Shown here: positions 1 through 64,000 of the stretch, one piece after another
Layout: each line of letters begins with the position of its first letter
Position numbering within the stretch: position 1 is the stretch's first letter
Source of the DNA: Myxococcus hansupus
Lineage (GTDB): Bacteria; Myxococcota; Myxococcia; Myxococcales; Myxococcaceae
Reading direction: 5' to 3'
DNA: 64,000 nt
NCBI RefSeq assembly: GCF_000280925.3
Contig: NZ_CP012109.1
Location: 9,212,001 to 9,276,000, forward strand
Translations under genes and position numbers: made by a program
Notes under the pieces: generated by a model
What the model was told of the DNA's origin: nothing
Databases searched by the model: none
What the model saw: only the letters and a program-made list of their open reading frames with translations

Positions 1-9
1 GGACGCGTC

Positions 10-861
10 TCAGTACCGGAGGCCAATCCCGAGGAAGGGCCCGTGGAAGGTGTCGACGTTGGCGATGCCGTCCACATAGCCGGCGTCATCCAGCACCATG
101 CCGCGGTAGCCGCCGCGCAGCACCACCGCGCCCAGGTGCAGCGCCAGCGCGGCGCTCGCGTCCACCTGCCGGTAGGGGAAGGGCGTCACCTGCAGGCGGG
201 CCTCCACGTCCAGCGGGCCGGCGAGGCAGGCCTCCAGTGAGGCACCGAAGCTGGGGCCCACGAAGGTGATGTCCGGCGCGTGCGCGGTGCTGAGGCCGGC
301 CTCCGCGCGCAGCCGGGCGCGCTCGTGGGAGATGAGCGCCCAGGTGAGGTGCGACTGGGTCAGCGTGATGGTGTCCGAGCCATACGAGCCGTCGTCCGTG
401 GGCAGCCCCAGGCCCGTCATCCGCAGGTCGATGCCGAAGCGCCGGCCCTCCAGCCCGAGGAAGAGGTCACCCCCGGCGCCGCCTTCGCTCACCGGACCGC
501 CCTGGATGCCCAGGCGGAAGGACAGCGGCGCCGCGTGGCGGTCGCCGCGCAGCTCCGGCGCCACGTTCATCCGGTGGTTGCCGGTGATGAGGATGGCCGC
601 GAGCCAGGACGAGGGGACCACCGTCGCGCCCCCGCTGACGTGCCGCCGGTTGTTCGACGCGCGCCGCCGGGAGGGGCGGCGGGGGGCGTCGTCGTCGTCC
701 GTGCCGATGGCGGAGGCGCCGTGTTCGTTGCTGTCCCGGTCCTTCTTGGACTCGCTCTGCGAGGGCCGGGAGCGCTTGCCGAAGCGGGCCTCGGCCGCCG
801 TCGGACCCAGGGTCAGCCCGAGCGCGACGAGGGCACACAGCACGGTCCGGAATGGGAACAC
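10..861 (-). CDS. Secreted, probably outer-membrane beta-barrel protein
   Basis: The 283-residue product begins with a signal peptide (hydrophobic residues 4-20, AxA-type cut near residue 25). A charged, low-complexity Arg/Ser/Asp linker follows to about residue 80. The rest alternates short Gly-rich and aromatic strands and ends in ...GIGLRY; a C-terminal aromatic residue is typical of outer-membrane barrels. The start is a GTG preceded by AGGAG seven bases upstream. The barrel assignment is inferred from composition and end signature; the family and function are unknown. Confidence 0.6.
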   Translation of the reverse strand: MFPFRTVLCALVALGLTLGPTAAEARFGKRSRPSQSESKKDRDSNEHGASAIGTDDDDAPRRPSRRRASNNRRHVSGGATVVPSSWLAAILITGNHRMNVAPELRGDRHAAPLSFRLGIQGGPVSEGGAGGDLFLGLEGRRFGIDLRMTGLGLPTDDGSYGSDTITLTQSHLTWALISHERARLRAEAGLSTAHAPDITFVGPSFGASLEACLAGPLDVEARLQVTPFPYRQVDASAALALHLGAVVLRGGYRGMVLDDAGYVDGIANVDTFHGPFLGIGLRY

Positions 862-972
862 GGGTCAGCTCCTGAAGATGGGCCGGGGATGCGGCCACCG
901 GTGACTGGGACGCCCGGTGGCCTGCTTTATTCAACCCGACATCTCCTCACCCCGCGGGAGGCTGCCGGGGGG

Positions 973-2475
973 CTACTGCGCGGGGCAGTTGGCGGGGTTG
1001 TCCAGGCACGCCTTCGTCGTGAGGCACTGGCCCGCGGACTTCTGCACGGTGCACGAGTCCGAGCACTTGGGCGGGAGCTTGGAGAAGTCGCACGTCATCC
1101 CGCAGGTGGTCTGCGACTTGGGTGAAATGGCCTCGCAGGGCGTGCGCAGGAACACGGTGATGGGCTCGGTCTGCATGTAGCCCCGCGCGTCCATGCAGCT
1201 CTCGAAGTCGCCATCCCCCTCCACCAAGGTCCCGTCGTTCACGTGGCAGCGGGCGGGTTGGGCGCTGAGGCTGCCCGGCTCACAGGGCCCCGCGGCGTGC
1301 GCCATGCAGCCTTCGATGCGGTCGCCGGAGATGCTGGTGTTGGCGCAGATGCGCGAGCGCAAGTGGCTGTCGCCGTCCACCCAGTCCCGTCCGTGGCAGG
1401 CGTGCACGTTGTCGTGGACCACGCCCTTGAAGCGCAAATCCCGCAGGGTGGGCTGGAAGTTGTCCAGGTTCAGGAGGACCTCCACCGTCAGGCCCTTGGG
1501 GTCGAACATGTTTCCGTAGAAGGCGCCCTCGCGGAACGTGTAGGCGCCGAAGGGCGCGGCCGGGTAGCGGCCCGTGGTGGCCACGGGCGCCGCCCAGGAG
1601 CCGGGCCTCGCCTCGCGGTTGAAGGGCGCGGACATGACGCTGTAGCGGCCCGAGCGGGGGCACTCGAACTCCACGCTGGGGGCGATGCCACCGCACGTGT
1701 TGCCATCCGTGTCCGCCAGGCGGTCCTTCCACGCGCAGCCCTTCGCGTCCTCGCACACGCGCAGCACCCGGTCGCCGTGGATGCTGCCGATCCGGCCGGT
1801 GCAGGTGTTGGGGGAGGGCGCGCCCGCGGCCAACATCACCTTCTCTCCGGCGGAGCAGGTGCCCACGTTCTCACCCAGCCAGCCGCATTCGGCCTGGAGG
1901 CCCGCTTCCCGCGTCTGGCAGGGCAGGAACATGGGGCTCCATTCCCGGGGCGCGCCGGAGGGGTTGAAGCGCAGGGGCTCGGAAGGGTCCTCGCCGCGCA
2001 TGGACACCATCACCCGGCGGCCGAAGGCGTTGTTGCGCGCCAGAAGACAGGCCGTCACGTAGCGCAGACAGGACGGGCTCGGCTGGTCGTACTCCCACTC
2101 CGAGCACAGGCCCAGCTCGCCCTCGAAGACGAACGTCTCGCCCGCGCGGCTGACCCACTTCACGGACGCGTGGGGCGGCAGGGCACACTGGGCCAGGTAC
2201 GTCATCACGCTGCGGGCCGCTGGGTGCTCCAGCGTGTGCTTCAGCCGCGGGTCGGAGGCGAACATCCGGGTGTGCAGCGGCTGGGTCGACAGGGCCTCCA
2301 GCGCTGCCCGGTTGGTGGTGAGCGCGTTGAAGGCCAGCTCGTCGGCGCGCAGCGAGTTCAGGATGCGGATGCCTGGCTCCGCCCGGGCCGGAGCCGGGAG
2401 AACCAGCACGGCCGTCAGGGCCAGGAGCGCGGCCAGCAGGGGCCGCGAGGGGGCGCGGGGAGCGAAGTGTGACAT
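973..2475 (-). CDS. Secreted Cys-rich hypothetical protein
   Basis: The start is placed at the ATG that opens a clear signal peptide (MSHFAP..., hydrophobic run of about 20 residues ending PARA). A longer frame upstream has no signal and looks non-coding. The mature part (about 470 residues) contains many cysteines, densest in the last 60 residues (CGMTCDFSK, CSDSCTVQ), suggesting a disulfide-bonded extracytoplasmic protein. An N-terminal stretch with repeated 'NALTTNRAALEAL' character could be helical. I do not recognise the family. It lies on the same strand as its neighbours but is separated from them by more than 100 bases. Confidence 0.6.
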   Translation of the reverse strand: MSHFAPRAPSRPLLAALLALTAVLVLPAPARAEPGIRILNSLRADELAFNALTTNRAALEALSTQPLHTRMFASDPRLKHTLEHPAARSVMTYLAQCALPPHASVKWVSRAGETFVFEGELGLCSEWEYDQPSPSCLRYVTACLLARNNAFGRRVMVSMRGEDPSEPLRFNPSGAPREWSPMFLPCQTREAGLQAECGWLGENVGTCSAGEKVMLAAGAPSPNTCTGRIGSIHGDRVLRVCEDAKGCAWKDRLADTDGNTCGGIAPSVEFECPRSGRYSVMSAPFNREARPGSWAAPVATTGRYPAAPFGAYTFREGAFYGNMFDPKGLTVEVLLNLDNFQPTLRDLRFKGVVHDNVHACHGRDWVDGDSHLRSRICANTSISGDRIEGCMAHAAGPCEPGSLSAQPARCHVNDGTLVEGDGDFESCMDARGYMQTEPITVFLRTPCEAISPKSQTTCGMTCDFSKLPPKCSDSCTVQKSAGQCLTTKACLDNPANCPAQ

Positions 2476-2634
2476 GGAGCGTGGACCTCGGAGCGGGATG
2501 ATGACGCGATGCCGTCGAGGTAGCACGTAGCGGGCCGGGGCCTCATGCCCGAGGTTCCGCGGGGTTGCGCGAGGCCCTGTGGCCTGGGCGTCCACGGTGC
2601 CTGGGCGCGGTGTGGACGCGGGGGCAACAGCCCG

Positions 2635-3012
2635 TCAGCGGCGGCCCTGCTTCTTGGCCTTGGCCAGGCGCCTGGAGGGCTCCGCCTTGCCCGGGGGCGG
2701 CGTGGGCGGCTGCAGGGCGGTGGTGCACGCGGCGGTGGCCGTCACCGCCGCGGCGTAGGCGGCGTGGTGCTGTTGTTCCAGCGTCCTCAGCCGTCGCGAC
2801 ATGGCGTCGCGCAGGGCCTGGAGCTCGGCCACGCGGGCCTCGGACTCGGCCGCTTCGCGGGACAGGGCGTCGTTGCGGTCCACCAGGGCGGAGATGGAGC
2901 GCGTTCCCGCCCAGGCCCCTGTCGTGGCGAGCATCACCGCGCCCACCAGCAGGCCCCAGGGCAGCCACGCCCGGCGCGGGGGCGCCGACTCGTTTCGCTG
3001 CATCGCTTCCAT
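2635..3012 (-). CDS. Small membrane-anchored coiled-coil protein
   Basis: The predicted product has 125 residues: a short basic N-terminus, one transmembrane segment (WLPWGLLVGAVMLATTGAWA, about residues 15-34), a heptad-like helical region (about 40-80) rich in Ala/Glu/Arg, and a Pro/Lys-rich tail. The topology is a single anchor with a periplasmic coiled coil. The gene starts 34 bases after the upstream histidine kinase stop, so co-transcription is plausible; a role as an accessory to that kinase is only inference. An ATG nine bases further in is an alternative start. Confidence 0.55.
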   Translation of the reverse strand: MEAMQRNESAPPRRAWLPWGLLVGAVMLATTGAWAGTRSISALVDRNDALSREAAESEARVAELQALRDAMSRRLRTLEQQHHAAYAAAVTATAACTTALQPPTPPPGKAEPSRRLAKAKKQGRR

Positions 3013-3046
3013 GACCGGGAGGTTAGCGGGCGTCGCGGGGTAGGCT

Positions 3047-5257
3047 TCAAGGGGAGGACGTGGGAGCTGGCGGCACCTCGCCCAGGGGCAGGCGCAGCAC
3101 GAAGCGCGCGCCGGGGCCCAGTGACGGCGTCTCCACCGTGAGGTCTCCGCCGTGGGCGCGGGCAATCTGGCGGGAGATGTAGAGCCCCAGGCCCAGGCTG
3201 GCGCGCGCGTGCTCGCCGGTGGCGCGCTCGAAGCGCTCGAAGATGCGCGGCGCGGCGCCGGCGGGGATGCCAGGGCCCCAGTCGCGCACGACCACGAGCG
3301 CGGCCCCGGCCTCCACGTCCACGGACAGCTCCACCGGCTGGCCCGGCGCGTACTTCATCGCGTTGGACAGCAGGTTCATCAGGACCTGCTCCACGCGGAG
3401 CCGGTCCACGTGGGCGATGACGGGCGTGTTCGCGTGCGTCACCGGGGCGCAGCCAGCCGCCACCAGGGCCTCCTCCATGCGAGCCACCAGCCGGTGCACC
3501 AGCGCGGACAGGTCCACGTCCTCGCGCTCCACGTCCAGGCGGCCGGTGCTGATGCGCGCCACCTCGAACAGGTGCGTCACCAGGTGGGACAGCCGCTCCG
3601 CCTGGCGCTGCGTGCTGGCCAGGCCCTGGTGCAGCCGCTCCGGTGGCATGGGCAGGCCCTTGTCCACGGCGCGCAGCAGCGAGGCGAGCTGGAGCTGGAG
3701 CGCGGACAGGGGCGTGCGCAGCTCATGGGTGGCGATGGCCACGAACTCGTCGCGCGCGGCCACGGCCCGGGACGCCTCGCGGTACAGCCAGGCGTTGTCC
3801 ACGGCGAGCGCGGTGCGGGACGCGAGGTCCTCCAGGAAGTCCAAGTCCCGGTCCTGGTAGCGCCGGTTCGGGTCCTGGGAGACGACGCTGAGCACCCCCA
3901 GGCAGCGTCCGCGCGCCACCAGCGGCACGAACATCGCGGAGTGTCCGCCCAGCGCCTCCATCAGCTTGCGGTGCTCTGGGGACAGCGAGAGGGCGTCCCG
4001 CCACGCCGGGTCGATGTGCGCGGCGAGCATGGGGCGGCCCGTCTCCAGCACGTGGCGGATGGGCGAGCGTGAGCCGGGCGGCGGCGGAAAGCGCAGGGCG
4101 TCGTGGAGGAGCTGCTGGGTGGCGGCGTCGCTGGCCAGGGCCTCCACGCGCTCCAGTCCCCGGCCGTCGTCGGCGAGCACGTCCACGGTGCAGTAGTCCG
4201 CCAGCTTCCCGCCCACCAGGAGCTGCGCGGCGGTGCGCAGCGTGGTGCGCCAGTCCAGCGAGTGGGACAGGCGCGCGGTGGCCTCGGCGAGGAAGCGCAG
4301 CCGCTCCTCCTCCACCTTCTGCTCCGTCACCTCGGTGACGGTGGTGCCCACGCCCACCCTCGTGTCGCCGGCCACCACCGGGAAGTGGGTGACGCGGAAG
4401 TGGCGCCGCTCGCCGTCCCCCGCGTCCGTCAGGAGCTGGTCCACCACCGGCACGCCGGTGTGCATCACCTCGCGCATCATCACTTCCACGGGCGCGGCCC
4501 GGGGGCCCAACAGCTCCAGCAAGGTGCGGCCCGGGTGGGCTTCCGTCGGCAGCCGGTTGAGGGCCGCTTGCTTCGGGTTCGCGCGCACGCAGCGCAAGTC
4601 CTGGTCGAAGAGGGCCATGCCCACTGGCGCGGCGTCCAGGAACGCCCGCATGCTCGCGAGCCGCAGGTCCCGTTGGCGCAACCCCTCCAGGGCCTCCCGG
4701 TGCTCACGGGCATTCGCCAGCGCGAGCGCGGCCCGGTGGGCGAAGTCCTCCGCCGCCTCGCGCACCCGCGCGGTGTCTTGCGCGTGGGGCTCGGTGAAGG
4801 AGAGCGTGAGGAGGCCGAGTGAGCGCGGCCCCTTGCGCAGGGGCAACAGGTAGAGCGCGTGCGGCGTGCCCCCGTCCGGCGTGCGCGGCGGCTCGGCGTG
4901 CGCCGTCAGCGCGGGTCCGCCGGGGACCGTCACCCACCGCGCGACGCCGTCCTTCAGCGCAGCATCCCACGCCGCGCCCCGGCTCCAGGGCCCCGGACGC
5001 GGCGGCCGTTGCTCCAGCTCCCGCTGCCACGCGGGGACGCGGGTGGCGAAGGCGCCCAGGCAGACCCGGCCGTCGTCCTCCACCACGTCCAGCAAGGCCA
5101 CGTCCGCCCATTCGCGCACGGCCAGCCGGACCACGGTGGCCAGCGTCTGTTCCCAGTCCAGGCTCTCCGCGAGCAGGCGGCTGGCTTCGGAGAGGAACGC
5201 GTCCGTCCGCGCCGGAGCGGCGGAGGACGGGGGCCGGGAGGAGGGAGGCTCGGACAT
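3047..5257 (-). CDS. Sensor histidine kinase (GAF-PAS-GAF-HisKA-HATPase)
   Basis: A 736-residue soluble kinase with no transmembrane segment. Order seen: a GAF-like region (about 20-190), a PAS region (about 205-310), a second GAF region (about 320-490), HisKA with a normal phosphoacceptor box (ATHELRTPLS, about 510) and an HATPase_c domain with an intact N box (NLLSNAMKYAPG), a canonical G1 box (RDWGPGIP) and G2 (GLGLGLYISRQ). It should autophosphorylate and signal to an unlinked response regulator; no receiver gene is adjacent. Such orphan cytoplasmic kinases are common in myxobacteria. Confidence 0.9.
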   Translation of the reverse strand: MSEPPSSRPPSSAAPARTDAFLSEASRLLAESLDWEQTLATVVRLAVREWADVALLDVVEDDGRVCLGAFATRVPAWQRELEQRPPRPGPWSRGAAWDAALKDGVARWVTVPGGPALTAHAEPPRTPDGGTPHALYLLPLRKGPRSLGLLTLSFTEPHAQDTARVREAAEDFAHRAALALANAREHREALEGLRQRDLRLASMRAFLDAAPVGMALFDQDLRCVRANPKQAALNRLPTEAHPGRTLLELLGPRAAPVEVMMREVMHTGVPVVDQLLTDAGDGERRHFRVTHFPVVAGDTRVGVGTTVTEVTEQKVEEERLRFLAEATARLSHSLDWRTTLRTAAQLLVGGKLADYCTVDVLADDGRGLERVEALASDAATQQLLHDALRFPPPPGSRSPIRHVLETGRPMLAAHIDPAWRDALSLSPEHRKLMEALGGHSAMFVPLVARGRCLGVLSVVSQDPNRRYQDRDLDFLEDLASRTALAVDNAWLYREASRAVAARDEFVAIATHELRTPLSALQLQLASLLRAVDKGLPMPPERLHQGLASTQRQAERLSHLVTHLFEVARISTGRLDVEREDVDLSALVHRLVARMEEALVAAGCAPVTHANTPVIAHVDRLRVEQVLMNLLSNAMKYAPGQPVELSVDVEAGAALVVVRDWGPGIPAGAAPRIFERFERATGEHARASLGLGLYISRQIARAHGGDLTVETPSLGPGARFVLRLPLGEVPPAPTSSP

Positions 5258-5474
5258 GGGCGAGGTGGCCGCGGGATGCGGCCAGGGCCCTACGTTGTGC
5301 GTGCCACCCTCCGGAAGACAACCCGATTACCCCGGAGAACGTCGGCGGGGTGATGCTCCTGGGCGGGGGCTGCTCGGCCGCCGGGGCGGGTTGATGCGCG
5401 CGGGCTTGATTCGAGGGGCGTGGGTGAGGCGTCATCCGGCACCTTTCCTTCAACTTCGGGAGCCGGTGGTCTGA

Positions 5475-6323
5475 ATGGCGATTGCGTGCGTGGTGTTGGA
5501 CTTCGACGGAACCTTCACGGACGTGGCGGCGGAGAGCGCGCCCTTCCTGCTGCATTTCCGGCAGGGATTGGCGGCGGCGCTGGGTGAGGATTTGGAGGCC
5601 GCGTGGGAGGAAGAGGTCGCCGCGTTGCGCGCGGGCGCGGACTCGCTGGGCTGGGATTTGGGCGGCCGGGTGGTGGCGCCCGCCACGGCGGACCCGTACC
5701 TGACGGCCACCTGCGCGGCGCACCGCCTGATGCAGCGCTTCGGGAAGGGCCTGGACGAGGCCGCGCGCTCCGACGTGGTGCAGAAGCTCTACCGCGAGGC
5801 CTACGCGCACTCGGCCACCGCCTTCAAGCCGGAGGCGAAGGAGGTGCTGGAGGCGCTGGTGGCCACGGGCCTGCCGGTGACGGTGGTGACGAACGCGCAC
5901 ACCGACCTGGTGGAGAAGAAGCTGGACGAGCTCGCCCCCCAGGGCCGCGAGAAGCTCACGGTGTCCGGCGACGCGCGCAAGTTCCTCCTGGACCCGCCGG
6001 ACGCGCCGGACGCGCGCTTCGCCACGGTGCCAGAGACGCAGACGCTGGACGGCGTGCTGCGCCGCCCCGTGTACCTGCGCCGGGGCCGCTACTTCGAGGC
6101 CCTCAAGCGCGTCTGGGAGCGCACGGGCACCACGCCGGAGCAGACGCTGGTGGCCGGTGACATCTTCGAGCTGGACCTCGCGCTGCCGGCCGCGCTGGGC
6201 GCGCAGGTGCAGTTGGTGTCCCGCGACAACGTGCTGCCCTACGAGCTGAAGGCCATGGAGCTGCTGGGCGCGCGCGGCGGCGCGGACCGCAGCCTGCACG
6301 CGGTGGTGCGGCGCGTGCGCTGA
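5475..6323 (+). CDS. HAD-superfamily hydrolase
   Basis: The 282-residue product has the full set of haloacid dehalogenase motifs. Motif I is VLDFDGTFTD, with the nucleophile and acid/base aspartates at residues 9 and 11. Motif II is VVTNAH, a basic residue lies in LKRVWERTG, and motif IV is AGDIFELD. The long insert after motif I is a helical cap, as in phosphatase-type members. The protein is probably cytoplasmic and Mg-dependent; the substrate is unknown. It faces atpA across a shared hairpin terminator. Confidence 0.85.
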   Translation: MAIACVVLDFDGTFTDVAAESAPFLLHFRQGLAAALGEDLEAAWEEEVAALRAGADSLGWDLGGRVVAPATADPYLTATCAAHRLMQRFGKGLDEAARSDVVQKLYREAYAHSATAFKPEAKEVLEALVATGLPVTVVTNAHTDLVEKKLDELAPQGREKLTVSGDARKFLLDPPDAPDARFATVPETQTLDGVLRRPVYLRRGRYFEALKRVWERTGTTPEQTLVAGDIFELDLALPAALGAQVQLVSRDNVLPYELKAMELLGARGGADRSLHAVVRRVR

Positions 6324-6332
6324 AAACACGAA

Positions 6333-6363
6333 GCCCCGCCTCCCAGTGAAGGGAGCGCGGGGC
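6333..6363. terminator. Bidirectional hairpin terminator between HAD hydrolase and atpA
   Basis: GCCCCGCCTCCC and GGGAGCGCGGGGC form an 11-12 bp stem with one bulged base around the loop AGTGAA. It sits between two convergent stop codons. A-runs flank the left side, which gives a U-rich tail for transcripts coming from atpA. Confidence 0.7.
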
Positions 6364-6412
6364 GCGTGCTTCGCGGGGCCTGGACGAGGCCCCGCGCCAT
6401 CCGGGACGGGCC

Positions 6413-7960
6413 TTAGACCTTGGCGCCCGGCGTCGGCTGGAAGACCTCGTTGAACTCCGTGATGGCCTTGGCCAGCGCCGCCTTGATGTCGGCGGTCAGC
6501 TCGCGCTTCGCGCCCAGGTCCTTGGCGACGTTCGGGTGCTTCCCGTCGGCGAACTCCAGGAACTCACGCATCCAGCGGACCACGTCGGCCACCGGGATGT
6601 CGCGAATCCAGCCGCGCTTCTTGGGGTCGTCGCGGTTGGTGGCGGCGAAAATCTGCATGACCTGCTTCTCGACGGGCATGGGCTCGTACTGGCCCTGCTT
6701 GAGCAGCTCGACCATGCGGGCGCCGCGCGCCAGCGTCTCCTGGGTGGCCTTGTCCAGGTCGGAGCCGAACTGGGCGAAGGCGGCCAGCTCGCGGTACTGC
6801 GCGAGCTCCAGCTTCATGGTGCCGGCGACCTGCTTCATGGCCTTGATCTGCGCGGCCGAACCGACGCGGGACACGGAGAGGCCCACGTTGATGGCCGGGC
6901 GGACGCCGGCGAAGAAGAGGTCCGTCTCGAGGAAGATCTGCCCGTCGGTGATGGAGATGACGTTCGTCGGGATGTACGCCGACACGTCACCGGCCTGGGT
7001 CTCGATGATGGGGAGCGCGGTGAGCGAACCGGCGCCCTCCTCGTCGGACAGCTTGGCGGCGCGCTCCAGCAGGCGGCTGTGCACGTAGAACACGTCGCCG
7101 GGGTAGGCCTCGCGACCGGGCGGGCGGCGGAGCAGCAGCGAGAGCTGACGGTACGCCACGGCCTGCTTGGACAGGTCGTCGTACACGATGAGCGCGTGCA
7201 TCTTGTTGTCGCGGAAGTACTCGCCCATGGCCACGCCGGCGTACGGCGCGAAGAACTGCATGGGGGCCGGGTCGGAGGCGTTGGACGCCACCACCGTGGT
7301 GTACTCCATGGCGCCGAAGCGGTTCAGCTTCTCCACCACCTGGGCGACCGTCGACTGCTTCTGGCCGATGGCCACGTAGATGCAGTAAACGTTCAGGCCC
7401 TTCTGGTTGATGATGGTGTCGATGGCGACGGCCGTCTTGCCCGTCTGGCGGTCACCGATGATGAGCTCGCGCTGACCGCGGCCCACCGGCACCAGCGCGT
7501 CCAGCGCCTTGATGCCCGTCTGCAGGGGCTCGTGCACGCTCTTGCGGGACACGATGCCGGGCGCCTTCACCTCGAGACGGCGCGTCTCGGTGGCGGCGAT
7601 GGGGCCCTTGCCGTCCAGCGGCTTGCCGAGCGGGTCCACCACGCGGCCGAGCAGCTCCTTGCCCACGGGCACGGACGCAATCTGCTGGGTGCGCTTGACG
7701 GTGTCGCCTTCGCGGATGGCCTGGAAGTCGCCCATGATGGCGACGCCGACGTTGTCCTCCTCGAGGTTCAGCACGAGGCCCTGCACGCCGTTGGTGAACT
7801 CCACGAGCTCACCGGCGAGCGCCCCCTCGAGGCCGTAGATACGCGCGATACCGTCACCGACGGACAGCACGGTACCCGTCTCCGCGACGGTGACCTTCTT
7901 CCCGTAGTCCTTGATCTGCTCCCGGATGATTCTGCTGATCTCGTCGGCGCGGATTTCCAT
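6413..7960 (-). CDS. atpA: F1Fo ATP synthase subunit alpha
   Basis: The 515-residue product has the normal length of bacterial F1 alpha. It carries the beta-barrel N-domain ([19 protein letters not shown]), the nucleotide-binding P-loop GDRQTGKT (about 169-176), the [12 protein letters not shown] segment and the conserved arginine region [11 protein letters not shown] (about 375). The start is the ATG of [10 protein letters not shown]; longer frames add a non-conserved extension. In most bacteria atpA directly follows atpH and precedes atpG. Here a kinase gene separates it from atpH, and a terminator and a convergent gene lie downstream, so atpG must be elsewhere. Confidence 0.97.
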
Positions 7961-8197
7961 GGGCGTCTTGCGTCCTTGCACAGGGGCGGCCGACGTGGGG
8001 CAGGCCGCCGAAACCTTGAAGTCGGGGCCCCTTACCACGCACACCCCCCCGCTGCAATGCGCTCTGTACCTCCCAGGACACCCCGAGGGAGCACGCCCGT
8101 TCAGGAGTGGGACAGGCGGCGGCGCCCGCCCCGTCCGGGAGGGGCGTCAGGCCGCTCCTCACTACTCTGGGGCATCAGCAGCCGTTGCGGCGGCGGC

Positions 8198-9673
8198 TCA
8201 GTGCGCCGACTCGCGGGGCAGCCAGGCGATGAACCGCACGCCGCCCTGGGCGCAGGACTCCACCGCCAGCTTGCCGCCATGCGCGATGGCGATCTGCCGC
8301 GCCAGGAACAGGCCCAGCCCCAGGCCCTCCGGGGGCGCGGAGCGGTCCTTGCGGAAGGGCTCGAACAGGGAGGAGTGCTCCTCGGCGGCCACCGTGAGCC
8401 CGTGGCTGTGCACACACAGGGTGACGCCCCCCACCGCGCCCGCCAGCCGCAGCGTCACCGGGGACTCCGCCCGGCCCTGCTGGAGGACGTTGCCCAGCAG
8501 GTGGTCCGCCAACTGGCCCAGCCGCGCGGCGTCCCAGTGGCCGCGCAGGTCGCCCTCCAGCTCCATGAGGAGGGTGCGCCGCGGGTGCGTCCGGCGCCGC
8601 TCCTCCACCACGCGGGAGACGACGGCGTCCAGCTCGGCGGGCTCGGGCCGCAGCACCAGCCCGCCCGCCAGCCGCGCGCGGGTGAAGTCCATCAGCTCGT
8701 GGAGCATCCGCTCCATGCGCCGGGCGGCGTGGGACACCTGGCCCACCAGGGTGCGTTGGACGTCCTGCAGGCCGTCCATCTGCTGCAGGGTGTGGGTGCC
8801 CTGCTGGATGGACTGCAGGGGCCCCCGCATCTCCGTGTCCACCACGCCCAGCAACTGGTTGCGGAACTGCTCGGTGTGGGCCGTGCGCTCCTCGGCGGCC
8901 CTGCGGCTGCTGATGTCCCAGACGGCGGCCAGCCGCACCTGGCGGCCCTCCCACGTCACGAAGCGCCCCAGCACCTCCAGGGGCAGCCGCTGCCCGTCCC
9001 GACGCAGGACGACCACCTCGTAGGGCGTCTCCAGCCCGCGGCTGAGCACCAGGCCCACCTGGGAGCGGAACTCCGGGGCCACGTACTCCGACAGGTGCCG
9101 GCCGATCATCTCCGACGGCGTCGAGTAGCCCAGAAGCTGCGCCATCGCGCGGTTGGCGTCCAGCACCACGCCGTTGTCGTGCAGGAAGTGTCCGTCGCAC
9201 GCCACGTCCGCCAGGCTGCGCATGTGCGACTCGCGCGCGCGCAGCCGCTGCTCCTCCAGCACGCGCTCCGTCTCGTCGCGCACCCACAGCACCACGCCCG
9301 CCAGGGCTCCGCCATGAATCGCGGGGGACAGGCCCACCCGCAGGTGCTTCTCACCGGCGGACGAGGCCAGCACGCCCCGCAGCGGGGCCTCCACCACGTC
9401 CTCTCCCGCCAGGGCCCGGGCCAGCAGCGGCGACAGGGCCGGCGCCACGTGCGGCCACAGCTCCGACAGCGGGCGGCCCAGGTGCACGCGCGGCTCCAGG
9501 CCGGACAGCGCCGCCAGCGCGGTGTTCACCCATTGGGCGCGGAAGTCCCGGTCCAGCAGGGCCACGCCACACCCCGCCGCCTGGAGAAGCGCGCCCAGGA
9601 AGGGCCGCACTTCCTCCGGTGCCGCCAGCGAGGACGGACCTTCGGAATACCGGTGGAGTAGGGACTGCGCCAT
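8198..9673 (-). CDS. Degenerate PAS-PAS histidine kinase (pseudokinase) between atpH and atpA
   Basis: The 491-residue product has two PAS regions (about 25-140 and 145-262), a HisKA-like helix pair and an HATPase_c-like domain. Aligned with the kinase at 62001-63260, the phosphoacceptor box GHDLRNPL reads DTEMRGPL, so the histidine is replaced by Thr280 and the Asn by Gly. The N box is weakened (LADHLLGNVLQQ) and the G1 aspartate region reads VHSHGL, while G2 (GLGLGLFLARQ) is kept. It probably cannot autophosphorylate and may act as a binding or regulatory protein. It is on the same strand as atpH and atpA, with gaps of about 145 and 237 bases. Confidence 0.85.
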   Translation of the reverse strand: MAQSLLHRYSEGPSSLAAPEEVRPFLGALLQAAGCGVALLDRDFRAQWVNTALAALSGLEPRVHLGRPLSELWPHVAPALSPLLARALAGEDVVEAPLRGVLASSAGEKHLRVGLSPAIHGGALAGVVLWVRDETERVLEEQRLRARESHMRSLADVACDGHFLHDNGVVLDANRAMAQLLGYSTPSEMIGRHLSEYVAPEFRSQVGLVLSRGLETPYEVVVLRRDGQRLPLEVLGRFVTWEGRQVRLAAVWDISSRRAAEERTAHTEQFRNQLLGVVDTEMRGPLQSIQQGTHTLQQMDGLQDVQRTLVGQVSHAARRMERMLHELMDFTRARLAGGLVLRPEPAELDAVVSRVVEERRRTHPRRTLLMELEGDLRGHWDAARLGQLADHLLGNVLQQGRAESPVTLRLAGAVGGVTLCVHSHGLTVAAEEHSSLFEPFRKDRSAPPEGLGLGLFLARQIAIAHGGKLAVESCAQGGVRFIAWLPRESAH

Positions 9674-9818
9674 GTTCAGGTCGCCCGGGGTGGCACGGGT
9701 TTGTCCCGCGACCCCATGACTATACCGCTGTCAGGGCCTACAGGAAATACCGGTTAGCCCTGGACTGCGGGGTGATGCGGACGACCTGGAACGTTGGTTG
9801 CCCGGCGAGCGGCCGGAC

Positions 9819-10367
9819 TCAGCGCTGCTTCAGCTCGCGGCGCATCTCCTCGAGCTGGGTGCGGATGCTCCCGTCGTAGAGGATGCTGCCCACCTGCGCG
9901 GCGACGCCGCCCAGGAGGCTGGGGTCCACGCGCGTCTCCAACAGGACGTCGCGCTGGGTGAGCTGCTGGAGCGTCTGCTGGAGCTGGGCCAGGGCATCCG
10001 AGGGCAGCGGGGAGGCGCTGGTGACGTGGCCCCGGACGCGTCCGGCGCGGGCATCCGCCATGTCACGGAAGAGGCGGGCGATGTCGGACAGGTAACCCAG
10101 CCGGTTGCGGTCCACCAGCAGCCGGAGGGTGTTGGTCAGCGTGGGCTCCAGACCGCCCGGGACGGCCTTCATCACCGACTCCACCACGAGCAGGCGCTGC
10201 TCGCGGGTGTAGGCGGGGTTGACGAGCACGTCGGTCAGCTCGGCGTTCTTCGCGATGACGTCGGCGAAAGCGGTGAGCTGCTCGGCGACGGCGTCGGTGC
10301 GGCCCGCCTCCGAAGCGACATCGAGAAGGGCGCGGGCGTAGCGGCGGGCAATCGACACGTTGACCAT
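9819..10367 (-). CDS. atpH: F1Fo ATP synthase subunit delta
   Basis: The 182-residue product matches the delta (OSCP-like) subunit in length and motifs: N-terminal [16 protein letters not shown], the central helices, and a C-terminal beta/alpha region ([35 protein letters not shown]). It joins F1 to the peripheral stalk. The start is the ATG of [10 protein letters not shown]; an upstream in-frame extension is not conserved in character. It is divergent from the dnaK-like gene and is the first of three same-strand genes ending in atpA. Confidence 0.95.
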
Positions 10368-10557
10368 GGCGGTCGCGCCCTTAGCACGGGGGCCACGGCC
10401 GGGCAACGTCCGTGGCTCACGGCACGCGTCGAGCCGACCGCAGGCCCGCCGTCCTGGCCTGTGGGGCGGGAAAGCAGCCCTTATCCGCATGCGGGGCTGT
10501 CAGGGGGCTTGGCGAGGTGGCGCGAACACCCGTAGGGTGGTGTCCTCCTGGCCCCCC

Positions 10558-12384
10558 ATGCACGACCCCGTCATCGGCATTGACCTGGGTACCACCAACA
10601 GCGCCGTGGCGACCGTGGAAGACGGACGCCCGCGCCTGATTCCCGCGCGCGCGGGCGGTCGGTTGACGCCGTCCACCTTGGGCGTGAACTCCGCTGGTGA
10701 ACGCGTGGTGGGCGTCGCCGCGCAAGCGCTGGCTGAAGAGCACCCGGACTCCGTGGTGTGGGCCACCAAGCGGTTCCTCGGGCGCCGCTTCACGCCAGAG
10801 CTGGTGCAGGAGGCGAAGGCGCTCGTTCCCTATCCCCTGGTGTCGGGCCCGTCGGGTGACGCGCGCGTGCGGCTGGCGGGGAAGGTGATGCCCGTCACGC
10901 AGGTCTCCGCGATGATTCTGGGCGAGCTGGCCCTGGACGCGCAGGCGCACTTCGGCCGCCCCGTCACCAAGTGCGTCATCACCGTTCCGGCCAACTTCGA
11001 CGACAACCAACGGCAGGCCACGCGCGAGGCGGCCACCATCGCCGGGTTGGACGTGGTGCGGCTGGTGAACGAGCCCACCGCCGCGGCGCTGGCGTATGGC
11101 CTGTCGCGCGGCTTCGAGGGCAACGCGCTCGTCTTCGACCTGGGCGGCGGCACCTTCGATGTGTCCATCCTCGAGGTGAAGTCCGGCGTCTTCGAGGTGA
11201 AGGCGACCGGCGGTGACCCGAAGCTGGGCGGCGAGGACTTCGACCAGCGCATCGTCCAATGGCTGCTGGCCCAGGTGGACGACGAGCTCCGCCACGTGGT
11301 GTCGCAGGACGCGCAGAGCCTGCGCCGCCTGAAGGTGGCCGCCGAGTCCGCCAAGCGCGAGCTCACCGACAAGGACGAGGCGTCCATCTATGTCGCCGGG
11401 CTGGGGGACCACACCGCTCCTGGCAAGCGCATGGTGGAGCTGGAGACGGTGCTCACGCGCTCCTTCTTCGAGACGCTGTCCGAGCCGCTGTCGCGTCGCT
11501 GCCTGGACGTCTGCGAGTCGGTGATGCGCGAGGCGAAGATGGACCCGCACGCGGTGGACGTGGTGCTGCTGGTGGGCGGCATGACGCGCGTGCCGCTGGT
11601 GCGGCGGCTGGTGGCGGACTTCTTCGGCCGCGCGCCCTCCACGGACGTGCACCCGGACGAGGCCGTCGCGCTGGGCGCCGCGGTGCAGGCCGACGAGCTC
11701 ATCCGCCAGTCCGGACAGGCGCTGCTGCTGGACGTCGCCACCCAGAGCCTGGGCGTGGGCGTCATGGGCGGCCGCGTGAAGCGGCTCATCCCGAAGAACA
11801 CCGGCGTGCCCGTGGTGGCGCGCGACATCTTCTACCCGGGCAGCTCCGGCCAGCAGGAAGCGCGCATCCCCGTGTACCAGGGCGAGAGCGAGTTCCAGGA
11901 CGAGAACTACAAGCTGGGCGAAGTGGTGCTCAAGCGCCTCCACGTCGCCGCGCGCGGAGACGTGCCGCTGGAGGTCGTCTTCGAGCTGTCCAGCGAGGCG
12001 ATTCTCTCCGTCAAGGCCACCGACCTGACCACCGGCAACATGGAGGCGGTGCGGCTGGAGGCCCGTGCGGGGTTGCCCCAGGGCGAGGCGGAGAAGCTGG
12101 GCGCGGAGCAGGCCCACTACGCGCGCTCGCAGGGCGTGGTGGACTCGAAGCGCGCGGAGGAGCTGTTCCGCAAGCTGCTGGAGCGGGGCGAGAAGCTGGC
12201 GCGGCTGCTCCAGCGCAGCGCGAAGGAGAACCCCAGCCCGGAGGCCGAGGCCACCCTGGGCACCGTGCAGCGCCTGCTGGACGGCGGCCGCAACGCGTTG
12301 GACAGCGGCAACGCCGCGCAGTGCGCCGTCATCGCCCGTCAGCTCACCCGGCTGTTGTCCGGACGCCAGGAGCCCCGCGCCTGA
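10558..12384 (+). CDS. DnaK/Hsp70-family chaperone paralogue
   Basis: The 608-residue product has a complete Hsp70 ATPase domain: phosphate 1 motif [12 protein letters not shown] at residue 6, [24 protein letters not shown] and the adenosine motif [12 protein letters not shown] substrate-binding domain follows, with a helical lid ending ...RQEPRA. It lacks the acidic C-terminal tail of housekeeping DnaK and has no grpE or dnaJ nearby, so it is probably one of the specialised Hsp70 paralogues that are numerous in myxobacteria. The ATG ([11 protein letters not shown]) is chosen because the ATPase fold begins there. A response regulator gene follows 70 bases downstream. Confidence 0.9.
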
Positions 12385-12454
12385 GCGTCCATCCCCGAAC
12401 GGTGGCCCTGGGCGCCCGTGGCCCCCAACCCGCTTTCCGCCTATCCGTGAACGC

Positions 12455-13615
12455 ATGAGCCCTCCTCCCGCGCGCGACACCGTGTTCGTGGTGGACGACT
12501 CCCGGACCGCCCGGGAGGTGGTGCGGCTGCACCTGTCGCGGCTGGGCTGCGAGGCGGTGGCGCTGGAGGGCGGCGAGGCGTGCATGGCCGAGCTGGCCCG
12601 GCGCGTGCCGTCCCTCATCCTCCTGGACCTGCGCATGGAGCGCATGCAGGGCGACGAGGTGTGCCGGCTGGTGAAGGCCCACCCTGCGGGGCGCAACGTG
12701 CCCGTCATCATGTTCACCTCCGGCGGCGAGCCCCACGAGGTGATGCACTGCTGGCGCGCGGGCGCCGACGACTTCCTGCCCAAGCCGGTGGCGCTGGGCG
12801 CGCTCGAGGCCAAGCTGGCCGCGGTGCGCCAGTCCCGGGAGCGCGCCCTCGAGCCGCTGGCCCGCGGGCGTAGGGTGCTGCTGGTGGAGGGCGGCCGCTT
12901 CCTGCACACCTTCCTGGGCGGCTCGCTGGAGCAGGAGGGCCTCCACGTCCTCTACGCCCGGGACATGGGCGACGCGGCGAACCTCGCGGCCGAGCATGGC
13001 GCGCGGCTGGATGGCTTCGTGGTGGATGTGTCGCGCACGCCTCGCGAGGCCCTGGCCCTGGCGACGAAGCTGCGGGACGCGCACCCGCGCAAGCCGCTGG
13101 TGCTGCTGTCTCGCGCCGAGGAGTCCCAGGAGGTGCTGTCCCGCGCGCAGGCGCTGGGCGGCGCGCCGCTGTTGGAGAAGCGGCACATGGGCGCGGACGA
13201 GCTGCTGGCCCGCGTGCTGGGGCGCCTGCTGCCGGGCCACACGCCGCTGCGCGCCGCCGAGCGCGTCCCCTTCTTCACCGTGGTGGAGTTCTCCCAGCCC
13301 ACCGGGACGGTGCTGTCGGGCTTCAGCCATGACGCCGGCCCCGGGGCGCTCTTCGTGCGCACGCTCACTCCGGCCCGGGAGGGCACGCGGCTGTCCTTGA
13401 AGGTGCTGCTCGCGGGCCAGCGCGCCCCGTGCACCGCCGAGGCGACGGTGGCGTGGTCCAACCCGCCCCTGCCGCCGGGGCCCTTCCGCGCCGCCGCGGG
13501 CATGGGGTTGCGGCTGGAGCAGATGGACCCGGTGCTGACGCAGCAGTTCGTCCGTTTCGTGCCGCGGGGTCTCGGTTTTCCGGCCCCGGGTTCGCCTCGC
13601 GCCTCAGGTTTCTGA
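12455..13615 (+). CDS. Response regulator with tandem receiver domains and PilZ-like C-terminus
   Basis: The 386-residue product has an N-terminal receiver (VFVVDDSRTA; phospho-Asp in LILLDLRMERMQG, near residue 52; FLPKP lysine). A second receiver-like domain (about 135-250) starts RVLLVEGGRF and has no clear acidic pocket. The C-terminal region of about 110 residues (VEFSQPTGTVLSGFSHDAGPGALFVRT ... GMGLRLEQMD) resembles the myxobacterial PilZ-type TIGR02266 family. Canonical c-di-GMP residues (RxxxR) are not evident, so ligand binding is uncertain. It lies just downstream of the dnaK-like gene, probably in the same transcription unit. Confidence 0.8.
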   Translation: MSPPPARDTVFVVDDSRTAREVVRLHLSRLGCEAVALEGGEACMAELARRVPSLILLDLRMERMQGDEVCRLVKAHPAGRNVPVIMFTSGGEPHEVMHCWRAGADDFLPKPVALGALEAKLAAVRQSRERALEPLARGRRVLLVEGGRFLHTFLGGSLEQEGLHVLYARDMGDAANLAAEHGARLDGFVVDVSRTPREALALATKLRDAHPRKPLVLLSRAEESQEVLSRAQALGGAPLLEKRHMGADELLARVLGRLLPGHTPLRAAERVPFFTVVEFSQPTGTVLSGFSHDAGPGALFVRTLTPAREGTRLSLKVLLAGQRAPCTAEATVAWSNPPLPPGPFRAAAGMGLRLEQMDPVLTQQFVRFVPRGLGFPAPGSPRASGF

Positions 13616-13641
13616 GAGGCTTTCCACGCGCGGCGCCTCTC
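13614..13641 (+). terminator. Possible hairpin terminator after response regulator
   Basis: GAGAGGC and GCCTCTC form a 7-bp stem around a 14-base G/C-rich loop, starting at the stop codon. There is no T-run, so this is a weak call. Confidence 0.3.
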
Positions 13642-13771
13642 GGACCGGGGGTTCTGGAGGAGCGGACCTCTGGCACGCGGGTGGCAGAGGGCACGCAGGC
13701 CGCTGGCGGGCACGACACCGGGGACGCCCCGGACGCCACCAGTGGGGCCGACGCGCAAAAGGGAGGGTGGC

Positions 13772-15889
13772 ATGCGGCAGTGGAAACGCTGGAGCTGGGC
13801 CGGAGTGGCGGCGGTGTTCGCCGCGGGCTGTGACGAGGGTTCGACGAAGTCCCCCATCGACAACGAGCCCGTGCAGCAGGCGGCCCGCCTGGAGGCCTTC
13901 CCCGGTTGTGAGGCCCTGGAGCAGCACATCGAGGACACCGCGACGAAGCAGATGCGCGCGTCGCTGGAGGTCTACAAGTCATACAATTTCGGGGGCGGGC
14001 GCGGAGACGAGATGCCCACCAACGGAGCGCCTCCGCCGAACCAGGACTCGTCCGGCGGTGGTGACCGGCCCAACGACCACACGGGCACCAACAACCAGGT
14101 GGACGGCGTCCACGAAGCGGACTTCGTGCAGAACGACGGCACGCGCATCTTCGTGCTGTCCGGCAACCGGCTCTACGTCCACCGTTCGTGGCCCGCGGAG
14201 CAGCTCGCGCGGACGGCGGTGCTGGACGTGGAAGGTTGGCCTCGGGAGATGCTGCTCGACGCCCAGCGCAACCGGCTGGTCATCACCTCGGCGGTGCAGG
14301 AGGCGCGGCCCGGGAAGGTGACGGGAGGCCGTGGCCCCATGGACGGGCCGGCCGTGGATTGCGCGGGCATGGGGTGTGGTTACGGCGGCTACGACAGCAA
14401 CACCGTGAAGGTGACGGTGGTGGACGTGACGGACCTGGCCGCGCCCCAGGTGCTGGAGCAAATCTATGTGCCCGGCGGCTATCTCAACGCCCGGCGCGTG
14501 GACGGGGCGGTGCGGCTGGTGGTGTCGGACGGCTTCCGCTGGCCGGAGGGCGTGCGCCTCTATCCCGAGTACTCCTCCAACCTCTTCGGGAACCGGGAGC
14601 GGATGGCCGCGTACGTGGACGCGCTCGTGAAGCAGAACGAGCAGCGCATCCGCGCGCAGACGCTGGAGCAGTGGCTTCCGCCGGGACGGCGCGTGCTCGC
14701 CAATGGCGAGGCGGCTCCGCTCGCGTACGACTGCGCGTCCTTCTATCGGACCAACGCGCCCACGGGGCTGGGGCTGGTGTCGGTGCTGTCGATGAACCTG
14801 GACGCTGGTGATTCGGCGCCCACCCGCACCAGCCTGGTGGCGGCGCCCGGCGAGGTGTACGCCTCCCAGGACGCGCTCTACCTGGCGGCCCGCCACTGGT
14901 GGTGGTGGCCGGAGCCGGGCCAGACGACGCACACGTACCTGCACAAGTTCGACATCCGGGACCCGAACCTCGCCACCTACGAGAGCAGCGGCACGGTGGA
15001 GGGATACCTCGTCAACCAGTTCGCCATGGACGAGCACGAGGGCGTGCTCCGGGTGGCCACCACGGTGGACCTCCCCGCGGAGAACCCGAACCCTGGCAGC
15101 GGCGGCGGCGACGTCGCGTGGACCCCGCCCGAGACGGTCAACCGCGTGGTGACCCTGCGCACGGTGGAGGGGCAGTTGAAGGAGCTGGGCCGCAGCGCGG
15201 ACCTCGCCCGGGGTGAGCGCATCTTCAGCGCGCGCTTCATGGGCAAGCGGGGCTACGTCGTCACCTTCCGGCAGGTGGATCCGCTCTTCACCTTCGACCT
15301 GACGGACCCGGCGAACCCGCGCATGGTGGGCGAGCTGAAGATTCCGGGCTTCTCCACGTACATCCACCCGCTGGGTGACACGCACCTGCTCACCTTCGGC
15401 GAGCACCGCAACGAGGACGGCACCTGGCAGGACCGCGCGCTGAAGCTGTCGCTCTTCGACGTGAGCGACCTGGCCAACCCGCGGGAGACCTTCACGCATC
15501 AGTTGGGCTCGATGAGCAGCCACAGCGAGGCGCTCTACGAGCACAAGGCCTTCACGTTCTTCCCGGCGAAGGGGCTGTTGGCGATTCCCTTCATGGATTG
15601 GGACTACTCCGCCTACGACTACTGGTCGGGCTTCCGCAGCGAGCTGCGCGTCTTCCGCGTGGACACCGCCACGGGCTTCTCGCCGGTGGGGACCGTCTCC
15701 GTCCGGGACATGTACCAGGCGTTCAACGTCCGCAACTGGGGCTGGTACTGGATGCCCACGGTGCGCCGCAGCATCATGGCGGATGACTACGTGTACACCC
15801 TCTCCGACGCGGGGATTCGCGTGTCGAACGTGGCCAACCTGGCGGCGCCGGTGGCCACCGCGCCCTTCCTGCCGCCCGTGATGCCGTGA
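13772..15889 (+). CDS. Lipoprotein with C-terminal beta-propeller domain
   Basis: The 705-residue product starts with a lipoprotein signal (charged MRQWKR, hydrophobic run, AAGC with Cys20) and a good GGGAGGG ribosome site. The body matches the 'secreted beta-propeller distantly related to WD-40' family (Beta_propel, PF09826 by memory). Repeated blades read VVDVTDLAAPQVLEQI, DLTDPANPRMVGELKIPGFSTYIHPLG and LFDVSDLANPRETF, with the family signature GVDEADFV-like segment VDGVHEADFVQNDG near residue 110. It is likely tethered to the outer membrane facing the periplasm or the cell surface. Function is unknown. Confidence 0.8.
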   Translation: MRQWKRWSWAGVAAVFAAGCDEGSTKSPIDNEPVQQAARLEAFPGCEALEQHIEDTATKQMRASLEVYKSYNFGGGRGDEMPTNGAPPPNQDSSGGGDRPNDHTGTNNQVDGVHEADFVQNDGTRIFVLSGNRLYVHRSWPAEQLARTAVLDVEGWPREMLLDAQRNRLVITSAVQEARPGKVTGGRGPMDGPAVDCAGMGCGYGGYDSNTVKVTVVDVTDLAAPQVLEQIYVPGGYLNARRVDGAVRLVVSDGFRWPEGVRLYPEYSSNLFGNRERMAAYVDALVKQNEQRIRAQTLEQWLPPGRRVLANGEAAPLAYDCASFYRTNAPTGLGLVSVLSMNLDAGDSAPTRTSLVAAPGEVYASQDALYLAARHWWWWPEPGQTTHTYLHKFDIRDPNLATYESSGTVEGYLVNQFAMDEHEGVLRVATTVDLPAENPNPGSGGGDVAWTPPETVNRVVTLRTVEGQLKELGRSADLARGERIFSARFMGKRGYVVTFRQVDPLFTFDLTDPANPRMVGELKIPGFSTYIHPLGDTHLLTFGEHRNEDGTWQDRALKLSLFDVSDLANPRETFTHQLGSMSSHSEALYEHKAFTFFPAKGLLAIPFMDWDYSAYDYWSGFRSELRVFRVDTATGFSPVGTVSVRDMYQAFNVRNWGWYWMPTVRRSIMADDYVYTLSDAGIRVSNVANLAAPVATAPFLPPVMP

Positions 15890-16050
15890 GGCACGGCTGA
15901 CGCGGAGACAATCGCTCCCTGGGATGTCGGGCATTTCAGGGGGCGCGTGTCACGGGCGCGTCGCCGCGCCCTCTGGTCAGGCGAAGGGACGTGGGGCGTC
16001 GGAGGCTGGCAGCGCATTCCGTTCCGGAAGGCGCTATAGGCGCACTCCCC

Positions 16051-17448
16051 ATGTCCACCGCCGTGTTGCCAACGTCCCCCGTGAAGTCCCCCCGCACCGA
16101 GCTTCGGGAGCTGGCGCGGTTGGCGATTCCCATCGCGATTGCCCAGGGCGGGCAGGCGCTCATGGGATTGGTGGACACGCTGGTGGTGGGCCGCGCGGGG
16201 ACGGCTTCGCTGGCGGCGGTGGGGTTGGGAAACGGCCTCTATTTCGCCGTCAGCTCGTTCGGCATGGGATTGATGATGGGGTTCGACCCCATGGTCTCCC
16301 AGGCCATTGGCGCGCGGCAGTTCACCCGGGCGCGGGCGTTGTTGTGGCAGGGCGCGTGGATGGCGTTCTGTGGTGGCGTGCTGCTGGCCACGTTGCTGAC
16401 GCTGGCGCCGCGGCTGTTGCCGCTGGCGGGCATCGGCGAGTCGGAGGCCGCGGGCGCCCGGGAGTACCTGACGTGGCGAGCGCCCGGCATGCCCTTGATG
16501 TTGATGTTCCTCACCATGCGCTCGTATCTCCAGTCCACGGCCTTCACGCGGCCCCTGGTGATCGCGACGGTGGTGGCCAACATCTTCAACCTGCTGGGCA
16601 ACCTGCTGCTCGTCTTCGGCGGGGCGAACCTGCCGGCTTGGTGCGGTCCGCTGCGTGACGTGCCCGCGATGGGCGTGGCGGGCTCCGCGATGGCGACGTC
16701 GGCGAGCATCGGCGTGGAGCTCCTCATCGCGGTGTTGTTCGTGCGCAGCCGACCCGTGGAGGGCGCCGAGCGCGCCTCGCGCCTGCCGGTGTGGTCGGAC
16801 ATGGCGCGGGCGGTGCGGCTGGGCCTGCCCATTGGCCTGCACATCTGCGCGGAGGTCGGCGTCTTCGCGCTGGCGGGCGTGCTGGCGGCACGGCTGGGGC
16901 CTGAGAGCGTGGGGGCGCACCAGATTGCCCTCTCCTTCGCGAGCGTCTCCTTCACCGTGGCCATGGGCATTGGCAACGCGGGCAGCGTGCGGGTGGGCTG
17001 GGCGGTGGGGGCGCACAACACGCCGCAGGCGCGGCTCAGTGGCTTCATGGCGCTGGCGGGGGGCGTGGGCTTCATGTCCATCAGCGGGCTGGTGTTCGCG
17101 CTGTTCCCCAACGCGCTGGCGAAGCTGGCGGGGGCGCCCGCGGACGTGGTGCCGCTCTTGATTCCGCTGCTGATGGTGAGCGCCATCTTCCAGGTGTTCG
17201 ACGGGGCGCAGGGCGTGGGCGCGGGCGTGCTGCGCGGCGCGGGCGACACGCGCTTCACCTTCCTGGCGAACATGGTGGGCCACTACGGCATCGGTCTGCC
17301 GGTGACGGTGCTGCTGGCCTTCCAGTTGGGCCTGGGCGTGGTGGGCATCTGGTGGGGCCTGTGCGCGGGCCTCGTCAGCGTGGCGGTGGCGCTGGTGTGG
17401 CGCTTCAACCGGAAGAGCGCGGGCACGCTGCGTCCGGTCGAAGCGTAG
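16051..17448 (+). CDS. MATE-family multidrug/metabolite efflux transporter
   Basis: The 465-residue product has about 12 hydrophobic segments in two homologous halves, starting ELARLAIPIAIAQGGQALMGLVDT, where the invariant MATE pattern P-x-x-x-x-x-x-x-x-M-x-x-D is visible. MATE carriers export cationic drugs or metabolites using Na+ or H+ gradients across the inner membrane. The ATG is chosen because it leaves a short cytoplasmic tail before helix 1. The stop lies only 10 bases from the convergent esterase gene. Substrate unknown. Confidence 0.92.
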   Translation: MSTAVLPTSPVKSPRTELRELARLAIPIAIAQGGQALMGLVDTLVVGRAGTASLAAVGLGNGLYFAVSSFGMGLMMGFDPMVSQAIGARQFTRARALLWQGAWMAFCGGVLLATLLTLAPRLLPLAGIGESEAAGAREYLTWRAPGMPLMLMFLTMRSYLQSTAFTRPLVIATVVANIFNLLGNLLLVFGGANLPAWCGPLRDVPAMGVAGSAMATSASIGVELLIAVLFVRSRPVEGAERASRLPVWSDMARAVRLGLPIGLHICAEVGVFALAGVLAARLGPESVGAHQIALSFASVSFTVAMGIGNAGSVRVGWAVGAHNTPQARLSGFMALAGGVGFMSISGLVFALFPNALAKLAGAPADVVPLLIPLLMVSAIFQVFDGAQGVGAGVLRGAGDTRFTFLANMVGHYGIGLPVTVLLAFQLGLGVVGIWWGLCAGLVSVAVALVWRFNRKSAGTLRPVEA

Positions 17449-17458
17449 CGCGCGGCGC

Positions 17459-18172
17459 CTACCAGGGCAGGTACTGCTGAATCATCTGCCGCCACACGGG
17501 CCAGTCGTGCGTGCCGCCCTGCCACACGGCGAGGTGGTTGCCGATGTCCTTCTTCCACAGCAGCTTGGAGAGGTGCTCGTTGGAGGGGCGGCAGAAGTCG
17601 TGCTCGCCCACGGCCAACACCATCTCCACGCGCTGGAGCGCGGACAGTTGCGCCGGGTCCGTGAGGTTCGGCAGCCACTCCGTGCACGAGTGGAAATAGA
17701 CGTCCGAGTCGTGGTGCCCGTCGAGGAACTCGTTCGTCTCGAACTTGCCGCCCATGGACAGCAGGCGCCGGAAGACGTGCGGGTGACGCAGGCCGATGTT
17801 GTACGAGTGGAAGCCGCCGAAGCTGCACCCGGCCAGCGTGAGGCGTCCGCCCGTGCTGCGGGACTTGAGCAGCGGCACCGCCTCGTGGAGCAGGTAGTCC
17901 TCCCACTGCTGGTGGCGCCGGACGCGGTCCGCGGGGTGGGCGGCGGTGTTGAACCAGGACTCCTCGTCCACCGAGTCGGGGCACATCACGATGTACCGGC
18001 CGGACTGGATGCGGTCGGCGATGGCGCCGATGAGGCCGAAGTCCTCGGCCTGGAAGAAGCGGCCCTTGCTCGTGGGCAGCAGGAGCACGGGCTCGCCCGA
18101 GTGGCCGAAGACGAGCATCTCCATGTCGCGGTGCAGCCGTTCGCTGTACCAGCGGTGGTATTCGCGGTTCAT
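17459..18172 (-). CDS. Alpha/beta-hydrolase fold esterase
   Basis: The product has about 237 residues and no signal peptide, with an esterase-D/enterochelin-esterase-like fold. The nucleophile elbow is GCSFGG (about residue 114), VGEHDF carries a probable acid and GGTHDWPVW the catalytic histidine near the C-terminus. The ATG (MNREYHRWYS) is preferred over a TTG nine bases upstream. The conserved N-terminal segment (YHRWYSERLHRDMEMLVFGH) is typical of the small 'esterase family' proteins. Substrate unknown. Confidence 0.8.
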   Translation of the reverse strand: MNREYHRWYSERLHRDMEMLVFGHSGEPVLLLPTSKGRFFQAEDFGLIGAIADRIQSGRYIVMCPDSVDEESWFNTAAHPADRVRRHQQWEDYLLHEAVPLLKSRSTGGRLTLAGCSFGGFHSYNIGLRHPHVFRRLLSMGGKFETNEFLDGHHDSDVYFHSCTEWLPNLTDPAQLSALQRVEMVLAVGEHDFCRPSNEHLSKLLWKKDIGNHLAVWQGGTHDWPVWRQMIQQYLPW

Positions 18173-18230
18173 GGCGCGCAACTTAATCGCAATGCGTCAA
18201 TGGCTGCGACCGGGGTGCCATGGTGCTCCG

Positions 18231-18268
18231 CCAGACAGCCGGGAGTGAACACCCCGGCGGCTGTCTGG
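18231..18268 (-). terminator. Hairpin terminator of the HEAT-repeat gene
   Basis: CCAGACAGCCG and CGGCTGTCTGG form a perfect 11-bp stem with a 16-base loop just past the stop codon of the minus-strand HEAT gene and before the esterase gene's upstream region. Confidence 0.6.
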
Positions 18269-18285
18269 CTTTGCCGAGTCGGCGG

Positions 18286-20003
18286 CTACCCGGTCGGCAA
18301 TTCGTTGCAGTTCATACGAACTCCCCGCCGCGCCAGGTGATGTGCCCACAGTTCCTCGAGCTGGAGGGTGCAGCCCAGCCTCACGCCCGCGTCGAGCAGG
18401 GCGGAGAGGTCTTCGTCCGTGCCGCGCCGGGAGAGCGCTTCGATGGCCGCCTCGACCTCGGGAGAGAAGCCAGTTGGGAGGCAGGGGCAGCAGATGCAGT
18501 GGTGGCTGCTGCCCTTGTGGGAGGGCGCACTGGCGAGCACCTGGAGGAACAGCGACCGGCTGGCGTTTCCGTCCAGCAGGCCGAGCCAGCGGAGGGCCTC
18601 GGCGCGCAGGAAGGGGGTGGGCGCGTCCACGGTCAGTTGTTGGAGCGGCGTCAGCCATTCGCGCTGGCCTTGCTGGACCAGGCCCGCGGCGGCGGGGATG
18701 CGGACCTCGGGATGGGGCTCGTGGGCCAGGGAGAGGAGCCGGTCGACCCACGCCGGGCCAGACTCCCCGAGCGCGAGCAGACCTTCGATGGCGAGGCCTC
18801 GAATCCTCGCGTCCGGATTTCGCAGCGCGCACAGGAACAGCGGGCGGTCTTCGGGCGTGGGCGTGTTGAGCGCGGCATGCTGGACGACGGTGCCAGTGAG
18901 CGGTTCGTTGCCGGGATATCGCTCCGCGATACACGCCCAACGGACGGCGGCGGGGCGGTCATGGTCCGACAGGTGTTCGAGCAGGTGGCTCCGAACCTGC
19001 GGGGCCACATCGGCGTCACACAGGAGTGGGTACAGCACTCGGCGCCGGGCCACGTCCCATTGAAACAGCAGTTCATGGGCCCAGGGGAATGCCGGGGGGG
19101 CTCCACGAGGTCGTAGCGAACCTTGCATGCGACGCTCTCCGCGCGCACGACGCGTTCGAGGCGATGCAGCAGCTTCTCCTCACCCCAGTGCGCAATCAGG
19201 TCTGGCAGGGGGAGCAGCAAGGCTTCCGCGGCACGGCGGTGGAGCGCCGGATGGGTGCGCGTGATTCGAGCCAGTTCGTCGCGAGAGACGCCCCAGTCCA
19301 CTCGAATCAGGTCCCTTTCCAACTCCTCCGCGCTCATGTCCTGACACCACTCGGTGAGCAAGTGCCAGGCTTCGGGCCGCTCCTTCCATGCGAGGGCGAC
19401 GCCGAGGTTGAGGCGTTCGTAGGGGTCCACCTTCTCGTGAATGGTGTGACGGTCGGAGTGGTACCAGCGTTCGAACAGCCACTCCGCGAGCGCATGCGGC
19501 TGAGCAACGACGACTTGTTCGGGGGAGGGGAATCGAAAGGGATGGCGGTCGAGTCGGGCCACGCTCGCGCGTTGCGCCTGTGTGCGTTCCGGGGACTGCG
19601 GGGCGCTTTGGACGCGCCGCTGCATGATGAGCAGTCGGCCGCGGCGGCCGGACTCCAGTTGGAGGAGCGCCGCCTCCAGGTCTGGACTGAATGCCGCCAG
19701 CCTTACGAAGGAGAGGAGGTTGACCAGGCTGAATCGTAGACCGATGTGTTCTGCATCGAGTTGGACGAGTTCTCGTGCGGAGAGTTGGAGGCCGTGCCTC
19801 GCGCCCGCACGTTGTGCGAGGTCCCGGACGTCGAAGTCCTCGTTCGGGTCGAGCAGGAGGGCTCGGAAGAGGGGGAGTTGCTCGGCGCCGCCGAAGCTGC
19901 CGAGCATCCAGATGATGCGCCGCCGCTGGTCGATGTGCTCGGGCGGCGTTGCCTTCAGGAGGGAAATCAACTGCGCGCAGATGTTCTCGCGCGAGGACCA
20001 CAC
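18286..20003 (-). pseudogene. HEAT-repeat protein gene split by a one-base frameshift
   Basis: Two overlapping minus-strand frames together encode about 570 residues of HEAT-like helical repeats, for example RRRIIWMLGSFGGAEQLPLFRALL in the first part and ALRNPDARIRGLAIEGLLALGESG in the second. The switch is at a run of seven Gs (19094-19100; C7 on the coding strand). Adding one C turns ...LVEPPRHSP into ...LVEPPPAFPWAHELLFQWD and joins both halves. This may be a sequencing error, a true mutation or slippage. No ATG with a good ribosome site is seen; the GTG at 20003 is a provisional start. It is divergent from cas3. HEAT proteins are scaffolds; no function is assigned. Confidence 0.65.
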
Positions 20004-20330
20004 CAGACTGTGAGACGCGGGCAATTCAGACGCCGAGTTGGGTCCGGCTGGCGACACCGGCTGCGAACACGCAGGAAGTTGAGAAGATCCTAGCGACGGT
20101 GTTGCCCACGCGCAATCCCGCGGCCTGCGGGGTGTGACGCGCGCGGACGGTGCGACGCCGTGAGTCAGTCTGCCCGCACTCTCCACTCCCGGACATACCA
20201 CTTGGGAGGGAGAGCGCATTGGGAACGTTCGTAGGACAAGGCGCCTTGTGCCTGTCGCTCGACGGCAACCAGAATCCAACCCCACGTGTCTGTTCGAGAG
20301 AGCGGGCCCGTGCGCGGTGGGGGGAGTGCG
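20004..20330. other. Divergent intergenic region upstream of cas3
   Basis: This 327-base region lies between the provisional HEAT gene start and cas3 and should hold the cas operon promoter. No convincing -35/-10 pair can be named. It contains two palindromes (see the separate entry) and the cas3 ribosome site GGGGGGAG just before the ATG. Long frames crossing it show no coding character. Confidence 0.6.
20224..20249. promoter_or_regulatory. Two palindromes upstream of cas3, candidate operators
   Basis: GAACGTTC (20224-20231) and the perfect 14-bp palindrome ACAAGGCGCCTTGT (20236-20249) lie about 82-107 bases before the cas3 start. Their position in the only sizeable gap upstream of the operon fits a regulator-binding site. 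This is inference from symmetry alone. Confidence 0.35.
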
Positions 20331-22547
20331 ATGACGAAGCCACGCGTGGTCACGAACGAGCCATTGGCTCACGTGACGGAAGACTGTCGCCCTCACCTGC
20401 TGCGCGAGCACCTGGAGGCCGTAGGGCAATGGGCCGCTCGATTGGCGCCACGAGAGGATTTGCGCGCGCCTGCCCTGGCTGCTGGGCGGTGGCATGACCT
20501 GGGCAAGTACACCCAGGATTTTCAATTCCGCATCCGGAAGGAGAACGGCTTCGAGGCGCACCTGGAGAAGGAGGGCGCGCTGGAGCGGGACCACTCGACG
20601 GCCGGAGCGCTCTGGGCGCTGAGCCAGGACCGTCGGCTGCTCCCGCTGGCGCTGGCGATCGCCGGGCATCACGCGGGCCTGCCCGACCTGCCGAAGTTCA
20701 AGGAGCGGGTGGGGCGCGATGAGAAGCAGGCGCTGCTCGCGGACGCGCGGGCCCGCTGCGACAGCCCGTCTCTTCTGAATGAACCACTGGGCTTCTCTCC
20801 GGAGACGCTCGTGAAGCTCGAACCGCGCCAGTTGGAGCTCTGGACGCGGATGCTCTTCTCCGTCCTCTGTGACGCGGACTTCCTGGACACGGAGGCCTTC
20901 TTCGACGCGAGCCGGGGGGCGGCACGAGAGGTGCCTGTGTCCTTGTCACAGCTCTCCGCGCGGCTCCGTGAGTTCCTGGACGAGAAGCAGCGCGGGGCGC
21001 CCGACACAGAGGTGAACCGGGTGCGCCGGGAGGTGCTCGCCGCCGCCGTGGAAGCGGCCTCTCAACAGCCCGGCGTCTTCAGCCTCACGGTGCCCACGGG
21101 GGGAGGGAAGACGCTGACGTCCATGGCCTTCGCGCTCGAACACGCGCGGGCCCAAGGCCTCGAGCGCGTCATCGTCGCCATTCCCTTCACCTCCATCATC
21201 GAACAGAGCGCCGAGGCGTACCGTCAGGCCTTCCAGGGGTTGGAGCACGCTGTCATCGAACACCACTCCGCCGTCGACCCTGACAAGGAGACGCCCCTCA
21301 ACCGCGTGGCCAGTGAGAACTGGGACGCGCCTGTCATCGTCACCACGACGGTGCAGCTCCTGGAGAGCCTCTTCGCTCGCCGCCCGTCGGCGTGCCGCAA
21401 GCTGCATCGCGTCGCCCGCAGCGTCATCGTGCTCGACGAGGCGCAGACACTGCCAGCCTCACTCCTGGAGCCCATCCTGGATGGACTGGGCGCGCTGGTG
21501 AAGGACTACGGCTGTTCGGTGATCATCTGCACCGCTACGCAGCCTGCGCTGAGCCGCCGCCCGGACTTTCCGGAGGGACTTCCCGAGGCGCGTGAAATCG
21601 TTCCGGCTTCCATTCGTGCCTTCGAGCGGCTGCGCCGTGTTCGCGTGCGGTGGCCCACGTCGGGGCGGAAGCTGCCCTATGCCGAACTGGCCGACGCCGT
21701 GGCGGCGGAGCGGGACGTCCTCGCCGTCGTTCATCTGCGGGCCGATGCGCGACGGCTCTGCGAACTCGTGGACGAGCGGTTGGGGCACGAGGAGACGTTG
21801 CACCTGTCCGCGCTGATGTGCCCGGAGCATCGCTCGAAGGTGCTCGCGGACATCAAGGCGCGCAAGCGGAGAGGGGAGCCCGTGCGGTTGGTGGCCACCC
21901 AACTCGTCGAGGCCGGTGTGGACCTGGACTTCGCAGTCGTCTACCGGGGACTGGGCGGACTGGATGCGCTGGCCCAGGCGGCGGGCCGGTGCAACCGGGA
22001 AGGGATGCTGGAGGGACTGGGGGAGTTGCGCGTCTACGAGCCGGAGACGCAGCCGCCCAAGGGTGTCTCACGCGCGGCCCAGGACGTCACTCGCGGCCTG
22101 CTGGCGCAGTCCTCCGACCTGGACCTGTTCTCGCCCGAGAGCTTCCAGCGCTACTTCACCCGGCTCTATGCCACGCGCAGGCTGGACGAGAAGGGCATCC
22201 AGGCGCTGCGCGCGAAGCTCCACTTCGAAGAGGTGGCCCAGGCGTTCAAGCTCGTCGAGGACGACTGGAGCGCCTCGGTGGTGGTGCCGTACGCGGACTG
22301 CGCGCCGCTGCTGGAGGCGCTGCGTGTTCTCGGCCCTTCGCGAGAGCGCATGCGCGCGCTGCAACGGTTCACGGTGACGGTGCCTCGCAAGCTCCGGGAT
22401 GCATGGCTGGCGCGGGAGTTGGCGCGGCTCGCGGCGGAGACGGTGGCGTACCTGGGGCCGGAGCATGCGTCCGTGTACGACAAGCGCTTCGGCCTGCTGC
22501 TGGACCGCGTCGGCATCTTCGACCCGGCCTTCCTCATTCCCGATTGA
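20331..22547 (+). CDS. cas3: Type I-C CRISPR helicase-nuclease Cas3
   Basis: The 738-residue product combines an N-terminal HD nuclease domain (WHDLGKY at 54-60, AGHHAGLPD at about 118) with a superfamily 2 helicase: Walker A TVPTGGGKT (about 254-262), the DEAQ form of motif II in VLDEAQTLP (about 370), and motif VI region QAAGRCNREG. Cas3 is recruited by the target-bound Cascade complex, then unwinds and degrades the non-target strand. The ATG follows a GGGGAG ribosome site; an upstream in-frame start lacks one. It is the first gene of the operon, 21 bases before cas5. Confidence 0.96.
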   Translation: MTKPRVVTNEPLAHVTEDCRPHLLREHLEAVGQWAARLAPREDLRAPALAAGRWHDLGKYTQDFQFRIRKENGFEAHLEKEGALERDHSTAGALWALSQDRRLLPLALAIAGHHAGLPDLPKFKERVGRDEKQALLADARARCDSPSLLNEPLGFSPETLVKLEPRQLELWTRMLFSVLCDADFLDTEAFFDASRGAAREVPVSLSQLSARLREFLDEKQRGAPDTEVNRVRREVLAAAVEAASQQPGVFSLTVPTGGGKTLTSMAFALEHARAQGLERVIVAIPFTSIIEQSAEAYRQAFQGLEHAVIEHHSAVDPDKETPLNRVASENWDAPVIVTTTVQLLESLFARRPSACRKLHRVARSVIVLDEAQTLPASLLEPILDGLGALVKDYGCSVIICTATQPALSRRPDFPEGLPEAREIVPASIRAFERLRRVRVRWPTSGRKLPYAELADAVAAERDVLAVVHLRADARRLCELVDERLGHEETLHLSALMCPEHRSKVLADIKARKRRGEPVRLVATQLVEAGVDLDFAVVYRGLGGLDALAQAAGRCNREGMLEGLGELRVYEPETQPPKGVSRAAQDVTRGLLAQSSDLDLFSPESFQRYFTRLYATRRLDEKGIQALRAKLHFEEVAQAFKLVEDDWSASVVVPYADCAPLLEALRVLGPSRERMRALQRFTVTVPRKLRDAWLARELARLAAETVAYLGPEHASVYDKRFGLLLDRVGIFDPAFLIPD

Positions 22548-22568
22548 GACCCGCTTCAGGAGGTGTCG

Positions 22569-23228
22569 ATGACATCCACGGCAGACAGACGTTTTCGCGT
22601 GAGGGCTCGAGGACCCGTGGCGTGCTTCACGCGGCCCGAGATGAAGGTCGAGCGCGTCAGCTACGAGGTGATGACGCCCTCGGCGGCACGAGGGGTGCTG
22701 GAGGCCATCCTGTGGAAGCCGGCCATCCGCTGGCACATCCACGAGATCGCCGTGCTCGCGCCGGTGCGGTGGACCAGCTTCCGCCGCAACGAGGTCAACA
22801 GCAAGGCCACGGTGGGCAAGTTCGACTACGCGGCGGACGAGGACCGGGCGCAGCGGAACACGGTGGCGCTGCGGGACGTGGATTACGTCATCACCGCGTC
22901 CTTCACCCTGGTGCCCGGCAAGACGGGCCCCGAAGACAACGCGCGCAAGTTCGAGGACATGTTCGAGCGGCGCCTGGAGCGGGGCCAGTCCTTCCACGCG
23001 CCCTATCTGGGCTGCCGTGAGTTCGCGGCCCGGGTGGAGCCCGCGGAGCGTGGCCTGCTGCCGCACGAGTCTGGCCAGGGGCGCAGGCCGCTGGGCCTCA
23101 TGTTCTACGACTTTGTCTTCGACGTTCCCGGTGAGCCGGTGCGGCCCGAGTTCTTCCAGGCGTTCCTGGAGGACGGCGTGTTGCGCGTGCCGCCTCGGGC
23201 GCAGGTGCTGGGTGGGGGTGTCCCATGA
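22569..23228 (+). CDS. cas5: Type I-C Cas5d pre-crRNA endoribonuclease and Cascade subunit
   Basis: The 219-residue product matches Cas5d: RARGPVACFTRPEMKVERVSYEVMTPSAARGVLEAILWKP contains the family's RAMP-type beta strand, and the R-W-x-I-x-x-I-x-V segment follows. In I-C systems, which lack Cas6, Cas5d cuts the repeat at the base of its hairpin and caps the crRNA 5' handle. The ATG at 22569 is chosen because a perfect AGGAGG ends five bases before it; a GTG at 22563 overlaps that site. Its stop overlaps the cas8c ATG (ATGA). Confidence 0.95.
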   Translation: MTSTADRRFRVRARGPVACFTRPEMKVERVSYEVMTPSAARGVLEAILWKPAIRWHIHEIAVLAPVRWTSFRRNEVNSKATVGKFDYAADEDRAQRNTVALRDVDYVITASFTLVPGKTGPEDNARKFEDMFERRLERGQSFHAPYLGCREFAARVEPAERGLLPHESGQGRRPLGLMFYDFVFDVPGEPVRPEFFQAFLEDGVLRVPPRAQVLGGGVP

Positions 23229-24973
23229 TGTTGACGGCCCTGAATGACTTTGCGCGCGAGCGAGGGCTCACGGATGACCCGTTGTACGAGGTCAAGCCCG
23301 TGGACTTCTTCGTCCGCATCAGCGCGAAGGGGAAGTTCGTCGCGCTGGAGAGCACGGCGGGAGAAGACGGGCGTGGCAAGCCCATGCCAGTCCCCCGGCT
23401 GCCGCAGCGCTCGGTGAACATCGCGGCGGGCTTCTTCGCGGACAACCCGAAGTATGTCCTCGCCTACGAGAAGGAGGAGCCCAAGACGAAGGCGGGTGGC
23501 GTGGAGAAGCGCCTCGCCCGGCTGGAGGCCTTCTTGAAGTCGGTGCGTGAGGTCGCCGCGGAGACGAAGGACCCGGAGGCCCGGGCTGTTGAGGCCTTTC
23601 TCGCGAACGAAGCGGAGCGGCGCAAGGTCCTGGCGGAGCGGGACGCCGAGGAGTGGACCGGCTCCGAGATGCTCGTGTTCGTCGTCGGTGATGCCACGAC
23701 CCCCGTGCATCAGAACCCCTGGGTGCGTGCTTGCTGGGCGAGACGTTCGGGAGAGCAGCGCGCGCAGGGCCGGAAGGCGCTGTGCCTGGTGACGGGCAGG
23801 GAGGGCGTGGTGGCCGTCACCCATCCCAAGTTGAAGAATATCCCGGAAGCGCAATCGTCTGGCGCGGCCCTGGTGTCCTTCAACGCGCCCGCGTTCTCGT
23901 CGCATGGCTTGGAGCAGGGGGACAACGCCCCCATCTCGCAGGAAGCCGCGCTGGGCTACGTGTTGGCGCTCAATGACATGCTCCGGCGGACGGAGCAGCG
24001 CCGTTTCCGGCAGGGCATCCAGTTGGCGGATGGCTCGGTGATGGTGTTCTGGACGCGTGCGTCCGCGTCGGAGGAGAGCCTGCTGCTGTCGTGGGCGGAC
24101 CCGACGGAAGCGGACCTCCAGCGCTTCGCTGAATCGCCGCTGCGAGGACTGGAGCCCGGGAAGCTGGATGACCGGGCCTTCTACGCCGTGACGCTCGCGG
24201 GCAACGCGGGCCGTGTCGCGGTGCGCGACTGGTTCGAGTCTCGTGTGGGCGAAGTGAAGCAGAACATCCGTCGCTACTTCGAGGACCTGCGCATCGGCAA
24301 CGCGCCCGCCGGGCCGATTCCTGTCTATCGCCTGCTCAAGGCCGTGGAGGCGCCCTCGGGACGTGGTCTGTCACCGGACGTCGCCACACGAATGTTCGGG
24401 GCGGCGCTTCGAGGCCAGCCCTTTCCGCGCCAGCTCCTGGCGGCCTCGCTGGACCGGTTGCGCCTGCCGCCTTCCGACGAACGGTTCGAGCGCGAGCAAC
24501 TCCGGCTCCGTGTCGCGCTCATCAAGGCCACCCTGCTGAGGCTCCCTCGAAGTGGAACCGCTCCCCTGGAGGTCACTGTGTCATTGGACAAGAGTAACGA
24601 CTCACAGCCTTACGTGCTCGGCCGCCTTTTCGCCGTCCTGGAGCGGTTGCAGGGCGCGGCGCTGAAGGACCTCAACGCCACCATTCGCGACCGTTACTTT
24701 GGCGCCGCGTCTCGGAACCCCGTCACGGTCTTCCCTCGGTTGATTCAGCTCTCCGTCCACCATGCCTCCAAGGCGGGGGAGAACGGCAGGTGGCTGGAGC
24801 GAGTGAAGGGCGAAGTGATGGCGCTGCTGCCGTCCGAATCTCCGTTCCCGCCTGTACTCGACCTGAAGGACCAGGGCCTCTTCGCAGTGGGCTACTACCA
24901 CCAGCGCGAAGCGTTCTTCACGAAGCGAGAGGCCACCGCGACTCCGGCTGAAGCGGAAGCGTCCTCCACCTGA
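23225..24973 (+). CDS. cas8c: Type I-C Cascade large subunit Cas8c
   Basis: The 582-residue product has the features of Cas8c/Csd1: N-terminal [13 protein letters not shown], the [14 protein letters not shown] strand, and the conserved [28 protein letters not shown] segment. In I-C effectors it recognises the PAM, positions the non-target strand and recruits Cas3; an internal start can also yield a small subunit (Cas11c), which may happen here. Translation is coupled to cas5 through ATGA. Confidence 0.95.
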
Positions 24974-25011
24974 AGCCTCACTGCCTCCACACCAATCCCA
25001 GAGAAAGCGCC

Positions 25012-25926
25012 ATGACTGAACTCAAGCAGCGTCACGACTTCGTCCTGTTCTTCGATGTGTTGGATGGAAACCCCAATGGAGACCCCGATGCGGGCAATCT
25101 GCCGCGCATCGACGCGGAGACGGGCCACGGGCTCGTCACGGATGTGAGCCTGAAGCGGAAGGTGCGCAACTTCGTCCTGCTCACGCAGGAGGGGAAGCCT
25201 GGGCTCGACATCTTCGTGAAGGAGAAGGCCGTCCTCAATCAGCGCATCGCGGACGCGTACAAGGGGCTGGGCATCGACCTGAGCGAGAAGCCGTCCCGCG
25301 CTGAGGACGGAAAGAAGCGGAACAAACCGGGCGAGGCTCAGGGCTCCGAGGTGGAGAAGGGCCGCGCGTGGATGTGCAAGACGTTCTTCGACGTCCGCAC
25401 CTTCGGCGCCGTCATGTCCACGGGGCCGAACGCGGGGCAGGTCCGCGGGCCGATGCAGCTCACCTTCGCGCGCTCGGTGGACCCCATCGTGTCGCAGGAG
25501 CACTCCATCACCCGCATGGCCGTGGCGACGGAGGCCGAGGCCGAGAAGCAGGGCGGCGACAACCGCACCATGGGCCGGAAGAACACAGTGCCCTACGGGC
25601 TCTACCGCGCGCATGGCTTCGTCTCGCCGCACCTGGCGAAGCAGACGGGCTTCGGCACGGCGGACCTGGAGATGCTCTTCCAGGCCTTCACGCACATGTT
25701 CGAGCTGGACCGCAGCGCCGCGCGGGGACTCATGTCCATGCGCAAGGTGGTCGTGTTCAAGCACGGCTCGGAGCTTGGCAATGCGCCGGCCCATGCGTTG
25801 TTCGACCGGGTTCATGCGGACCGCAAGCAGCGGGACAAGCCGGCTCGGAGCTTCTCCGACTACACGGTGAGCGTGGACAAGGCGGGGTTGCCCCAGGGCA
25901 TCGAGGTGCTGGAGTTGGTGGGATGA
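25012..25926 (+). CDS. cas7: Type I-C Cascade backbone Cas7
   Basis: The 304-residue product is Cas7c/Csd2-like: [23 protein letters not shown] is the hallmark N-terminal segment, followed by [12 protein letters not shown] and [21 protein letters not shown]. Several copies polymerise along the crRNA to form the Cascade backbone. The gene starts 38 bases after cas8c, and its stop overlaps the cas4 start. Confidence 0.96.
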
Positions 25927-26567
25927 GTCCGGACCGCGAGACGTGGGTGGCGCTGTCCGCGCTCCAGCACCTGCTGTACTGCGAGCGGCAGGCCGCGCTC
26001 ATCCACGTCGAGCGGCAGTGGCGGGAGGACGTCAACACCGCCTCCGGCCGGTTGCTCCATGAGCGTGTCGACCTGCCGGGGCACGACGCACGGCCGGGGC
26101 GAAGGGTGGAGCGTGCCGTGCTGCTGGGCTCGCAGCGGCTGCGCGTGTCGGGCCGCGCGGACCTGGTGGAGTACCAGCGGGAGCCCACGTTACCTTCGGG
26201 GTGGCGTCCCTTCCCGGTGGAAGTGAAGCGCGGTCGGCACAAGGCGTTGGACGCGGACGCCGTGCAGCTCTGCGCGCAGGCGCTGTGCCTGGAGGAGATG
26301 CACGGCGTCGAAGTCCCCGAAGGTGCGCTTTTTTATGGCACGCAGCACCGTCGTGAGGCCGTGCGCTTCGACGCCCGTCTCCGTCTGCGCACGGAGGAGG
26401 CCATTGCCCGAATGCACGCGCTGCTCCAGCGGCAGGAGGTGCCCGCGGTGCCGCGTGCGCCCCGGTGCGACAAGTGCTCACTGGAACCGCTGTGTCTGCC
26501 CCACGTGACAGCGGGGCAGCGGCGCGTTCACGACCATCTGTCGCGGTGGGTGGATGAGGAAGGTTGA
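25923..26567 (+). CDS. cas4: CRISPR adaptation exonuclease Cas4
   Basis: The 214-residue product has the RecB-type nuclease motifs GRADLVEY and PVEVKRGR (about residues 78-103). It has the four-cysteine Fe-S site: Cys20 in LLYCERQ and three cysteines in [10 protein letters not shown] near residue 180-190. Cas4 trims prespacers and selects the PAM and orientation with Cas1-Cas2. The start is the ATG of an ATGA overlap with cas7. Longer frames upstream overlap cas7 and are not real. Confidence 0.95.
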
Positions 26568-26579
26568 CCGGAGGAACGC

Positions 26580-27608
26580 ATGACGACCGCGCTGAACACG
26601 TTGTTCATCACCGCCGAGGGCACGCGCCTGAACAAGGAGGGCGAATGCGTGGTGGTGACGGTTCAAGAGCAGAAGAAGGCCGAGGTCCCGTTGCGGCACC
26701 TTCGCTCGGTGGTGTGTCTGACGCGGGCGTGGTTGACGCCAGAGTTGATGGAGAGCTGCCTGGAGGCGGGTATCCATGTCTCCTTCTTTGGGATGACCGG
26801 GCGTTTCCTCGCGCGGGTGGAGGGCGTGCCCGGTGGCAACGTGTTGTTGCGGCGACAGCAGTACCGGGCGGCGGATGATGCCGCGCGCTCACTGGCCATC
26901 TCCCGGGCCATGGTGTTGGGGAAGTTGGGGAACGCGCGGGCGTTCGTGCTGCATGCGCGGCGTGACGCGGCGGCGGAGCGGCAGGAGGTCCTCTCGGAGA
27001 CGGCGCGGCGCCTGTCGGAGCATCTTCGCGCGCTGGTTCGGGCGGAGGAACTGGAGCAGGTGCGAGGGCTGGAGGGCATCGCTGCGCGCGACTACTTCGA
27101 GGCCTTTCCCGCGCTATTGAAGAAGAGCGCCAGTGGCTTCGAGTTCGACGGCCGTAACCGTCGCCCTCCGAGGAACCCGCTCAACGCGATGCTCTCGTTT
27201 GGTTATGCGCTGCTGGCGCAGGATTGCGCGGGGGCGCTCGCGGGCGTGGGATTGGACCCGGCGGTGGGGTTCCTGCACGAGGACCGTCCCGGACGTCTGT
27301 CCTTGGCGTTGGATTTGATGGAGGAGTTCCGCGCGCCGGTGGTGGACCGGCTTGTCTTCTCGCTGGTGAACCGTGGGCAGTTGAAGCTGGGGGACTTCCG
27401 GACCGAGTCCGCGGGAGCGGTGCTCCTCAAGGATGACGCGCGCAAGACGTTCCTGGTGGCGTATCAGGAGGCGAAGCAGGTGAGCGTGCGGCACGCATTC
27501 CTGGGGCAGGAGACGACCTGGGGCATGGCGCCTCACCTGCAAGCGCTGTTGCTGGCGCGAAACATCCGAGGTGAGCTGGATGGCTACCCTCCCTTCGCGA
27601 TGCGCTGA
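26580..27608 (+). CDS. cas1: CRISPR integrase Cas1
   Basis: The 342-residue product is Cas1 of the I-C type. It has the N-terminal beta domain (NTLFITAEGTRLNKEGE), the LEGIAARDYFEAF helix with the metal-binding Glu, and FLHEDRPGRLSLALDLMEEFR, which carries the catalytic His and the last acidic residues. With Cas2 it inserts new spacers at the leader end. A strong GGAGG site lies five bases before the ATG. The stop overlaps the cas2 ATG (TGATG). Confidence 0.97.
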   Translation: MTTALNTLFITAEGTRLNKEGECVVVTVQEQKKAEVPLRHLRSVVCLTRAWLTPELMESCLEAGIHVSFFGMTGRFLARVEGVPGGNVLLRRQQYRAADDAARSLAISRAMVLGKLGNARAFVLHARRDAAAERQEVLSETARRLSEHLRALVRAEELEQVRGLEGIAARDYFEAFPALLKKSASGFEFDGRNRRPPRNPLNAMLSFGYALLAQDCAGALAGVGLDPAVGFLHEDRPGRLSLALDLMEEFRAPVVDRLVFSLVNRGQLKLGDFRTESAGAVLLKDDARKTFLVAYQEAKQVSVRHAFLGQETTWGMAPHLQALLLARNIRGELDGYPPFAMR

Positions 27609-27907
27609 TGCGTAAGCTCACGGTGTTGATTTGTTACGACGTGCGGGTGTCGGACCCTCAGGGGGCTCGGCGCCTGCGCAAGATTGCACGGGCCTGCAAG
27701 GACCATGGCGTACGGGTGCAGTACTCCGTCTTCGAGTGCGTGCTGGAGCCCAAGGACTGGGTCGTCCTGCGCGCTCGCTTGCTGGCGGCGTTCGAGTCGG
27801 AATGCGACAGCCTGCGCTTCTATTTCCTGTCGGAAGACGATGCCCGGAAGACGGAGCATCATGGTGCCAGGCCACCGCTGGACGTCGAGGGACCGCTGGT
27901 CCTGTAG
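27608..27907 (+). CDS. cas2: CRISPR adaptation protein Cas2
   Basis: The 99-residue product has the ferredoxin-like Cas2 fold: LTVLICYDVRVSDPQGARRLRKIARACKDHG, with the metal-site Asp in YDV, and YSVFECVL. It forms the central dimer of the Cas1-Cas2 integration complex. It is the last cas gene, and the leader begins directly after its stop. Confidence 0.97.
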   Translation: MRKLTVLICYDVRVSDPQGARRLRKIARACKDHGVRVQYSVFECVLEPKDWVVLRARLLAAFESECDSLRFYFLSEDDARKTEHHGARPPLDVEGPLVL

Positions 27908-28089
27908 CCGCCCGCGAACCGCCCCCGGTGGTCCCTCCGCCGAGGGTTCGCGCTCTTTGAAATCCCGAATAGTTTTCGAAGGTTGGAGGATGCGGAGCGG
28001 GCGCCGATGGCCCGCGTGCCGGGCTCCCGAGGCAGGTTCGCGAATCGTGGTCAAATTCCGTAGGAAGAACGGTAAGTTGGCGGGGCAGG
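27908..28089 (+). promoter_or_regulatory. CRISPR leader
   Basis: This 182-base region between cas2 and the first repeat contains a more A/T-rich stretch (27955-27985, including TTGAAATCCCGAATAGTTTT) that may hold the array promoter, and a CGAACC...GGTTCG inverted repeat near its start. The first repeats are all canonical while those at the far end are decayed, which confirms this is the leader side where new spacers enter. Confidence 0.75.
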
Positions 28090-31000
28090 GTCGCTCCTCG
28101 TGAACGCGAGGAGCGTGGGTTGAAACCAGCCGCGCAGGGACGGGCAGCCGCAGATGATGGTCGCTCCTCGTGAACGCGAGGAGCGTGGGTTGAAACGGCT
28201 CGGTGCGACTCCAGAAGTTGCAGGGCGAGGTCGCTCCTCGTGAACGCGAGGAGCGTGGGTTGAAACGACCCGAACCAGTTGGTTGCGCAGGCCGAGCAGC
28301 GTCGCTCCTCGTGAACGCGAGGAGCGTGGGTTGAAACAACGTGGCTCTCAGCTTGCGCAAGCGGGAGAGCGGTCGCTCCTCGTGAACGCGAGGAGCGTGG
28401 GTTGAAACGTTGCCGGGCCTGCCGCCACGGACGCCGTGCTGGAGGTCGCTCCTCGTGAACGCGAGGAGCGTGGGTTGAAACGCCCGACGCGGGGCATCGA
28501 ACGAGGGCACCTGGAGTCGCTCCTCGTGAACGCGAGGAGCGTGGGTTGAAACAACGGCACTCCCATCCCGCCAGCGTCGCCGGACGTCGCTCCTCGTGAA
28601 CGCGAGGAGCGTGGGTTGAAACTTCGCGGGCGGGGTGGTGGTGGGCACCGCGGGCGTCGCTCCTCGTGAACGCGAGGAGCGTGGGTTGAAACATCGCTTC
28701 GTCTCCGTGGTGTTCGGTGTTCTGGCCGTCGCTCCTCGTGAACGCGAGGAGCGTGGGTTGAAACTCCGGACTGCGTTGAACAACCTCCGGGCCTGAGTCG
28801 CTCCTCGTGAACGCGAGGAGCGTGGGTTGAAACCGCCCCCGGCATCCCCCGCGGCCTCGGCGGCGGCGTCGTCGCTCCTCGTGAACGCGAGGAGCGTGGG
28901 TTGAAACACCAAGCTGAACTCACAATCCAGGAGCTGCTCCGTCGCTCCTCGTGAACGCGAGGAGCGTGGGTTGAAACCCGAAGCCTCCCCCCTTCGGTGG
29001 CGGAGCGCCCGTGTGTCGCTCCTCGTGAACGCGAGGAACGTGGGTTGAAACGGGCAAGGCGCCCCTGCGAGGCCCCACGGTGGGCCGTCGCTCCTCGTGA
29101 ACGCGAGGAGCGTGGGTTGAAACCTGCATGGCCGCCACCAGCGGCGCGAGGTAGCCGCGTCGCTCCTCGTGAACGCGAGGAGCGTGGGTTGAAACAGCCC
29201 GACGATTGACCAGGACAACCCCACTCGGGCCGTCGCTCCTCGTGAACGCGAGGAGCGTGGGTTGAAACGTCGACCAGCCCTTGCACGCCCAGGTGCTCGC
29301 CCGGTCGCTCCTCGTGAACGCGAGGAGCGTGGGTTGAAACATCTCGGCGTCGAGGAGTTGCTCGCGCGACAGGTCGTCGCTCCTCGTGAACGCGAGGAGC
29401 GTGGGTTGAAACTCGCGGTAGGTGCGCACGCGCCGGGTGCTGTTGGGTCGCTCCTCGTGAACGCGAGGAGCGTGGGTTGAAACTCCGCGTTGGTCGAGAT
29501 CGCGCCGAACGTCGAGGCGTCGCTCCTCGTGAACGCGAGGAGCGTGGGTTGAAACCTCGTCCGCCATTGCTTGCTGCCTTTCGTGCGGTGTCGCTCCTCG
29601 TGAACGCGAGGAGCGTGGGTTGAAACCTGCTGCCGTGCTTTCGCCTGGAGGCTGCTCAAGTCGCTCCTCGTGAACGCGAGGAGCGTGGGTTGAAACCCCA
29701 GCTCGCCGGCGGCGCGGTACAGCTCGGCGTCGCTCCTCGTGAACGCGAGGAGCGTGGGTTGAAACTAGAGGGCGGGTATACGCACGTTAAGCCTGTCTGG
29801 TCGCTCCTCGTGAACGCGAGGAGCGTGGGTTGAAACCTGACGGGAGCAACGGGGTTGCTGTCCATGGCGGTCGCTCCTCGTGAACGCGAGGAGCGTGGGT
29901 TGAAACTTCGGCATGTTGGCGGACGGCCTGGGGCTGTAATGTCGCTCCTCGTGAACGCGAGGAGCGTGGGTTGAAACTGGGTCAAGCAGCGTCACGCCCA
30001 GGACCCCATCGTCGCTCCTCGTGAACGCGAGGAGCGTGGGTTGAAACACGAGGAAACCGCGCTCTTTGCGCATCCAAGCCCGGTCGCTCCTCGTGAACGC
30101 GAGGAGCGTGGGTTGAAACAACATCGGCACGCTCGAAGCCCCCAAGAACACCGGTCGCTCCTCGTGAACGCGAGGAGCGTGGGTTGAAACCCGCGCAACC
30201 TCTACTGACAACGGCGCGCCCTGGTGTCGCTCCTCGTGAACGCGAGGAGCGTGGGTTGAAACGCGGTCACCGTCGAGCACTCGCGCCAGCTCGTTGTCGC
30301 TCCTCGTGAACGCGAGGAGCGTGGGTTGAAACAATGGGCAGCGTCTACCTCTGCGGGGTGATGGAGTCGCTCCTCGTGAACGCGAGGAGCGTGGGTTGAA
30401 ACCTCTCCAGCCTGCTCCCGCGCGAGCTCTACGTGGGCGTCGCTCCTCGTGAACGCGAGGAGCGTGGGTTGAAACGATTACCGTCGGCCGCCCTGAAGAC
30501 GACGAAGTGTCGCTCCTCGTGAACGCGAGGAGCGTGGGTTGAAACAAGGTGGAGAGGATTCGCAAGAGCCCGCCATCCGTCGCTCCTCGTGAACGCGAGG
30601 AGCGTGGGTTGAAACGTCCCCTCGTCGAACACCTTCACGAGATTCTCGACGTCGCTCCTCGTGAACGCGAGGGGCGTGGGTTGAAACAAGTAGTCGCACA
30701 CTTGATCGATGGTCCACAGGCATGTCGCTCCTCGTGAACGCGAGGGGCGTGGGTTGAAACTGGCGGGCGGTGGCGGAGGCAACGCGGGCCCACCTGTCGC
30801 TCCTCGTGAACGCGAGGGGCGTGGGTTGAAACCCGGCCGCGGAGCGGGTGTTGGTGCCGTTGGTGGTCGCTCCTCGTGAACGCGAGGGGCGTGGGTTGAA
30901 ACAGCAACTCCAGCTTCGAGCGGCTCCACATGGACGGTCGCTCCTCGTGAACGCGAGGGGCGTGGGTTGAAACTTCACCCTGTGAGGCTCGACGTGGACT

Positions 31001-33103
31001 GGTGCTGTCGCTCCTCGTGAACGCGAGGGGCGTGGGTTGAAACAAGGGGCTGACGGGTGCGAACCCCGCGGGCCTCGTCGCTCCTCGTGAACGCGAGGGG
31101 CGTGGGTTGAAACCGGTCGAGCTTGCACAGGGAGACCTCACTCGCTGAGTCGCTCCTCGTGAACGCGAGGGCGTGGGTTGAAACCAGATTGACGACCGCA
31201 GCCATGGGGAGTGGCTCGTCGCTCCTCGTGAACGCGGGGGCGTGGGTTGAAACTTGCCCTTCTCCGGACCCTCGAAGGTCTCGATGAAGTCGCTCCTCGT
31301 GAACGCGAGGGGCGTGGGTTGAAACCGCCAACCGTTGAGGTCGAGCCCAGCCGCTTCGCGAGTCGCTCCTCGTGAACGCGAGGGGCGTGGGTTGAAACGC
31401 GTACGCCTCCACGTTGGGCGCAATCTCCACGAGTCGCTCCTCGTGAACGCGAGGGGCGTGGGTTGAAACCTTTCGGAACCGCGCAGCCTGCCGAACGCTG
31501 AGTCGCTCCTCGTGAACGCGAGGGGCGTGGGTTGAAACGCATGGCTGAGACGGGCGAGTATTTTCCGGGCAAGTCGCTCCTCGTGAACGCGAGGGGCGTG
31601 GGTTGAAACGTGCATGTCCCCGCTGAGTCTCTCATCGCTGCCTAGTCGCTCCTCGTGAACGCGAGGAGCGTGGGTTGAAACCTGCACGATAGCATCCTCA
31701 AGACGCCGGGTGCTGGTCGCTCCTCGTGAACGCGAGGAGCGTGGGTTGAAACTCCAGCTTGTCGTGCTTGCCCACCATATGGACCAAGGTCGCTCCTCGT
31801 GAACGCGAGGAGCGTGGGTTGAAACTCCCGCGCACGATAGCCCAGCTCCAGCCGCCCGGTCGCTCCTCGTGAGCGCGAGGAGCGTGGCTTGAAACGTACT
31901 GGTGGATTCGCTGCTGGAGCGCGACGCGCAGCGGTCGCTCCTCGTGAACGCGAGGAGCGTGGGTTGAAACTCTGACGAGGCGCCCCGCGAGTGGCTCCTC
32001 CCGTCGCTCCTCGTGAACGCGAGGAGCGTGGGTTGAAACGCCACACCTCCAGCGCGCGCACGCCACTGCTGGTGTCGCTCCTCGTGAACGCGAGGAGCGT
32101 GGGTTGAAACTGCATGATGCCGTTGCGCAACTCTGCTGTGAGCGGTCGCTCCTCGTGAACGCGAGGAGCGTGGGTTGAAACTGGGCGCTGACGGAGGCAG
32201 TGGGGAACATCGAGGTCGCTCCTCGTGAACGCGAGGAGCGTGGGTTGAAACAGCAAACGACTGGACCGACAAGCCAACCATCGCAGGTCGCTCCTCGTGA
32301 ACGCGAGGAGCGTGGGTTAAAACGCGTTCTACTACGGGCCCTGGCAGTGCAAAGCCCAGCCGCTCCTCGTGAACGCGAGGAGCGTGGGTTGAAACAATCA
32401 GGATGCGGAGGCTCAAATCTTGGCCTGGGGGCGCTCCTCGTGAACGCGAGGAGCGTGGGTTGAAACCGCTCGGCATGGAGTACTGCGGCAGGCCGTGCAG
32501 GTCGCTCCTCGTGAACGCGAGGAGCGTGGGTTGAAACAGAGATGTGTCGCCTGGGGGCACGGAACTGCTCTGTCGCTCCTCGTGAACGCGAGGAGCGTGG
32601 GTTGAAACGCGCGGAACGGGGCGCTCGTGCAGGTGGTCAAGGTCGCTCCTCGTGAACGCGAGGAGCGTGGGTTGAAACCGCGCGGCGAATCTCTACTCTG
32701 GGCACCGACTCAGTCGCTCCTCGTGAACGCGAGGAGCGTGGGTTGAAACAAAAACGCGGGTTACATGAGCGGCCTCGCGGTGGAGTCGCTCCTCGTGAAC
32801 GCGAGGAGCGTGGGTTGAAATCGATGCGGAAGGGGACTCGTACGAAGTTCACGCAGTCACTCCTCGTGAACGCGAGGAGTGTGGGTTGAAACTGGGACAA
32901 GGCGAATGCGCTGGAGTTGCTGTCGAAGTCGCTCCTCGTGAAAGTGAGGAGCGTGGGTTGAAACAACCAGGACGCCGAAGCTCAGATTCTGGCCTGGGTC
33001 GCTCTTCGTGAACGCGAGGAGCATGGGTTGAGGCCGCGTCGAGGTGCAGTGCTCGTCGGGCACGTCGTCGCTTCTCGTGAGCGCGAAAAGTGTGGGGCGA
33101 ACC
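28090..33103 (+). CRISPR. Type I-C CRISPR array: 70 clear repeats plus one decayed repeat, 70 spacers
   Basis: The consensus repeat is 37 nt (GTCGCTCCTCGTGAACGCGA followed by GGAGCGTGGGTTGAAAC). Positions 3-11 pair with 18-26 in a 9-bp hairpin with loop TGAACG, leaving the 11-nt tail TGGGTTGAAAC, the length of the 5' handle produced by Cas5d. Spacers are 32-38 nt, mostly 33-35. Repeats 37-50 (from 30651 to 31609) all carry A23 to G; repeats 44 and 45 are one base short. Repeats 67-70 show end decay, and repeat 71 (33067-33103) is heavily diverged. Minus-strand open frames across the array are artefacts of stop-free repeats. Confidence 0.98.
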
Positions 33104-33140
33104 AAGTCTGGCCGCGCGCGATAGTCGCGGAGGCGAAAGT

Positions 33141-33165
33141 GAGGGCGCTCCAAAAGAGCGCCCTC
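33141..33165. terminator. Hairpin terminator at the distal end of the CRISPR array
   Basis: GAGGGCGCTC and GAGCGCCCTC form a perfect 10-bp stem around CAAAA. It separates the array from the convergent minus-strand gene that ends at 33191 and could stop transcription from both sides. Confidence 0.65.
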
Positions 33166-33190
33166 GCGAATCGCCGTGCGGTCCTTCAGT

Positions 33191-33538
33191 TCACGACGAG
33201 CGCATCCGCCGACGTTCGTCGAAGTCTCCGAAGAGGGCTTCTATCACCTGTCGAAGGGACGCCTTCTCAAGGGAGGGGAACGGATTGATACCCTTCTCGT
33301 TGTAGATCTCGACGCCGTTCTGGAAGACGGTGAACCCGGCGCTGGGCCAGGAGTACACGGCGAGGTGTCCTTCGGGGTGGCGCTCAATTTCGATGCGGCC
33401 CCCAAGAGGGCCTTCGCAGGTGATCTCAAGCCTTCCGCTCGCGGGAATGGAAAAACACATTCCAGACGGCTCAAGCCAAAGCTCGATAGGCGTCAGGCCG
33501 GGGTTTTCGCAGGTAATGCGTTCCGTGATTCGTTGCAT
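33191..33538 (-). CDS. Small hypothetical protein next to the array
   Basis: The 115-residue product, beginning MQRITERITCENPG, is rich in beta strands in its first 80 residues (IELWLEPSGMCFSIPASGRLEITC, GHLAVYSWPSAGFTVFQNGVEIY) and ends in a charged helix (LRQVIEALFGDFDERRRMR). It has no signal peptide or membrane segment. A much longer upstream frame overlaps the plus-strand gene and is rejected. The family is not recognised; a link to CRISPR is only positional. Confidence 0.6.
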   Translation of the reverse strand: MQRITERITCENPGLTPIELWLEPSGMCFSIPASGRLEITCEGPLGGRIEIERHPEGHLAVYSWPSAGFTVFQNGVEIYNEKGINPFPSLEKASLRQVIEALFGDFDERRRMRSS

Positions 33539-33667
33539 GTCGACATGGCCCTTTGTGGTGGCGGTCTTGCTCCGGATTGAAGCACGGCGGTCGGTGATCG
33601 GGGGCGGTTTTCTTTGCCAATCCACGCCACGGGAGGCGCACCCGTAACCCCCTGTCCCCACTGCGTG

Positions 33668-33681
33668 ACCACGTGGTTCAC
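33668..33681. promoter_or_regulatory. Palindrome just upstream of secreted-protein gene
   Basis: The 10-bp palindrome ACCACGTGGT (33668-33677) sits within a near-symmetric GTG...TTCAC context ending eight bases before the ATG of the next gene. It is a candidate operator based on symmetry only. Confidence 0.2.
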
Positions 33682-33688
33682 TGTGCGC

Positions 33689-34753
33689 ATGACGCGAGTT
33701 CACCACATCGCCGTCGTCATCCTGTTGGCGTGCCCCCTGCTGGGTGCAGCGCCTGCGGTTCCCAAGACTGGGAACCCAAAGCCCGTGGCTCCCAAGAAAG
33801 TGACCCCTGTGAAACCCGCTCCCACCTGGCGCTTCGAGCTCTTTCACCAAGTCGATCGTGGCAACCCGAACGCGGGGAGCGACGTCCATATCGACCCGGA
33901 CGGGAAGCAGTATGGGATGGGGAAGGCGGACTACCGGCCGTTCATCGAACGGTGTGAACTCGTCCCTCCCTCGGGCTTCGACCCACTGTCCGCCAAGCTC
34001 GTCTTCCTCCCCTACTTCAGGGAGCAGAAGCCCGAGACGACGTTGGGTGATTACTTCAAGGCGCAGGCGATCAAGGGTGCCACGCTCCGCGAGATGTTCC
34101 CTCGGGACCTCGAGGGCTTCCTCCGCCACCCCGAGGACATTCGGGATTCCTTCTCCACGCTCGTCGAGCCGAAATCGCAGCCGATGAGCCTCCTCGTCAT
34201 CTGGAACCCCGAGGGGCAGTGGTACGTCGACGAGGTCTTCTACCGCATCGAAGGCATCGACGGTTGGCAGCGGCAGGCGTGCTCCGATGTGGTCGAGGGC
34301 TCTTTCGAAGACTTCCGCCGGCACTTCCCGTTGCTCCAGCCGCGCCTGGACGAAGGGCTTTCACCACTCCAACATCCCACGCGGCGCAAGCACCGGTTCT
34401 CCGCGGACGCGCCCGCCATTCGGCTCGAGAAGTCGCCGGGCATGCCCAATACACGGCACTACTGGCTGCATGTCTTCGAGGATGGCCGCTTCACGCTCAG
34501 CGGCTCGCGCAAGGCCGAGGTGAACTCCACCGACGCCAGCCGCCTCACGACGCTGCTCATCGCCGCAAGCCGTCTGGGCGAACACGAGGATTTCCTCGGC
34601 GTTCCCCTGTCCCAAGCTCACGACCGGCAGATGACGACGTTCGAGTTCTCGGTGGAGGGCCGACGCACCCGTGTGACGCTGGGCAGCGACACGCCGCCCG
34701 ACATCCTGCGCTTCATGCAGCAGGTGGCCGCCGCCTACGGCATCGGGCTCTGA
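33689..34753 (+). CDS. Secreted hypothetical protein
   Basis: The 354-residue product has a signal peptide (MTRVHHIAVVILLACPLLGAAPA). A Pro/Lys-rich linker (about 28-50) and a globular region follow, with FELFHQVDRGN and a C-terminal 'RFTLSGSRKAEVNSTDASRLTTLL' segment. The ATG is chosen because it opens the signal peptide; the longer frame starts inside non-coding sequence. The gene overlaps the convergent hydrolase gene by 19 bases. No family recognised. Confidence 0.6.
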   Translation: MTRVHHIAVVILLACPLLGAAPAVPKTGNPKPVAPKKVTPVKPAPTWRFELFHQVDRGNPNAGSDVHIDPDGKQYGMGKADYRPFIERCELVPPSGFDPLSAKLVFLPYFREQKPETTLGDYFKAQAIKGATLREMFPRDLEGFLRHPEDIRDSFSTLVEPKSQPMSLLVIWNPEGQWYVDEVFYRIEGIDGWQRQACSDVVEGSFEDFRRHFPLLQPRLDEGLSPLQHPTRRKHRFSADAPAIRLEKSPGMPNTRHYWLHVFEDGRFTLSGSRKAEVNSTDASRLTTLLIAASRLGEHEDFLGVPLSQAHDRQMTTFEFSVEGRRTRVTLGSDTPPDILRFMQQVAAAYGIGL

Positions 34754-35448
34754 GCGCCGGGCCCGCGCGCTCCCCACGGCTGGAGGAACGACTCCGTCTC
34801 CTCCAGAATCCGCGGCAGTGACGCGGTGAGCTCGTGCCCGTCCGCCACCTCCACCAGCCGGACGTGGCGTTTGCCCTCCGCCCACTGGCGCGAGTTGCGG
34901 ACGTCACACGTGTCATCCTGGACGCCGTGGATGATGAGCGTCGGCACGCGCACGTCCGGCCAGCCGCCCGTGCGTGCGTCCACCGCCTCCGCGTCCGCGA
35001 TGAAGCCCGAATGGATGCGCACCTTCTGCTTCGTCACGAAGTCGTCCGTCTCAATCCAACCGGACGTCTGCCAATGCTGCCACGCGGCCTCGCCCATCCT
35101 CCGGCGAAGCTGCGGCACCACGCGGAAGGCGGGCGCCAGCAGCACCAGCGCGCAGACGCGTGCGTCCTGCTCCGCCATCCGCGCCGCCGTGAGCCCGCCC
35201 AGGCTGGAGCCCAACAGCACCACGCGCTCCTCGGGGCCGCCCATCGCCGCGCGCACCGTCTCCAGGATGGCACTCAGGCGGAGCTGCTCCAGCGAAGGCA
35301 CCCGGAGGTTGAGACGCTCCACGTGGACCCCCTGGCCCGCGTAGTGCCGCGCCACGGCCACGCCCTTGGCCGAGTCCGGCCCCGAGGCGAAGCCATGCAG
35401 GTACAGCCAGCGGGGACCCACGGAGGTCGACGGCGTCGAGGTGCTCAT
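34735..35448 (-). CDS. YqiA-like alpha/beta hydrolase
   Basis: The 237-residue product has no signal. WLYLHGFASGPDSAKG supplies the oxyanion region, LLGSSLGGLTAAR (about residue 93) the nucleophile serine, IIHGVQDDTCDV the acid, and DGHELTASL the histidine. This pattern matches YqiA/YcfP-type small esterases. The start is the first ATG before the fold. It lies 35 bases downstream of the barrel protein gene and may be co-transcribed with it. Confidence 0.8.
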   Translation of the reverse strand: MSTSTPSTSVGPRWLYLHGFASGPDSAKGVAVARHYAGQGVHVERLNLRVPSLEQLRLSAILETVRAAMGGPEERVVLLGSSLGGLTAARMAEQDARVCALVLLAPAFRVVPQLRRRMGEAAWQHWQTSGWIETDDFVTKQKVRIHSGFIADAEAVDARTGGWPDVRVPTLIIHGVQDDTCDVRNSRQWAEGKRHVRLVEVADGHELTASLPRILEETESFLQPWGARGPGAQSPMP

Positions 35449-35483
35449 GCCGCGCACTGTAACGGCCCCGCGTGCCCCTGGCT

Positions 35484-36077
35484 TCAGAACCGGGCCACCG
35501 GCCCGGCGATCACCGACTGCATCAGCTTGGCGCACTGCTGGAGCGTATTCGCCGTCAGCTTCACGTCGCAGAACTGGAAGCCCGTGGAGACGGACACGCC
35601 CCAGCGCTGGCTGAACCAACCGTCGATGCCCACCCGGAAGGCCATGCTCGTGGTGTCGATGTTCTCCCGCATCCACGTCCCCACGTCATCCGGCGTGAAG
35701 GTGCTCCCCCAACTCTTCGACAGGCGCGCGCCCACCCACGGCGTGATGGGCTTGTCCTTGAAGAAGCGCAGCCGCGCCTCGATGCCCACCGCGCGGTAGT
35801 CCAACTGCGCGCGCTCCAACTGCCCCGAGCGCATCGCGTCCGGGAACTGCTGACCCCACGTCTCCGAGATTTCCGCCAGCAGGCCCACCGACAGCCCTTG
35901 GGGCATCTCCACGCCCAGGTACCCGTGCAGCGCCGGCCCCTTCGTGCGGAAGTTGCTCAGATGGTCCAGGGTGATGCCCGCGCCCAGGGACGCATAGCCA
36001 TTCCAACCCGCTGCCAGCCCCTCGGAACCCACACACAACACGCCCACCACCGCCACCCACATCGACTGCTTTCTCAT
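35484..36077 (-). CDS. Outer-membrane beta-barrel-like protein
   Basis: The 197-residue product has a signal peptide (MRKQSMWVAVVGVLCVGSEGLAAG) followed by alternating amphipathic strands (GYASLGAGITLDHL, YLGVEMPQGLSVGLLAEIS, YRAVGIEARLRFF, AFRVGIDGWF, WGVSVSTGFQF) and a terminal ARF. Composition and ending suggest a small 8-strand barrel. Function unknown. Confidence 0.6.
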   Translation of the reverse strand: MRKQSMWVAVVGVLCVGSEGLAAGWNGYASLGAGITLDHLSNFRTKGPALHGYLGVEMPQGLSVGLLAEISETWGQQFPDAMRSGQLERAQLDYRAVGIEARLRFFKDKPITPWVGARLSKSWGSTFTPDDVGTWMRENIDTTSMAFRVGIDGWFSQRWGVSVSTGFQFCDVKLTANTLQQCAKLMQSVIAGPVARF

Positions 36078-36280
36078 GCGTTGCAGTCTATGCTCGGAGG
36101 TTTCGATGGGGGACTTCTCGTGCCGCTGCGTGTCATGAAATCGGGCAGAGTCTTGTTCGGGCGCTTGGGAATGCGCGGCCCGGAAGACAGTTGACGCGCG
36201 GCATTTCGCTGAAGGGAGGGCGGGGAGGGGACCTGCACTCTCCTTTCAGCGGTCAAGTCCGACGATTAGGGTTGTGTCCC

Positions 36281-37447
36281 ATGTCCAGCTCCTTCGAATC
36301 CGCTGCCTCCTCCGTTCGTGATGCCCTGACTGGCGCGGGGAGGGGACTGGTCGAACGCGAGGCGATGGTGGAGCTCATCACGCTCTCCGCGGTGGCGGGG
36401 GAGCACCTGCTCGTCGTCGGGCCGCCGGGCACCGCGAAGAGCGAGGCCGTGCGCCGCACCGCCCGCGCCCTGGGCGGCGCCTACTACGAATACCTCCTGG
36501 GCCGCTTCACCGAGCCCTCCGAGCTGTTCGGTCCGGTGGACCTGCGCAAGCTGCGCGAGGGGCTCGTCGAAACGGTGACGCAGGACATGTTGCCGGAGGC
36601 GGACGTCGCCTTCCTCGACGAGGTGTTCCTCGGCTCCACCGCCATCCTCAACACGCTGCTGGGCATCCTCAACGAGCGCACCTTCCGGCGGGGCCACACG
36701 CGGATGCAGTGCCCGCTGCGGGTCTGCGTGGGCGCCTCCAATGCCTTGCCCGAGGACGCGTCGCTGGCGGCCTTCGCGGACCGCTTCCTCGCTCGCATCT
36801 TCGTCGAGCCCGTGCCGGACTCCCGGTTGGAGGAGCTGCTCGCGGGGGGCGCCTCGCTGTGGGACGAGGGCTCGGTTCCCACCGCGTCGCTGGCGTCCCT
36901 GGATGTCATCGCCCAGGTGGCCCGCGAGGCGGACCTGTCGGAGGTGCGTCCGCACCTGGCGCATGCGCTGCGCGCGCTGCGGACCGCGGGGGTCATCCTC
37001 TCCGACCGCCGCGCGGTGAAGGTGCAGAAGCTCATCGCCGCCGCGGCAGCGCTCGCGGGACGGCGCACGCCGGGCACGGCGGACCTGTGGCCGCTCGTGT
37101 ATGCCATTCCCACGAAGGAGGGGCAGGCGCTCGCTCGGGACGTGCTGCGGGATGCGCTCGCTGGAACGGAGAACGCGGCCTTGCCCGCCGCGGCGCTGGA
37201 GGCCAGCGCGGGCCCCCTGGCGCGGGCTCGGCGCATCGCCAACGCGGGGCAGCAGTTGCTCGCGGAGCGGCCCTCGGCGGAGGGGCCGCTCGCTGCCTGG
37301 CGGCTCAAGCTGGAGGGCGTGGCGCGGGAGATGGACGCTGGCTTCTCGGCCGAAACCCTCCCCGATGACTTGAAGGTGCTGCGCGCGGAGCTGGCGAGCG
37401 TGCTCGCCGCTGGTTCCGAAACGCCAGGGGTTGAGGTGACGGTGTGA
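36281..37447 (+). CDS. MoxR-family AAA+ ATPase of a MoxR-vWA-beta-propeller system
   Basis: The 388-residue product has Walker A GPPGTAKS (47-54), Walker B VAFLDEVF (109-116), a sensor segment VCVGASNALPED and an arginine-rich FADRFLARIFV. The pattern YLLGRFTEPSELFGPVDLRKLREG is characteristic of the MoxR/RavA clade. MoxR ATPases act as chaperones that remodel or activate partner vWA proteins. The partner here is probably encoded two genes downstream. The ATG is placed at MSSSFESAASS; an upstream frame lacks family features. Confidence 0.92.
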   Translation: MSSSFESAASSVRDALTGAGRGLVEREAMVELITLSAVAGEHLLVVGPPGTAKSEAVRRTARALGGAYYEYLLGRFTEPSELFGPVDLRKLREGLVETVTQDMLPEADVAFLDEVFLGSTAILNTLLGILNERTFRRGHTRMQCPLRVCVGASNALPEDASLAAFADRFLARIFVEPVPDSRLEELLAGGASLWDEGSVPTASLASLDVIAQVAREADLSEVRPHLAHALRALRTAGVILSDRRAVKVQKLIAAAAALAGRRTPGTADLWPLVYAIPTKEGQALARDVLRDALAGTENAALPAAALEASAGPLARARRIANAGQQLLAERPSAEGPLAAWRLKLEGVAREMDAGFSAETLPDDLKVLRAELASVLAAGSETPGVEVTV

Positions 37448-37640
37448 TGGCGCCAGCAGCGAGGGATGAAGCCATGGCCTGCGCGCCGCCGCGAGCAGAG
37501 GTGACGGTGCGATGATGGCGTCAGCGAGAGGCGAAGCCTTGGCCCGCGTGCCGCCGCACTCGCACCTGCGAGCAAAGGTGTCGGTGCGGTGATGGCCTCA
37601 ACGAGGAACGAAGCCACGCTGCACTGGCACCCTCGCTCCG
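37433..37640 (+). repeat. Imperfect tandem repeats at the moxR / next-gene junction
   Basis: Three related units begin at 37433, 37498 and about 37575. Each has GAGGTGACGGTG (or a close form), then a GTGATG-like start, then GCG(C/T)CAGC...GAAGCC and C/G-rich sequence. The third unit is the real start of the downstream gene. The first two look like duplicated copies of the gene junction, pushing apart genes that would otherwise be coupled. Confidence 0.6.
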
Positions 37641-38056
37641 AGCCGCTGGAGCCACTCGCCGTGGTGGGGGAGGGGGCCGTGGCGGTGGCGCTCGCTCGCC
37701 GGGTGCTCGCGGAGGACGATGCTCGGCTCGCCGCCTGGGAGGGCGTCGCGGGGCCGGGGGTGCTCGTGCTGCTGGGGGCCTCGGAGTCCCTTCCGTGGGT
37801 CGATGGCGCCGTGTACCTGGGCCGCGATGCCGACGCGCCCTCGTTGCTGCTGCCCTGCGCGGTGGCGCCGGGTGTGGCGGTCTCGCTGTTGGAGCACGCG
37901 TTCCTCGCGCGTGCCGAAGGTGGCGCGCCGCTCGCGGTGCTGCCCGCGTCCTTGCACCTGGTCAGCGTGGGGGCGGCGCGGAGCGTGTCGCGCACCACGC
38001 TCGTGGCCTGGTTGGAGGAGGGGCAGTCGGGGGTTCCTCCTGGAGACACGCCGTGA
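37592..38056 (+). CDS. Small bpX-type component of the MoxR system
   Basis: The 154-residue product has an N-terminal WHPRSEPLEPLAVVGEGAVAVALARRVL and a central LVLLGASESLPWVDGAVYLGRDADAPSLLLP. From memory this resembles the bpX5 domain that accompanies MoxR-vWA-beta-propeller ternary systems. It is probably cytoplasmic and has no catalytic motif. The start is an ATG directly after a GTG in the third junction repeat. The stop overlaps the next gene (GTGA). Confidence 0.6.
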   Translation: MASTRNEATLHWHPRSEPLEPLAVVGEGAVAVALARRVLAEDDARLAAWEGVAGPGVLVLLGASESLPWVDGAVYLGRDADAPSLLLPCAVAPGVAVSLLEHAFLARAEGGAPLAVLPASLHLVSVGAARSVSRTTLVAWLEEGQSGVPPGDTP

Positions 38057-39882
38057 CGGCCTTGCCCCACGCGCTGCGGCCCTGGGCCGCGACCTTGTCC
38101 CAGCTCCCCTTGGAGCTGGCACTGCACCTGGGGCCCCTGGTGGCCCGGCTGTCCGTGGCGCTCGGAGCCACGCGGGTTCCCACGGAGATGATGGGTGGAG
38201 AGCCGCAAGGGTATGACGGCCTCTCCCGGCGAGGCACCCTCGACCGCTTGCTCGTGAGCGAGTGGCTGTGGGCACTGGAGGACCCCGACGAGCTGGTGCG
38301 CCGCGCCGCCTTCGGTGAGCTGTCCTACCTCCAGCCCTCGTTCCGCCAGCCCCGAAGCGAGAAGCGCATGGTGGCGCTGCTCGACGCCGGGCCGGACCAG
38401 CTCGGGGCGCCCCGCATCGCGCACCTCGCGTTGCTCATCGTGCTGGCCCGCCGGGCCGAAGCCGAAGGCGCCGCGTTCTTGTGGGGCATCCTCCAGGCAG
38501 ACCCCGGCAAGGGGCACTTTCCCGACGTCACCCCCAGCTCGCTGCGCGAGTGGCTGGACGCACGGAGCCTCGAACCGCCCACGGCCGAGCGGCTCGCGGC
38601 ATGGCGTCAGGCGCTCGCGGCCGACACGGATGCGGTGGAGGCCTGGCTCGTGGGCGCACCGCGCCTGTCCCGGCTTCCCGGCGCGGAGACGCTGTCGCGC
38701 GTGGAGATAGCCGAGGTGATGGCGCCCGAGGTGCGCCAGCTCGCGGTGGAGGTGCATCCCATCGCGCGAGGCCCGCGCTCCGTGCTGCTCGACCTGCCGC
38801 CCCCGGCGGACAGCGTCCGCCTGCTCAAAGCGTCGTTCGAGCCGGAGCCGCGCGCGCCCGTCGCCGCGTCGGTGAGGCGGCTCCGGGCGCCTCGCGTGCG
38901 CGCCTTCTCCTTCTCATCGGACGGGCAGCGGTTGATGCTCTTCCATGAGGATGGCGGCGTGGGCGCCATGGCGCTGCCCCAGTCCGCCGGTGCCACCGTG
39001 CCCAACCCGACCCGGATGAAGCCGCTCGACAGGGAGGAGTTCCTGGGCGCGGGCTGGCGTGCCGGCATGGGGATGTTCGTCCTGTGCAGGGGCGCGTATG
39101 GCTATCGCGTTCGAGGCCAACTGCGACGTCTCGGCGTCCGGCGTCAGCCGGCGCACTTCCCTTGGACGATGCGCGACACGGACGTGCATCCACCCAAGCT
39201 CAAGCGAGAACAGTCTCCCGGACGGTTGACGTCCTATTACGACTCACAGGGCCAGTTGTGCCTGCTCTTGTCGGGGCTGGATGAAAACCTCTATCTGTTC
39301 GACCACGTCCGCACCGACCACGCGCTGCGAGTGACCTCCGAGCGCGTGGCCAAGGGCGTCCTCACCGTCGCCACCGTGAAGGACCGGTGCGTCCCCGTGA
39401 TGCGCACCGGGCCGGAAGGCGTGGCGCTCGGGACCGTCGGGATGAAAGAGGTGCGTCAGGTTCCGTTGCCGGACTCAGCGGGCGGGGCCGTCTTCTTCGG
39501 TGCCGCGGAGGGCGGCGTGGGGCACCCGGAGCATGGGTTGCTCGCCGTGAACCAGCGCCCGGGCTTGTGGCACCTGCACCAGCAAGGCACCGCGCGGCCC
39601 GTGCAGCTCGCGTCGGGGCTGCGGGCGGTGGGCGCGGGCGTCTGCCACCCGTCGCGCGCACAGGCCGGGTTGGTGGCGCTCGACTCCGACCAGCGCGCCT
39701 TCTGGTGCGTGGGGCCCCAGAATCAATACAAGCTGACGGTGGCCGAGGCCCGCGTGGTCCACGCGGAGGTCAGTCACGCGGTGCCCGTGCTCGCGTGGCT
39801 CACCGTGGAGGGGGAGCTGGTGCTGTTCCACCTTCGCGAGGAGTCGGTGCTCTACCGCCTCCGCGTCGGAGGTGGGGCGTGA
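38053..39882 (+). CDS. vWA-like plus beta-propeller protein of the MoxR system
   Basis: The 609-residue product starts at a GTG overlapping the previous stop. Residues 1-220 are helical and include ALLDAGPDQLGAPRIAHLALLIVLARRAE (near residue 115), which resembles a divergent vWA MIDAS strand-helix but lacks a clean DxSxS. From about residue 260 the protein turns into beta-propeller-like blades (RVRAFSFSSDGQRLMLFHEDGG, GQLCLLLSGLDENLYLFDHV). It is likely the MoxR client linking ATPase and propeller. The bpX/vWA naming is from pattern memory, not a search. Confidence 0.6.
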   Translation: MTALPHALRPWAATLSQLPLELALHLGPLVARLSVALGATRVPTEMMGGEPQGYDGLSRRGTLDRLLVSEWLWALEDPDELVRRAAFGELSYLQPSFRQPRSEKRMVALLDAGPDQLGAPRIAHLALLIVLARRAEAEGAAFLWGILQADPGKGHFPDVTPSSLREWLDARSLEPPTAERLAAWRQALAADTDAVEAWLVGAPRLSRLPGAETLSRVEIAEVMAPEVRQLAVEVHPIARGPRSVLLDLPPPADSVRLLKASFEPEPRAPVAASVRRLRAPRVRAFSFSSDGQRLMLFHEDGGVGAMALPQSAGATVPNPTRMKPLDREEFLGAGWRAGMGMFVLCRGAYGYRVRGQLRRLGVRRQPAHFPWTMRDTDVHPPKLKREQSPGRLTSYYDSQGQLCLLLSGLDENLYLFDHVRTDHALRVTSERVAKGVLTVATVKDRCVPVMRTGPEGVALGTVGMKEVRQVPLPDSAGGAVFFGAAEGGVGHPEHGLLAVNQRPGLWHLHQQGTARPVQLASGLRAVGAGVCHPSRAQAGLVALDSDQRAFWCVGPQNQYKLTVAEARVVHAEVSHAVPVLAWLTVEGELVLFHLREESVLYRLRVGGGA

Positions 39883-42725
39883 GCGCGGCGCTGAGGCCAC
39901 GGCAGCACGTCCACCGGGGAACGGTGCGCGCCTGGGCGTTCTGGTTCGAGCCAGCGTTGATGGGCGAAGCGGAAGCCCGCCGCCGGATTCTGGCGATGTG
40001 GACCCCCACCGTGTCCGTGCGGGCCGTGGCCGGTGGATATCTTGTGGGCTTGTCCGCCCCGCGTGAGGTGCGGTGCTCCGACGCGCCCGGGTGGGTCCTC
40101 ACGCGGGAGCATGGGGTCCTCACCTCCGCACCGCTGTCCCCGGCCGAGTGGCGGCACGCGAGCCTCCATGAAGGCGCCGGGGTGCTGGTGCTCGGCGGGC
40201 GGGCGCAGGTGTTCTCCGTGGAGGCGCTGCCGCGGGTGAACGTGGCCGCGTGGCTCGACGTGTCGGCGTGGACGTGCGTGGCCGTGAAGACGCTGGCCGC
40301 GCCGCCCCCGCCCGTGGCCGTGCTGGCGCCGGTGCCGGCCCCGTCGCGTGCGCGCTTCGGCGCCAACATTCCCGAGCCCTCCCCCGAGGCCCAGGCGATG
40401 TTCGCGCGCATGGAGGGGCGCGCGCCTCCCCCGAACGTCGCGGCGCATCGCGTGGGATGGTGGGAGCGGCTGCGGGCGCGGTTCGCTCGCGACGGGAGCG
40501 TCCTTCGGGTCGGTCCGGGTGTCGCGCACGGCCCGCCCGGCTGGCTGGCGCGGCTCCGTGCCGCGTTTGCGCTGGGCGGCGCGGGAGGTCCCGCCGACGC
40601 CGGGACACCCGGGCTGCTGGCGCGGTGGCTCGGGAAGCTCCGGAAGCCCGCGAAGGGCACCGTCCCTCGCGCCCTGCCTGCGTCCACGGCCGTTCCGCCC
40701 AAGGGGCCGGGCCCGTGGTCCAGGCTGTCCGGCTGGATGATGCGCAACACCCTGCTGGGCGTCTGGGTCCAGCAGCGCAGGGCGGAGTACATGCGCCGCC
40801 TCCTCGAGATGTTCGAGGAGGGCAATCTGCGCGAGGCGATGCGCCATGCCATCCCGCTGAGCAAGGCGGGGAGTGCGACGGCGCGCGAGGCCTTGGGCTT
40901 GCCCGGTCCGCGGGAGCAGCTCACCCTCCGGTTGGGTCCGAAGGACCCGGCCACGGTGTTCGATGGGGCGCCGGACGTCCTCGCCGCGCTCCAGCAGCGC
41001 TACCGCGAGGCCTTCCGCCGCTTCGAGCGCGAGGGCCGTATCGACGAAGCGGCCTTCGTCCTGACGGAGTTGCTGGGCGCGCACGAGGAGGCGGTGTCCT
41101 TCCTGGAGAAAGCGGGCCGCTTCCAGTTGGCGGCGGAGCTGGCCGAAAGCCGCAAGGTGGCGCCGGGCCTCGTGGTGCGTCAGTGGTTCCTGGCCAAGGA
41201 CGTGGGGCGCGCGGTGGCGGTCGCCCGTCTCAGCGGTGCCTTCTCGGACGCGGTGGCGCGGCTGGAGCGCACGAATTCAGCGGAGGCGCGCGCGCTCCGG
41301 CTGCACTGGGCGGAGACGCTCGCGGCCTCGGGTGACTTCGCGCGGGCCGTCCAGGTGGTGTGGCCGGTGCCCGAGCTCCGGGAGCGGGCGCGGGGCTGGC
41401 TGGAGCGCGGCGTGGCCGTGGGGGGCGCGACGGGCGCGCGGCTGCTGGCGTTCTGGGCCACGGCGTTTCCGGATGGGCTGGCGGCGGTGGGCGCGCGGGT
41501 GCGCGAGCTGCTGGAGGAGGAGGGGCTGGGGCGCGCGACCGAGCGCTTCGTGTTCGGGCTCGCGCTCATGGGCGAGCCGCACTCCGCCCAGCGTGCCGCG
41601 CTGGCGGTGCCCACGCTGCGCGCGCTGCTCCGGGACCGGGCCGCGGGCAGTGCCCGGTTCACCTCGGACCTGGACCTCATCAAGCGCCTGTTGAGTGCCG
41701 CTCCGGATGCCACGCTGAGCACCGACCTTCCGTCCCTCCCCGACTGCGTGCACCCCGCGTGGCGCGATGACCGCTCGCTGCCTCGCATCGAAGCCACCCT
41801 GCGCGCGTCCGAGGCGGGGACCTTCACGCTGCATGACGCGGTGGTGCTGCCCGACGGCCGGCTGCTGTACGCGCTGGGGGAAGCGGGCGCGCGGCTGGTG
41901 CGCGCGGACGGCCGGTTGGTGGCGCGCTTCGACGTGCCGGCCTTCCACCTGGTGCTGTCCCTCCACGGCGACAGGGCGCTGGCGCTCGCGCGGCGAGGCG
42001 ACGTGTGGCGGCTGTCGCGGTTGGACCTGTCCACGCGGCGTGGGGCGTTCTGGTGTGACGCGGCGTTGAACGCCTGGGCGCCGGTGTACGACGGCAGCGT
42101 GTGGTTCGCCTCCGTCGAGAACACGGTGCTGATGGTGGACTCGCTCGCGGCCGACTTCCGGGCGCTCTGGCGGGTGACGGACCTGCCCCTCCGGGTGAGC
42201 GCGATGGCGGTGGACTCCGTCCATCTGAGCTTCCTCGCGGGCTTCCGGGAGCGGTGGACCTATGCGTTGGACCAGGGGCCCACGTTGCGCTCTCGTGTGG
42301 ACCTCCCGTGGGGCGAAGCGGATGCACCCATTCTCATGTCATCCCTGGTCACCGCGGCGGTGACGCCGGATGGCGAGGCCGCCGCGAGGCTGACCGTGGT
42401 GGCGCCGCCCGAGGACATCGCGCGGCGGGCCGTGGTGAGGCCCACCTCCGTCCGCGGGGTCCAGCGGCCCCCCTTCGACAACCCGGCTTGCGAGGACATC
42501 TTCCTCACGGCGTCATGGTGTGTGGAATTGATGCATTCACACGGAGAATGGCAGGCGCAATTGACAGACACACGGGGCGTGTCGCGCGCGGTGCTCACGT
42601 TCCAGGGTGACGTGCGCCCCCAGGTGCGCCTCACGGAGGGCACGCTGTTGGTGTTCGACGGCGCGGGCCGGGGCCTGTGGGTGGACTTGGAGAGCGGCGA
42701 AGTCCGGCACCTGCCCGTGCCGTGA
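39879..42725 (+). CDS. Large helical-repeat/beta-propeller protein of the MoxR system
   Basis: The 948-residue product begins at a GTG overlapping the preceding stop. It has an N-terminal domain (RGTVRAWAFWFEPALMGEAEARRRIL, bpX6-like by memory), a Pro/Ala-rich linker (about 140-270), and an amphipathic helical-repeat region (about 300-600, EEGNLREAMRHAIPLSKAGSATAREAL ... AAFVLTELLGAHEEAVSFLEKAGRFQLAAELAE). A C-terminal beta-propeller-like part (about 640-945) follows. No signal peptide or membrane segment. It is likely the large scaffold of the complex; role unknown. Confidence 0.65.
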   Translation: MSAALRPRQHVHRGTVRAWAFWFEPALMGEAEARRRILAMWTPTVSVRAVAGGYLVGLSAPREVRCSDAPGWVLTREHGVLTSAPLSPAEWRHASLHEGAGVLVLGGRAQVFSVEALPRVNVAAWLDVSAWTCVAVKTLAAPPPPVAVLAPVPAPSRARFGANIPEPSPEAQAMFARMEGRAPPPNVAAHRVGWWERLRARFARDGSVLRVGPGVAHGPPGWLARLRAAFALGGAGGPADAGTPGLLARWLGKLRKPAKGTVPRALPASTAVPPKGPGPWSRLSGWMMRNTLLGVWVQQRRAEYMRRLLEMFEEGNLREAMRHAIPLSKAGSATAREALGLPGPREQLTLRLGPKDPATVFDGAPDVLAALQQRYREAFRRFEREGRIDEAAFVLTELLGAHEEAVSFLEKAGRFQLAAELAESRKVAPGLVVRQWFLAKDVGRAVAVARLSGAFSDAVARLERTNSAEARALRLHWAETLAASGDFARAVQVVWPVPELRERARGWLERGVAVGGATGARLLAFWATAFPDGLAAVGARVRELLEEEGLGRATERFVFGLALMGEPHSAQRAALAVPTLRALLRDRAAGSARFTSDLDLIKRLLSAAPDATLSTDLPSLPDCVHPAWRDDRSLPRIEATLRASEAGTFTLHDAVVLPDGRLLYALGEAGARLVRADGRLVARFDVPAFHLVLSLHGDRALALARRGDVWRLSRLDLSTRRGAFWCDAALNAWAPVYDGSVWFASVENTVLMVDSLAADFRALWRVTDLPLRVSAMAVDSVHLSFLAGFRERWTYALDQGPTLRSRVDLPWGEADAPILMSSLVTAAVTPDGEAAARLTVVAPPEDIARRAVVRPTSVRGVQRPPFDNPACEDIFLTASWCVELMHSHGEWQAQLTDTRGVSRAVLTFQGDVRPQVRLTEGTLLVFDGAGRGLWVDLESGEVRHLPVP

Positions 42726-42729
42726 GCCG

Positions 42730-43419
42730 TCAGGCGCCGTTGAACAGGCCCGGCGCCAGGGAGACTTCGCTGGCGGTGAGCCGGCGCTGCGCGTCATCGA
42801 CCTCCAGCACCACCTGCACGCCCTCCACCGTCACCAGCAGGGACGGCGGCGTGCCGGGGAGCGCCATCAACCATGTGGAGGCCAGGGGCAGCTCCGTGCC
42901 CACCAGCTCCGCGGCGCGCAGCAGATGGAGGCGCACCGCGTGGCCCAGGGCGCTGGGCAGCGTGCGCAAGGGCAGGCACACGTCCTCGGGCAGTTGCAGC
43001 GCGTAGGGTTCGGAGGAGGCCCGCGTGGGCAGCTCGGGCAGGCCGCGAAGCTGGGCGCGCAGCGCGAGGTCCATGGCCTCGGGGGCGTGGGGCTTGCGCA
43101 GGTAGCCCACCACACCGTCCAGGGGCGGCTCCTTGCCATTCAGCGCGCCCGAGAACATCAGCACGCCCAGGTGGCGCAGCCGCGCGTTGGTCCGGAGCTG
43201 TCCGTAGAGCTCCCAGCCGTCCATGCGCGGCAACAGCAGGTCCAGCAGGATGAGGTCGGGGTGGCTCGCCCGGGGCCGCGTGCACAGCCAGTCCAGGGCC
43301 TCCTGTCCGTCCGCCGCGTGGGTGACCTGCACCCCTTCTTCGCGAGCGACCACGTCGAGCCGCTCGCGCCAGGCGAGGTCATCCTCGACGAGAAGCATGT
43401 GCTGGAGCGGCCGGGACAT
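42730..43419 (-). CDS. Response regulator with receiver domain and unknown C-terminus
   Basis: The 229-residue product has an N-terminal receiver (HMLLVEDDLAWRERL; phospho-Asp in LILLDLLLPRMDGW near residue 59; YLRKPHAPE). A roughly 100-residue C-terminal domain (SEPYALQLPEDVCLPLRTLPSALGHAVRLHLL) has no DNA-binding signature I recognise. It ends four bases from the convergent MoxR-system gene, so it is not in that operon. Confidence 0.8.
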   Translation of the reverse strand: MSRPLQHMLLVEDDLAWRERLDVVAREEGVQVTHAADGQEALDWLCTRPRASHPDLILLDLLLPRMDGWELYGQLRTNARLRHLGVLMFSGALNGKEPPLDGVVGYLRKPHAPEAMDLALRAQLRGLPELPTRASSEPYALQLPEDVCLPLRTLPSALGHAVRLHLLRAAELVGTELPLASTWLMALPGTPPSLLVTVEGVQVVLEVDDAQRRLTASEVSLAPGLFNGA

Positions 43420-43792
43420 GGTGGAGACCGAAGTGGCGCTTCCTGATAGCTCCGTCCCGGGCGCCGCGCCAGGATTCCGAGGGCTTCCCGTTGGGTGTCG
43501 GACACCCCAGGGCCACGCGTTTCGCCACGCTGGGGGGACGGCGGCACCGGACGCGGCGGTGAATCCCCGGCAGGGGGGCGGCGGGAAACCCGACACGGGG
43601 ACCTTCGACCGTATGACATTGCGCCAGGAGGTCTGTGGGGCGCAGGACATCCTCCCGCCATTCCCCGCAATGTATGCCATCAACGTTTCGGGCTGTCACA
43701 CGCGCGCCGGCGGCGCTATTATCGGCCGGCTCGGCGCGTTCACCGCGGACCGGTGTCTGCCACTCCACAGCGAAGTGAGGGGTCGTCCCCGC
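43420..43792. other. Intergenic region between divergent regulator and small gene
   Basis: No gene with coding character is seen. The region contains the 15-bp palindrome GGGTGTC-G-GACACCC (43493-43507), 74 bases upstream of the response regulator start, and several C/G-rich runs. It should hold promoters for both flanking genes, but none can be pinned down. Confidence 0.5.
43493..43507. promoter_or_regulatory. Perfect 7+1+7 palindrome, candidate operator
   Basis: GGGTGTC and GACACCC are exact inverted repeats around one G. They lie upstream of the response regulator start on the minus strand. Inference from symmetry and position. Confidence 0.3.
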
Positions 43793-44152
43793 ATGGCGCT
43801 GGAAGCAGACGTAAAACATGCACTCCGGGTACAGCTTGTCGTCACGGTTCCGGCTCGTCAGTCTGAGTCGACCATGGCCCTTCGACTCCAGCTCGCTCCC
43901 CGGGCGCTCCGGACCCTGGCTGACTGTTCGACGCCAGTGCGCCAGAAACTCCAGTGTGAACTCGGAGCGCTCGCCGCGGGGCTCCCGCTCGACGGGCCGC
44001 TCATGCCAGACCAGGACGGGTCGGTGGTGCTCGACTCCGGTTTTCGCGTCCGCTACGAGCTGGACCTCGGCCGCGGCCTGCTGCGGCTGACGCACGTCGC
44101 GGCGCCTTCGTCCCCACTGCCGTGGCCGGACGTGCCGCCCGTGGACCCTTAG
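43793..44152 (+). CDS. Small protein resembling ParE/RelE-type fold
   Basis: The 119-residue product (or 92 residues if the ATG at 43874 is used) contains LQLAPRALRTLADCSTPVRQKLQCELGALA, then VVLDSGFRVRYELDLGRGLLRLTHV. This helix-helix-sheet order, with RYELD and LRLTHV, recalls ParE/RelE toxins. No antitoxin gene is adjacent and key residues are not verified, so a toxin function is not claimed. Its stop (TAG) overlaps the convergent kinase stop (TAA) within TTAG. Confidence 0.5.
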   Translation: MALEADVKHALRVQLVVTVPARQSESTMALRLQLAPRALRTLADCSTPVRQKLQCELGALAAGLPLDGPLMPDQDGSVVLDSGFRVRYELDLGRGLLRLTHVAAPSSPLPWPDVPPVDP

Positions 44153-46449
44153 TCCGCGGGCGGGCTGTCGCTCCGAGGCAGGCGGACGATGGCGCAGGTG
44201 CCGCCGCCGTCACGCGAGGCCAGATGGATGGTGCCGCCGTGCCGGGTGATGATTTCACGGCACAGGTAGAGGCCCACGCCCATGCCCTCCACGCGGCTGA
44301 TGGTGGACAGCGTGCTGCCGCGCAAGGCGCGCGTGAAGAGCTCCTCGCCTCCGCGCGGCCCCAGTCCAACGCCGCGGTCCTTCACCTCCAGCAGCGCCTC
44401 GCCGGGTTGCTTGCGCAGCACCACCTCCACCGGCCCGCCCTCGGGGCTGTAGCGGATGGCGTTGTCCACCAGGTTGTAGACGACCTGCTCCAGGCGCGGC
44501 TCGTCCCAGTAACCCTCCACGGGCTCCAGGTCCAGGGTCAGCCGGTGCTGGGGCGCGGAGGCCGCGCGCCGCTCCGCCACGCGCCGCACCAGCGTGGACA
44601 GCTCCAGGGGGACCTGGGCCAGCGCCAGGCGGCCACTGGCCAGCTCGGACACGTCCAGCAGTTGGTTCACCAGCCGCGCCAGCCGGTCCACCTGGCGGTC
44701 CATGAGGTCCAGGTCCTGCTGGCGCACGGCGCCCGGACGCAGCCGCTGCACGCGCAGCTTGAGCGTGGCCAGCGGCGTCTTCAGCTCGTGGCTGGCGATG
44801 GAGAAGAACGCGGACTTCGCCTCGCTGGCGCGCTCGACGTCCAGCAGGTGCCGCTGGAGCCGCGCGGCCATCTCGTCGAAGGCCAGCCCCAGTTGCTCCA
44901 ACTCGTGGGCGCCCGAGCGGTGCAGCACCCCGAACGCCCGCACGTCGCGCTCGCCCGCGGCCATGCGCCCGGCGGCGTCGGACACCGCCTCCACGGGACG
45001 CGAGAGCATGCGCGTCAGCATGCGGCTGACGGGGATGGACAAGAGCAGCGCCATCGCCAGCGTGGCCAATAACGCGCGGTAGGCACCGACGAAGCTGAAC
45101 TCCAGGTAGCTCATCGGGTGCTCCACCACGATGCGCCAGCCCGGCTGGAGCAGGTCCGAGGTGGCCAGGTGCCGCGTCGCCAGCGTCCGCCGCAGCGTGG
45201 GGGCCAGCGGGTCCGCTTCATAGGTGCGGGTGCCGCGGGGAGGCATCTGTTCCAGCGCCTCGCCCAGGTGCGTGCCACGAATGGACGCGGGCTTCGGGCC
45301 GGGGTCCGCGCCCGTATCGAAGGCCACGTTGCCGTCCGGGTCCACCAGCAGCGCCCGCTGGCCGTCGGACAGCCGCTCCTGCGCCACCGTCCGCATCCGG
45401 GGAAGGTTGATGGCGAGCGACGCGAAGCCCTCGAAGCGCTGCTGGAGCAGCAAGGGGGCCACGGCCACCATGACGGGGCCTGTCACCGTGGCGCGTCCGG
45501 CGAACACGCTGCTCACCAAGGGGGCGCGCGTGCGGCGCACATCCTGGAAGTAGGCGCGGTCGGAGAAGTCCTCGCCCGCCACCGGCTTGGACGCCACGCC
45601 CAGCGGCGGCCAGAGCGCGACCAGCCGGCCCTCGCTGTCGCCGATGCCACAGTTGATGGAGAAGACGGAGTGGTACGCCCAGTCCCGCAGCAGGCCCTCC
45701 AGGGTGGTCTGCGTGGGGCGCTGGCCCTCGCGCTCCCACCAGTCGATGACGACGCTGGCCAGCAACGCCGTCTGGGCCTGGGCGGCGGCCAGCTCCGCGT
45801 CCACGGTTTCGGCCAGCAGGTGCGCGGTGGCCAGTCCCTGGTCATCCAGCCGGCGGCGCTCCGCGGCGTAGCGGGAGCGTCCCTCCAGCGTCCCCACCAT
45901 CAACAGGGGCAGGGTGAGCGCGAGCAGCAGCGTGGAGCTCACCGCCGAGGACAACGAGAAGGTGCACATCCCCTTGGGCAGCAGTGGCCAGAGCCGGGCG
46001 CGCACCGCGGGGGACATCATCACCACCTGGGCGAGCAGCGCCGGCAGCAGGCTGTTCAGGGCCTGCTTGAGCGCGATGGCGAGCGCGCTCATCGCCGACA
46101 CGTCGATGCCCAGCATGTAGCTGACGACGAGGTAGGGGATGCCGCCCAGCCAGTAGAGCCCGTCCGCCTGAAGGGGCCAGTAGCGCCGCGTGAGGGCGCC
46201 CAGCGTCACCCCCTCCGCCACCGCGCTGATGAAGGCCCAGGGGTGGCCCCAGAGCTGGATGGTGACGGAACCCGCGATGCCCGCGGCAAGCCCGGCGCCC
46301 CAGGGCCCCAGCAAGGGGGCCGCGGGGATGATGAGGAAGAAACCCAGGAGGATGTCGATGCCAGGGATGAACTCCACGGGAAACCGGTTGAGCGCATGGC
46401 CCAACAGCCCCACCACCAGCGCCCAGGCAAACCGTGCGCGCCCGCTCAT
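44149..46449 (-). CDS. Membrane sensor histidine kinase (multi-TM, Cache-like, HAMP)
   Basis: The 766-residue product has about six N-terminal hydrophobic segments (residues 8-185; ETVTIQ-like and PYLVVSYMLGIDV resemble MASE1). A periplasmic Cache/PAS-like region (about 215-440, including SVFSINCGIGDSEGRLVALWPP and DRAYFQDVRRT) ends at another membrane helix (GAYRALLATLAMALLLSIPVS). Then come HAMP, HisKA (SIASHELKTPLATLKL) and HATPase_c with intact N box (NLVDNAIRYSPEG) and G1 (KDRGVGLG). It should sense an extracytoplasmic signal. It is divergent from the next kinase. Confidence 0.88.
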   Translation of the reverse strand: MSGRARFAWALVVGLLGHALNRFPVEFIPGIDILLGFFLIIPAAPLLGPWGAGLAAGIAGSVTIQLWGHPWAFISAVAEGVTLGALTRRYWPLQADGLYWLGGIPYLVVSYMLGIDVSAMSALAIALKQALNSLLPALLAQVVMMSPAVRARLWPLLPKGMCTFSLSSAVSSTLLLALTLPLLMVGTLEGRSRYAAERRRLDDQGLATAHLLAETVDAELAAAQAQTALLASVVIDWWEREGQRPTQTTLEGLLRDWAYHSVFSINCGIGDSEGRLVALWPPLGVASKPVAGEDFSDRAYFQDVRRTRAPLVSSVFAGRATVTGPVMVAVAPLLLQQRFEGFASLAINLPRMRTVAQERLSDGQRALLVDPDGNVAFDTGADPGPKPASIRGTHLGEALEQMPPRGTRTYEADPLAPTLRRTLATRHLATSDLLQPGWRIVVEHPMSYLEFSFVGAYRALLATLAMALLLSIPVSRMLTRMLSRPVEAVSDAAGRMAAGERDVRAFGVLHRSGAHELEQLGLAFDEMAARLQRHLLDVERASEAKSAFFSIASHELKTPLATLKLRVQRLRPGAVRQQDLDLMDRQVDRLARLVNQLLDVSELASGRLALAQVPLELSTLVRRVAERRAASAPQHRLTLDLEPVEGYWDEPRLEQVVYNLVDNAIRYSPEGGPVEVVLRKQPGEALLEVKDRGVGLGPRGGEELFTRALRGSTLSTISRVEGMGVGLYLCREIITRHGGTIHLASRDGGGTCAIVRLPRSDSPPAD

Positions 46450-46629
46450 GTCGGGGGGACCCTAACAACGCCACCCGTGGCGGCCTCCAGTGCTCTTTTC
46501 ACCGACTGTCGGCGGCACGCCGTCCGGACGTGCAGGAGGGCCTGGGGGCTTCCGGACATTTCCGCTGCCGGGCACTCGCCGTGCTTTCGGGTTGTCGCTC
46601 CCCGTGGGGCGCCCTACATCCGGGGCAAC

Positions 46630-49077
46630 GTGCCCATTCTCCTGGCCGAGTTCCTCATCCAACAGCGGGAATCCATCATGTCGGCCTGGGAGGCGGAGGT
46701 GCGCCGCATTCCCGCGGCCCAGGCGCTTCCCCGGCTCGCGCTGCGGGATGGGCTGCCCCGGCTGTTGGAGGTGGTGGCCGCGCTGATGCGTCGCGGCGGG
46801 GGCACCCTCGGCGTGGAGGCGGGCCTGGGGGAGATTCCGGACCGGCATGCCATCGAGCGGCTGGGCGAGGGCTTCGACCTGCGCCAGGTGGTGACGGAGT
46901 ACCGGCTGCTGCGGGCCTGCGTGCTCAAGCAGTGGACGGCCCGGGAGAACGCAACCCACCGGCCGGAGGCGGAGCTCGTCTTCCACGAGGCCATGGACGA
47001 GGCGGTGGCGGCCTCCGTCAGCCGGTACTCGCTGGCGCGCGAGCGCACGTTGCAGGCCCTGGACCGCATCAGCACCGCGGCACTGGGCAGCGCCGACGCG
47101 TCGGGGCTCCTTCCGCGCCTGCTCCAGGTCCTCCGCGAGACGGTGGCCGTGGTGGATGTGGCGGCCGTCCTGTTGGTGGAGGGCGGCGTGCTGCGCGTGG
47201 AGTGCGTGGTGGGCCGGGGGCTGACGACGGGGGCCGTGGTGCCCCTGGGCGAGGGGTTCGCCGGCACGGTCGCCGCCACGCGCCAGTCGCTCCTGGTGCG
47301 CGAGGTGCGCTCGGACAGCCGGGTGAGCGAGCCGTGGTTGCGCGACGCGGAGCTGACGGCGCTGTTCGGCGTGCCGCTGCTGCTGGACGCGCAGCTCCTG
47401 GGCGTGGTGTTGATGGGCAGCCAGGGCACCCGGGAGTTCTCCGAGGAGGACCAGTTCCTCTTCCGGGCCATGGCGGCCCGCACCACCGCGGTGCTGTTGC
47501 AGGCCCAGGCCCACGCCCGCGAGCGCGAGGCCCGCGCGGAGGCGGAGGCGTCGCTGGCCCGCCTGCGCGAGAGTGAAGCGGGGCTGCGCCGCTGGGAGCA
47601 GGTCTTCAAGCGGCTGGGCGTGGGCGTGGCCGTGGTGGACGCGGTGGACGAGACGCTGCGCGAGGTGAACCCGGCCTTCGCGCGCATGCACGGCTATGGC
47701 AAGGAGGAGCTCACCGGCCGGCGGCTGGAGGACACCTTCGCGCCCGAGGCGCGCGGCGTGCTCCCCCGGCACCTGGCGGTCGCGAACTCCAAGCCGTCCC
47801 ACGAGTATGAGTCGCTGCACATCCGCAAGGACGGCACCCGCTTCCCCGTCTTCACGCACGTGACGGCCTTCAAGGACGCGTCCGGGCGCGTGGAGCAGCG
47901 GGTGGCCACGGTGGTGGACATCACCCAGCGCCGGGCCATGGAGATGGACCGGCAGCGGCTCTTGAACGCCATCGAGGCGGAGCGCGCGCGCCTGGCGTCC
48001 GTGTTGGACCAGATGCCCGCGGGGGTGTTCATCGCGGAGGCGCCCTCTGGCCGCCTGGTGATGGCCAGCCGCCAGGTGGAGGTCATCACCGGCAAGCCCT
48101 TCCATCCCTCCGAGTCCATGGGGCACTACCTGGACGACTATGGCGTCTCGCTGCATCCGGACGGGCGGCCCTACACGCTCGACGCGCTGCCCCTGGCGCG
48201 CAGCCTCCGGTACGGCGAGGTGGTGCAGAGCGAGGAGATGCTGGTGCCGCGCGCGGACGGCCAGTACGTGACGGTGCTCCTGTCCAGCACGCCCATCCTG
48301 AACCGGGAGGGGGACATCATCGCGGCGGTGGCCACCATGGTGGACGTCTCCGAGCGCCGCCGCGCCCAGGAGGCCGAGCTGCAGGCGGCCCGCTTCGGCG
48401 AGCGGCTCATCGCCATTGTCAGTCACGACCTGCGCAACCCGCTCAACGCCATCCACCTCTCCGCCACGCAGTTGCTGCAGAGTGAGGCGCTGCCCGAGCG
48501 CGAGCGCCGGCTGGTGACGCGCATCGCCCGTTCGGGTGACCGGATGAAGCGGATGATCGCCGAGCTGCTCGACTTCACCCGGGGACGGCTGGGCGGCGGC
48601 ATCCCCATCCAACGCGCGCCGGGGGACTTGAGGTCGGTGCTCCGGCTGGGCGTGGAGGAGCTGGAGGCGGCGTGGCCCGACCGCAAGCTGACGCTGCGGG
48701 TGGGCCCCGGGCACTACGAGGGCGCGTGGGACGCGGATCGGCTGCTCCAGGTGGTGAGCAACCTGGGCGGCAACGCGCTCCAATACAGCCCGCCGGATGC
48801 CCCGGTGACCTTCAATCTGTCGGACGGTGGGGACTCCGTGGTGCTGGAGGTGCACAACCCGGGCGAGCCCATCTCCCCGGCGATGCTGCCCCGGCTCTTC
48901 GACCCCTTCCGCCGTGGCACCATGGCGGGTGTCGGCGGAGGTGGCAGCAGCGGGTTGGGGCTGGGGCTCTACATCGTCGAGCAGGTGGTGAAGGGGCACG
49001 GGGGCCGCATCGACGTGACGTCCTCCGCGGAAGCCGGCACCACCTTTCGGGTGACACTCCCCCGGCAGCCCACCTGA
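46630..49077 (+). CDS. Sensor histidine kinase (RsbRD-GAF-PAS-PAS-HisKA-HATPase)
   Basis: The 815-residue product starts at a GTG (VPILLAEFLIQQRESIMSAWEAEV), which keeps the whole RsbRD-like helical N-domain; an ATG 48 bases later would truncate it. A GAF region (about 160-300), PAS (about 320-440), PAS (about 445-570), HisKA (AIVSHDLRNPLNAIHLSATQLL) and HATPase_c (NLGGNALQYSPPD, G1 VHNPGEPIS, G2 GLGLGLYIVEQ) follow. The G1 Asp is replaced by Asn, as in its paralogues here. Cytoplasmic. Its stop is 11 bases from the convergent receiver gene. Confidence 0.87.
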   Translation: MPILLAEFLIQQRESIMSAWEAEVRRIPAAQALPRLALRDGLPRLLEVVAALMRRGGGTLGVEAGLGEIPDRHAIERLGEGFDLRQVVTEYRLLRACVLKQWTARENATHRPEAELVFHEAMDEAVAASVSRYSLARERTLQALDRISTAALGSADASGLLPRLLQVLRETVAVVDVAAVLLVEGGVLRVECVVGRGLTTGAVVPLGEGFAGTVAATRQSLLVREVRSDSRVSEPWLRDAELTALFGVPLLLDAQLLGVVLMGSQGTREFSEEDQFLFRAMAARTTAVLLQAQAHAREREARAEAEASLARLRESEAGLRRWEQVFKRLGVGVAVVDAVDETLREVNPAFARMHGYGKEELTGRRLEDTFAPEARGVLPRHLAVANSKPSHEYESLHIRKDGTRFPVFTHVTAFKDASGRVEQRVATVVDITQRRAMEMDRQRLLNAIEAERARLASVLDQMPAGVFIAEAPSGRLVMASRQVEVITGKPFHPSESMGHYLDDYGVSLHPDGRPYTLDALPLARSLRYGEVVQSEEMLVPRADGQYVTVLLSSTPILNREGDIIAAVATMVDVSERRRAQEAELQAARFGERLIAIVSHDLRNPLNAIHLSATQLLQSEALPERERRLVTRIARSGDRMKRMIAELLDFTRGRLGGGIPIQRAPGDLRSVLRLGVEELEAAWPDRKLTLRVGPGHYEGAWDADRLLQVVSNLGGNALQYSPPDAPVTFNLSDGGDSVVLEVHNPGEPISPAMLPRLFDPFRRGTMAGVGGGGSSGLGLGLYIVEQVVKGHGGRIDVTSSAEAGTTFRVTLPRQPT

Positions 49078-49087
49078 GGGCGCGGGC

Positions 49088-49456
49088 TCAGCCGGGAGCC
49101 ACCACCCGCTCCAGGGTGGCGCGCAGCTCGAAGAGGTCCACGGGCTTGGGCACCGTGGCGCGAATGCCCTCCGGCAGGGGCTGGGAGCTTCCCGCCCCGG
49201 AGACGACCACCACGGGCAGTGTGCGCAGCCGGGCGTCCTCACGCACGTGGCGCATCAGCTCCCAGCCGCTCATCACCGGCATCATCAAGTCCAGCAGCAC
49301 CGCGTCCGGCCGGGGCGGGCGGTTCAGCCGCTCCCAGGCCGACAGCCCGTTGCCCGCCGTCTCCACGGTGAAGCCCTCCAGGGTGAGGAACTCCTCCAAC
49401 AGCTCCCGGCTGTCGGCATGGTCTTCCACGAGGAGGACGAGGTTGGGCGGGGACAT
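49088..49456 (-). CDS. Single-domain response regulator
   Basis: The 122-residue receiver domain alone: LVLLVEDHADSRELLEEF, phospho-Asp in AVLLDLMMPVMSGW (near residue 55), VVVVSGAG (the switch Ser) and VPKPVDL (the conserved Lys). There is no output domain, so it probably works by phosphorelay or protein contact. It is convergent with a histidine kinase gene whose product could be its partner. Confidence 0.9.
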   Translation of the reverse strand: MSPPNLVLLVEDHADSRELLEEFLTLEGFTVETAGNGLSAWERLNRPPRPDAVLLDLMMPVMSGWELMRHVREDARLRTLPVVVVSGAGSSQPLPEGIRATVPKPVDLFELRATLERVVAPG

Positions 49457-49955
49457 GAGGCTGTAGCCTTGTACTGAAGTCCAATGTCCGCCAGGGCCGA
49501 CAGCCCGTGCGTCCGCCCGTGGACGCCCGGGGTGTCCACGGGCTCACGGTGCGGGAAAGAACCAAGATGTCGGCTTTTTCTCGAATGTGTCTGGTTTGAC
49601 TCGTGTGTGACACGCCGTCACCCGCGAGGGCATCCAACCCGCGTCTGTCTTCAGCGTCGAAAATGACACCTGGAGGTGTCCGGCGGGGGCCGCCCGATGT
49701 CTGGAATTATCAATCCGTGAGGCTCGGGTGTCTTCGACCACCCCCTGGGAGGGCTCCTTCCCTACAGACTGATGGAAATAATTGGCTACACATGCACTGG
49801 GAGTCCGTGGTATCCGGGGAAACAACACGACATAGAGAAGTTGCCTCGGTGAGAGGCATTCCCGGCACGCGGTTCTGGAAGAGCGCCTTTCACGGGCGGC
49901 GTTCCGGTTTCCCCCCAGCAGTGCAGGCATGCTCGCGGCATGCCAGGAGCCAGAC
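49457..49955. other. Intergenic region upstream of lipoprotein gene
   Basis: No gene with clear coding character is seen in this 499-base gap. It contains a strong hairpin (49515-49543) and a more A/T-rich part (49760-49810, GATGGAAATAATTGGCTACACATG) that may carry the lipoprotein promoter. Confidence 0.5.
49515..49543. other. Perfect 10-bp hairpin in intergenic DNA
   Basis: GCCCGTGGAC and GTCCACGGGC pair around a 9-base loop. It lies 59 bases upstream of the receiver start on the minus strand. No T-run follows. It could be an operator or an RNA structure in the 5' leader. Confidence 0.35.
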
Positions 49956-51119
49956 ATGACACGGTATCAAGGAGTCGGCACGCTCGCGGCGTTGTTCATT
50001 CTGGGTGGCTGTGAAGGCACGCTCCCCGAGGAGCCGTCGCCCGGTCAACCCCCGCCCGGCCTCGAGGTGCAGCGGCAGGAATCCAAGCAGACGGGCTTGG
50101 ACCTGAGCGTGGTGGATGTGGTGGCTTCGTGCGCGATGACGTCGCTGTCCATCTCCGGCGGCATCCGGAACGAGAGCCTCACGGGCATTGGCGGCTCCAC
50201 CGCCGCGGTCTACGCGCAGAGGCCCAACGGGAACCCCGAGATGCTGGGCGCCATCAACGTGCCCTTCCTCGTCGGCGGGGAGACCTTCTCCTTCGCGCTG
50301 TCCTACACTGTTCCGGAGGGCACCACGCGGGTGCTCGTCGTGGCGGATGATGGCGACATCTACCCGGAGGACGACGAGGCCAACAACATCGTCGCCATCG
50401 ACTTCGAGATTCCCTGTGCCACCAACCAGCAGCCGGTGGCCAACTGCAGCAGCGTGACGGTGTCCGCGAACGCGGCCTGCCAGGGCGTGGCCACCATCGA
50501 CAACGGCTCGTTCGACCCGGACAACTTCCCGGGGCCGTTCTCCGTGATGCAGTACCCCTCCGGCCCGTTCCCCCTGGGCACCACGCCCGTCCAGCTCTCC
50601 GTGTCCGACGGCATGGACACGAACACCTGCTTCGCGAACGTGACGGTCGTCGACAACAGCGCCCCGGTGCTGGGCGGCAACCGCGGCCTGGTGCTCCAGC
50701 CGACCATCGGCTCGGACTACGTGCTGGTGTCCCTGGCGGACTGCGCGCTGCCGGCCACCGACAACTGCGGCGGCACGATGGACATGGACGCGTCGGCCAC
50801 CATCATCCGCGTCACCTCCGACGAGCCCAACGACGCGCTGTCCCTGCTGCGGCTGCTGGCGTGCGAGGACATCAAGCTGAGCCCGGACCGGAAGTCCGCC
50901 ATGGTCCGCGCCGAGTCGGCGCTGCTGGGCAACGGCCGCGTCTACAACTTCACGTACTCCGTGCAGGACGCGTCCGGTAACGCCTCCATCGGCACCTGCA
51001 ACGTGAAGGTTCCGGCGCTGCTGGCCAACCCGGCCATCGACTCGGGCGTGGTGTACTGCCAGGGTGAAGGCTGCCCCGCGGGCTCGCGCTACCCCGGCCT
51101 GCTCTGCTCGCTGCTGTAG
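49956..51119 (+). CDS. Lipoprotein with HYR/Ig-like repeats
   Basis: The 387-residue product has a lipobox (LFILGGCEG, Cys near residue 19) and an AGGAG-type ribosome site. The body has a CARDB-like segment (LDLSVVDVVASCAMTSLSISGGIRNESLTGIGGS, DGDIYPEDDEANNIVAIDF). HYR-type strands follow (PVANCSSVTVSANAACQGVATIDNGSFDPD, PLGTTPVQLSVSDGMDTNTCFANVTVVD). This is a surface or periplasmic adhesion-type protein; function unknown. The cysteine pattern suggests disulfides. Confidence 0.7.
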   Translation: MTRYQGVGTLAALFILGGCEGTLPEEPSPGQPPPGLEVQRQESKQTGLDLSVVDVVASCAMTSLSISGGIRNESLTGIGGSTAAVYAQRPNGNPEMLGAINVPFLVGGETFSFALSYTVPEGTTRVLVVADDGDIYPEDDEANNIVAIDFEIPCATNQQPVANCSSVTVSANAACQGVATIDNGSFDPDNFPGPFSVMQYPSGPFPLGTTPVQLSVSDGMDTNTCFANVTVVDNSAPVLGGNRGLVLQPTIGSDYVLVSLADCALPATDNCGGTMDMDASATIIRVTSDEPNDALSLLRLLACEDIKLSPDRKSAMVRAESALLGNGRVYNFTYSVQDASGNASIGTCNVKVPALLANPAIDSGVVYCQGEGCPAGSRYPGLLCSLL

Positions 51120-51138
51120 TCGCGGCGCCTGGCTGTAC

Positions 51139-51168
51139 CGCCCCATCCCGCGTGTCTGGGATGGGGCG
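51139..51168 (+). terminator. Hairpin terminator after HYR lipoprotein
   Basis: CGCCCCATCCC and GGGATGGGGCG form a perfect 11-bp stem around an 8-base loop, 20 bases past the stop codon. Confidence 0.7.
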
Positions 51169-51174
51169 CTTCCA

Positions 51175-51207
51175 CCGCCGGTGGCCCGAGAACAGGGCCG
51201 CCGGCGG
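51175..51207 (-). terminator. Hairpin terminator after DUF2378 gene
   Basis: CCGCCGGTGGCCC and GGGCCGCCGGCGG form a 13-bp stem with one mismatch and a 7-base loop, 10 bases past the minus-strand stop. Together with the preceding hairpin it forms a back-to-back pair for convergent genes. Confidence 0.55.
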
Positions 51208-51216
51208 TTCGTCGTT

Positions 51217-51858
51217 TCAGCGCCAGGACAGCGCGAATTCGGTGTCGAGCAGGCCCAGCTCCCGCCCCTGCACCACGATGTCGCGGGCGCCCACGGCCTC
51301 CAGTGCGGCGCGCAGCACCCCCTCGTGGTACGGCGCGGGCATGAAGTCCCGCTTCATGACGAAGCGTCCGCTGCGAGGCCCCGTCCACACCATGCTCCGC
51401 TCGCCGTAGCTGACCGCGGCGAGGAAGCCCGTGGGCAGTTGGCCGAGCAGCAGTCGGGGCTCGTCGTACGCGAGCATCAGCATGGTGCGGCCCGCCACGG
51501 ACTCCAGGAAGTCGTGGGTGGCCTTCTCCCCCATGAGGCGGTGCGCGGCGCTCAGGCTCCCGCAGGACTCGGACAAGAGGCCCGCCGCCTGGAACGCCAG
51601 TGGGAGGAACTGGGTGATGGGGTAGCTGAAGAAGTCGATGTAGCGCTTCTCTGGGAGGGATTGCCGGCAGAGCTGCTCCATGCTGGCGCCGCCCACGCGC
51701 CGCACCGTCTCCAGGACGCCCCTGAAGAACATGCCGCGCGCGGTGTCGTCCGGCGTGGCGAGCGCGCAGCGCTGCCGGAGCTCCCGAGAGGCATCCGGAC
51801 TCAGGGGCTGCGGCGGAACGGGGGCCCGCGGGGGGCGCGGGGGCAATCTCAATTCCAT
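51217..51858 (-). CDS. DUF2378 (TIGR02265) family protein
   Basis: The 213-residue product matches the myxobacterial DUF2378 paralogous family. It has ALATPDDTARGMFFRGVLETVRRVGG near residue 30-55, YIDFFSYPITQFLPLAFQAAGLL, the strand ELPTGFLAAVSYGERSMVW-like segment, and a C-terminal HYEGVLRAALEAVGARDIVVQGRELGLLDTEF. The family is largely restricted to Myxococcaceae and has no known function. The ATG is placed at MELRLPP; an upstream frame is compositionally non-coding. Confidence 0.85.
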   Translation of the reverse strand: MELRLPPRPPRAPVPPQPLSPDASRELRQRCALATPDDTARGMFFRGVLETVRRVGGASMEQLCRQSLPEKRYIDFFSYPITQFLPLAFQAAGLLSESCGSLSAAHRLMGEKATHDFLESVAGRTMLMLAYDEPRLLLGQLPTGFLAAVSYGERSMVWTGPRSGRFVMKRDFMPAPYHEGVLRAALEAVGARDIVVQGRELGLLDTEFALSWR

Positions 51859-52420
51859 TGCGGAAAGACTCCAGGGACACGAAGGGGGCCGCCGGCCGAA
51901 GCCAGACGCGAGGTTCGCCAAGGTGGAATGCCGGCCCCCACAGACGCGGCGAAGACCCAGCCGCGTCTGCCCACACTCACGCGTCCGGCGGCAGTCCCTG
52001 AAAGGGCTGCACCGACGGGCCGCGGAAGTGTTGCCGTATTGATGCACATTGCATGTAAAGGTTTCGCGAGGCAACCCTGCTCGATGGAATTCGATGCTGG
52101 GATTGGCTCCAGGCCGCTGAGCGTCCAGGCAGTGGGCGCGGGTGGCTTCAAAGACATACATGCCCGCCAGGGCCGAATGGACCCGGTGCCGCGCGGCGAT
52201 GCGCGAGGCGGGCGCCCTCATGGGGGCCCGGGCTGTGGCGGGGTCGTCCGGCCGTGTGGTGCCGGGTGCGACACCCTGGGCCGCGCGCGCGGGGACTACC
52301 CTCCATATCGGTATTTCGCCGGAGGACGTGCCGGGTTATATATCGAGGGAACACTCGAGATTGAGCGCGGACTGTTTCCGGGCAGGCCGCGTCTCGGTCC
52401 GTACTCACAAGGTTGACGCA
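51859..52420. other. Divergent intergenic region between DUF2378 and XRE genes
   Basis: This 562-base region has no convincing gene, although the XRE frame stays open upstream. It includes locally A/T-richer stretches near 52030-52060 and 52335-52345 (TTATATATCGAG) that could be promoters for the two divergent genes, and an inverted repeat described separately. Confidence 0.45.
52343..52358. promoter_or_regulatory. Inverted repeat upstream of XRE regulator
   Basis: TCGAG and CTCGA flank GGAACA, directly after a TATATA stretch and about 63 bases before the XRE start codon. An autoregulatory operator is possible, since XRE proteins often bind such sites; this is inference. Confidence 0.25.
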
Positions 52421-52888
52421 GTGAAGACCCACCCTGAAGGTCCCGCTTCTCCCCGCAAGCGGCCCCGGTCCCAGCCTCGAAGCCCGGCGGATCGCGCCAG
52501 GAAGTCGCGAGAGCAACTGGAGAGCCGTCTCGCGGAGAGTGTGGGTGAGGCAGCGCGGGGAGCGAGGCTGCGCGCGGGGCTCACGCAGGCGGACGTCGCG
52601 GGGCGGGTCGGGATCGCGGCGGAGGTCTACGGGCGCATGGAGCGGGGGAAGATGATGCCCAGCGTGCCGACCCTGTTTCGTTTGTGTCTGGCGCTGCGCT
52701 TGTCCGCGGACGTGGGGTTGGGGCTCGCCACGGCGGCCAGTGTGGGCGCCGCGCTCTGGGAGGGGGACTCCCTGCATCGGGACCAGTTGCCGGAGATGCG
52801 CAAGGTGCTCCGGTTGCTGCGCCGCATGTCGCGCAGCCAGCTCAATCTGATGAATCAGGTCGCGTCCGCCATCCTTCCGGAGCGGTGA
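52421..52888 (+). CDS. XRE-family helix-turn-helix regulator
   Basis: The 155-residue product has a basic N-terminal tail rich in Pro/Arg/Ser, then a Cro/C1-type HTH (GARLRAGLTQADVAGRVGIAAEVYGRMERGKMMPSVPTLFRLCLAL, about 50-97) and a short helical C-terminus. The start is a GTG with AAGG eight bases upstream; further upstream in-frame sequence looks non-coding. It probably binds DNA as a dimer. The target is unknown; the divergent DUF2378 gene and its own promoter are candidates. Confidence 0.75.
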   Translation: MKTHPEGPASPRKRPRSQPRSPADRARKSREQLESRLAESVGEAARGARLRAGLTQADVAGRVGIAAEVYGRMERGKMMPSVPTLFRLCLALRLSADVGLGLATAASVGAALWEGDSLHRDQLPEMRKVLRLLRRMSRSQLNLMNQVASAILPER

Positions 52889-53389
52889 GCCTGGCTGGCG
52901 CCGCGCCGCCACTTGGGTGAAGGGGCCCCCGGACGGTGGCGAGGCACCGCCCGAGGTCTGGCTTCCGGTCAGCGGTTGTTCGGGGGGATGGCGCCGCAGG
53001 AGCCGCGCCGTCCCGAGCAGGAGCAGGCTGCCGGTGAGTCCGGAGGAGGGGCTCGCGGTCGAGAGCAGCCGGCGCCTCCCCTTCGCCTCGCCTCGACGCC
53101 GATGTCGCCCGCCACGTCCCGGGCTCGCACCTGCGGCACTTCGGCGTGGGCAGTGGGGTGGGGTGGGCGTCCGCGGAACGAACAGCCTTTCGCAAGTGCA
53201 TGACCTGGTCTGACCTCTGGAGCGGGATTGCCGGAGAGGTGGGGGCGTCAGGCGGGCTGGGAAATACAGTTGTGCTGTTTGTGCATGTGATTGGCGGCAC
53301 GTCCGCCTCATGGGGCATGGGTGCTTGTCACCCCGCCCACTCCCTGGCCTCATGGGGCATGGGGCGGGGTGCCCCGGAAGACGAGGGGC
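52889..53389. other. Intergenic region upstream of TonB-receptor gene
   Basis: A 501-base gap without a supported gene. Its first 200 bases read on the minus strand give a short hydrophobic-basic tail (TGSLLLLGTARLLRR) with no matching start, possibly a gene remnant. A 16-bp direct repeat lies near its end. Confidence 0.4.
53306..53363 (+). repeat. 16-bp direct repeat upstream of TonB-receptor gene
   Basis: CCTCATGGGGCATGGG occurs exactly at 53306-53321 and 53348-53363, spaced 42 bases (four helical turns) apart, ending 26 bases before the ATG. The same-face spacing suits a regulator-binding pair; it could also be a recent short duplication. Confidence 0.4.
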
Positions 53390-56251
53390 ATGAGCAGCGG
53401 ATGTACGGGGCACATGGCGGGAGTGGCGGCACGCGCGGTGGTGATCGTGCTGGCGTTGCTGTGGCCGGTGCTGGCGGCGCACGCCGAGGATGCGGGGGCG
53501 CCGGATGCCGGGGTGGCGCCCGCCGTCTTCTCGGAGTGGGAGCTTCAGCGGACGGACGCGGGCGAGTGGGTGACGTCGGACGCGCCCAGGGCCGACGACG
53601 CGGGCACGGCCCAACCCGCGTTCGTCCCGCCCTCGCTGCTGGCGGACTCGCCGGCTCCCTATCCGCCCGAGCTGGTGCCCGAGCGTGTGGCGGGCGTGGT
53701 GAAGCTGGAGGTGCTGGTCGACGACGCGGGCGAGGTGGAGGTGGCCACCCTGGTGGAGGGCCTGCATCCACTGCTGGACCGCGCGGCGCTGCACGCGGCG
53801 CCATCGCTGCGATTCACCCCCGCCACCTTGGAAGGGCAGCCGGTGGCCGTCCGGCTCTTCTTCGAGTACCGCTTCGAGGCCCCCGTTCCCGTGCTGGCGG
53901 AGGGGCCCGCTTCCCTGGCGCCCGTCACCTTGAAGGGCCTGGTGCGCGCCAAGGGCAACCGCCGCCCGCTGGTGGGGGCCACGCTCGTGTCGGAGTCGCA
54001 GCCGGACGCGCCGGTCCATACGGACGTGGAGGGCCGCTTCGAGGCGCGCTGGCCTTCCGGCGTCCACGCCGTGCGCATCTCCGCGCCCGGGCACAAGCCC
54101 GCCGTCTTCCGGGAGGGCCTGAAGGGCAACGAGGCCCTGGAGGTGGTGTACGGGCTGGAGCCGCTCATCATCAACCCCTACGAGACGGTGGTGCGGGGCG
54201 ACCGCGAGCGCACGGAGGTGAGCCGCGTCACGCTGCATGACGCGGAGCTGCGCGAGGTGCCTGGCACCATGGGGGACCCTTTCCGGGTCGTCATGCTGCT
54301 TCCCGGCGTGGGCAGCATGCTGTCGGGCGTGGCCTACCCGGTGGTGCGAGGCAGCCAGCCGGCGGCCACGGGCTACTTCCTGGATGGCATCCGCGTCCCC
54401 ATCCTCTTCCACCTGTTCCTGGGGCCGGCCGTCATCCACCCGGACTTCATCGACGCCATCGACTTCTATCCGGGCTCACCGCCGCCCCGGTATGGCCGGC
54501 TGATGGGGGGCGCCATCGACGGGCGGCTCAGCCGGCCCCGCGATGACCGCGTCCACGGCAGCGCGTACGCGGACCTCATCAACGCCGGCTTCTTCATCGA
54601 GACGCCTTTCAAGGACACCGGCACCAATGTCAGCCTCGCGGGCCGGTATTCCTATACGCCCTGGCTCATCGCCCTGGCGGCCAATCAGTTGCAGGCGCCG
54701 CCCCCTCCGGGCCGGGAGAACCCGAAGGTGGTGCTCGACTTCTGGGACTACCAGGGGCGGGTGGAGCAGAAGGTGGGCGACGGGACGCTGCGGTTGTTTG
54801 CCTTCGGCTCCTCGGACACCTTCGGCACGCGGGCCCAGGACCCCCAGGGGGACACCGCGCTGCAATCCATTGTCTTCCACCGCGTCGACCTGCGGCACCG
54901 GCACCCGGTGGGGCCCGGCGAGCTGGAGGTGGGTGGGACGTGGGGCTTCGACCGCTTCGGCATCGTCAGCCGCTCGCCGCCCAATGACGCCACGGAAATC
55001 CACATCGACCAGGGGCACTGGTCCGCGCGCCTGGGCTACACCGCGCCGCTGTCGCCCTCGGTGACGCTGCGCACGGGCGCGGAACTGGAGCACAAGCGCG
55101 CCATCGTGGAGCTGCTCCAGCAGGAGAACAGCCCTGTGGGTGAGCTGGAGGTCGCTCCGGTGGCGCTGGGCACCACCGTGGGCGCGTGGGCGGAGCTGGT
55201 GTGGCAGCCCAACGAGAAGTGGGCGGTGGTGCCGGGGCTGCGCGTGGACAACTACCACCTGTCGCCCAGCATCGACCGGCGGGCGCTGGAGCCCCGCCTC
55301 ACCGTGCGCCACAAGGTGACGGAGGCGCTCACGCTCAAGGGCGGCGCCGGCCTCTTCCATCAGCCCCCCACCACGCTCATCAGCCTTCCGGTGGTGGACG
55401 TGGGGAGCCTGCTGCTGGGACTCCAGCAGGGCGTGCAGCTCTCCGCGGGCGCGGAGTGGAAGGCGTGGCGGGGATTGGAGGTGGGCGTGGACGTCTACCT
55501 CAACCCCATGTTGCGGACGATTGAGCTGACGCCCTTCTCCGACGAGGGCCTGGGGGAAGGCGACGACCCCTCCACGCCGCCCAACGACAGCCCACCGGGC
55601 CTCCGCCGCGCGGCGCAGTTGGGAGACGGGGGCGGCATCCCCAATCGCGGCGACATCGACTTTCCGGACTTCCGGAGCAGCGGCCTCGCGTACGGCGTGG
55701 AGCTGCTGCTGCGGCACCCGCTGGGCGACAACTGGTTCGGCTGGCTGTCGTATTCGCTCCAGCGCAGCACGCGGCGCACGCGCTTCTACCGCTACGACGC
55801 GGAGGGGCATCGCGTGGGGGAGGCGGAGGCGGACCTGCCCTTCGCCTTCGACCAGACGCACATCCTCAACCTGGTGCTCAGCTACAAGTTCGCCAACAAC
55901 GTCACGCTGGGCGGCGTGGTGCACTTCAACACCGGGCGTCCTGAATACGGCTCCCTGGGGACGCAGACGCACCGCCCGGGCGAGGATGGCGCGGGGCGGC
56001 CCTCGTGGGTCAAGGCTGACCGCGATCGCGTGGACCGGTTGCCGCCCTTCCTGCGCTTCGACGTGCGGTTGTCCAAGTCGTGGGTCTACGACACGTTCAG
56101 CCTGGAGGCGTACCTGGACATGCTCAACGTCACCCTCCGTCGGGAGACGCTGGGGTTCGAGTACGAGGGCGGCAACGGTTTTCCCCTGCGCAAGGACGCG
56201 GTGGGTCTGCCCATCGCGCTGCCCATCCTCGGGGTGAAGGGTCGTTACTGA
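53390..56251 (+). CDS. TonB-dependent receptor fused to a TonB C-terminal domain
   Basis: The 953-residue product has a signal peptide (AARAVVIVLALLWPVLAAHAE). A TonB_C-like domain comes next (about 75-165: PYPPELVPERVAGVVKLEVLVDDAGEVEVATL ... PSLRFTPATLEGQPVAVRLFFEYRFE). A carboxypeptidase-regulatory Ig-like domain (about 180-255), a plug domain (ELREVPGTMGDPFRVVMLLPGV, YFLDGIRVPILFHL) and a C-terminal 22-strand-type barrel ending ILGVKGRY follow. The barrel should import a large substrate through the outer membrane. The receptor carrying its own TonB-type domain is unusual. The ATG follows GAGGGG. Confidence 0.85.
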   Translation: MSSGCTGHMAGVAARAVVIVLALLWPVLAAHAEDAGAPDAGVAPAVFSEWELQRTDAGEWVTSDAPRADDAGTAQPAFVPPSLLADSPAPYPPELVPERVAGVVKLEVLVDDAGEVEVATLVEGLHPLLDRAALHAAPSLRFTPATLEGQPVAVRLFFEYRFEAPVPVLAEGPASLAPVTLKGLVRAKGNRRPLVGATLVSESQPDAPVHTDVEGRFEARWPSGVHAVRISAPGHKPAVFREGLKGNEALEVVYGLEPLIINPYETVVRGDRERTEVSRVTLHDAELREVPGTMGDPFRVVMLLPGVGSMLSGVAYPVVRGSQPAATGYFLDGIRVPILFHLFLGPAVIHPDFIDAIDFYPGSPPPRYGRLMGGAIDGRLSRPRDDRVHGSAYADLINAGFFIETPFKDTGTNVSLAGRYSYTPWLIALAANQLQAPPPPGRENPKVVLDFWDYQGRVEQKVGDGTLRLFAFGSSDTFGTRAQDPQGDTALQSIVFHRVDLRHRHPVGPGELEVGGTWGFDRFGIVSRSPPNDATEIHIDQGHWSARLGYTAPLSPSVTLRTGAELEHKRAIVELLQQENSPVGELEVAPVALGTTVGAWAELVWQPNEKWAVVPGLRVDNYHLSPSIDRRALEPRLTVRHKVTEALTLKGGAGLFHQPPTTLISLPVVDVGSLLLGLQQGVQLSAGAEWKAWRGLEVGVDVYLNPMLRTIELTPFSDEGLGEGDDPSTPPNDSPPGLRRAAQLGDGGGIPNRGDIDFPDFRSSGLAYGVELLLRHPLGDNWFGWLSYSLQRSTRRTRFYRYDAEGHRVGEAEADLPFAFDQTHILNLVLSYKFANNVTLGGVVHFNTGRPEYGSLGTQTHRPGEDGAGRPSWVKADRDRVDRLPPFLRFDVRLSKSWVYDTFSLEAYLDMLNVTLRRETLGFEYEGGNGFPLRKDAVGLPIALPILGVKGRY

Positions 56252-56427
56252 GCAGCAGGAGTGATGGATAGCGCACGCTTGGCGCCGCGCGTCGCCGTTG
56301 CCCTGGGCAGGGCGGCGGGGCTCACGCTGTAATCCCCGGCCACCAATTGTTCCGGGAGGCGGTCCACTCCTGGGGCCCGGTGTCGCCGGGCCGTGTTCCT
56401 GACCACCGCACACCAGGTGACTTCTTC

Positions 56428-58764
56428 ATGGCGCAGGACGGAATTCCAACGATGGTGCCGTTGCAGCGGGTGGGAATTCCCTTCGAGCAGTCGGCCACCG
56501 CGGTGAGCCGGCTGGCCCTGACGCACCTCCGACTCACCGACGATGCGCCGAACCGGCTGGTGAAGGCGGGTTCGGAGGCGCCGGCCGTGTTGCTGGTGGA
56601 TGACCATGTGTCGAACCTGGTGTCGCTGGAGGCCATCCTCGAGCCGCTGGGTGTGCGCATGGACAAGGCGTGCTCGGGTGAGCAGGCCCTGCGCTTCCTG
56701 CTGCGCGAGGACTACGCCGTCATCCTGCTGGACGTGCGGATGGCGGGGCTGAGTGGCTTCGAGACGGCGGCGCTCATCAAGCAGCGCGAGCGCACGCGCA
56801 ACGTGCCCATCATCTTCCTCACCGCCTACGGTCGCGACGACGCGGAGCTCGTTACGGGCTATGCCACGGGCGCGGTGGACTTCCTCCAGAAGCCCTTTCC
56901 GCCGGAGGTGCTCCGCTCGAAGGTGTCTGTCTTCGTGGAGCTGTTCCGCGCGCAGCAGCAGGTGCGGCGCCAGTCGGAGTTGTTGCGGCAGAAGGAAGCC
57001 GAGGCGCGGGACGCCGCGCTCCGCGCCGCGGGCTACATCGACCGTCTGCGGGACTTCGCCGCGCGCCTGTCGGAGGCGAGCACCGTGCCCCAGGTGTGCC
57101 GCGCGCTCTTCGAGCAGGGCCTGGTGGCCGCGGGCGCGAAGGCGGGCTCGGTCAACCTGCTGGATGCGACGGGCGAGGCGCTGGAGGTCGTGGATGCCAT
57201 TGGGTATCCCGAAGGCGTGCTGAACCGGTGGCGGCGCATCCCGCTGTCCATGGTGGCGCCGCTGTCGGACGCGGTGCGGGACCAGAAGGCCATCTGGGTG
57301 GCGTCGCCCGAGGAGTGGAACGCGCGTTATCCCCACGTGGACATGAAGGGCACTCCCGAGGCGGCGCTCGCGTTGCCCTTGTTGGTGAAGGGCCGGCCGC
57401 TGGGTGTCATCGGGTTGTCCTTCGCGCGCTCACGCACGTTCTCGGAGATGGACCGGGCCTTCTTCACCGCCCTGGCGCACGCGTGCGCGCAGGCGTTGGA
57501 CCGGGTGCACCTCACGGAGGAGGAGCGCCGGGCCCATGCGCAGGCCCGCGCCGCCGCCGCCCGCTTGCAGATGCTGGCGGAGGCCTCCAACGCCTTCGAC
57601 GCGACGAACCGCGACCTGACGGTCTTGCTGGACACCATCGCCCGGCAGGTGACGCGGTTCCTGGCGGATGCCTGCACGTTGTGCCTGCTGTCCGATGACG
57701 GCACCCGGCTGGAGGTCGCGGCCCGTCACGCGGTGCTGGCGCTCGCGGATGCGCGGCCATTGCTGCCCGGGGAAGCGCTGAGCGACTTCGTGCTCCAGAG
57801 CGGCCGACCCCTGCTCATCCCCGAGCTGTCCGTGGAACAGCGGCGGGAGTGGGTGGGGCAGTCCTCCGAGGGTGAGCCGCTGTGCAGCCTCATCTGCGTG
57901 CCCTTGCGCACGCAGGGGCGCGTGGTGGGGACGCTGTCGGTGGGGCGCTCGGAGAAGGGGCGGGGCTTCACGCTGGAGGACCAGGAGCTGGTGGAGGAGC
58001 TGGCCGCGAAGGCGGCGCTCTCCATCGAGAACGCGCGCCTGTTCGCCGAGCAGCAGCGCTCCCAGGAGGAGCTGCGCCGCCGCGCCGAGTTCGAGCAGCA
58101 GTTGGTGGGCATCGTCTCGCACGACCTGCGCAATCCGCTGGCGGCCATCTCCATGTCGGCGGGGCTGCTGGAGAAGAAGGGCGTGCTGACGGATTCGCAG
58201 AAGCGCATGGTGTGGCGCATTGGCCAGGCCACCGAGCGCGCGGCGCGGATGATTCGCGACCTGTTGGACTTCACCAAGGCGCGGCTGGGCGGCGGCATCG
58301 CCTTGCATCGCCAGCCCACGGACCTGCGAGACGTGGTGAGCCAGGTGGTGGATGAGTTGCAGGTGGCGAACCCCGAGCGGCGGGTGGAGGTCGACATCCA
58401 GGGCGAGGTGCGGGGCGAGTGGGATTCCGACCGCATCGCGCAGGTGCTCACGAACCTGCTGGGCAACGCTTTGGCCTACAGCCCCGCTGACGCGCCGGTG
58501 CGCGTGGGCACGCGCCTGGAGGGCGAGGCCGCCATGCTCTCCGTCTTCAACGGGGGAGAGCCCATTCCGCGCGAGCTGCTGCCCCGGCTCTTCGAGCCGC
58601 TGACGCGGGGCGCGTTGAAGGAAGGCCAGTCCACGCGGAGCATCGGCCTGGGGCTCTACATCGTGCAGGACATCGTGCGAGGCCACGGCGGCGGCGTGGA
58701 GGTGGTGTCCTCCCAGCAGCAGGGCACCACGTTCACCGTGCGCCTGCCTCGCGCGGAGCGCTGA
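56428..58764 (+). CDS. Hybrid sensor kinase (REC-GAF-GAF-HisKA-HATPase)
   Basis: The 778-residue product has an N-terminal receiver (AVLLVDDHVSNLVSLEAIL; phospho-Asp in VILLDVRMAGLSGFE, near residue 103; LQKPFPPE). A coiled linker, two GAF regions (about 205-370 and 400-560), HisKA (GIVSHDLRNPLAAISMSAGLLEK) and HATPase_c (NLLGNALAYSPAD; G1 VFNGGEPIP; G2 GLGLYIVQD) follow. It has no transmembrane segment. AGGTGA lies seven bases before the chosen ATG. The receiver in front of the kinase may tune its own activity. Confidence 0.88.
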   Translation: MAQDGIPTMVPLQRVGIPFEQSATAVSRLALTHLRLTDDAPNRLVKAGSEAPAVLLVDDHVSNLVSLEAILEPLGVRMDKACSGEQALRFLLREDYAVILLDVRMAGLSGFETAALIKQRERTRNVPIIFLTAYGRDDAELVTGYATGAVDFLQKPFPPEVLRSKVSVFVELFRAQQQVRRQSELLRQKEAEARDAALRAAGYIDRLRDFAARLSEASTVPQVCRALFEQGLVAAGAKAGSVNLLDATGEALEVVDAIGYPEGVLNRWRRIPLSMVAPLSDAVRDQKAIWVASPEEWNARYPHVDMKGTPEAALALPLLVKGRPLGVIGLSFARSRTFSEMDRAFFTALAHACAQALDRVHLTEEERRAHAQARAAAARLQMLAEASNAFDATNRDLTVLLDTIARQVTRFLADACTLCLLSDDGTRLEVAARHAVLALADARPLLPGEALSDFVLQSGRPLLIPELSVEQRREWVGQSSEGEPLCSLICVPLRTQGRVVGTLSVGRSEKGRGFTLEDQELVEELAAKAALSIENARLFAEQQRSQEELRRRAEFEQQLVGIVSHDLRNPLAAISMSAGLLEKKGVLTDSQKRMVWRIGQATERAARMIRDLLDFTKARLGGGIALHRQPTDLRDVVSQVVDELQVANPERRVEVDIQGEVRGEWDSDRIAQVLTNLLGNALAYSPADAPVRVGTRLEGEAAMLSVFNGGEPIPRELLPRLFEPLTRGALKEGQSTRSIGLGLYIVQDIVRGHGGGVEVVSSQQQGTTFTVRLPRAER

Positions 58765-58891
58765 ACCGGAAGGTCGAGACACGGTTCGTCGTCACCGCGG
58801 CGGTCCGTGTGTCTTCTGGTCTTCCCTGACTTCAGGACGTTATGGTCCGTCCCCTCTGAGCGCTTGCTTTGACCAGAGGGGGATATTCACC

Positions 58892-59833
58892 ATGACCGCG
58901 TTGTCCGCAGCCGCAGTGCTCTTTCTCTTGAAGGCAGGGGCCGCGCCGGCGCCCGCCACGACCATCGACTTCCTGTACTCCGTCAGTCCTTATCCCGCGC
59001 CAGAGGCGAAGTACGTCGCCTGCGACACGCCCGAGGCCCAAGCGGCGGACCACTGTGTCGTGGGTGGAACCTGGGTGGGATTGTGTTCGAAGTCGGCGAC
59101 GCCTGACGACTTCTCGCGGATGGAAGGACCGCTCGTCTTCACGGACGGAATTCCGCGCATCCAGGGCTGCGACAATTCCCGGTGGATGTGGAAGCCCCCG
59201 AGCGCGGCCACGGCCGCGTATGTGGCGCCGAAGGCTGGCAGCCTGAAGATGGCCAACAAGACCCAGTCGGTGACTCTGACCCAGGGAGGCCGCACCTTCG
59301 CGGTGACGCTGACGAAGAAGACGTTCCAGCTCCAGGTGAAGGAGGGGGCGGAGACGCGCGTCCTGGATGTGCGGCCCGCGCTGGGGGAGGCGGTGAAGCT
59401 GGCCGACTTCCCGCGACTGGACTACGTGGGGGACCTGAATGGTGACGGTGCTCCCGAGGCCGTCGTTTCGATCGACACCCAGGGCTTCACCCGGGCATAC
59501 GAGCCGAAGTGGGGCGTGACCACCGCCGTGGTGGTGACCCTGGCGGACCCCTTGCGCGTGATTGGCTTCACCTCGAGCTCGCCCACCCGGCTCTACGGCG
59601 CGAAGAACTGCGCGGAGCTGGGCTGCGACATCATCCGCTTCCTGGAGAAGCAGGAGTCCTGCAATCACCTCGCGGGTGAGGAGGGTTATGACGAAGCCCG
59701 CCAGAAGGAACTCGCGAAGGCGATGAAGGGCTGCGAGGCCCTGGATGCCCGTCGCCAGTCCCTGCTGAAGAAGCATGGCGCCAATGAGGCCGTGAAGAAG
59801 GCGCTGCTCGCCGAGCAGGAGCTGGGGGACTAG
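58892..59833 (+). CDS. Secreted hypothetical protein
   Basis: The 313-residue product has a signal peptide (MTALSAAAVLFLLKAGAAPAPA) and a good AGAGGGGGA ribosome site. It contains cysteines likely to form disulfides (VACDTPEAQAADHCV, GLCSK, NCAELGC), a GLNGDG-type calcium-binding-like loop (GDLNGDGAPEAVVSID, about residue 185-200) and a Lys-rich helical C-terminus. An FG-GAP/EF-like loop suggests calcium binding; no family recognised. Confidence 0.6.
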   Translation: MTALSAAAVLFLLKAGAAPAPATTIDFLYSVSPYPAPEAKYVACDTPEAQAADHCVVGGTWVGLCSKSATPDDFSRMEGPLVFTDGIPRIQGCDNSRWMWKPPSAATAAYVAPKAGSLKMANKTQSVTLTQGGRTFAVTLTKKTFQLQVKEGAETRVLDVRPALGEAVKLADFPRLDYVGDLNGDGAPEAVVSIDTQGFTRAYEPKWGVTTAVVVTLADPLRVIGFTSSSPTRLYGAKNCAELGCDIIRFLEKQESCNHLAGEEGYDEARQKELAKAMKGCEALDARRQSLLKKHGANEAVKKALLAEQELGD

Positions 59834-59854
59834 GCATTCCCTCGCGGTTTGTCA

Positions 59855-59884
59855 GCCGCACGGTGAGGCGTGGCACCGTGCGGC
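59855..59884 (+). terminator. Hairpin terminator after secreted protein gene
   Basis: GCCGCACGGTG and CACCGTGCGGC form a perfect 11-bp stem with an 8-base loop, 21 bases after the stop codon. Confidence 0.65.
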
Positions 59885-59907
59885 GCGGCGTGTGAGTCCT
59901 CACGGCC

Positions 59908-59925
59908 ATGTCTCACATCAGACAT
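59908..59925. promoter_or_regulatory. Inverted repeat upstream of DUF4394 lipoprotein
   Basis: ATGTCT and AGACAT flank CACATC, in the gap between a terminator and the next gene. A possible operator; symmetry only. Confidence 0.25.
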
Positions 59926-60062
59926 CGAGGCACGCGAAATGCCTCATCGGGTTGATTGAAGAACGGTGTCACGCGGCCCGGGCCGGATTGAAAATCCGAT
60001 TCGAGCCCCTCCCCGTAGGCCCACGCGAGCGCCACTTTGGCGTCTCCAACTCATGGGGACTC

Positions 60063-61724
60063 ATGCCTTTCTCGAAACGACGCAACGCGACCTTCGCGGC
60101 GCTGGCCGCCATGCTCCTCGCTGCCTGCGGCTCGGATGACGAGCCCACTCCCGGCCCTGGGCCCGGGCCGGACCCGGACCCGGATCCAGACCCCACGCAG
60201 GTCGTCAGTGAGGTCATCGCATTGACGGCGTCCGGCAGGCTCGTGTCCTTCCAGCGCGACACCCCGGGCACCTTGACGAGCAACGTGGCCGTGACGGGGT
60301 TGGCGTCGGGGGAGACCCTGGTGGGCATCGACTACCGCCCCGTGGATGCGCAGCTCTACGGCCTCACGAGCGGCGGCAGGCTCGTCACCGTGGCGCCAGA
60401 CACCGGCGCCGTCACCGTGAAGTCGACCCTGATGGCGGATGCCTCCGACACCACGGAGCCCTTCACGGCGCTGAGCGGTACGGACTTCGCGGTGGACTTC
60501 AACCCCGCCGCGGACCGCCTGCGCGTGGTCAGTGATACAGGGCAGAACCTGCGCATCAATGTCGACACGGGCGGCACCATCACGGATGGCGCCATCAACG
60601 GAGGCAACGACGGCGCGCGAGTCACCGGCGCGGCCTATACGAACTCCTTCCCGGAGACCGTCAACACGCGCCTCTTCGTGTTGGACGCGGCGACGGACAC
60701 CGTCTACCTGCAAGACCCGCCGAACGACGGGACGCTCTCCGCGCCCGCGGCGCTGGGCGTGGATGCCACGGCCGTCAATGGCTACGACATCGATGCGCGC
60801 ACCAACGTGGGCTACGCCGCGTTGACGGTGGGCGGGACGCCGCGCCTGTATCGCATCGACCCGTCCAACACGATGGCCGCCGCGACCGAGCTCGCGGTCA
60901 TTGGTGGCGGAGAGCCCATCAAGGGCCTGGCGATGAAGCAGGCCACGGGCATCGAGGTCGTGGGCCTCACCGCCGACCACCAGTTGGTCCGCGCGGCGGT
61001 GTCCGCGCCGAACACGCTCCTGTCCTCCGTGCCGGTAACGGGTGTGCCGGAAGGGGAGACGCTGCTCGGCATCGACCTGCGGCCGGCGGACCGGCAGCTC
61101 TACGCCCTGTCCTCGGCGGGGAAGCTCTACACGGTGGATGCGAGCACGGGCGTGGCCACCGCGAAGTCGACCCTGGCGGCGGATGCCTCTGACACCACGG
61201 AACCCTTCACGGCCCTGGCGGGAGCGCACTTCGTCATCGACTTCAACCCGGTCGCGGACCGCCTGCGCGTGGTGAGCGACACCGGTCAGAACCTCCGCAT
61301 CAACGTGGACACGGGCGCGACGACCACGGACGGTGTCATCCACCGTGAATCCGGCGACGCGGTCGTCTTCGGCGCGGCCTACACGAACAGTGTCCCGGGC
61401 GCCGCGACGACCACGCTGTTCGACCTGGAACGCAATGGCAACCTGTTGACCCGCCAGGACCCGCCGAACGACGGCACGCTGGTGAACGTGGGCGCGCTGG
61501 GCGTCACGTTCGTGGGAGCCACGGGCTTCGACATCGCGGGTGGTGACAACGGCTTGCCACTGGTCGCGGGCCGCACGTCGGACAGTGGGCCGTTCGTCCT
61601 GTATCAGGTCAACCTGATGACGGGCGCCACGTCGCACTTCCCGCGTGGTGCCACCACGGCGGAGCAGGGCGCCATCGGCGGCGCGTCCGGGCCCGAGCTC
61701 CGCGACATCGCCATCGTGTACTGA
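60063..61724 (+). CDS. DUF4394 lipoprotein with internal duplication
   Basis: The 553-residue product has a lipobox (ALAAMLLAACGSDDE), a Pro/Asp/Gly linker, and two DUF4394-type domains of about 245 residues. The repeats share GETLVGIDYRP/GETLLGIDLRP, KSTLMADASDTTEPFTALSGTDFAVDFNP/KSTLAADASDTTEPFTALAGAHFVIDFNP and DRLRVVSDTGQNLRINVDTG. The domain forms a beta-propeller-like fold; the function is unknown, with location probably the cell envelope. The start is the ATG beginning the lipoprotein signal. Confidence 0.75.
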   Translation: MPFSKRRNATFAALAAMLLAACGSDDEPTPGPGPGPDPDPDPDPTQVVSEVIALTASGRLVSFQRDTPGTLTSNVAVTGLASGETLVGIDYRPVDAQLYGLTSGGRLVTVAPDTGAVTVKSTLMADASDTTEPFTALSGTDFAVDFNPAADRLRVVSDTGQNLRINVDTGGTITDGAINGGNDGARVTGAAYTNSFPETVNTRLFVLDAATDTVYLQDPPNDGTLSAPAALGVDATAVNGYDIDARTNVGYAALTVGGTPRLYRIDPSNTMAAATELAVIGGGEPIKGLAMKQATGIEVVGLTADHQLVRAAVSAPNTLLSSVPVTGVPEGETLLGIDLRPADRQLYALSSAGKLYTVDASTGVATAKSTLAADASDTTEPFTALAGAHFVIDFNPVADRLRVVSDTGQNLRINVDTGATTTDGVIHRESGDAVVFGAAYTNSVPGAATTTLFDLERNGNLLTRQDPPNDGTLVNVGALGVTFVGATGFDIAGGDNGLPLVAGRTSDSGPFVLYQVNLMTGATSHFPRGATTAEQGAIGGASGPELRDIAIVY

Positions 61725-61738
61725 GCCTCCGGCCGGTC

Positions 61739-61769
61739 GTGGCGGGCCCCGTGAAAAGGGGCCCGCCCA
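61739..61769 (+). terminator. Hairpin terminator after DUF4394 gene
   Basis: GGCGGGCCCC and GGGGCCCGCC form a perfect 10-bp stem around GTGAAAA, 16 bases past the stop; the flanks extend it with one bulge. Confidence 0.75.
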
Positions 61770-62000
61770 CGCGATGACACCCGGAGACAGTCCCTCCGCG
61801 CAGGTGCCTGGCGAAATGAAGACATCCCGGTGCGTGCCAATCCGCGTGACGTGTTGGCAGTGCCGGGGAGTGAGCACGCAACGTCGCGTCGGGACCCTCG
61901 TACAAGTTCGCGCTTCCTGGAATTTGTCACCCTGCTTCCGCGAGCGTTCCGCTTCCGGGCGCGAGGTGCCGGGGCTGGGGCGTTCCAGGGGGGGAGACCG

Positions 62001-63260
62001 ATGGGCGTGAGGCTGTCGTCGCGAGGGGACTCCACATCGGAGCGGAGGGTGCAGGTGGGACGCCCCGTGGCGTGCCTTCGATTCGAGCTGCTGCGGAGCG
62101 CCTCGGGTGAGCTGCTCGACCTGCGGTGGTTGGCCGCCGACGCGTCTGTCGGCGAAGAGGCGGGGGCGGCCACGCGACTGCCCGCCCGCCTGTCGCAATG
62201 GGAGGACGAAGGCGTACGGGGCTTGCATGTGGAGGACTGCGCGCGCGTGCTGGCCACGGGCGAGCCGCTGTCCAGGGTGCTGTGCGTTCCCCTGGGCGAC
62301 ACGGAGGCGCGTTTCCGGGTGGTGGGCATGATGGCGGAGGACACCTTCGTGTTGTGGCTGCGGCCGGAGCCGGAGGAGGACGACGCCCAGGTGCTGCGCG
62401 AGGCGCTGAGGGATGAGCGCGAGGCGCGGAGGCGGGTGGAGGGCGCGCTGGAGCACGTGACGGCCCGGCTGGCCCGTGAGGCGCAGGACGGCACCGAGCG
62501 GCACCTGGCCATGGCGCGGCTGTCCGAAGAGGCGGAGTTCCGTGAGCGCTTCATCGGCATGCTCGGGCATGACCTGCGCAATCCCCTGAATGCCATCACC
62601 CTGTCCGCGCGCGCCCTGTCCCAGCGCTCGCTGCCCGTGGCGCAGCAGCAGCAGTGCGCCCTGCGAATCGAGTCGAGCGCCGCGCGGATGGGGACCATGA
62701 TTTCCGACATCCTCGACCTCACGCGCGCGCGGCTCGCGGGCGGCATCCCCCTGCACCTGGCGAGCGTCAATCTGGCGACGGTGTGCCGCCTGGTGGTGGA
62801 GGAGCTGGCCACCGCGCACCCGGACCGGCGCATCGACTTCGACGTGGTGGGCCGCTCCGAGGGCTTCTGGGACGCGGACCGGCTGGCGCAGGTGCTCAGC
62901 AACCTGGTGGGCAACGCGCTGGAGCACGGGGCACCCGCGGCGCCCGTCACACTCCGTTGCAGGGATGTCGACAGTTATCAGGTCCTGGAGGTCCACAATC
63001 CTGGCGAGCCCATCGCGTCTCAACACCTGGAAACATTGTTCGACCCCTTTCGACGGGTGGGCTCCGAGCGAGACAAGGGCCACCGTCGCGGCGGCCTCGG
63101 ACTGGGACTCTTCATCGTGAAGCAAATCGTCCAGGCCCATGGAGGAGCTGTGTGTGTGTGCTCCTCGGAGGCAGAGGGGACGACCTTTACGGTGAAGCTG
63201 CCGCGAGACGCGCGTGAGTCGCAGGTGTCATCACCTCCGGGCTCGCGTCGTTTCGTATGA
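62001..63260 (+). CDS. Cytoplasmic sensor histidine kinase
   Basis: The 419-residue product has an N-terminal region (about 20-125) that may be a divergent PAS domain, then a coiled linker (DEREARRRVEGALEHVTARLAREAQ). HisKA with GHDLRNPLNAITLSARAL (His near residue 197) and HATPase_c (NLVGNALEHGAPA; G1 VHNPGEPIA; G2 GLGLGLFIVKQ) follow. The start is the ATG with GGGGGAG upstream; the longer frame lacks coding character. It is the closest paralogue in the window to the degenerate kinase in the atp cluster. Confidence 0.85.
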   Translation: MGVRLSSRGDSTSERRVQVGRPVACLRFELLRSASGELLDLRWLAADASVGEEAGAATRLPARLSQWEDEGVRGLHVEDCARVLATGEPLSRVLCVPLGDTEARFRVVGMMAEDTFVLWLRPEPEEDDAQVLREALRDEREARRRVEGALEHVTARLAREAQDGTERHLAMARLSEEAEFRERFIGMLGHDLRNPLNAITLSARALSQRSLPVAQQQQCALRIESSAARMGTMISDILDLTRARLAGGIPLHLASVNLATVCRLVVEELATAHPDRRIDFDVVGRSEGFWDADRLAQVLSNLVGNALEHGAPAAPVTLRCRDVDSYQVLEVHNPGEPIASQHLETLFDPFRRVGSERDKGHRRGGLGLGLFIVKQIVQAHGGAVCVCSSEAEGTTFTVKLPRDARESQVSSPPGSRRFV

Positions 63261-63388
63261 GCGGAATGTTGGTGGGTGGGCGGAACGACCGCTGAGCGTC
63301 AGCCGGCGCACGAACTACGTGTTTGCCGCATGACCGACGTGCGCCTCCTGCCCGGGAGGGCACCTGTCACCCGAGCGGAGAAGGACTA

Positions 63389-63433
63389 CCGGTTGTCTTG
63401 GCCGCGAGAAACGCGGCTACCCGAAAAAACCGG
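63389..63433 (+). promoter_or_regulatory. Nested hairpin in the 5' leader of the NGLST lipoprotein
   Basis: An outer stem CCGGTT/AACCGG (63389-63394 with 63428-63433) encloses a perfect hairpin GCCGCG-AGAAA-CGCGGC (63401-63417). The outer 3' arm covers the first two bases of the GGAGG ribosome site (63432-63436), five bases before the ATG. The structure could limit translation. No known riboswitch is recognised. Confidence 0.4.
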
Positions 63434-63441
63434 AGGTCGTC

Positions 63442-64000
63442 ATGTATCGCCACTCCACCCAGCAGAACCGTCCCAGCTCCACCCTGACCCACACCGCCCG
63501 CCGTTTCACGCGTCAGTGGGAGCTGTTGCCGGCGTTGCTCCTCGCCGCCGCGGTGGGATGCGGCCCCGCAGGGCAGGTGGACGATGTGGGCGAGCCGCTG
63601 AGCGCCCAGTCCTCCGGTCTGGTGTCATCGAACGGCCTGTCCACGAACGGCCTGTCCACGAATGGCCTGTCCACGAATGGCCTGTCCACGAACGGCTTGT
63701 CGACAAACGGCTTGTCGACGAATGGCTTGTCGACAAACGGCCTGTCCACGAATGGTTTCAATACGTGGTTCAGCCAGGACCCCGTCAAGTCGGAGGAGGT
63801 GATGCGGTACATCGTCCGCTGCGCGCTCCCCGCGGGGCAGACGCTGTCGTACACGTACGCGGGGACCACGCACACGTGGACGGGCTCGTTGGGGCTGGCC
63901 ACGACGTGGGCGCATCCTCAGCAGGGGCTCAGTGGGCCGACGTTGCTCGAGCAGCAGTTGGTGTCGAGCTGCCTGGCGGCGCACGTGAACAAGTTCGGCG
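63442..64000 (+). CDS. Lipoprotein with NGLST pentapeptide repeats (cut by window end)
   Basis: The visible 186 residues start MYRHSTQQNRPSS with a GGAGG site. They have a hydrophobic run ending AAAVGC (lipobox, Cys near residue 40), eight tandem NGLST units plus one degenerate unit, and then a Cys-containing domain (MRYIVRCALPAGQTLSYTYAGTTHTWTGSLGLATTW). The repeat likely forms an extended spacer between the membrane anchor and the exported domain. The 3' end lies outside the window, so the full length is unknown. Confidence 0.7.
   Translation, partial: MYRHSTQQNRPSSTLTHTARRFTRQWELLPALLLAAAVGCGPAGQVDDVGEPLSAQSSGLVSSNGLSTNGLSTNGLSTNGLSTNGLSTNGLSTNGLSTNGLSTNGFNTWFSQDPVKSEEVMRYIVRCALPAGQTLSYTYAGTTHTWTGSLGLATTWAHPQQGLSGPTLLEQQLVSSCLAAHVNKFG
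63631..63765 (+). repeat. 15-bp coding tandem repeat (NGLST x8 plus one degenerate)
   Basis: Nine consecutive 15-bp units encode NGLST eight times, then NGFNT. The codons vary at third positions (AAC/AAT, CTG/TTG, TCC/TCG, ACG/ACA), so the peptide is conserved more strongly than the DNA. Confidence 0.85.

Follow-up and report, generated by a model that had tools for sequence, protein, structure and literature searches.

Gene composition of the locus

Within the window analysed here (64,000 nucleotides of Myxococcus hansupus, contig NZ_CP012109.1, positions 9,212,001 to 9,276,000), positions 36281-42725 hold four intact open reading frames, all on the plus strand, which encode a bpMoxR ATPase, a bpX5 protein, a vWA-like/propeller protein (protein 3) and a bpX6/helical-repeat/propeller protein (protein 4). 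This gene order, with the last three genes joined by GTGA, had been read by the first-pass annotation and is seen in the sequence itself: bpX5 overlaps the gene of protein 3 at 38053-38056, and the latter overlaps the gene of protein 4 at 39879-39882. MoxR and bpX5 are separated by a gap of 144 bp made of tandem junction repeats, for which TRF gives about 1.9 units (score 166, 80% match over 37433-37557), with a third partial unit recognised by eye. In a close relative (L062) the same two genes overlap by 4 nt, in contrast to the repeat-filled gap of the window. The features of the locus are as follows.

36281-37447, plus strand: bpMoxR AAA+ ATPase, 388 aa (PF20030; RavA-like)
37433-37600, no strand: imperfect 65-bp tandem repeats of the junction between the end of MoxR and the start of bpX5 (TRF, sequence and relatives)
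37592-38056, plus strand: bpX5 protein, 154 aa (PF19921)
38053-39882, plus strand: protein 3, vWA-like region plus beta-propeller, 609 aa (AF2; present in every related locus)
38206-38832, plus strand: divergent vWA-like region of protein 3, approximately residues 52-260 (hhalign to ivWA; invariant columns)
38884-39876, plus strand: beta-propeller of protein 3, residues 278-608, 27 strands, about seven blades (AF2, Foldseek/VIA, profile)
39879-42725, plus strand: protein 4, bpX6/helical-repeat/beta-propeller scaffold protein, 948 aa (PF19922; AF2)
39897-40406, plus strand: bpX6 domain, residues 7-176, with an ordered alpha+beta part at 15-125 (Pfam, AF2)
40458-40640, plus strand: low-confidence (disordered), variable linker of protein 4 (AF2; amphipathic motif copies)
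40707-40739, plus strand: conserved helix motif PGPWSRLSGWM, residues 277-287, opening the helical-repeat domain
40713-41726, plus strand: alpha-helical repeat (TPR-like) domain of protein 4, residues 279-616 (AF2)
41787-42710, plus strand: beta-propeller of protein 4, residues 637-944, 27 strands, about seven blades (AF2, VIA)

Domain structure of the four proteins

The MoxR protein matches bpMoxR (PF20030) with 274 bits against a cut-off of 27, a family that by itself is unspecific, having matches in 12 of 14 control genomes. Its P-loop GPPGTAKS (residues 47-54), Walker B motif LDEV (112-115) and DRF motif (167-169) are unchanged in all 19 aligned homologues. By comparison with the PDB the protein resembles the RavA structures 3nbx and 6sza (E 2.6e-38); the NCBIfam RavA model scores 148 bits (E 4e-43), short of its equivalog cut-off of 681. 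The bpX5 protein matches PF19921 with 91.5 bits (cut-off 27), and a sequence search of the PDB found no relative of it. A duplicated vWA-like region as the origin of bpX5 or of the N-terminal bpX6 domain was rejected, since profile comparison shows no similarity.

Protein 3 has no accepted domain in Pfam; matches to TilS (19.8 bits, cut-off 21), Herpes_UL3 and DUF1529 all lie below the cut-off and are read as chance. Its AF2 model has a mean pLDDT of 81.5. In hhalign comparisons, residues 52-204 match the ivWA domain of the FtsH ternary systems with probability 93.5 (E 2.3e-7), the signal coming mostly from the flank: the core alone (residues 95-277) gives probability 0.8, and controls with unrelated domain pairs stay below 4. 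The vWA fold of residues 95-277 is therefore putative; a search of the PDB with the whole model is dominated by the propeller and so uninformative on this part. The region carries the motifs GYDG-rG-eRLL-sEW and RRAA and a degenerate MIDAS, D111-A-G113. The degenerate metal site proposed for it by the first reading is borne out by the alignment of protein 3, where D111 and G113 are invariant and DxSxS is absent.

The propeller of protein 3 matches known propellers with a Z-score of 13 in Foldseek/VIA (6nd4_O being among the Foldseek matches) and WD40-type chains with E 1.3e-11 in a sequence-profile comparison. Protein 4 matches bpX6 (PF19922) with 118 bits (cut-off 27), and its AF2 model has a mean pLDDT of 79.6. 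Within it, conservation is highest at residues 376-450 of the helical-repeat domain, and its propeller superimposes on that of 5oql_A with VIA Z 20.2 and rmsd 3.5 over 268 aligned residues. The suggested propeller fold thus holds for both large proteins, by AF2 models and PDB matches, and for protein 3 by the WD40 profile as well.

Comparison with known systems

The locus is a beta-propeller MoxR-vWA ternary system of the class described by Kaur et al. (2020; eLife 9:e52696, PMC7159879), who propose a conflict role for it. The original assignment to this class stands, given bpX5 and bpX6 scores far above cut-off, the GxxxTAKS P-loop, two propellers and genes conserved together. The window shares with these systems the bpMoxR with the GxxxTAKS P-loop described for the class (PMC7159879), the degenerate vWA-like region fused to a propeller, the linked bpX protein, and a third protein composed of a variable N-terminus, helical repeats and a propeller. 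It had also been suggested that the lack of a separate vWA gene marks a compact variant. This part has to be dropped: the class is defined by the vWA-propeller fusion (PMC7159879), and a subset of its vWAs lacks one or both metal-site aspartates (Kaur et al., PMC7159879). Since a vWA-propeller fusion is the rule without exception in the class, and vWAs with degenerate metal sites are known from it, the locus is typical rather than compact. There are differences in detail. The propellers of the window are modelled with about seven blades against "about four" in the described systems, and its bpX6 protein has a repeated amphipathic motif and no transmembrane segment; the segment reported for the class is read here as not obligatory. 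Moreover, bpX5 is found in practically every locus examined; hence the unit behaves as a four-part system. A literature search found no biochemical data or experiment on the class.

In Pseudomonas syringae clade 2b-a, a ravA-bpX5-6ND4-bpX6 locus was reported from a genome-plasticity region (PMC9677677). Its order and domains equal those of the window locus, as judged from the listing in that paper; the name "6ND4" refers to a PDB entry for a complex rich in propellers, and 6nd4_O is also matched by our protein 3. The P. syringae locus lies in a plasticity region of one clade, whereas that of the window occupies a syntenic chromosomal site. The FtsH ternary system (fvmX7, ivWA, bpMoxR, FtsH) has a related MoxR and a homologous divergent vWA region; unlike the window system, it includes FtsH and fvmX7 and has no propeller or bpX protein. 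The genome of the window also has a separate copy of it at another site (G000:C1, approximately 5154100-5162000), and the four window proteins have no Pfam match to FtsH, fvmX, VMAP or effector domains. RavA-ViaA shares the RavA-like AAA+ motor and a vWA partner, but in the window the place of ViaA is taken by the vWA-propeller protein and the RavA equivalog cut-off is missed. Among the defence models of PADLOC-DB 2.0.0 there was no match except that of the MoxR P-loop to mad8 (13.6 bits).

Conservation, loss and evolutionary rates

To the extent that the contigs show it, each of the 37 related loci keeps the order MoxR-bpX5-vWA/propeller-bpX6, from Myxococcota to actinomycetes and alphaproteobacteria, with 4-nt overlaps at most junctions, and two megaplasmid copies found via protein 4 keep it as well. 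This conservation is far beyond chance and upholds the expectation that the genes would be conserved together. A search for phage-borne copies with protein 3 found none. In core Myxococcaceae the locus is single-copy and syntenic. It was lost at least two times: one genome (G077) has a deletion scar at the locus, another (G055) a decaying copy, and a further clade lacks it cleanly at the same site. The four-gene system is dispensable and vertically inherited with repeated loss. Proteins 3 and 4 are constrained yet evolve faster than MoxR (dN/dS 0.36-0.48 vs 0.13-0.26), and the propeller proteins outpace most flanking genes; residues 841-900 of protein 4 reach a dN/dS of 0.99 between close relatives.

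In some relatives, cargo genes lie between MoxR and bpX5. Archangium-type genomes encode a lipoprotein and a TsiV-like immunity protein there, those of Corallococcus type encode AHSA1 proteins, and in G043 the cargo spans about 12 kb. These genes were rejected as components of the system, as they differ by genus and several are on the opposite strand; the missing MoxR-bpX5 gap in the majority of distant homologues also counts against them. In most genera the neighbourhood consists of genes for an outer-membrane-type protein (OMP), a response regulator and a kinase. A type I-C CRISPR-Cas system with an array lies 3 kb upstream of the window system, and this adjacency is seen only in Myxococcus. 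By genome, both systems occur together in 13 cases, each occurs without the other in 7, and no genome lacks both (0 cases; P ~0.09, ignoring phylogeny). As a proof of a defence island the adjacency was rejected, being restricted to Myxococcus and uncoupled from the system.

Motif array in the linker of the bpX6 protein

The linker of protein 4 contains the short basic, amphipathic motifs WWERLRARF (residue 194), WLARLRAAF (222) and LLARWLGKL (246). Their apparent template is the PGPWSRLSGWM helix, to judge by sequence likeness; the helix matched by the copies is conserved as far as an alphaproteobacterium. Over the linkers of bpX6 proteins, 40 near copies of PG[LW][LFW]xRLxxW were found against 1.8 expected. 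All five non-Myxococcota homologues examined (actinomycete and alphaproteobacterial) have a transmembrane-like segment in the linker (KD19 2.55-2.93), as opposed to none of the aligned Myxococcota homologues (maximum KD19 1.20); protein 4 of the window has no membrane-spanning segment (maximum 1.32). The array in Myxococcaceae occupies the position of the transmembrane segment of distant homologues. It is a previously unreported feature of the bpX6 protein.

Proposed mechanism and alternative explanations

At about even odds (probability near 0.5), the intact system is a machine in which a MoxR ring and a vWA-propeller adaptor remodel a bpX6 scaffold close to the membrane, the role being accessory and possibly one of defence. 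Its composition, gene order and coupling, domain layout, ATPase motifs, degenerate metal site, and inheritance with repeated loss are observed directly. The RavA-like MoxR would assemble into an ATP-driven ring, and the vWA-propeller protein, its metal binding presumably lost, would serve as the adaptor, whose strictly conserved GYDG/RRAA/D-x-G face may dock on MoxR and/or bpX5 while its variable propeller may recognise either some target or the propeller of protein 4. Protein 4 is a putative scaffold or sensor, with the conserved helical repeats holding the complex and the N-terminal module setting membrane placement, which in actinomycetes and alphaproteobacteria would be by the transmembrane segment and in Myxococcaceae probably by short amphipathic basic helices copied from the conserved helix. 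Binding of a trigger would then lead to ATP hydrolysis that remodels, assembles or disassembles the scaffold. Such a machine would serve no housekeeping function but an accessory one, and biological conflict is a plausible setting for it. Several observations speak against this scheme: syntenic single-copy inheritance across genera is less patchy than is usual for defence genes, effector domains and PADLOC matches are missing, the vWA core is unrecognised in profile comparison, and the linker motif could bind protein instead of membrane.

On the evolution of the linker, we offer a doubtful but specific proposal: across bacteria the bpX6 scaffold would tether the ATP-driven vWA-MoxR machine to the membrane, and Myxococcaceae may have swapped the transmembrane anchor for an array of amphipathic helices that can expand. 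These helices would derive from a conserved docking helix by copying, and their number would tune membrane or motor avidity and with it the trigger threshold. Alternatively, the motifs could possibly be peptides that dock on MoxR or on the vWA-like domain instead of anchoring the protein in the membrane, their copy number setting the avidity of the complex. Extended peptides are typical vWA ligands (PMC7159879), and the resemblance of the copies to a helix kept out to an alphaproteobacterium points the same way, whereas the basic, amphipathic character of the motifs and their location at the site of transmembrane segments favour the membrane. This alternative concerns one step of the mechanism and is compatible with either a defence or a chaperone role.

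As to the role itself, Kaur et al. envisage dedicated anti-phage or altruistic-death defence, in which the propellers would sense an invader, MoxR would be a switch with an ATP threshold, and the effector would be the N-terminal bpX6 module. We treat this stricter form as a tentative possibility: the conflict proposal for the class (PMC7159879), the accessory, repeatedly lost state of the system, its fast-evolving propellers, exemplified by residues 841-900 of protein 4, the upstream CRISPR-Cas and the P. syringae locus in a plasticity region (PMC9677677) agree with it, but effector domains and PADLOC matches are lacking, the usual neighbours do not form a defence island, and the CRISPR-Cas adjacency is the uncoupled, Myxococcus-only feature described above. 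Slightly less probable is a chaperone like RavA-ViaA or CoxD-CoxE that would activate or assemble one particular enzyme of the cell or one complex of its envelope, as the RavA-like MoxR, the synteny beside the outer-membrane-type protein gene in most genera and the coupled translation of the genes might suggest; however, no gene for a client enzyme accompanies the four genes across loci, related species show clean losses, and the propeller proteins change faster than most of their neighbours. The scars and remnants in G077 and G055, together with the repeats that split MoxR from bpX5, could hint at a decaying, non-functional copy in the window, which is very improbable given four intact frames, all tested ATPase motifs and an overall dN/dS well below 1.

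For the beta-propeller MoxR-vWA systems, which have been predicted to be machines of conflict, this study adds the near-fixed gene order across distant bacteria, the repeated loss and the linker motif array. An intact single-copy operon of fixed composition, with relatives cleanly lacking it at the same site, makes a convenient test bed, and the exchange of a transmembrane segment for a motif array yields a concrete hypothesis on where the machine may be located and how it may be tuned.

Gene Organization and Family Assignment

The four-gene locus consists of intact ORFs on the plus strand, in agreement with the first-pass annotation:

36281-37447, +, MoxR
37592-38056, +, bpX5
38053-39882, +, protein 3 (609 residues)
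39879-42725, +, protein 4 (948 residues)

The source chromosome is complete (9.49 Mb, the window covering 9,212,001-9,276,000), and a genome-wide search detected one bpX6 locus in it. The sequence has GTGA overlaps at the bpX5/protein 3 and protein 3/protein 4 junctions, and MoxR is separated from bpX5 by 144 bp. This gap is formed by imperfect 65-bp tandem copies of the junction between the MoxR end and the bpX5 start (37433-37600, with a third partial unit recognized by eye), which include additional start-codon contexts and are possibly a product of recent slippage. Since L062, a close relative, has a 4-nt overlap between these two genes, the gap is probably derived. The record holding L062 is titled Comamonas sp. 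KCTC 72670, and a similar Myxococcota-like copy, L089, lies in a record titled Klebsiella pneumoniae MAG; both titles look wrong.

With a Pfam cut-off of 27 bits in each case, MoxR matches bpMoxR (274 bits), the second protein bpX5 (91.5 bits), and protein 4 bpX6 (118 bits); protein 3 has no accepted Pfam match. Because bpMoxR by itself is an unspecific model, with hits in 12 of 14 control genomes, it is bpX5, bpX6, and the context that carry the system assignment. In MoxR, the Walker B and DRF motifs do not vary across 19 aligned homologues, and among solved structures RavA is the closest by sequence. Exactly these parts define the beta-propeller MoxR-vWA ternary systems of Kaur et al. 2020, for which P-loops of the form GxxxTAKS are reported, along with some vWAs that are without one or both metal-site aspartates (PMC7159879). 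The MoxR P-loop, GPPGTAKS, fits this pattern, and the degenerate vWA metal site likewise falls within the class. The original identification as a MoxR-vWA-propeller ternary system was thus right, given the bpX5 and bpX6 matches, the P-loop, the propellers of both large proteins, and the conserved gene order, whereas the idea of a compact variant was wrong.

A scan of species genomes yielded 37 loci, each encoding a relative of protein 3, and the order MoxR, bpX5, protein 3, protein 4 is kept on one strand wherever the contig is long enough (bpX5 is unrecognized in L097, and L085 is cut by a contig end). Represented among these loci are Myxococcota, two actinomycetes (Planotetraspora and Catellatospora), and the alphaproteobacterium Paenihalocynthiibacter. 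The same order occurs on two megaplasmids (Embleya and Methylobacterium, bpX5 being unrecognized in the latter), and for P. syringae a genome-plasticity region is listed with ravA, bpX5, a "6ND4" protein, and bpX6 in succession (PMC9677677). The strongest argument for a four-part unit is the fixed order with its 4-nt overlaps. The Archangium-type MoxR-bpX5 gap (L043:2832-6147; equivalents in L042 and L048) holds genes for a TsiV-like immunity protein, a lipoprotein without a Pfam match that may be its toxin partner, and, on the opposite strand, a 497-aa protein of unassigned family.

Structure of Proteins 3 and 4

The AlphaFold2 model of protein 3 (mean pLDDT 81.5) contains a propeller at residues 278-608 (VIA Z about 13), with an independent profile match to WD40-type chains; the strand count suggests about seven blades. 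Residues 52-204 can be aligned to the ivWA domain known from FtsH ternary systems (probability 93.5, E 2.3e-7; pairings of unrelated domains from the operon stay below 4). This match arises largely from the flank GYDG...RG..eRLL.sEW...RRAA, and because residues 95-277 alone give 0.8, a vWA fold of the core is probable, not proven. The alignment bears out the suspected degeneracy of the metal site: 33 homologues all retain D111 and G113, but neither the DxSxS pattern nor the strand-4 aspartate is present, so that metal binding is unlikely. An FtsH ternary system (FtsH-like, fvmX7, bpMoxR, ivWA) is present in the same genome (L107, G000:C1:5154000-5166000), as is a MoxR and VWA_CoxE-like gene pair adjoining an SNF2 helicase and a protein kinase (L106, G000:C1:8922500-8936500).

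Protein 4 was modeled by AlphaFold2 with mean pLDDT 79.6:

residues 15-125, bpX6 domain, alpha+beta
between the bpX6 domain and the helical repeats, low-confidence linker
residues 279-616, helical repeats
residues 637-944, propeller

The propeller superimposes on 5oql_A (VIA Z 20.2, rmsd 3.5, 268 aligned), and its strand count, too, suggests about seven blades. The linker (residues about 180-270) bears WWERLRARF, WLARLRAAF, and LLARWLGKL, similar to PGPWSRLSGWM (277-287), a conserved helix with which the helical repeats begin; its conservation extends to L097 (PGMFERLKSWA). The pattern was first spotted by eye before a regex test (55 matches versus 2.0), and a matrix test was therefore made to reduce bias: with a leave-one-out matrix from the PGPWSRLSGWM-type helix only and a threshold of 6 bits chosen by us, linkers of 27 homologues gave 40 matches versus 1.8 in shuffles, the top count being six windows, two of them overlapping, in L064. 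Motif copies occur in core Myxococcaceae; beyond these, the only match is one in L095. All five non-Myxococcota homologues examined have a transmembrane-like stretch in the linker (hydropathy score KD19 2.55-2.93); no aligned Myxococcota homologue has one. Membrane anchoring and protein docking are both compatible with the motif.

Inheritance and Loss

In 60 of 96 Myxococcaceae genomes, as in 3 of 99 other genomes searched within the phylum, bpX6 is present as a single copy, and a flanking OMP-type gene is common to several genera in most of 20 loci examined. Of the congeneric genomes that lack bpX6, G077 retains the flanks and a MoxR stump left by two deletions (corresponding to window 36497 to 37036 and 37103 to 42687), G055 a broken MoxR and remnants of the bpX6 protein, and in G060, G069, G070, and G071 the genes are cleanly missing at the same site, a reading that leaves out G072. 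The distribution, shared flanks, scars, remnants, and clean absences point to vertical inheritance with at least two, probably three, losses. At the clean-absence loci L101, L102, L103, and L105 the neighboring response-regulator gene (42730-43683) likewise lacks a close counterpart; it was perhaps lost in the same deletion.

The dN/dS values are 0.36-0.48 for proteins 3 and 4 and 0.13-0.26 for MoxR. In the nearer comparison dS is higher from bpX5 to bpX6 than in the flanks, and therefore recombination may contribute.

Possible Role

We infer a complex near the membrane in which MoxR would be the ring motor, other components would act as adaptor and scaffold/sensor, and remodelling would depend on ATP. 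A conflict role for this class has been proposed from comparative genomics (PMC7159879). Defence would suit a dispensable system with variable propellers and CRISPR-Cas close by; however, the four proteins contain no effector that we could find and match no known defence models, their synteny is stable, and the CRISPR-Cas linkage is seen in Myxococcus only. Both systems are present in 13 genomes, one or the other in 7 and 7, and neither in 0 (P about 0.09, phylogeny ignored). The adjacent type I-C CRISPR-Cas system looks complete (20286-33100: cas3, cas5c, cas8c, cas7c, cas4c, cas1c). Its array, roughly 70 units of the 37-bp repeat GTCGCTCCTCGTGAACGCGAGGAGCGTGGGTTGAAAC with the last repeats degenerate, ends about 3.2 kb upstream of MoxR. 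Of 27 genomes in the genus, 20 carry cas8c, many of them at the same site. Alternatively, the four-gene system may have an accessory role other than defence.

What goes beyond the text of Kaur et al. is the four-part arrangement in fixed order, the losses that left scars, and the array of motifs; parts of this may stand in its source data. Overall, the locus is a further example of an already described class whose function is predicted.
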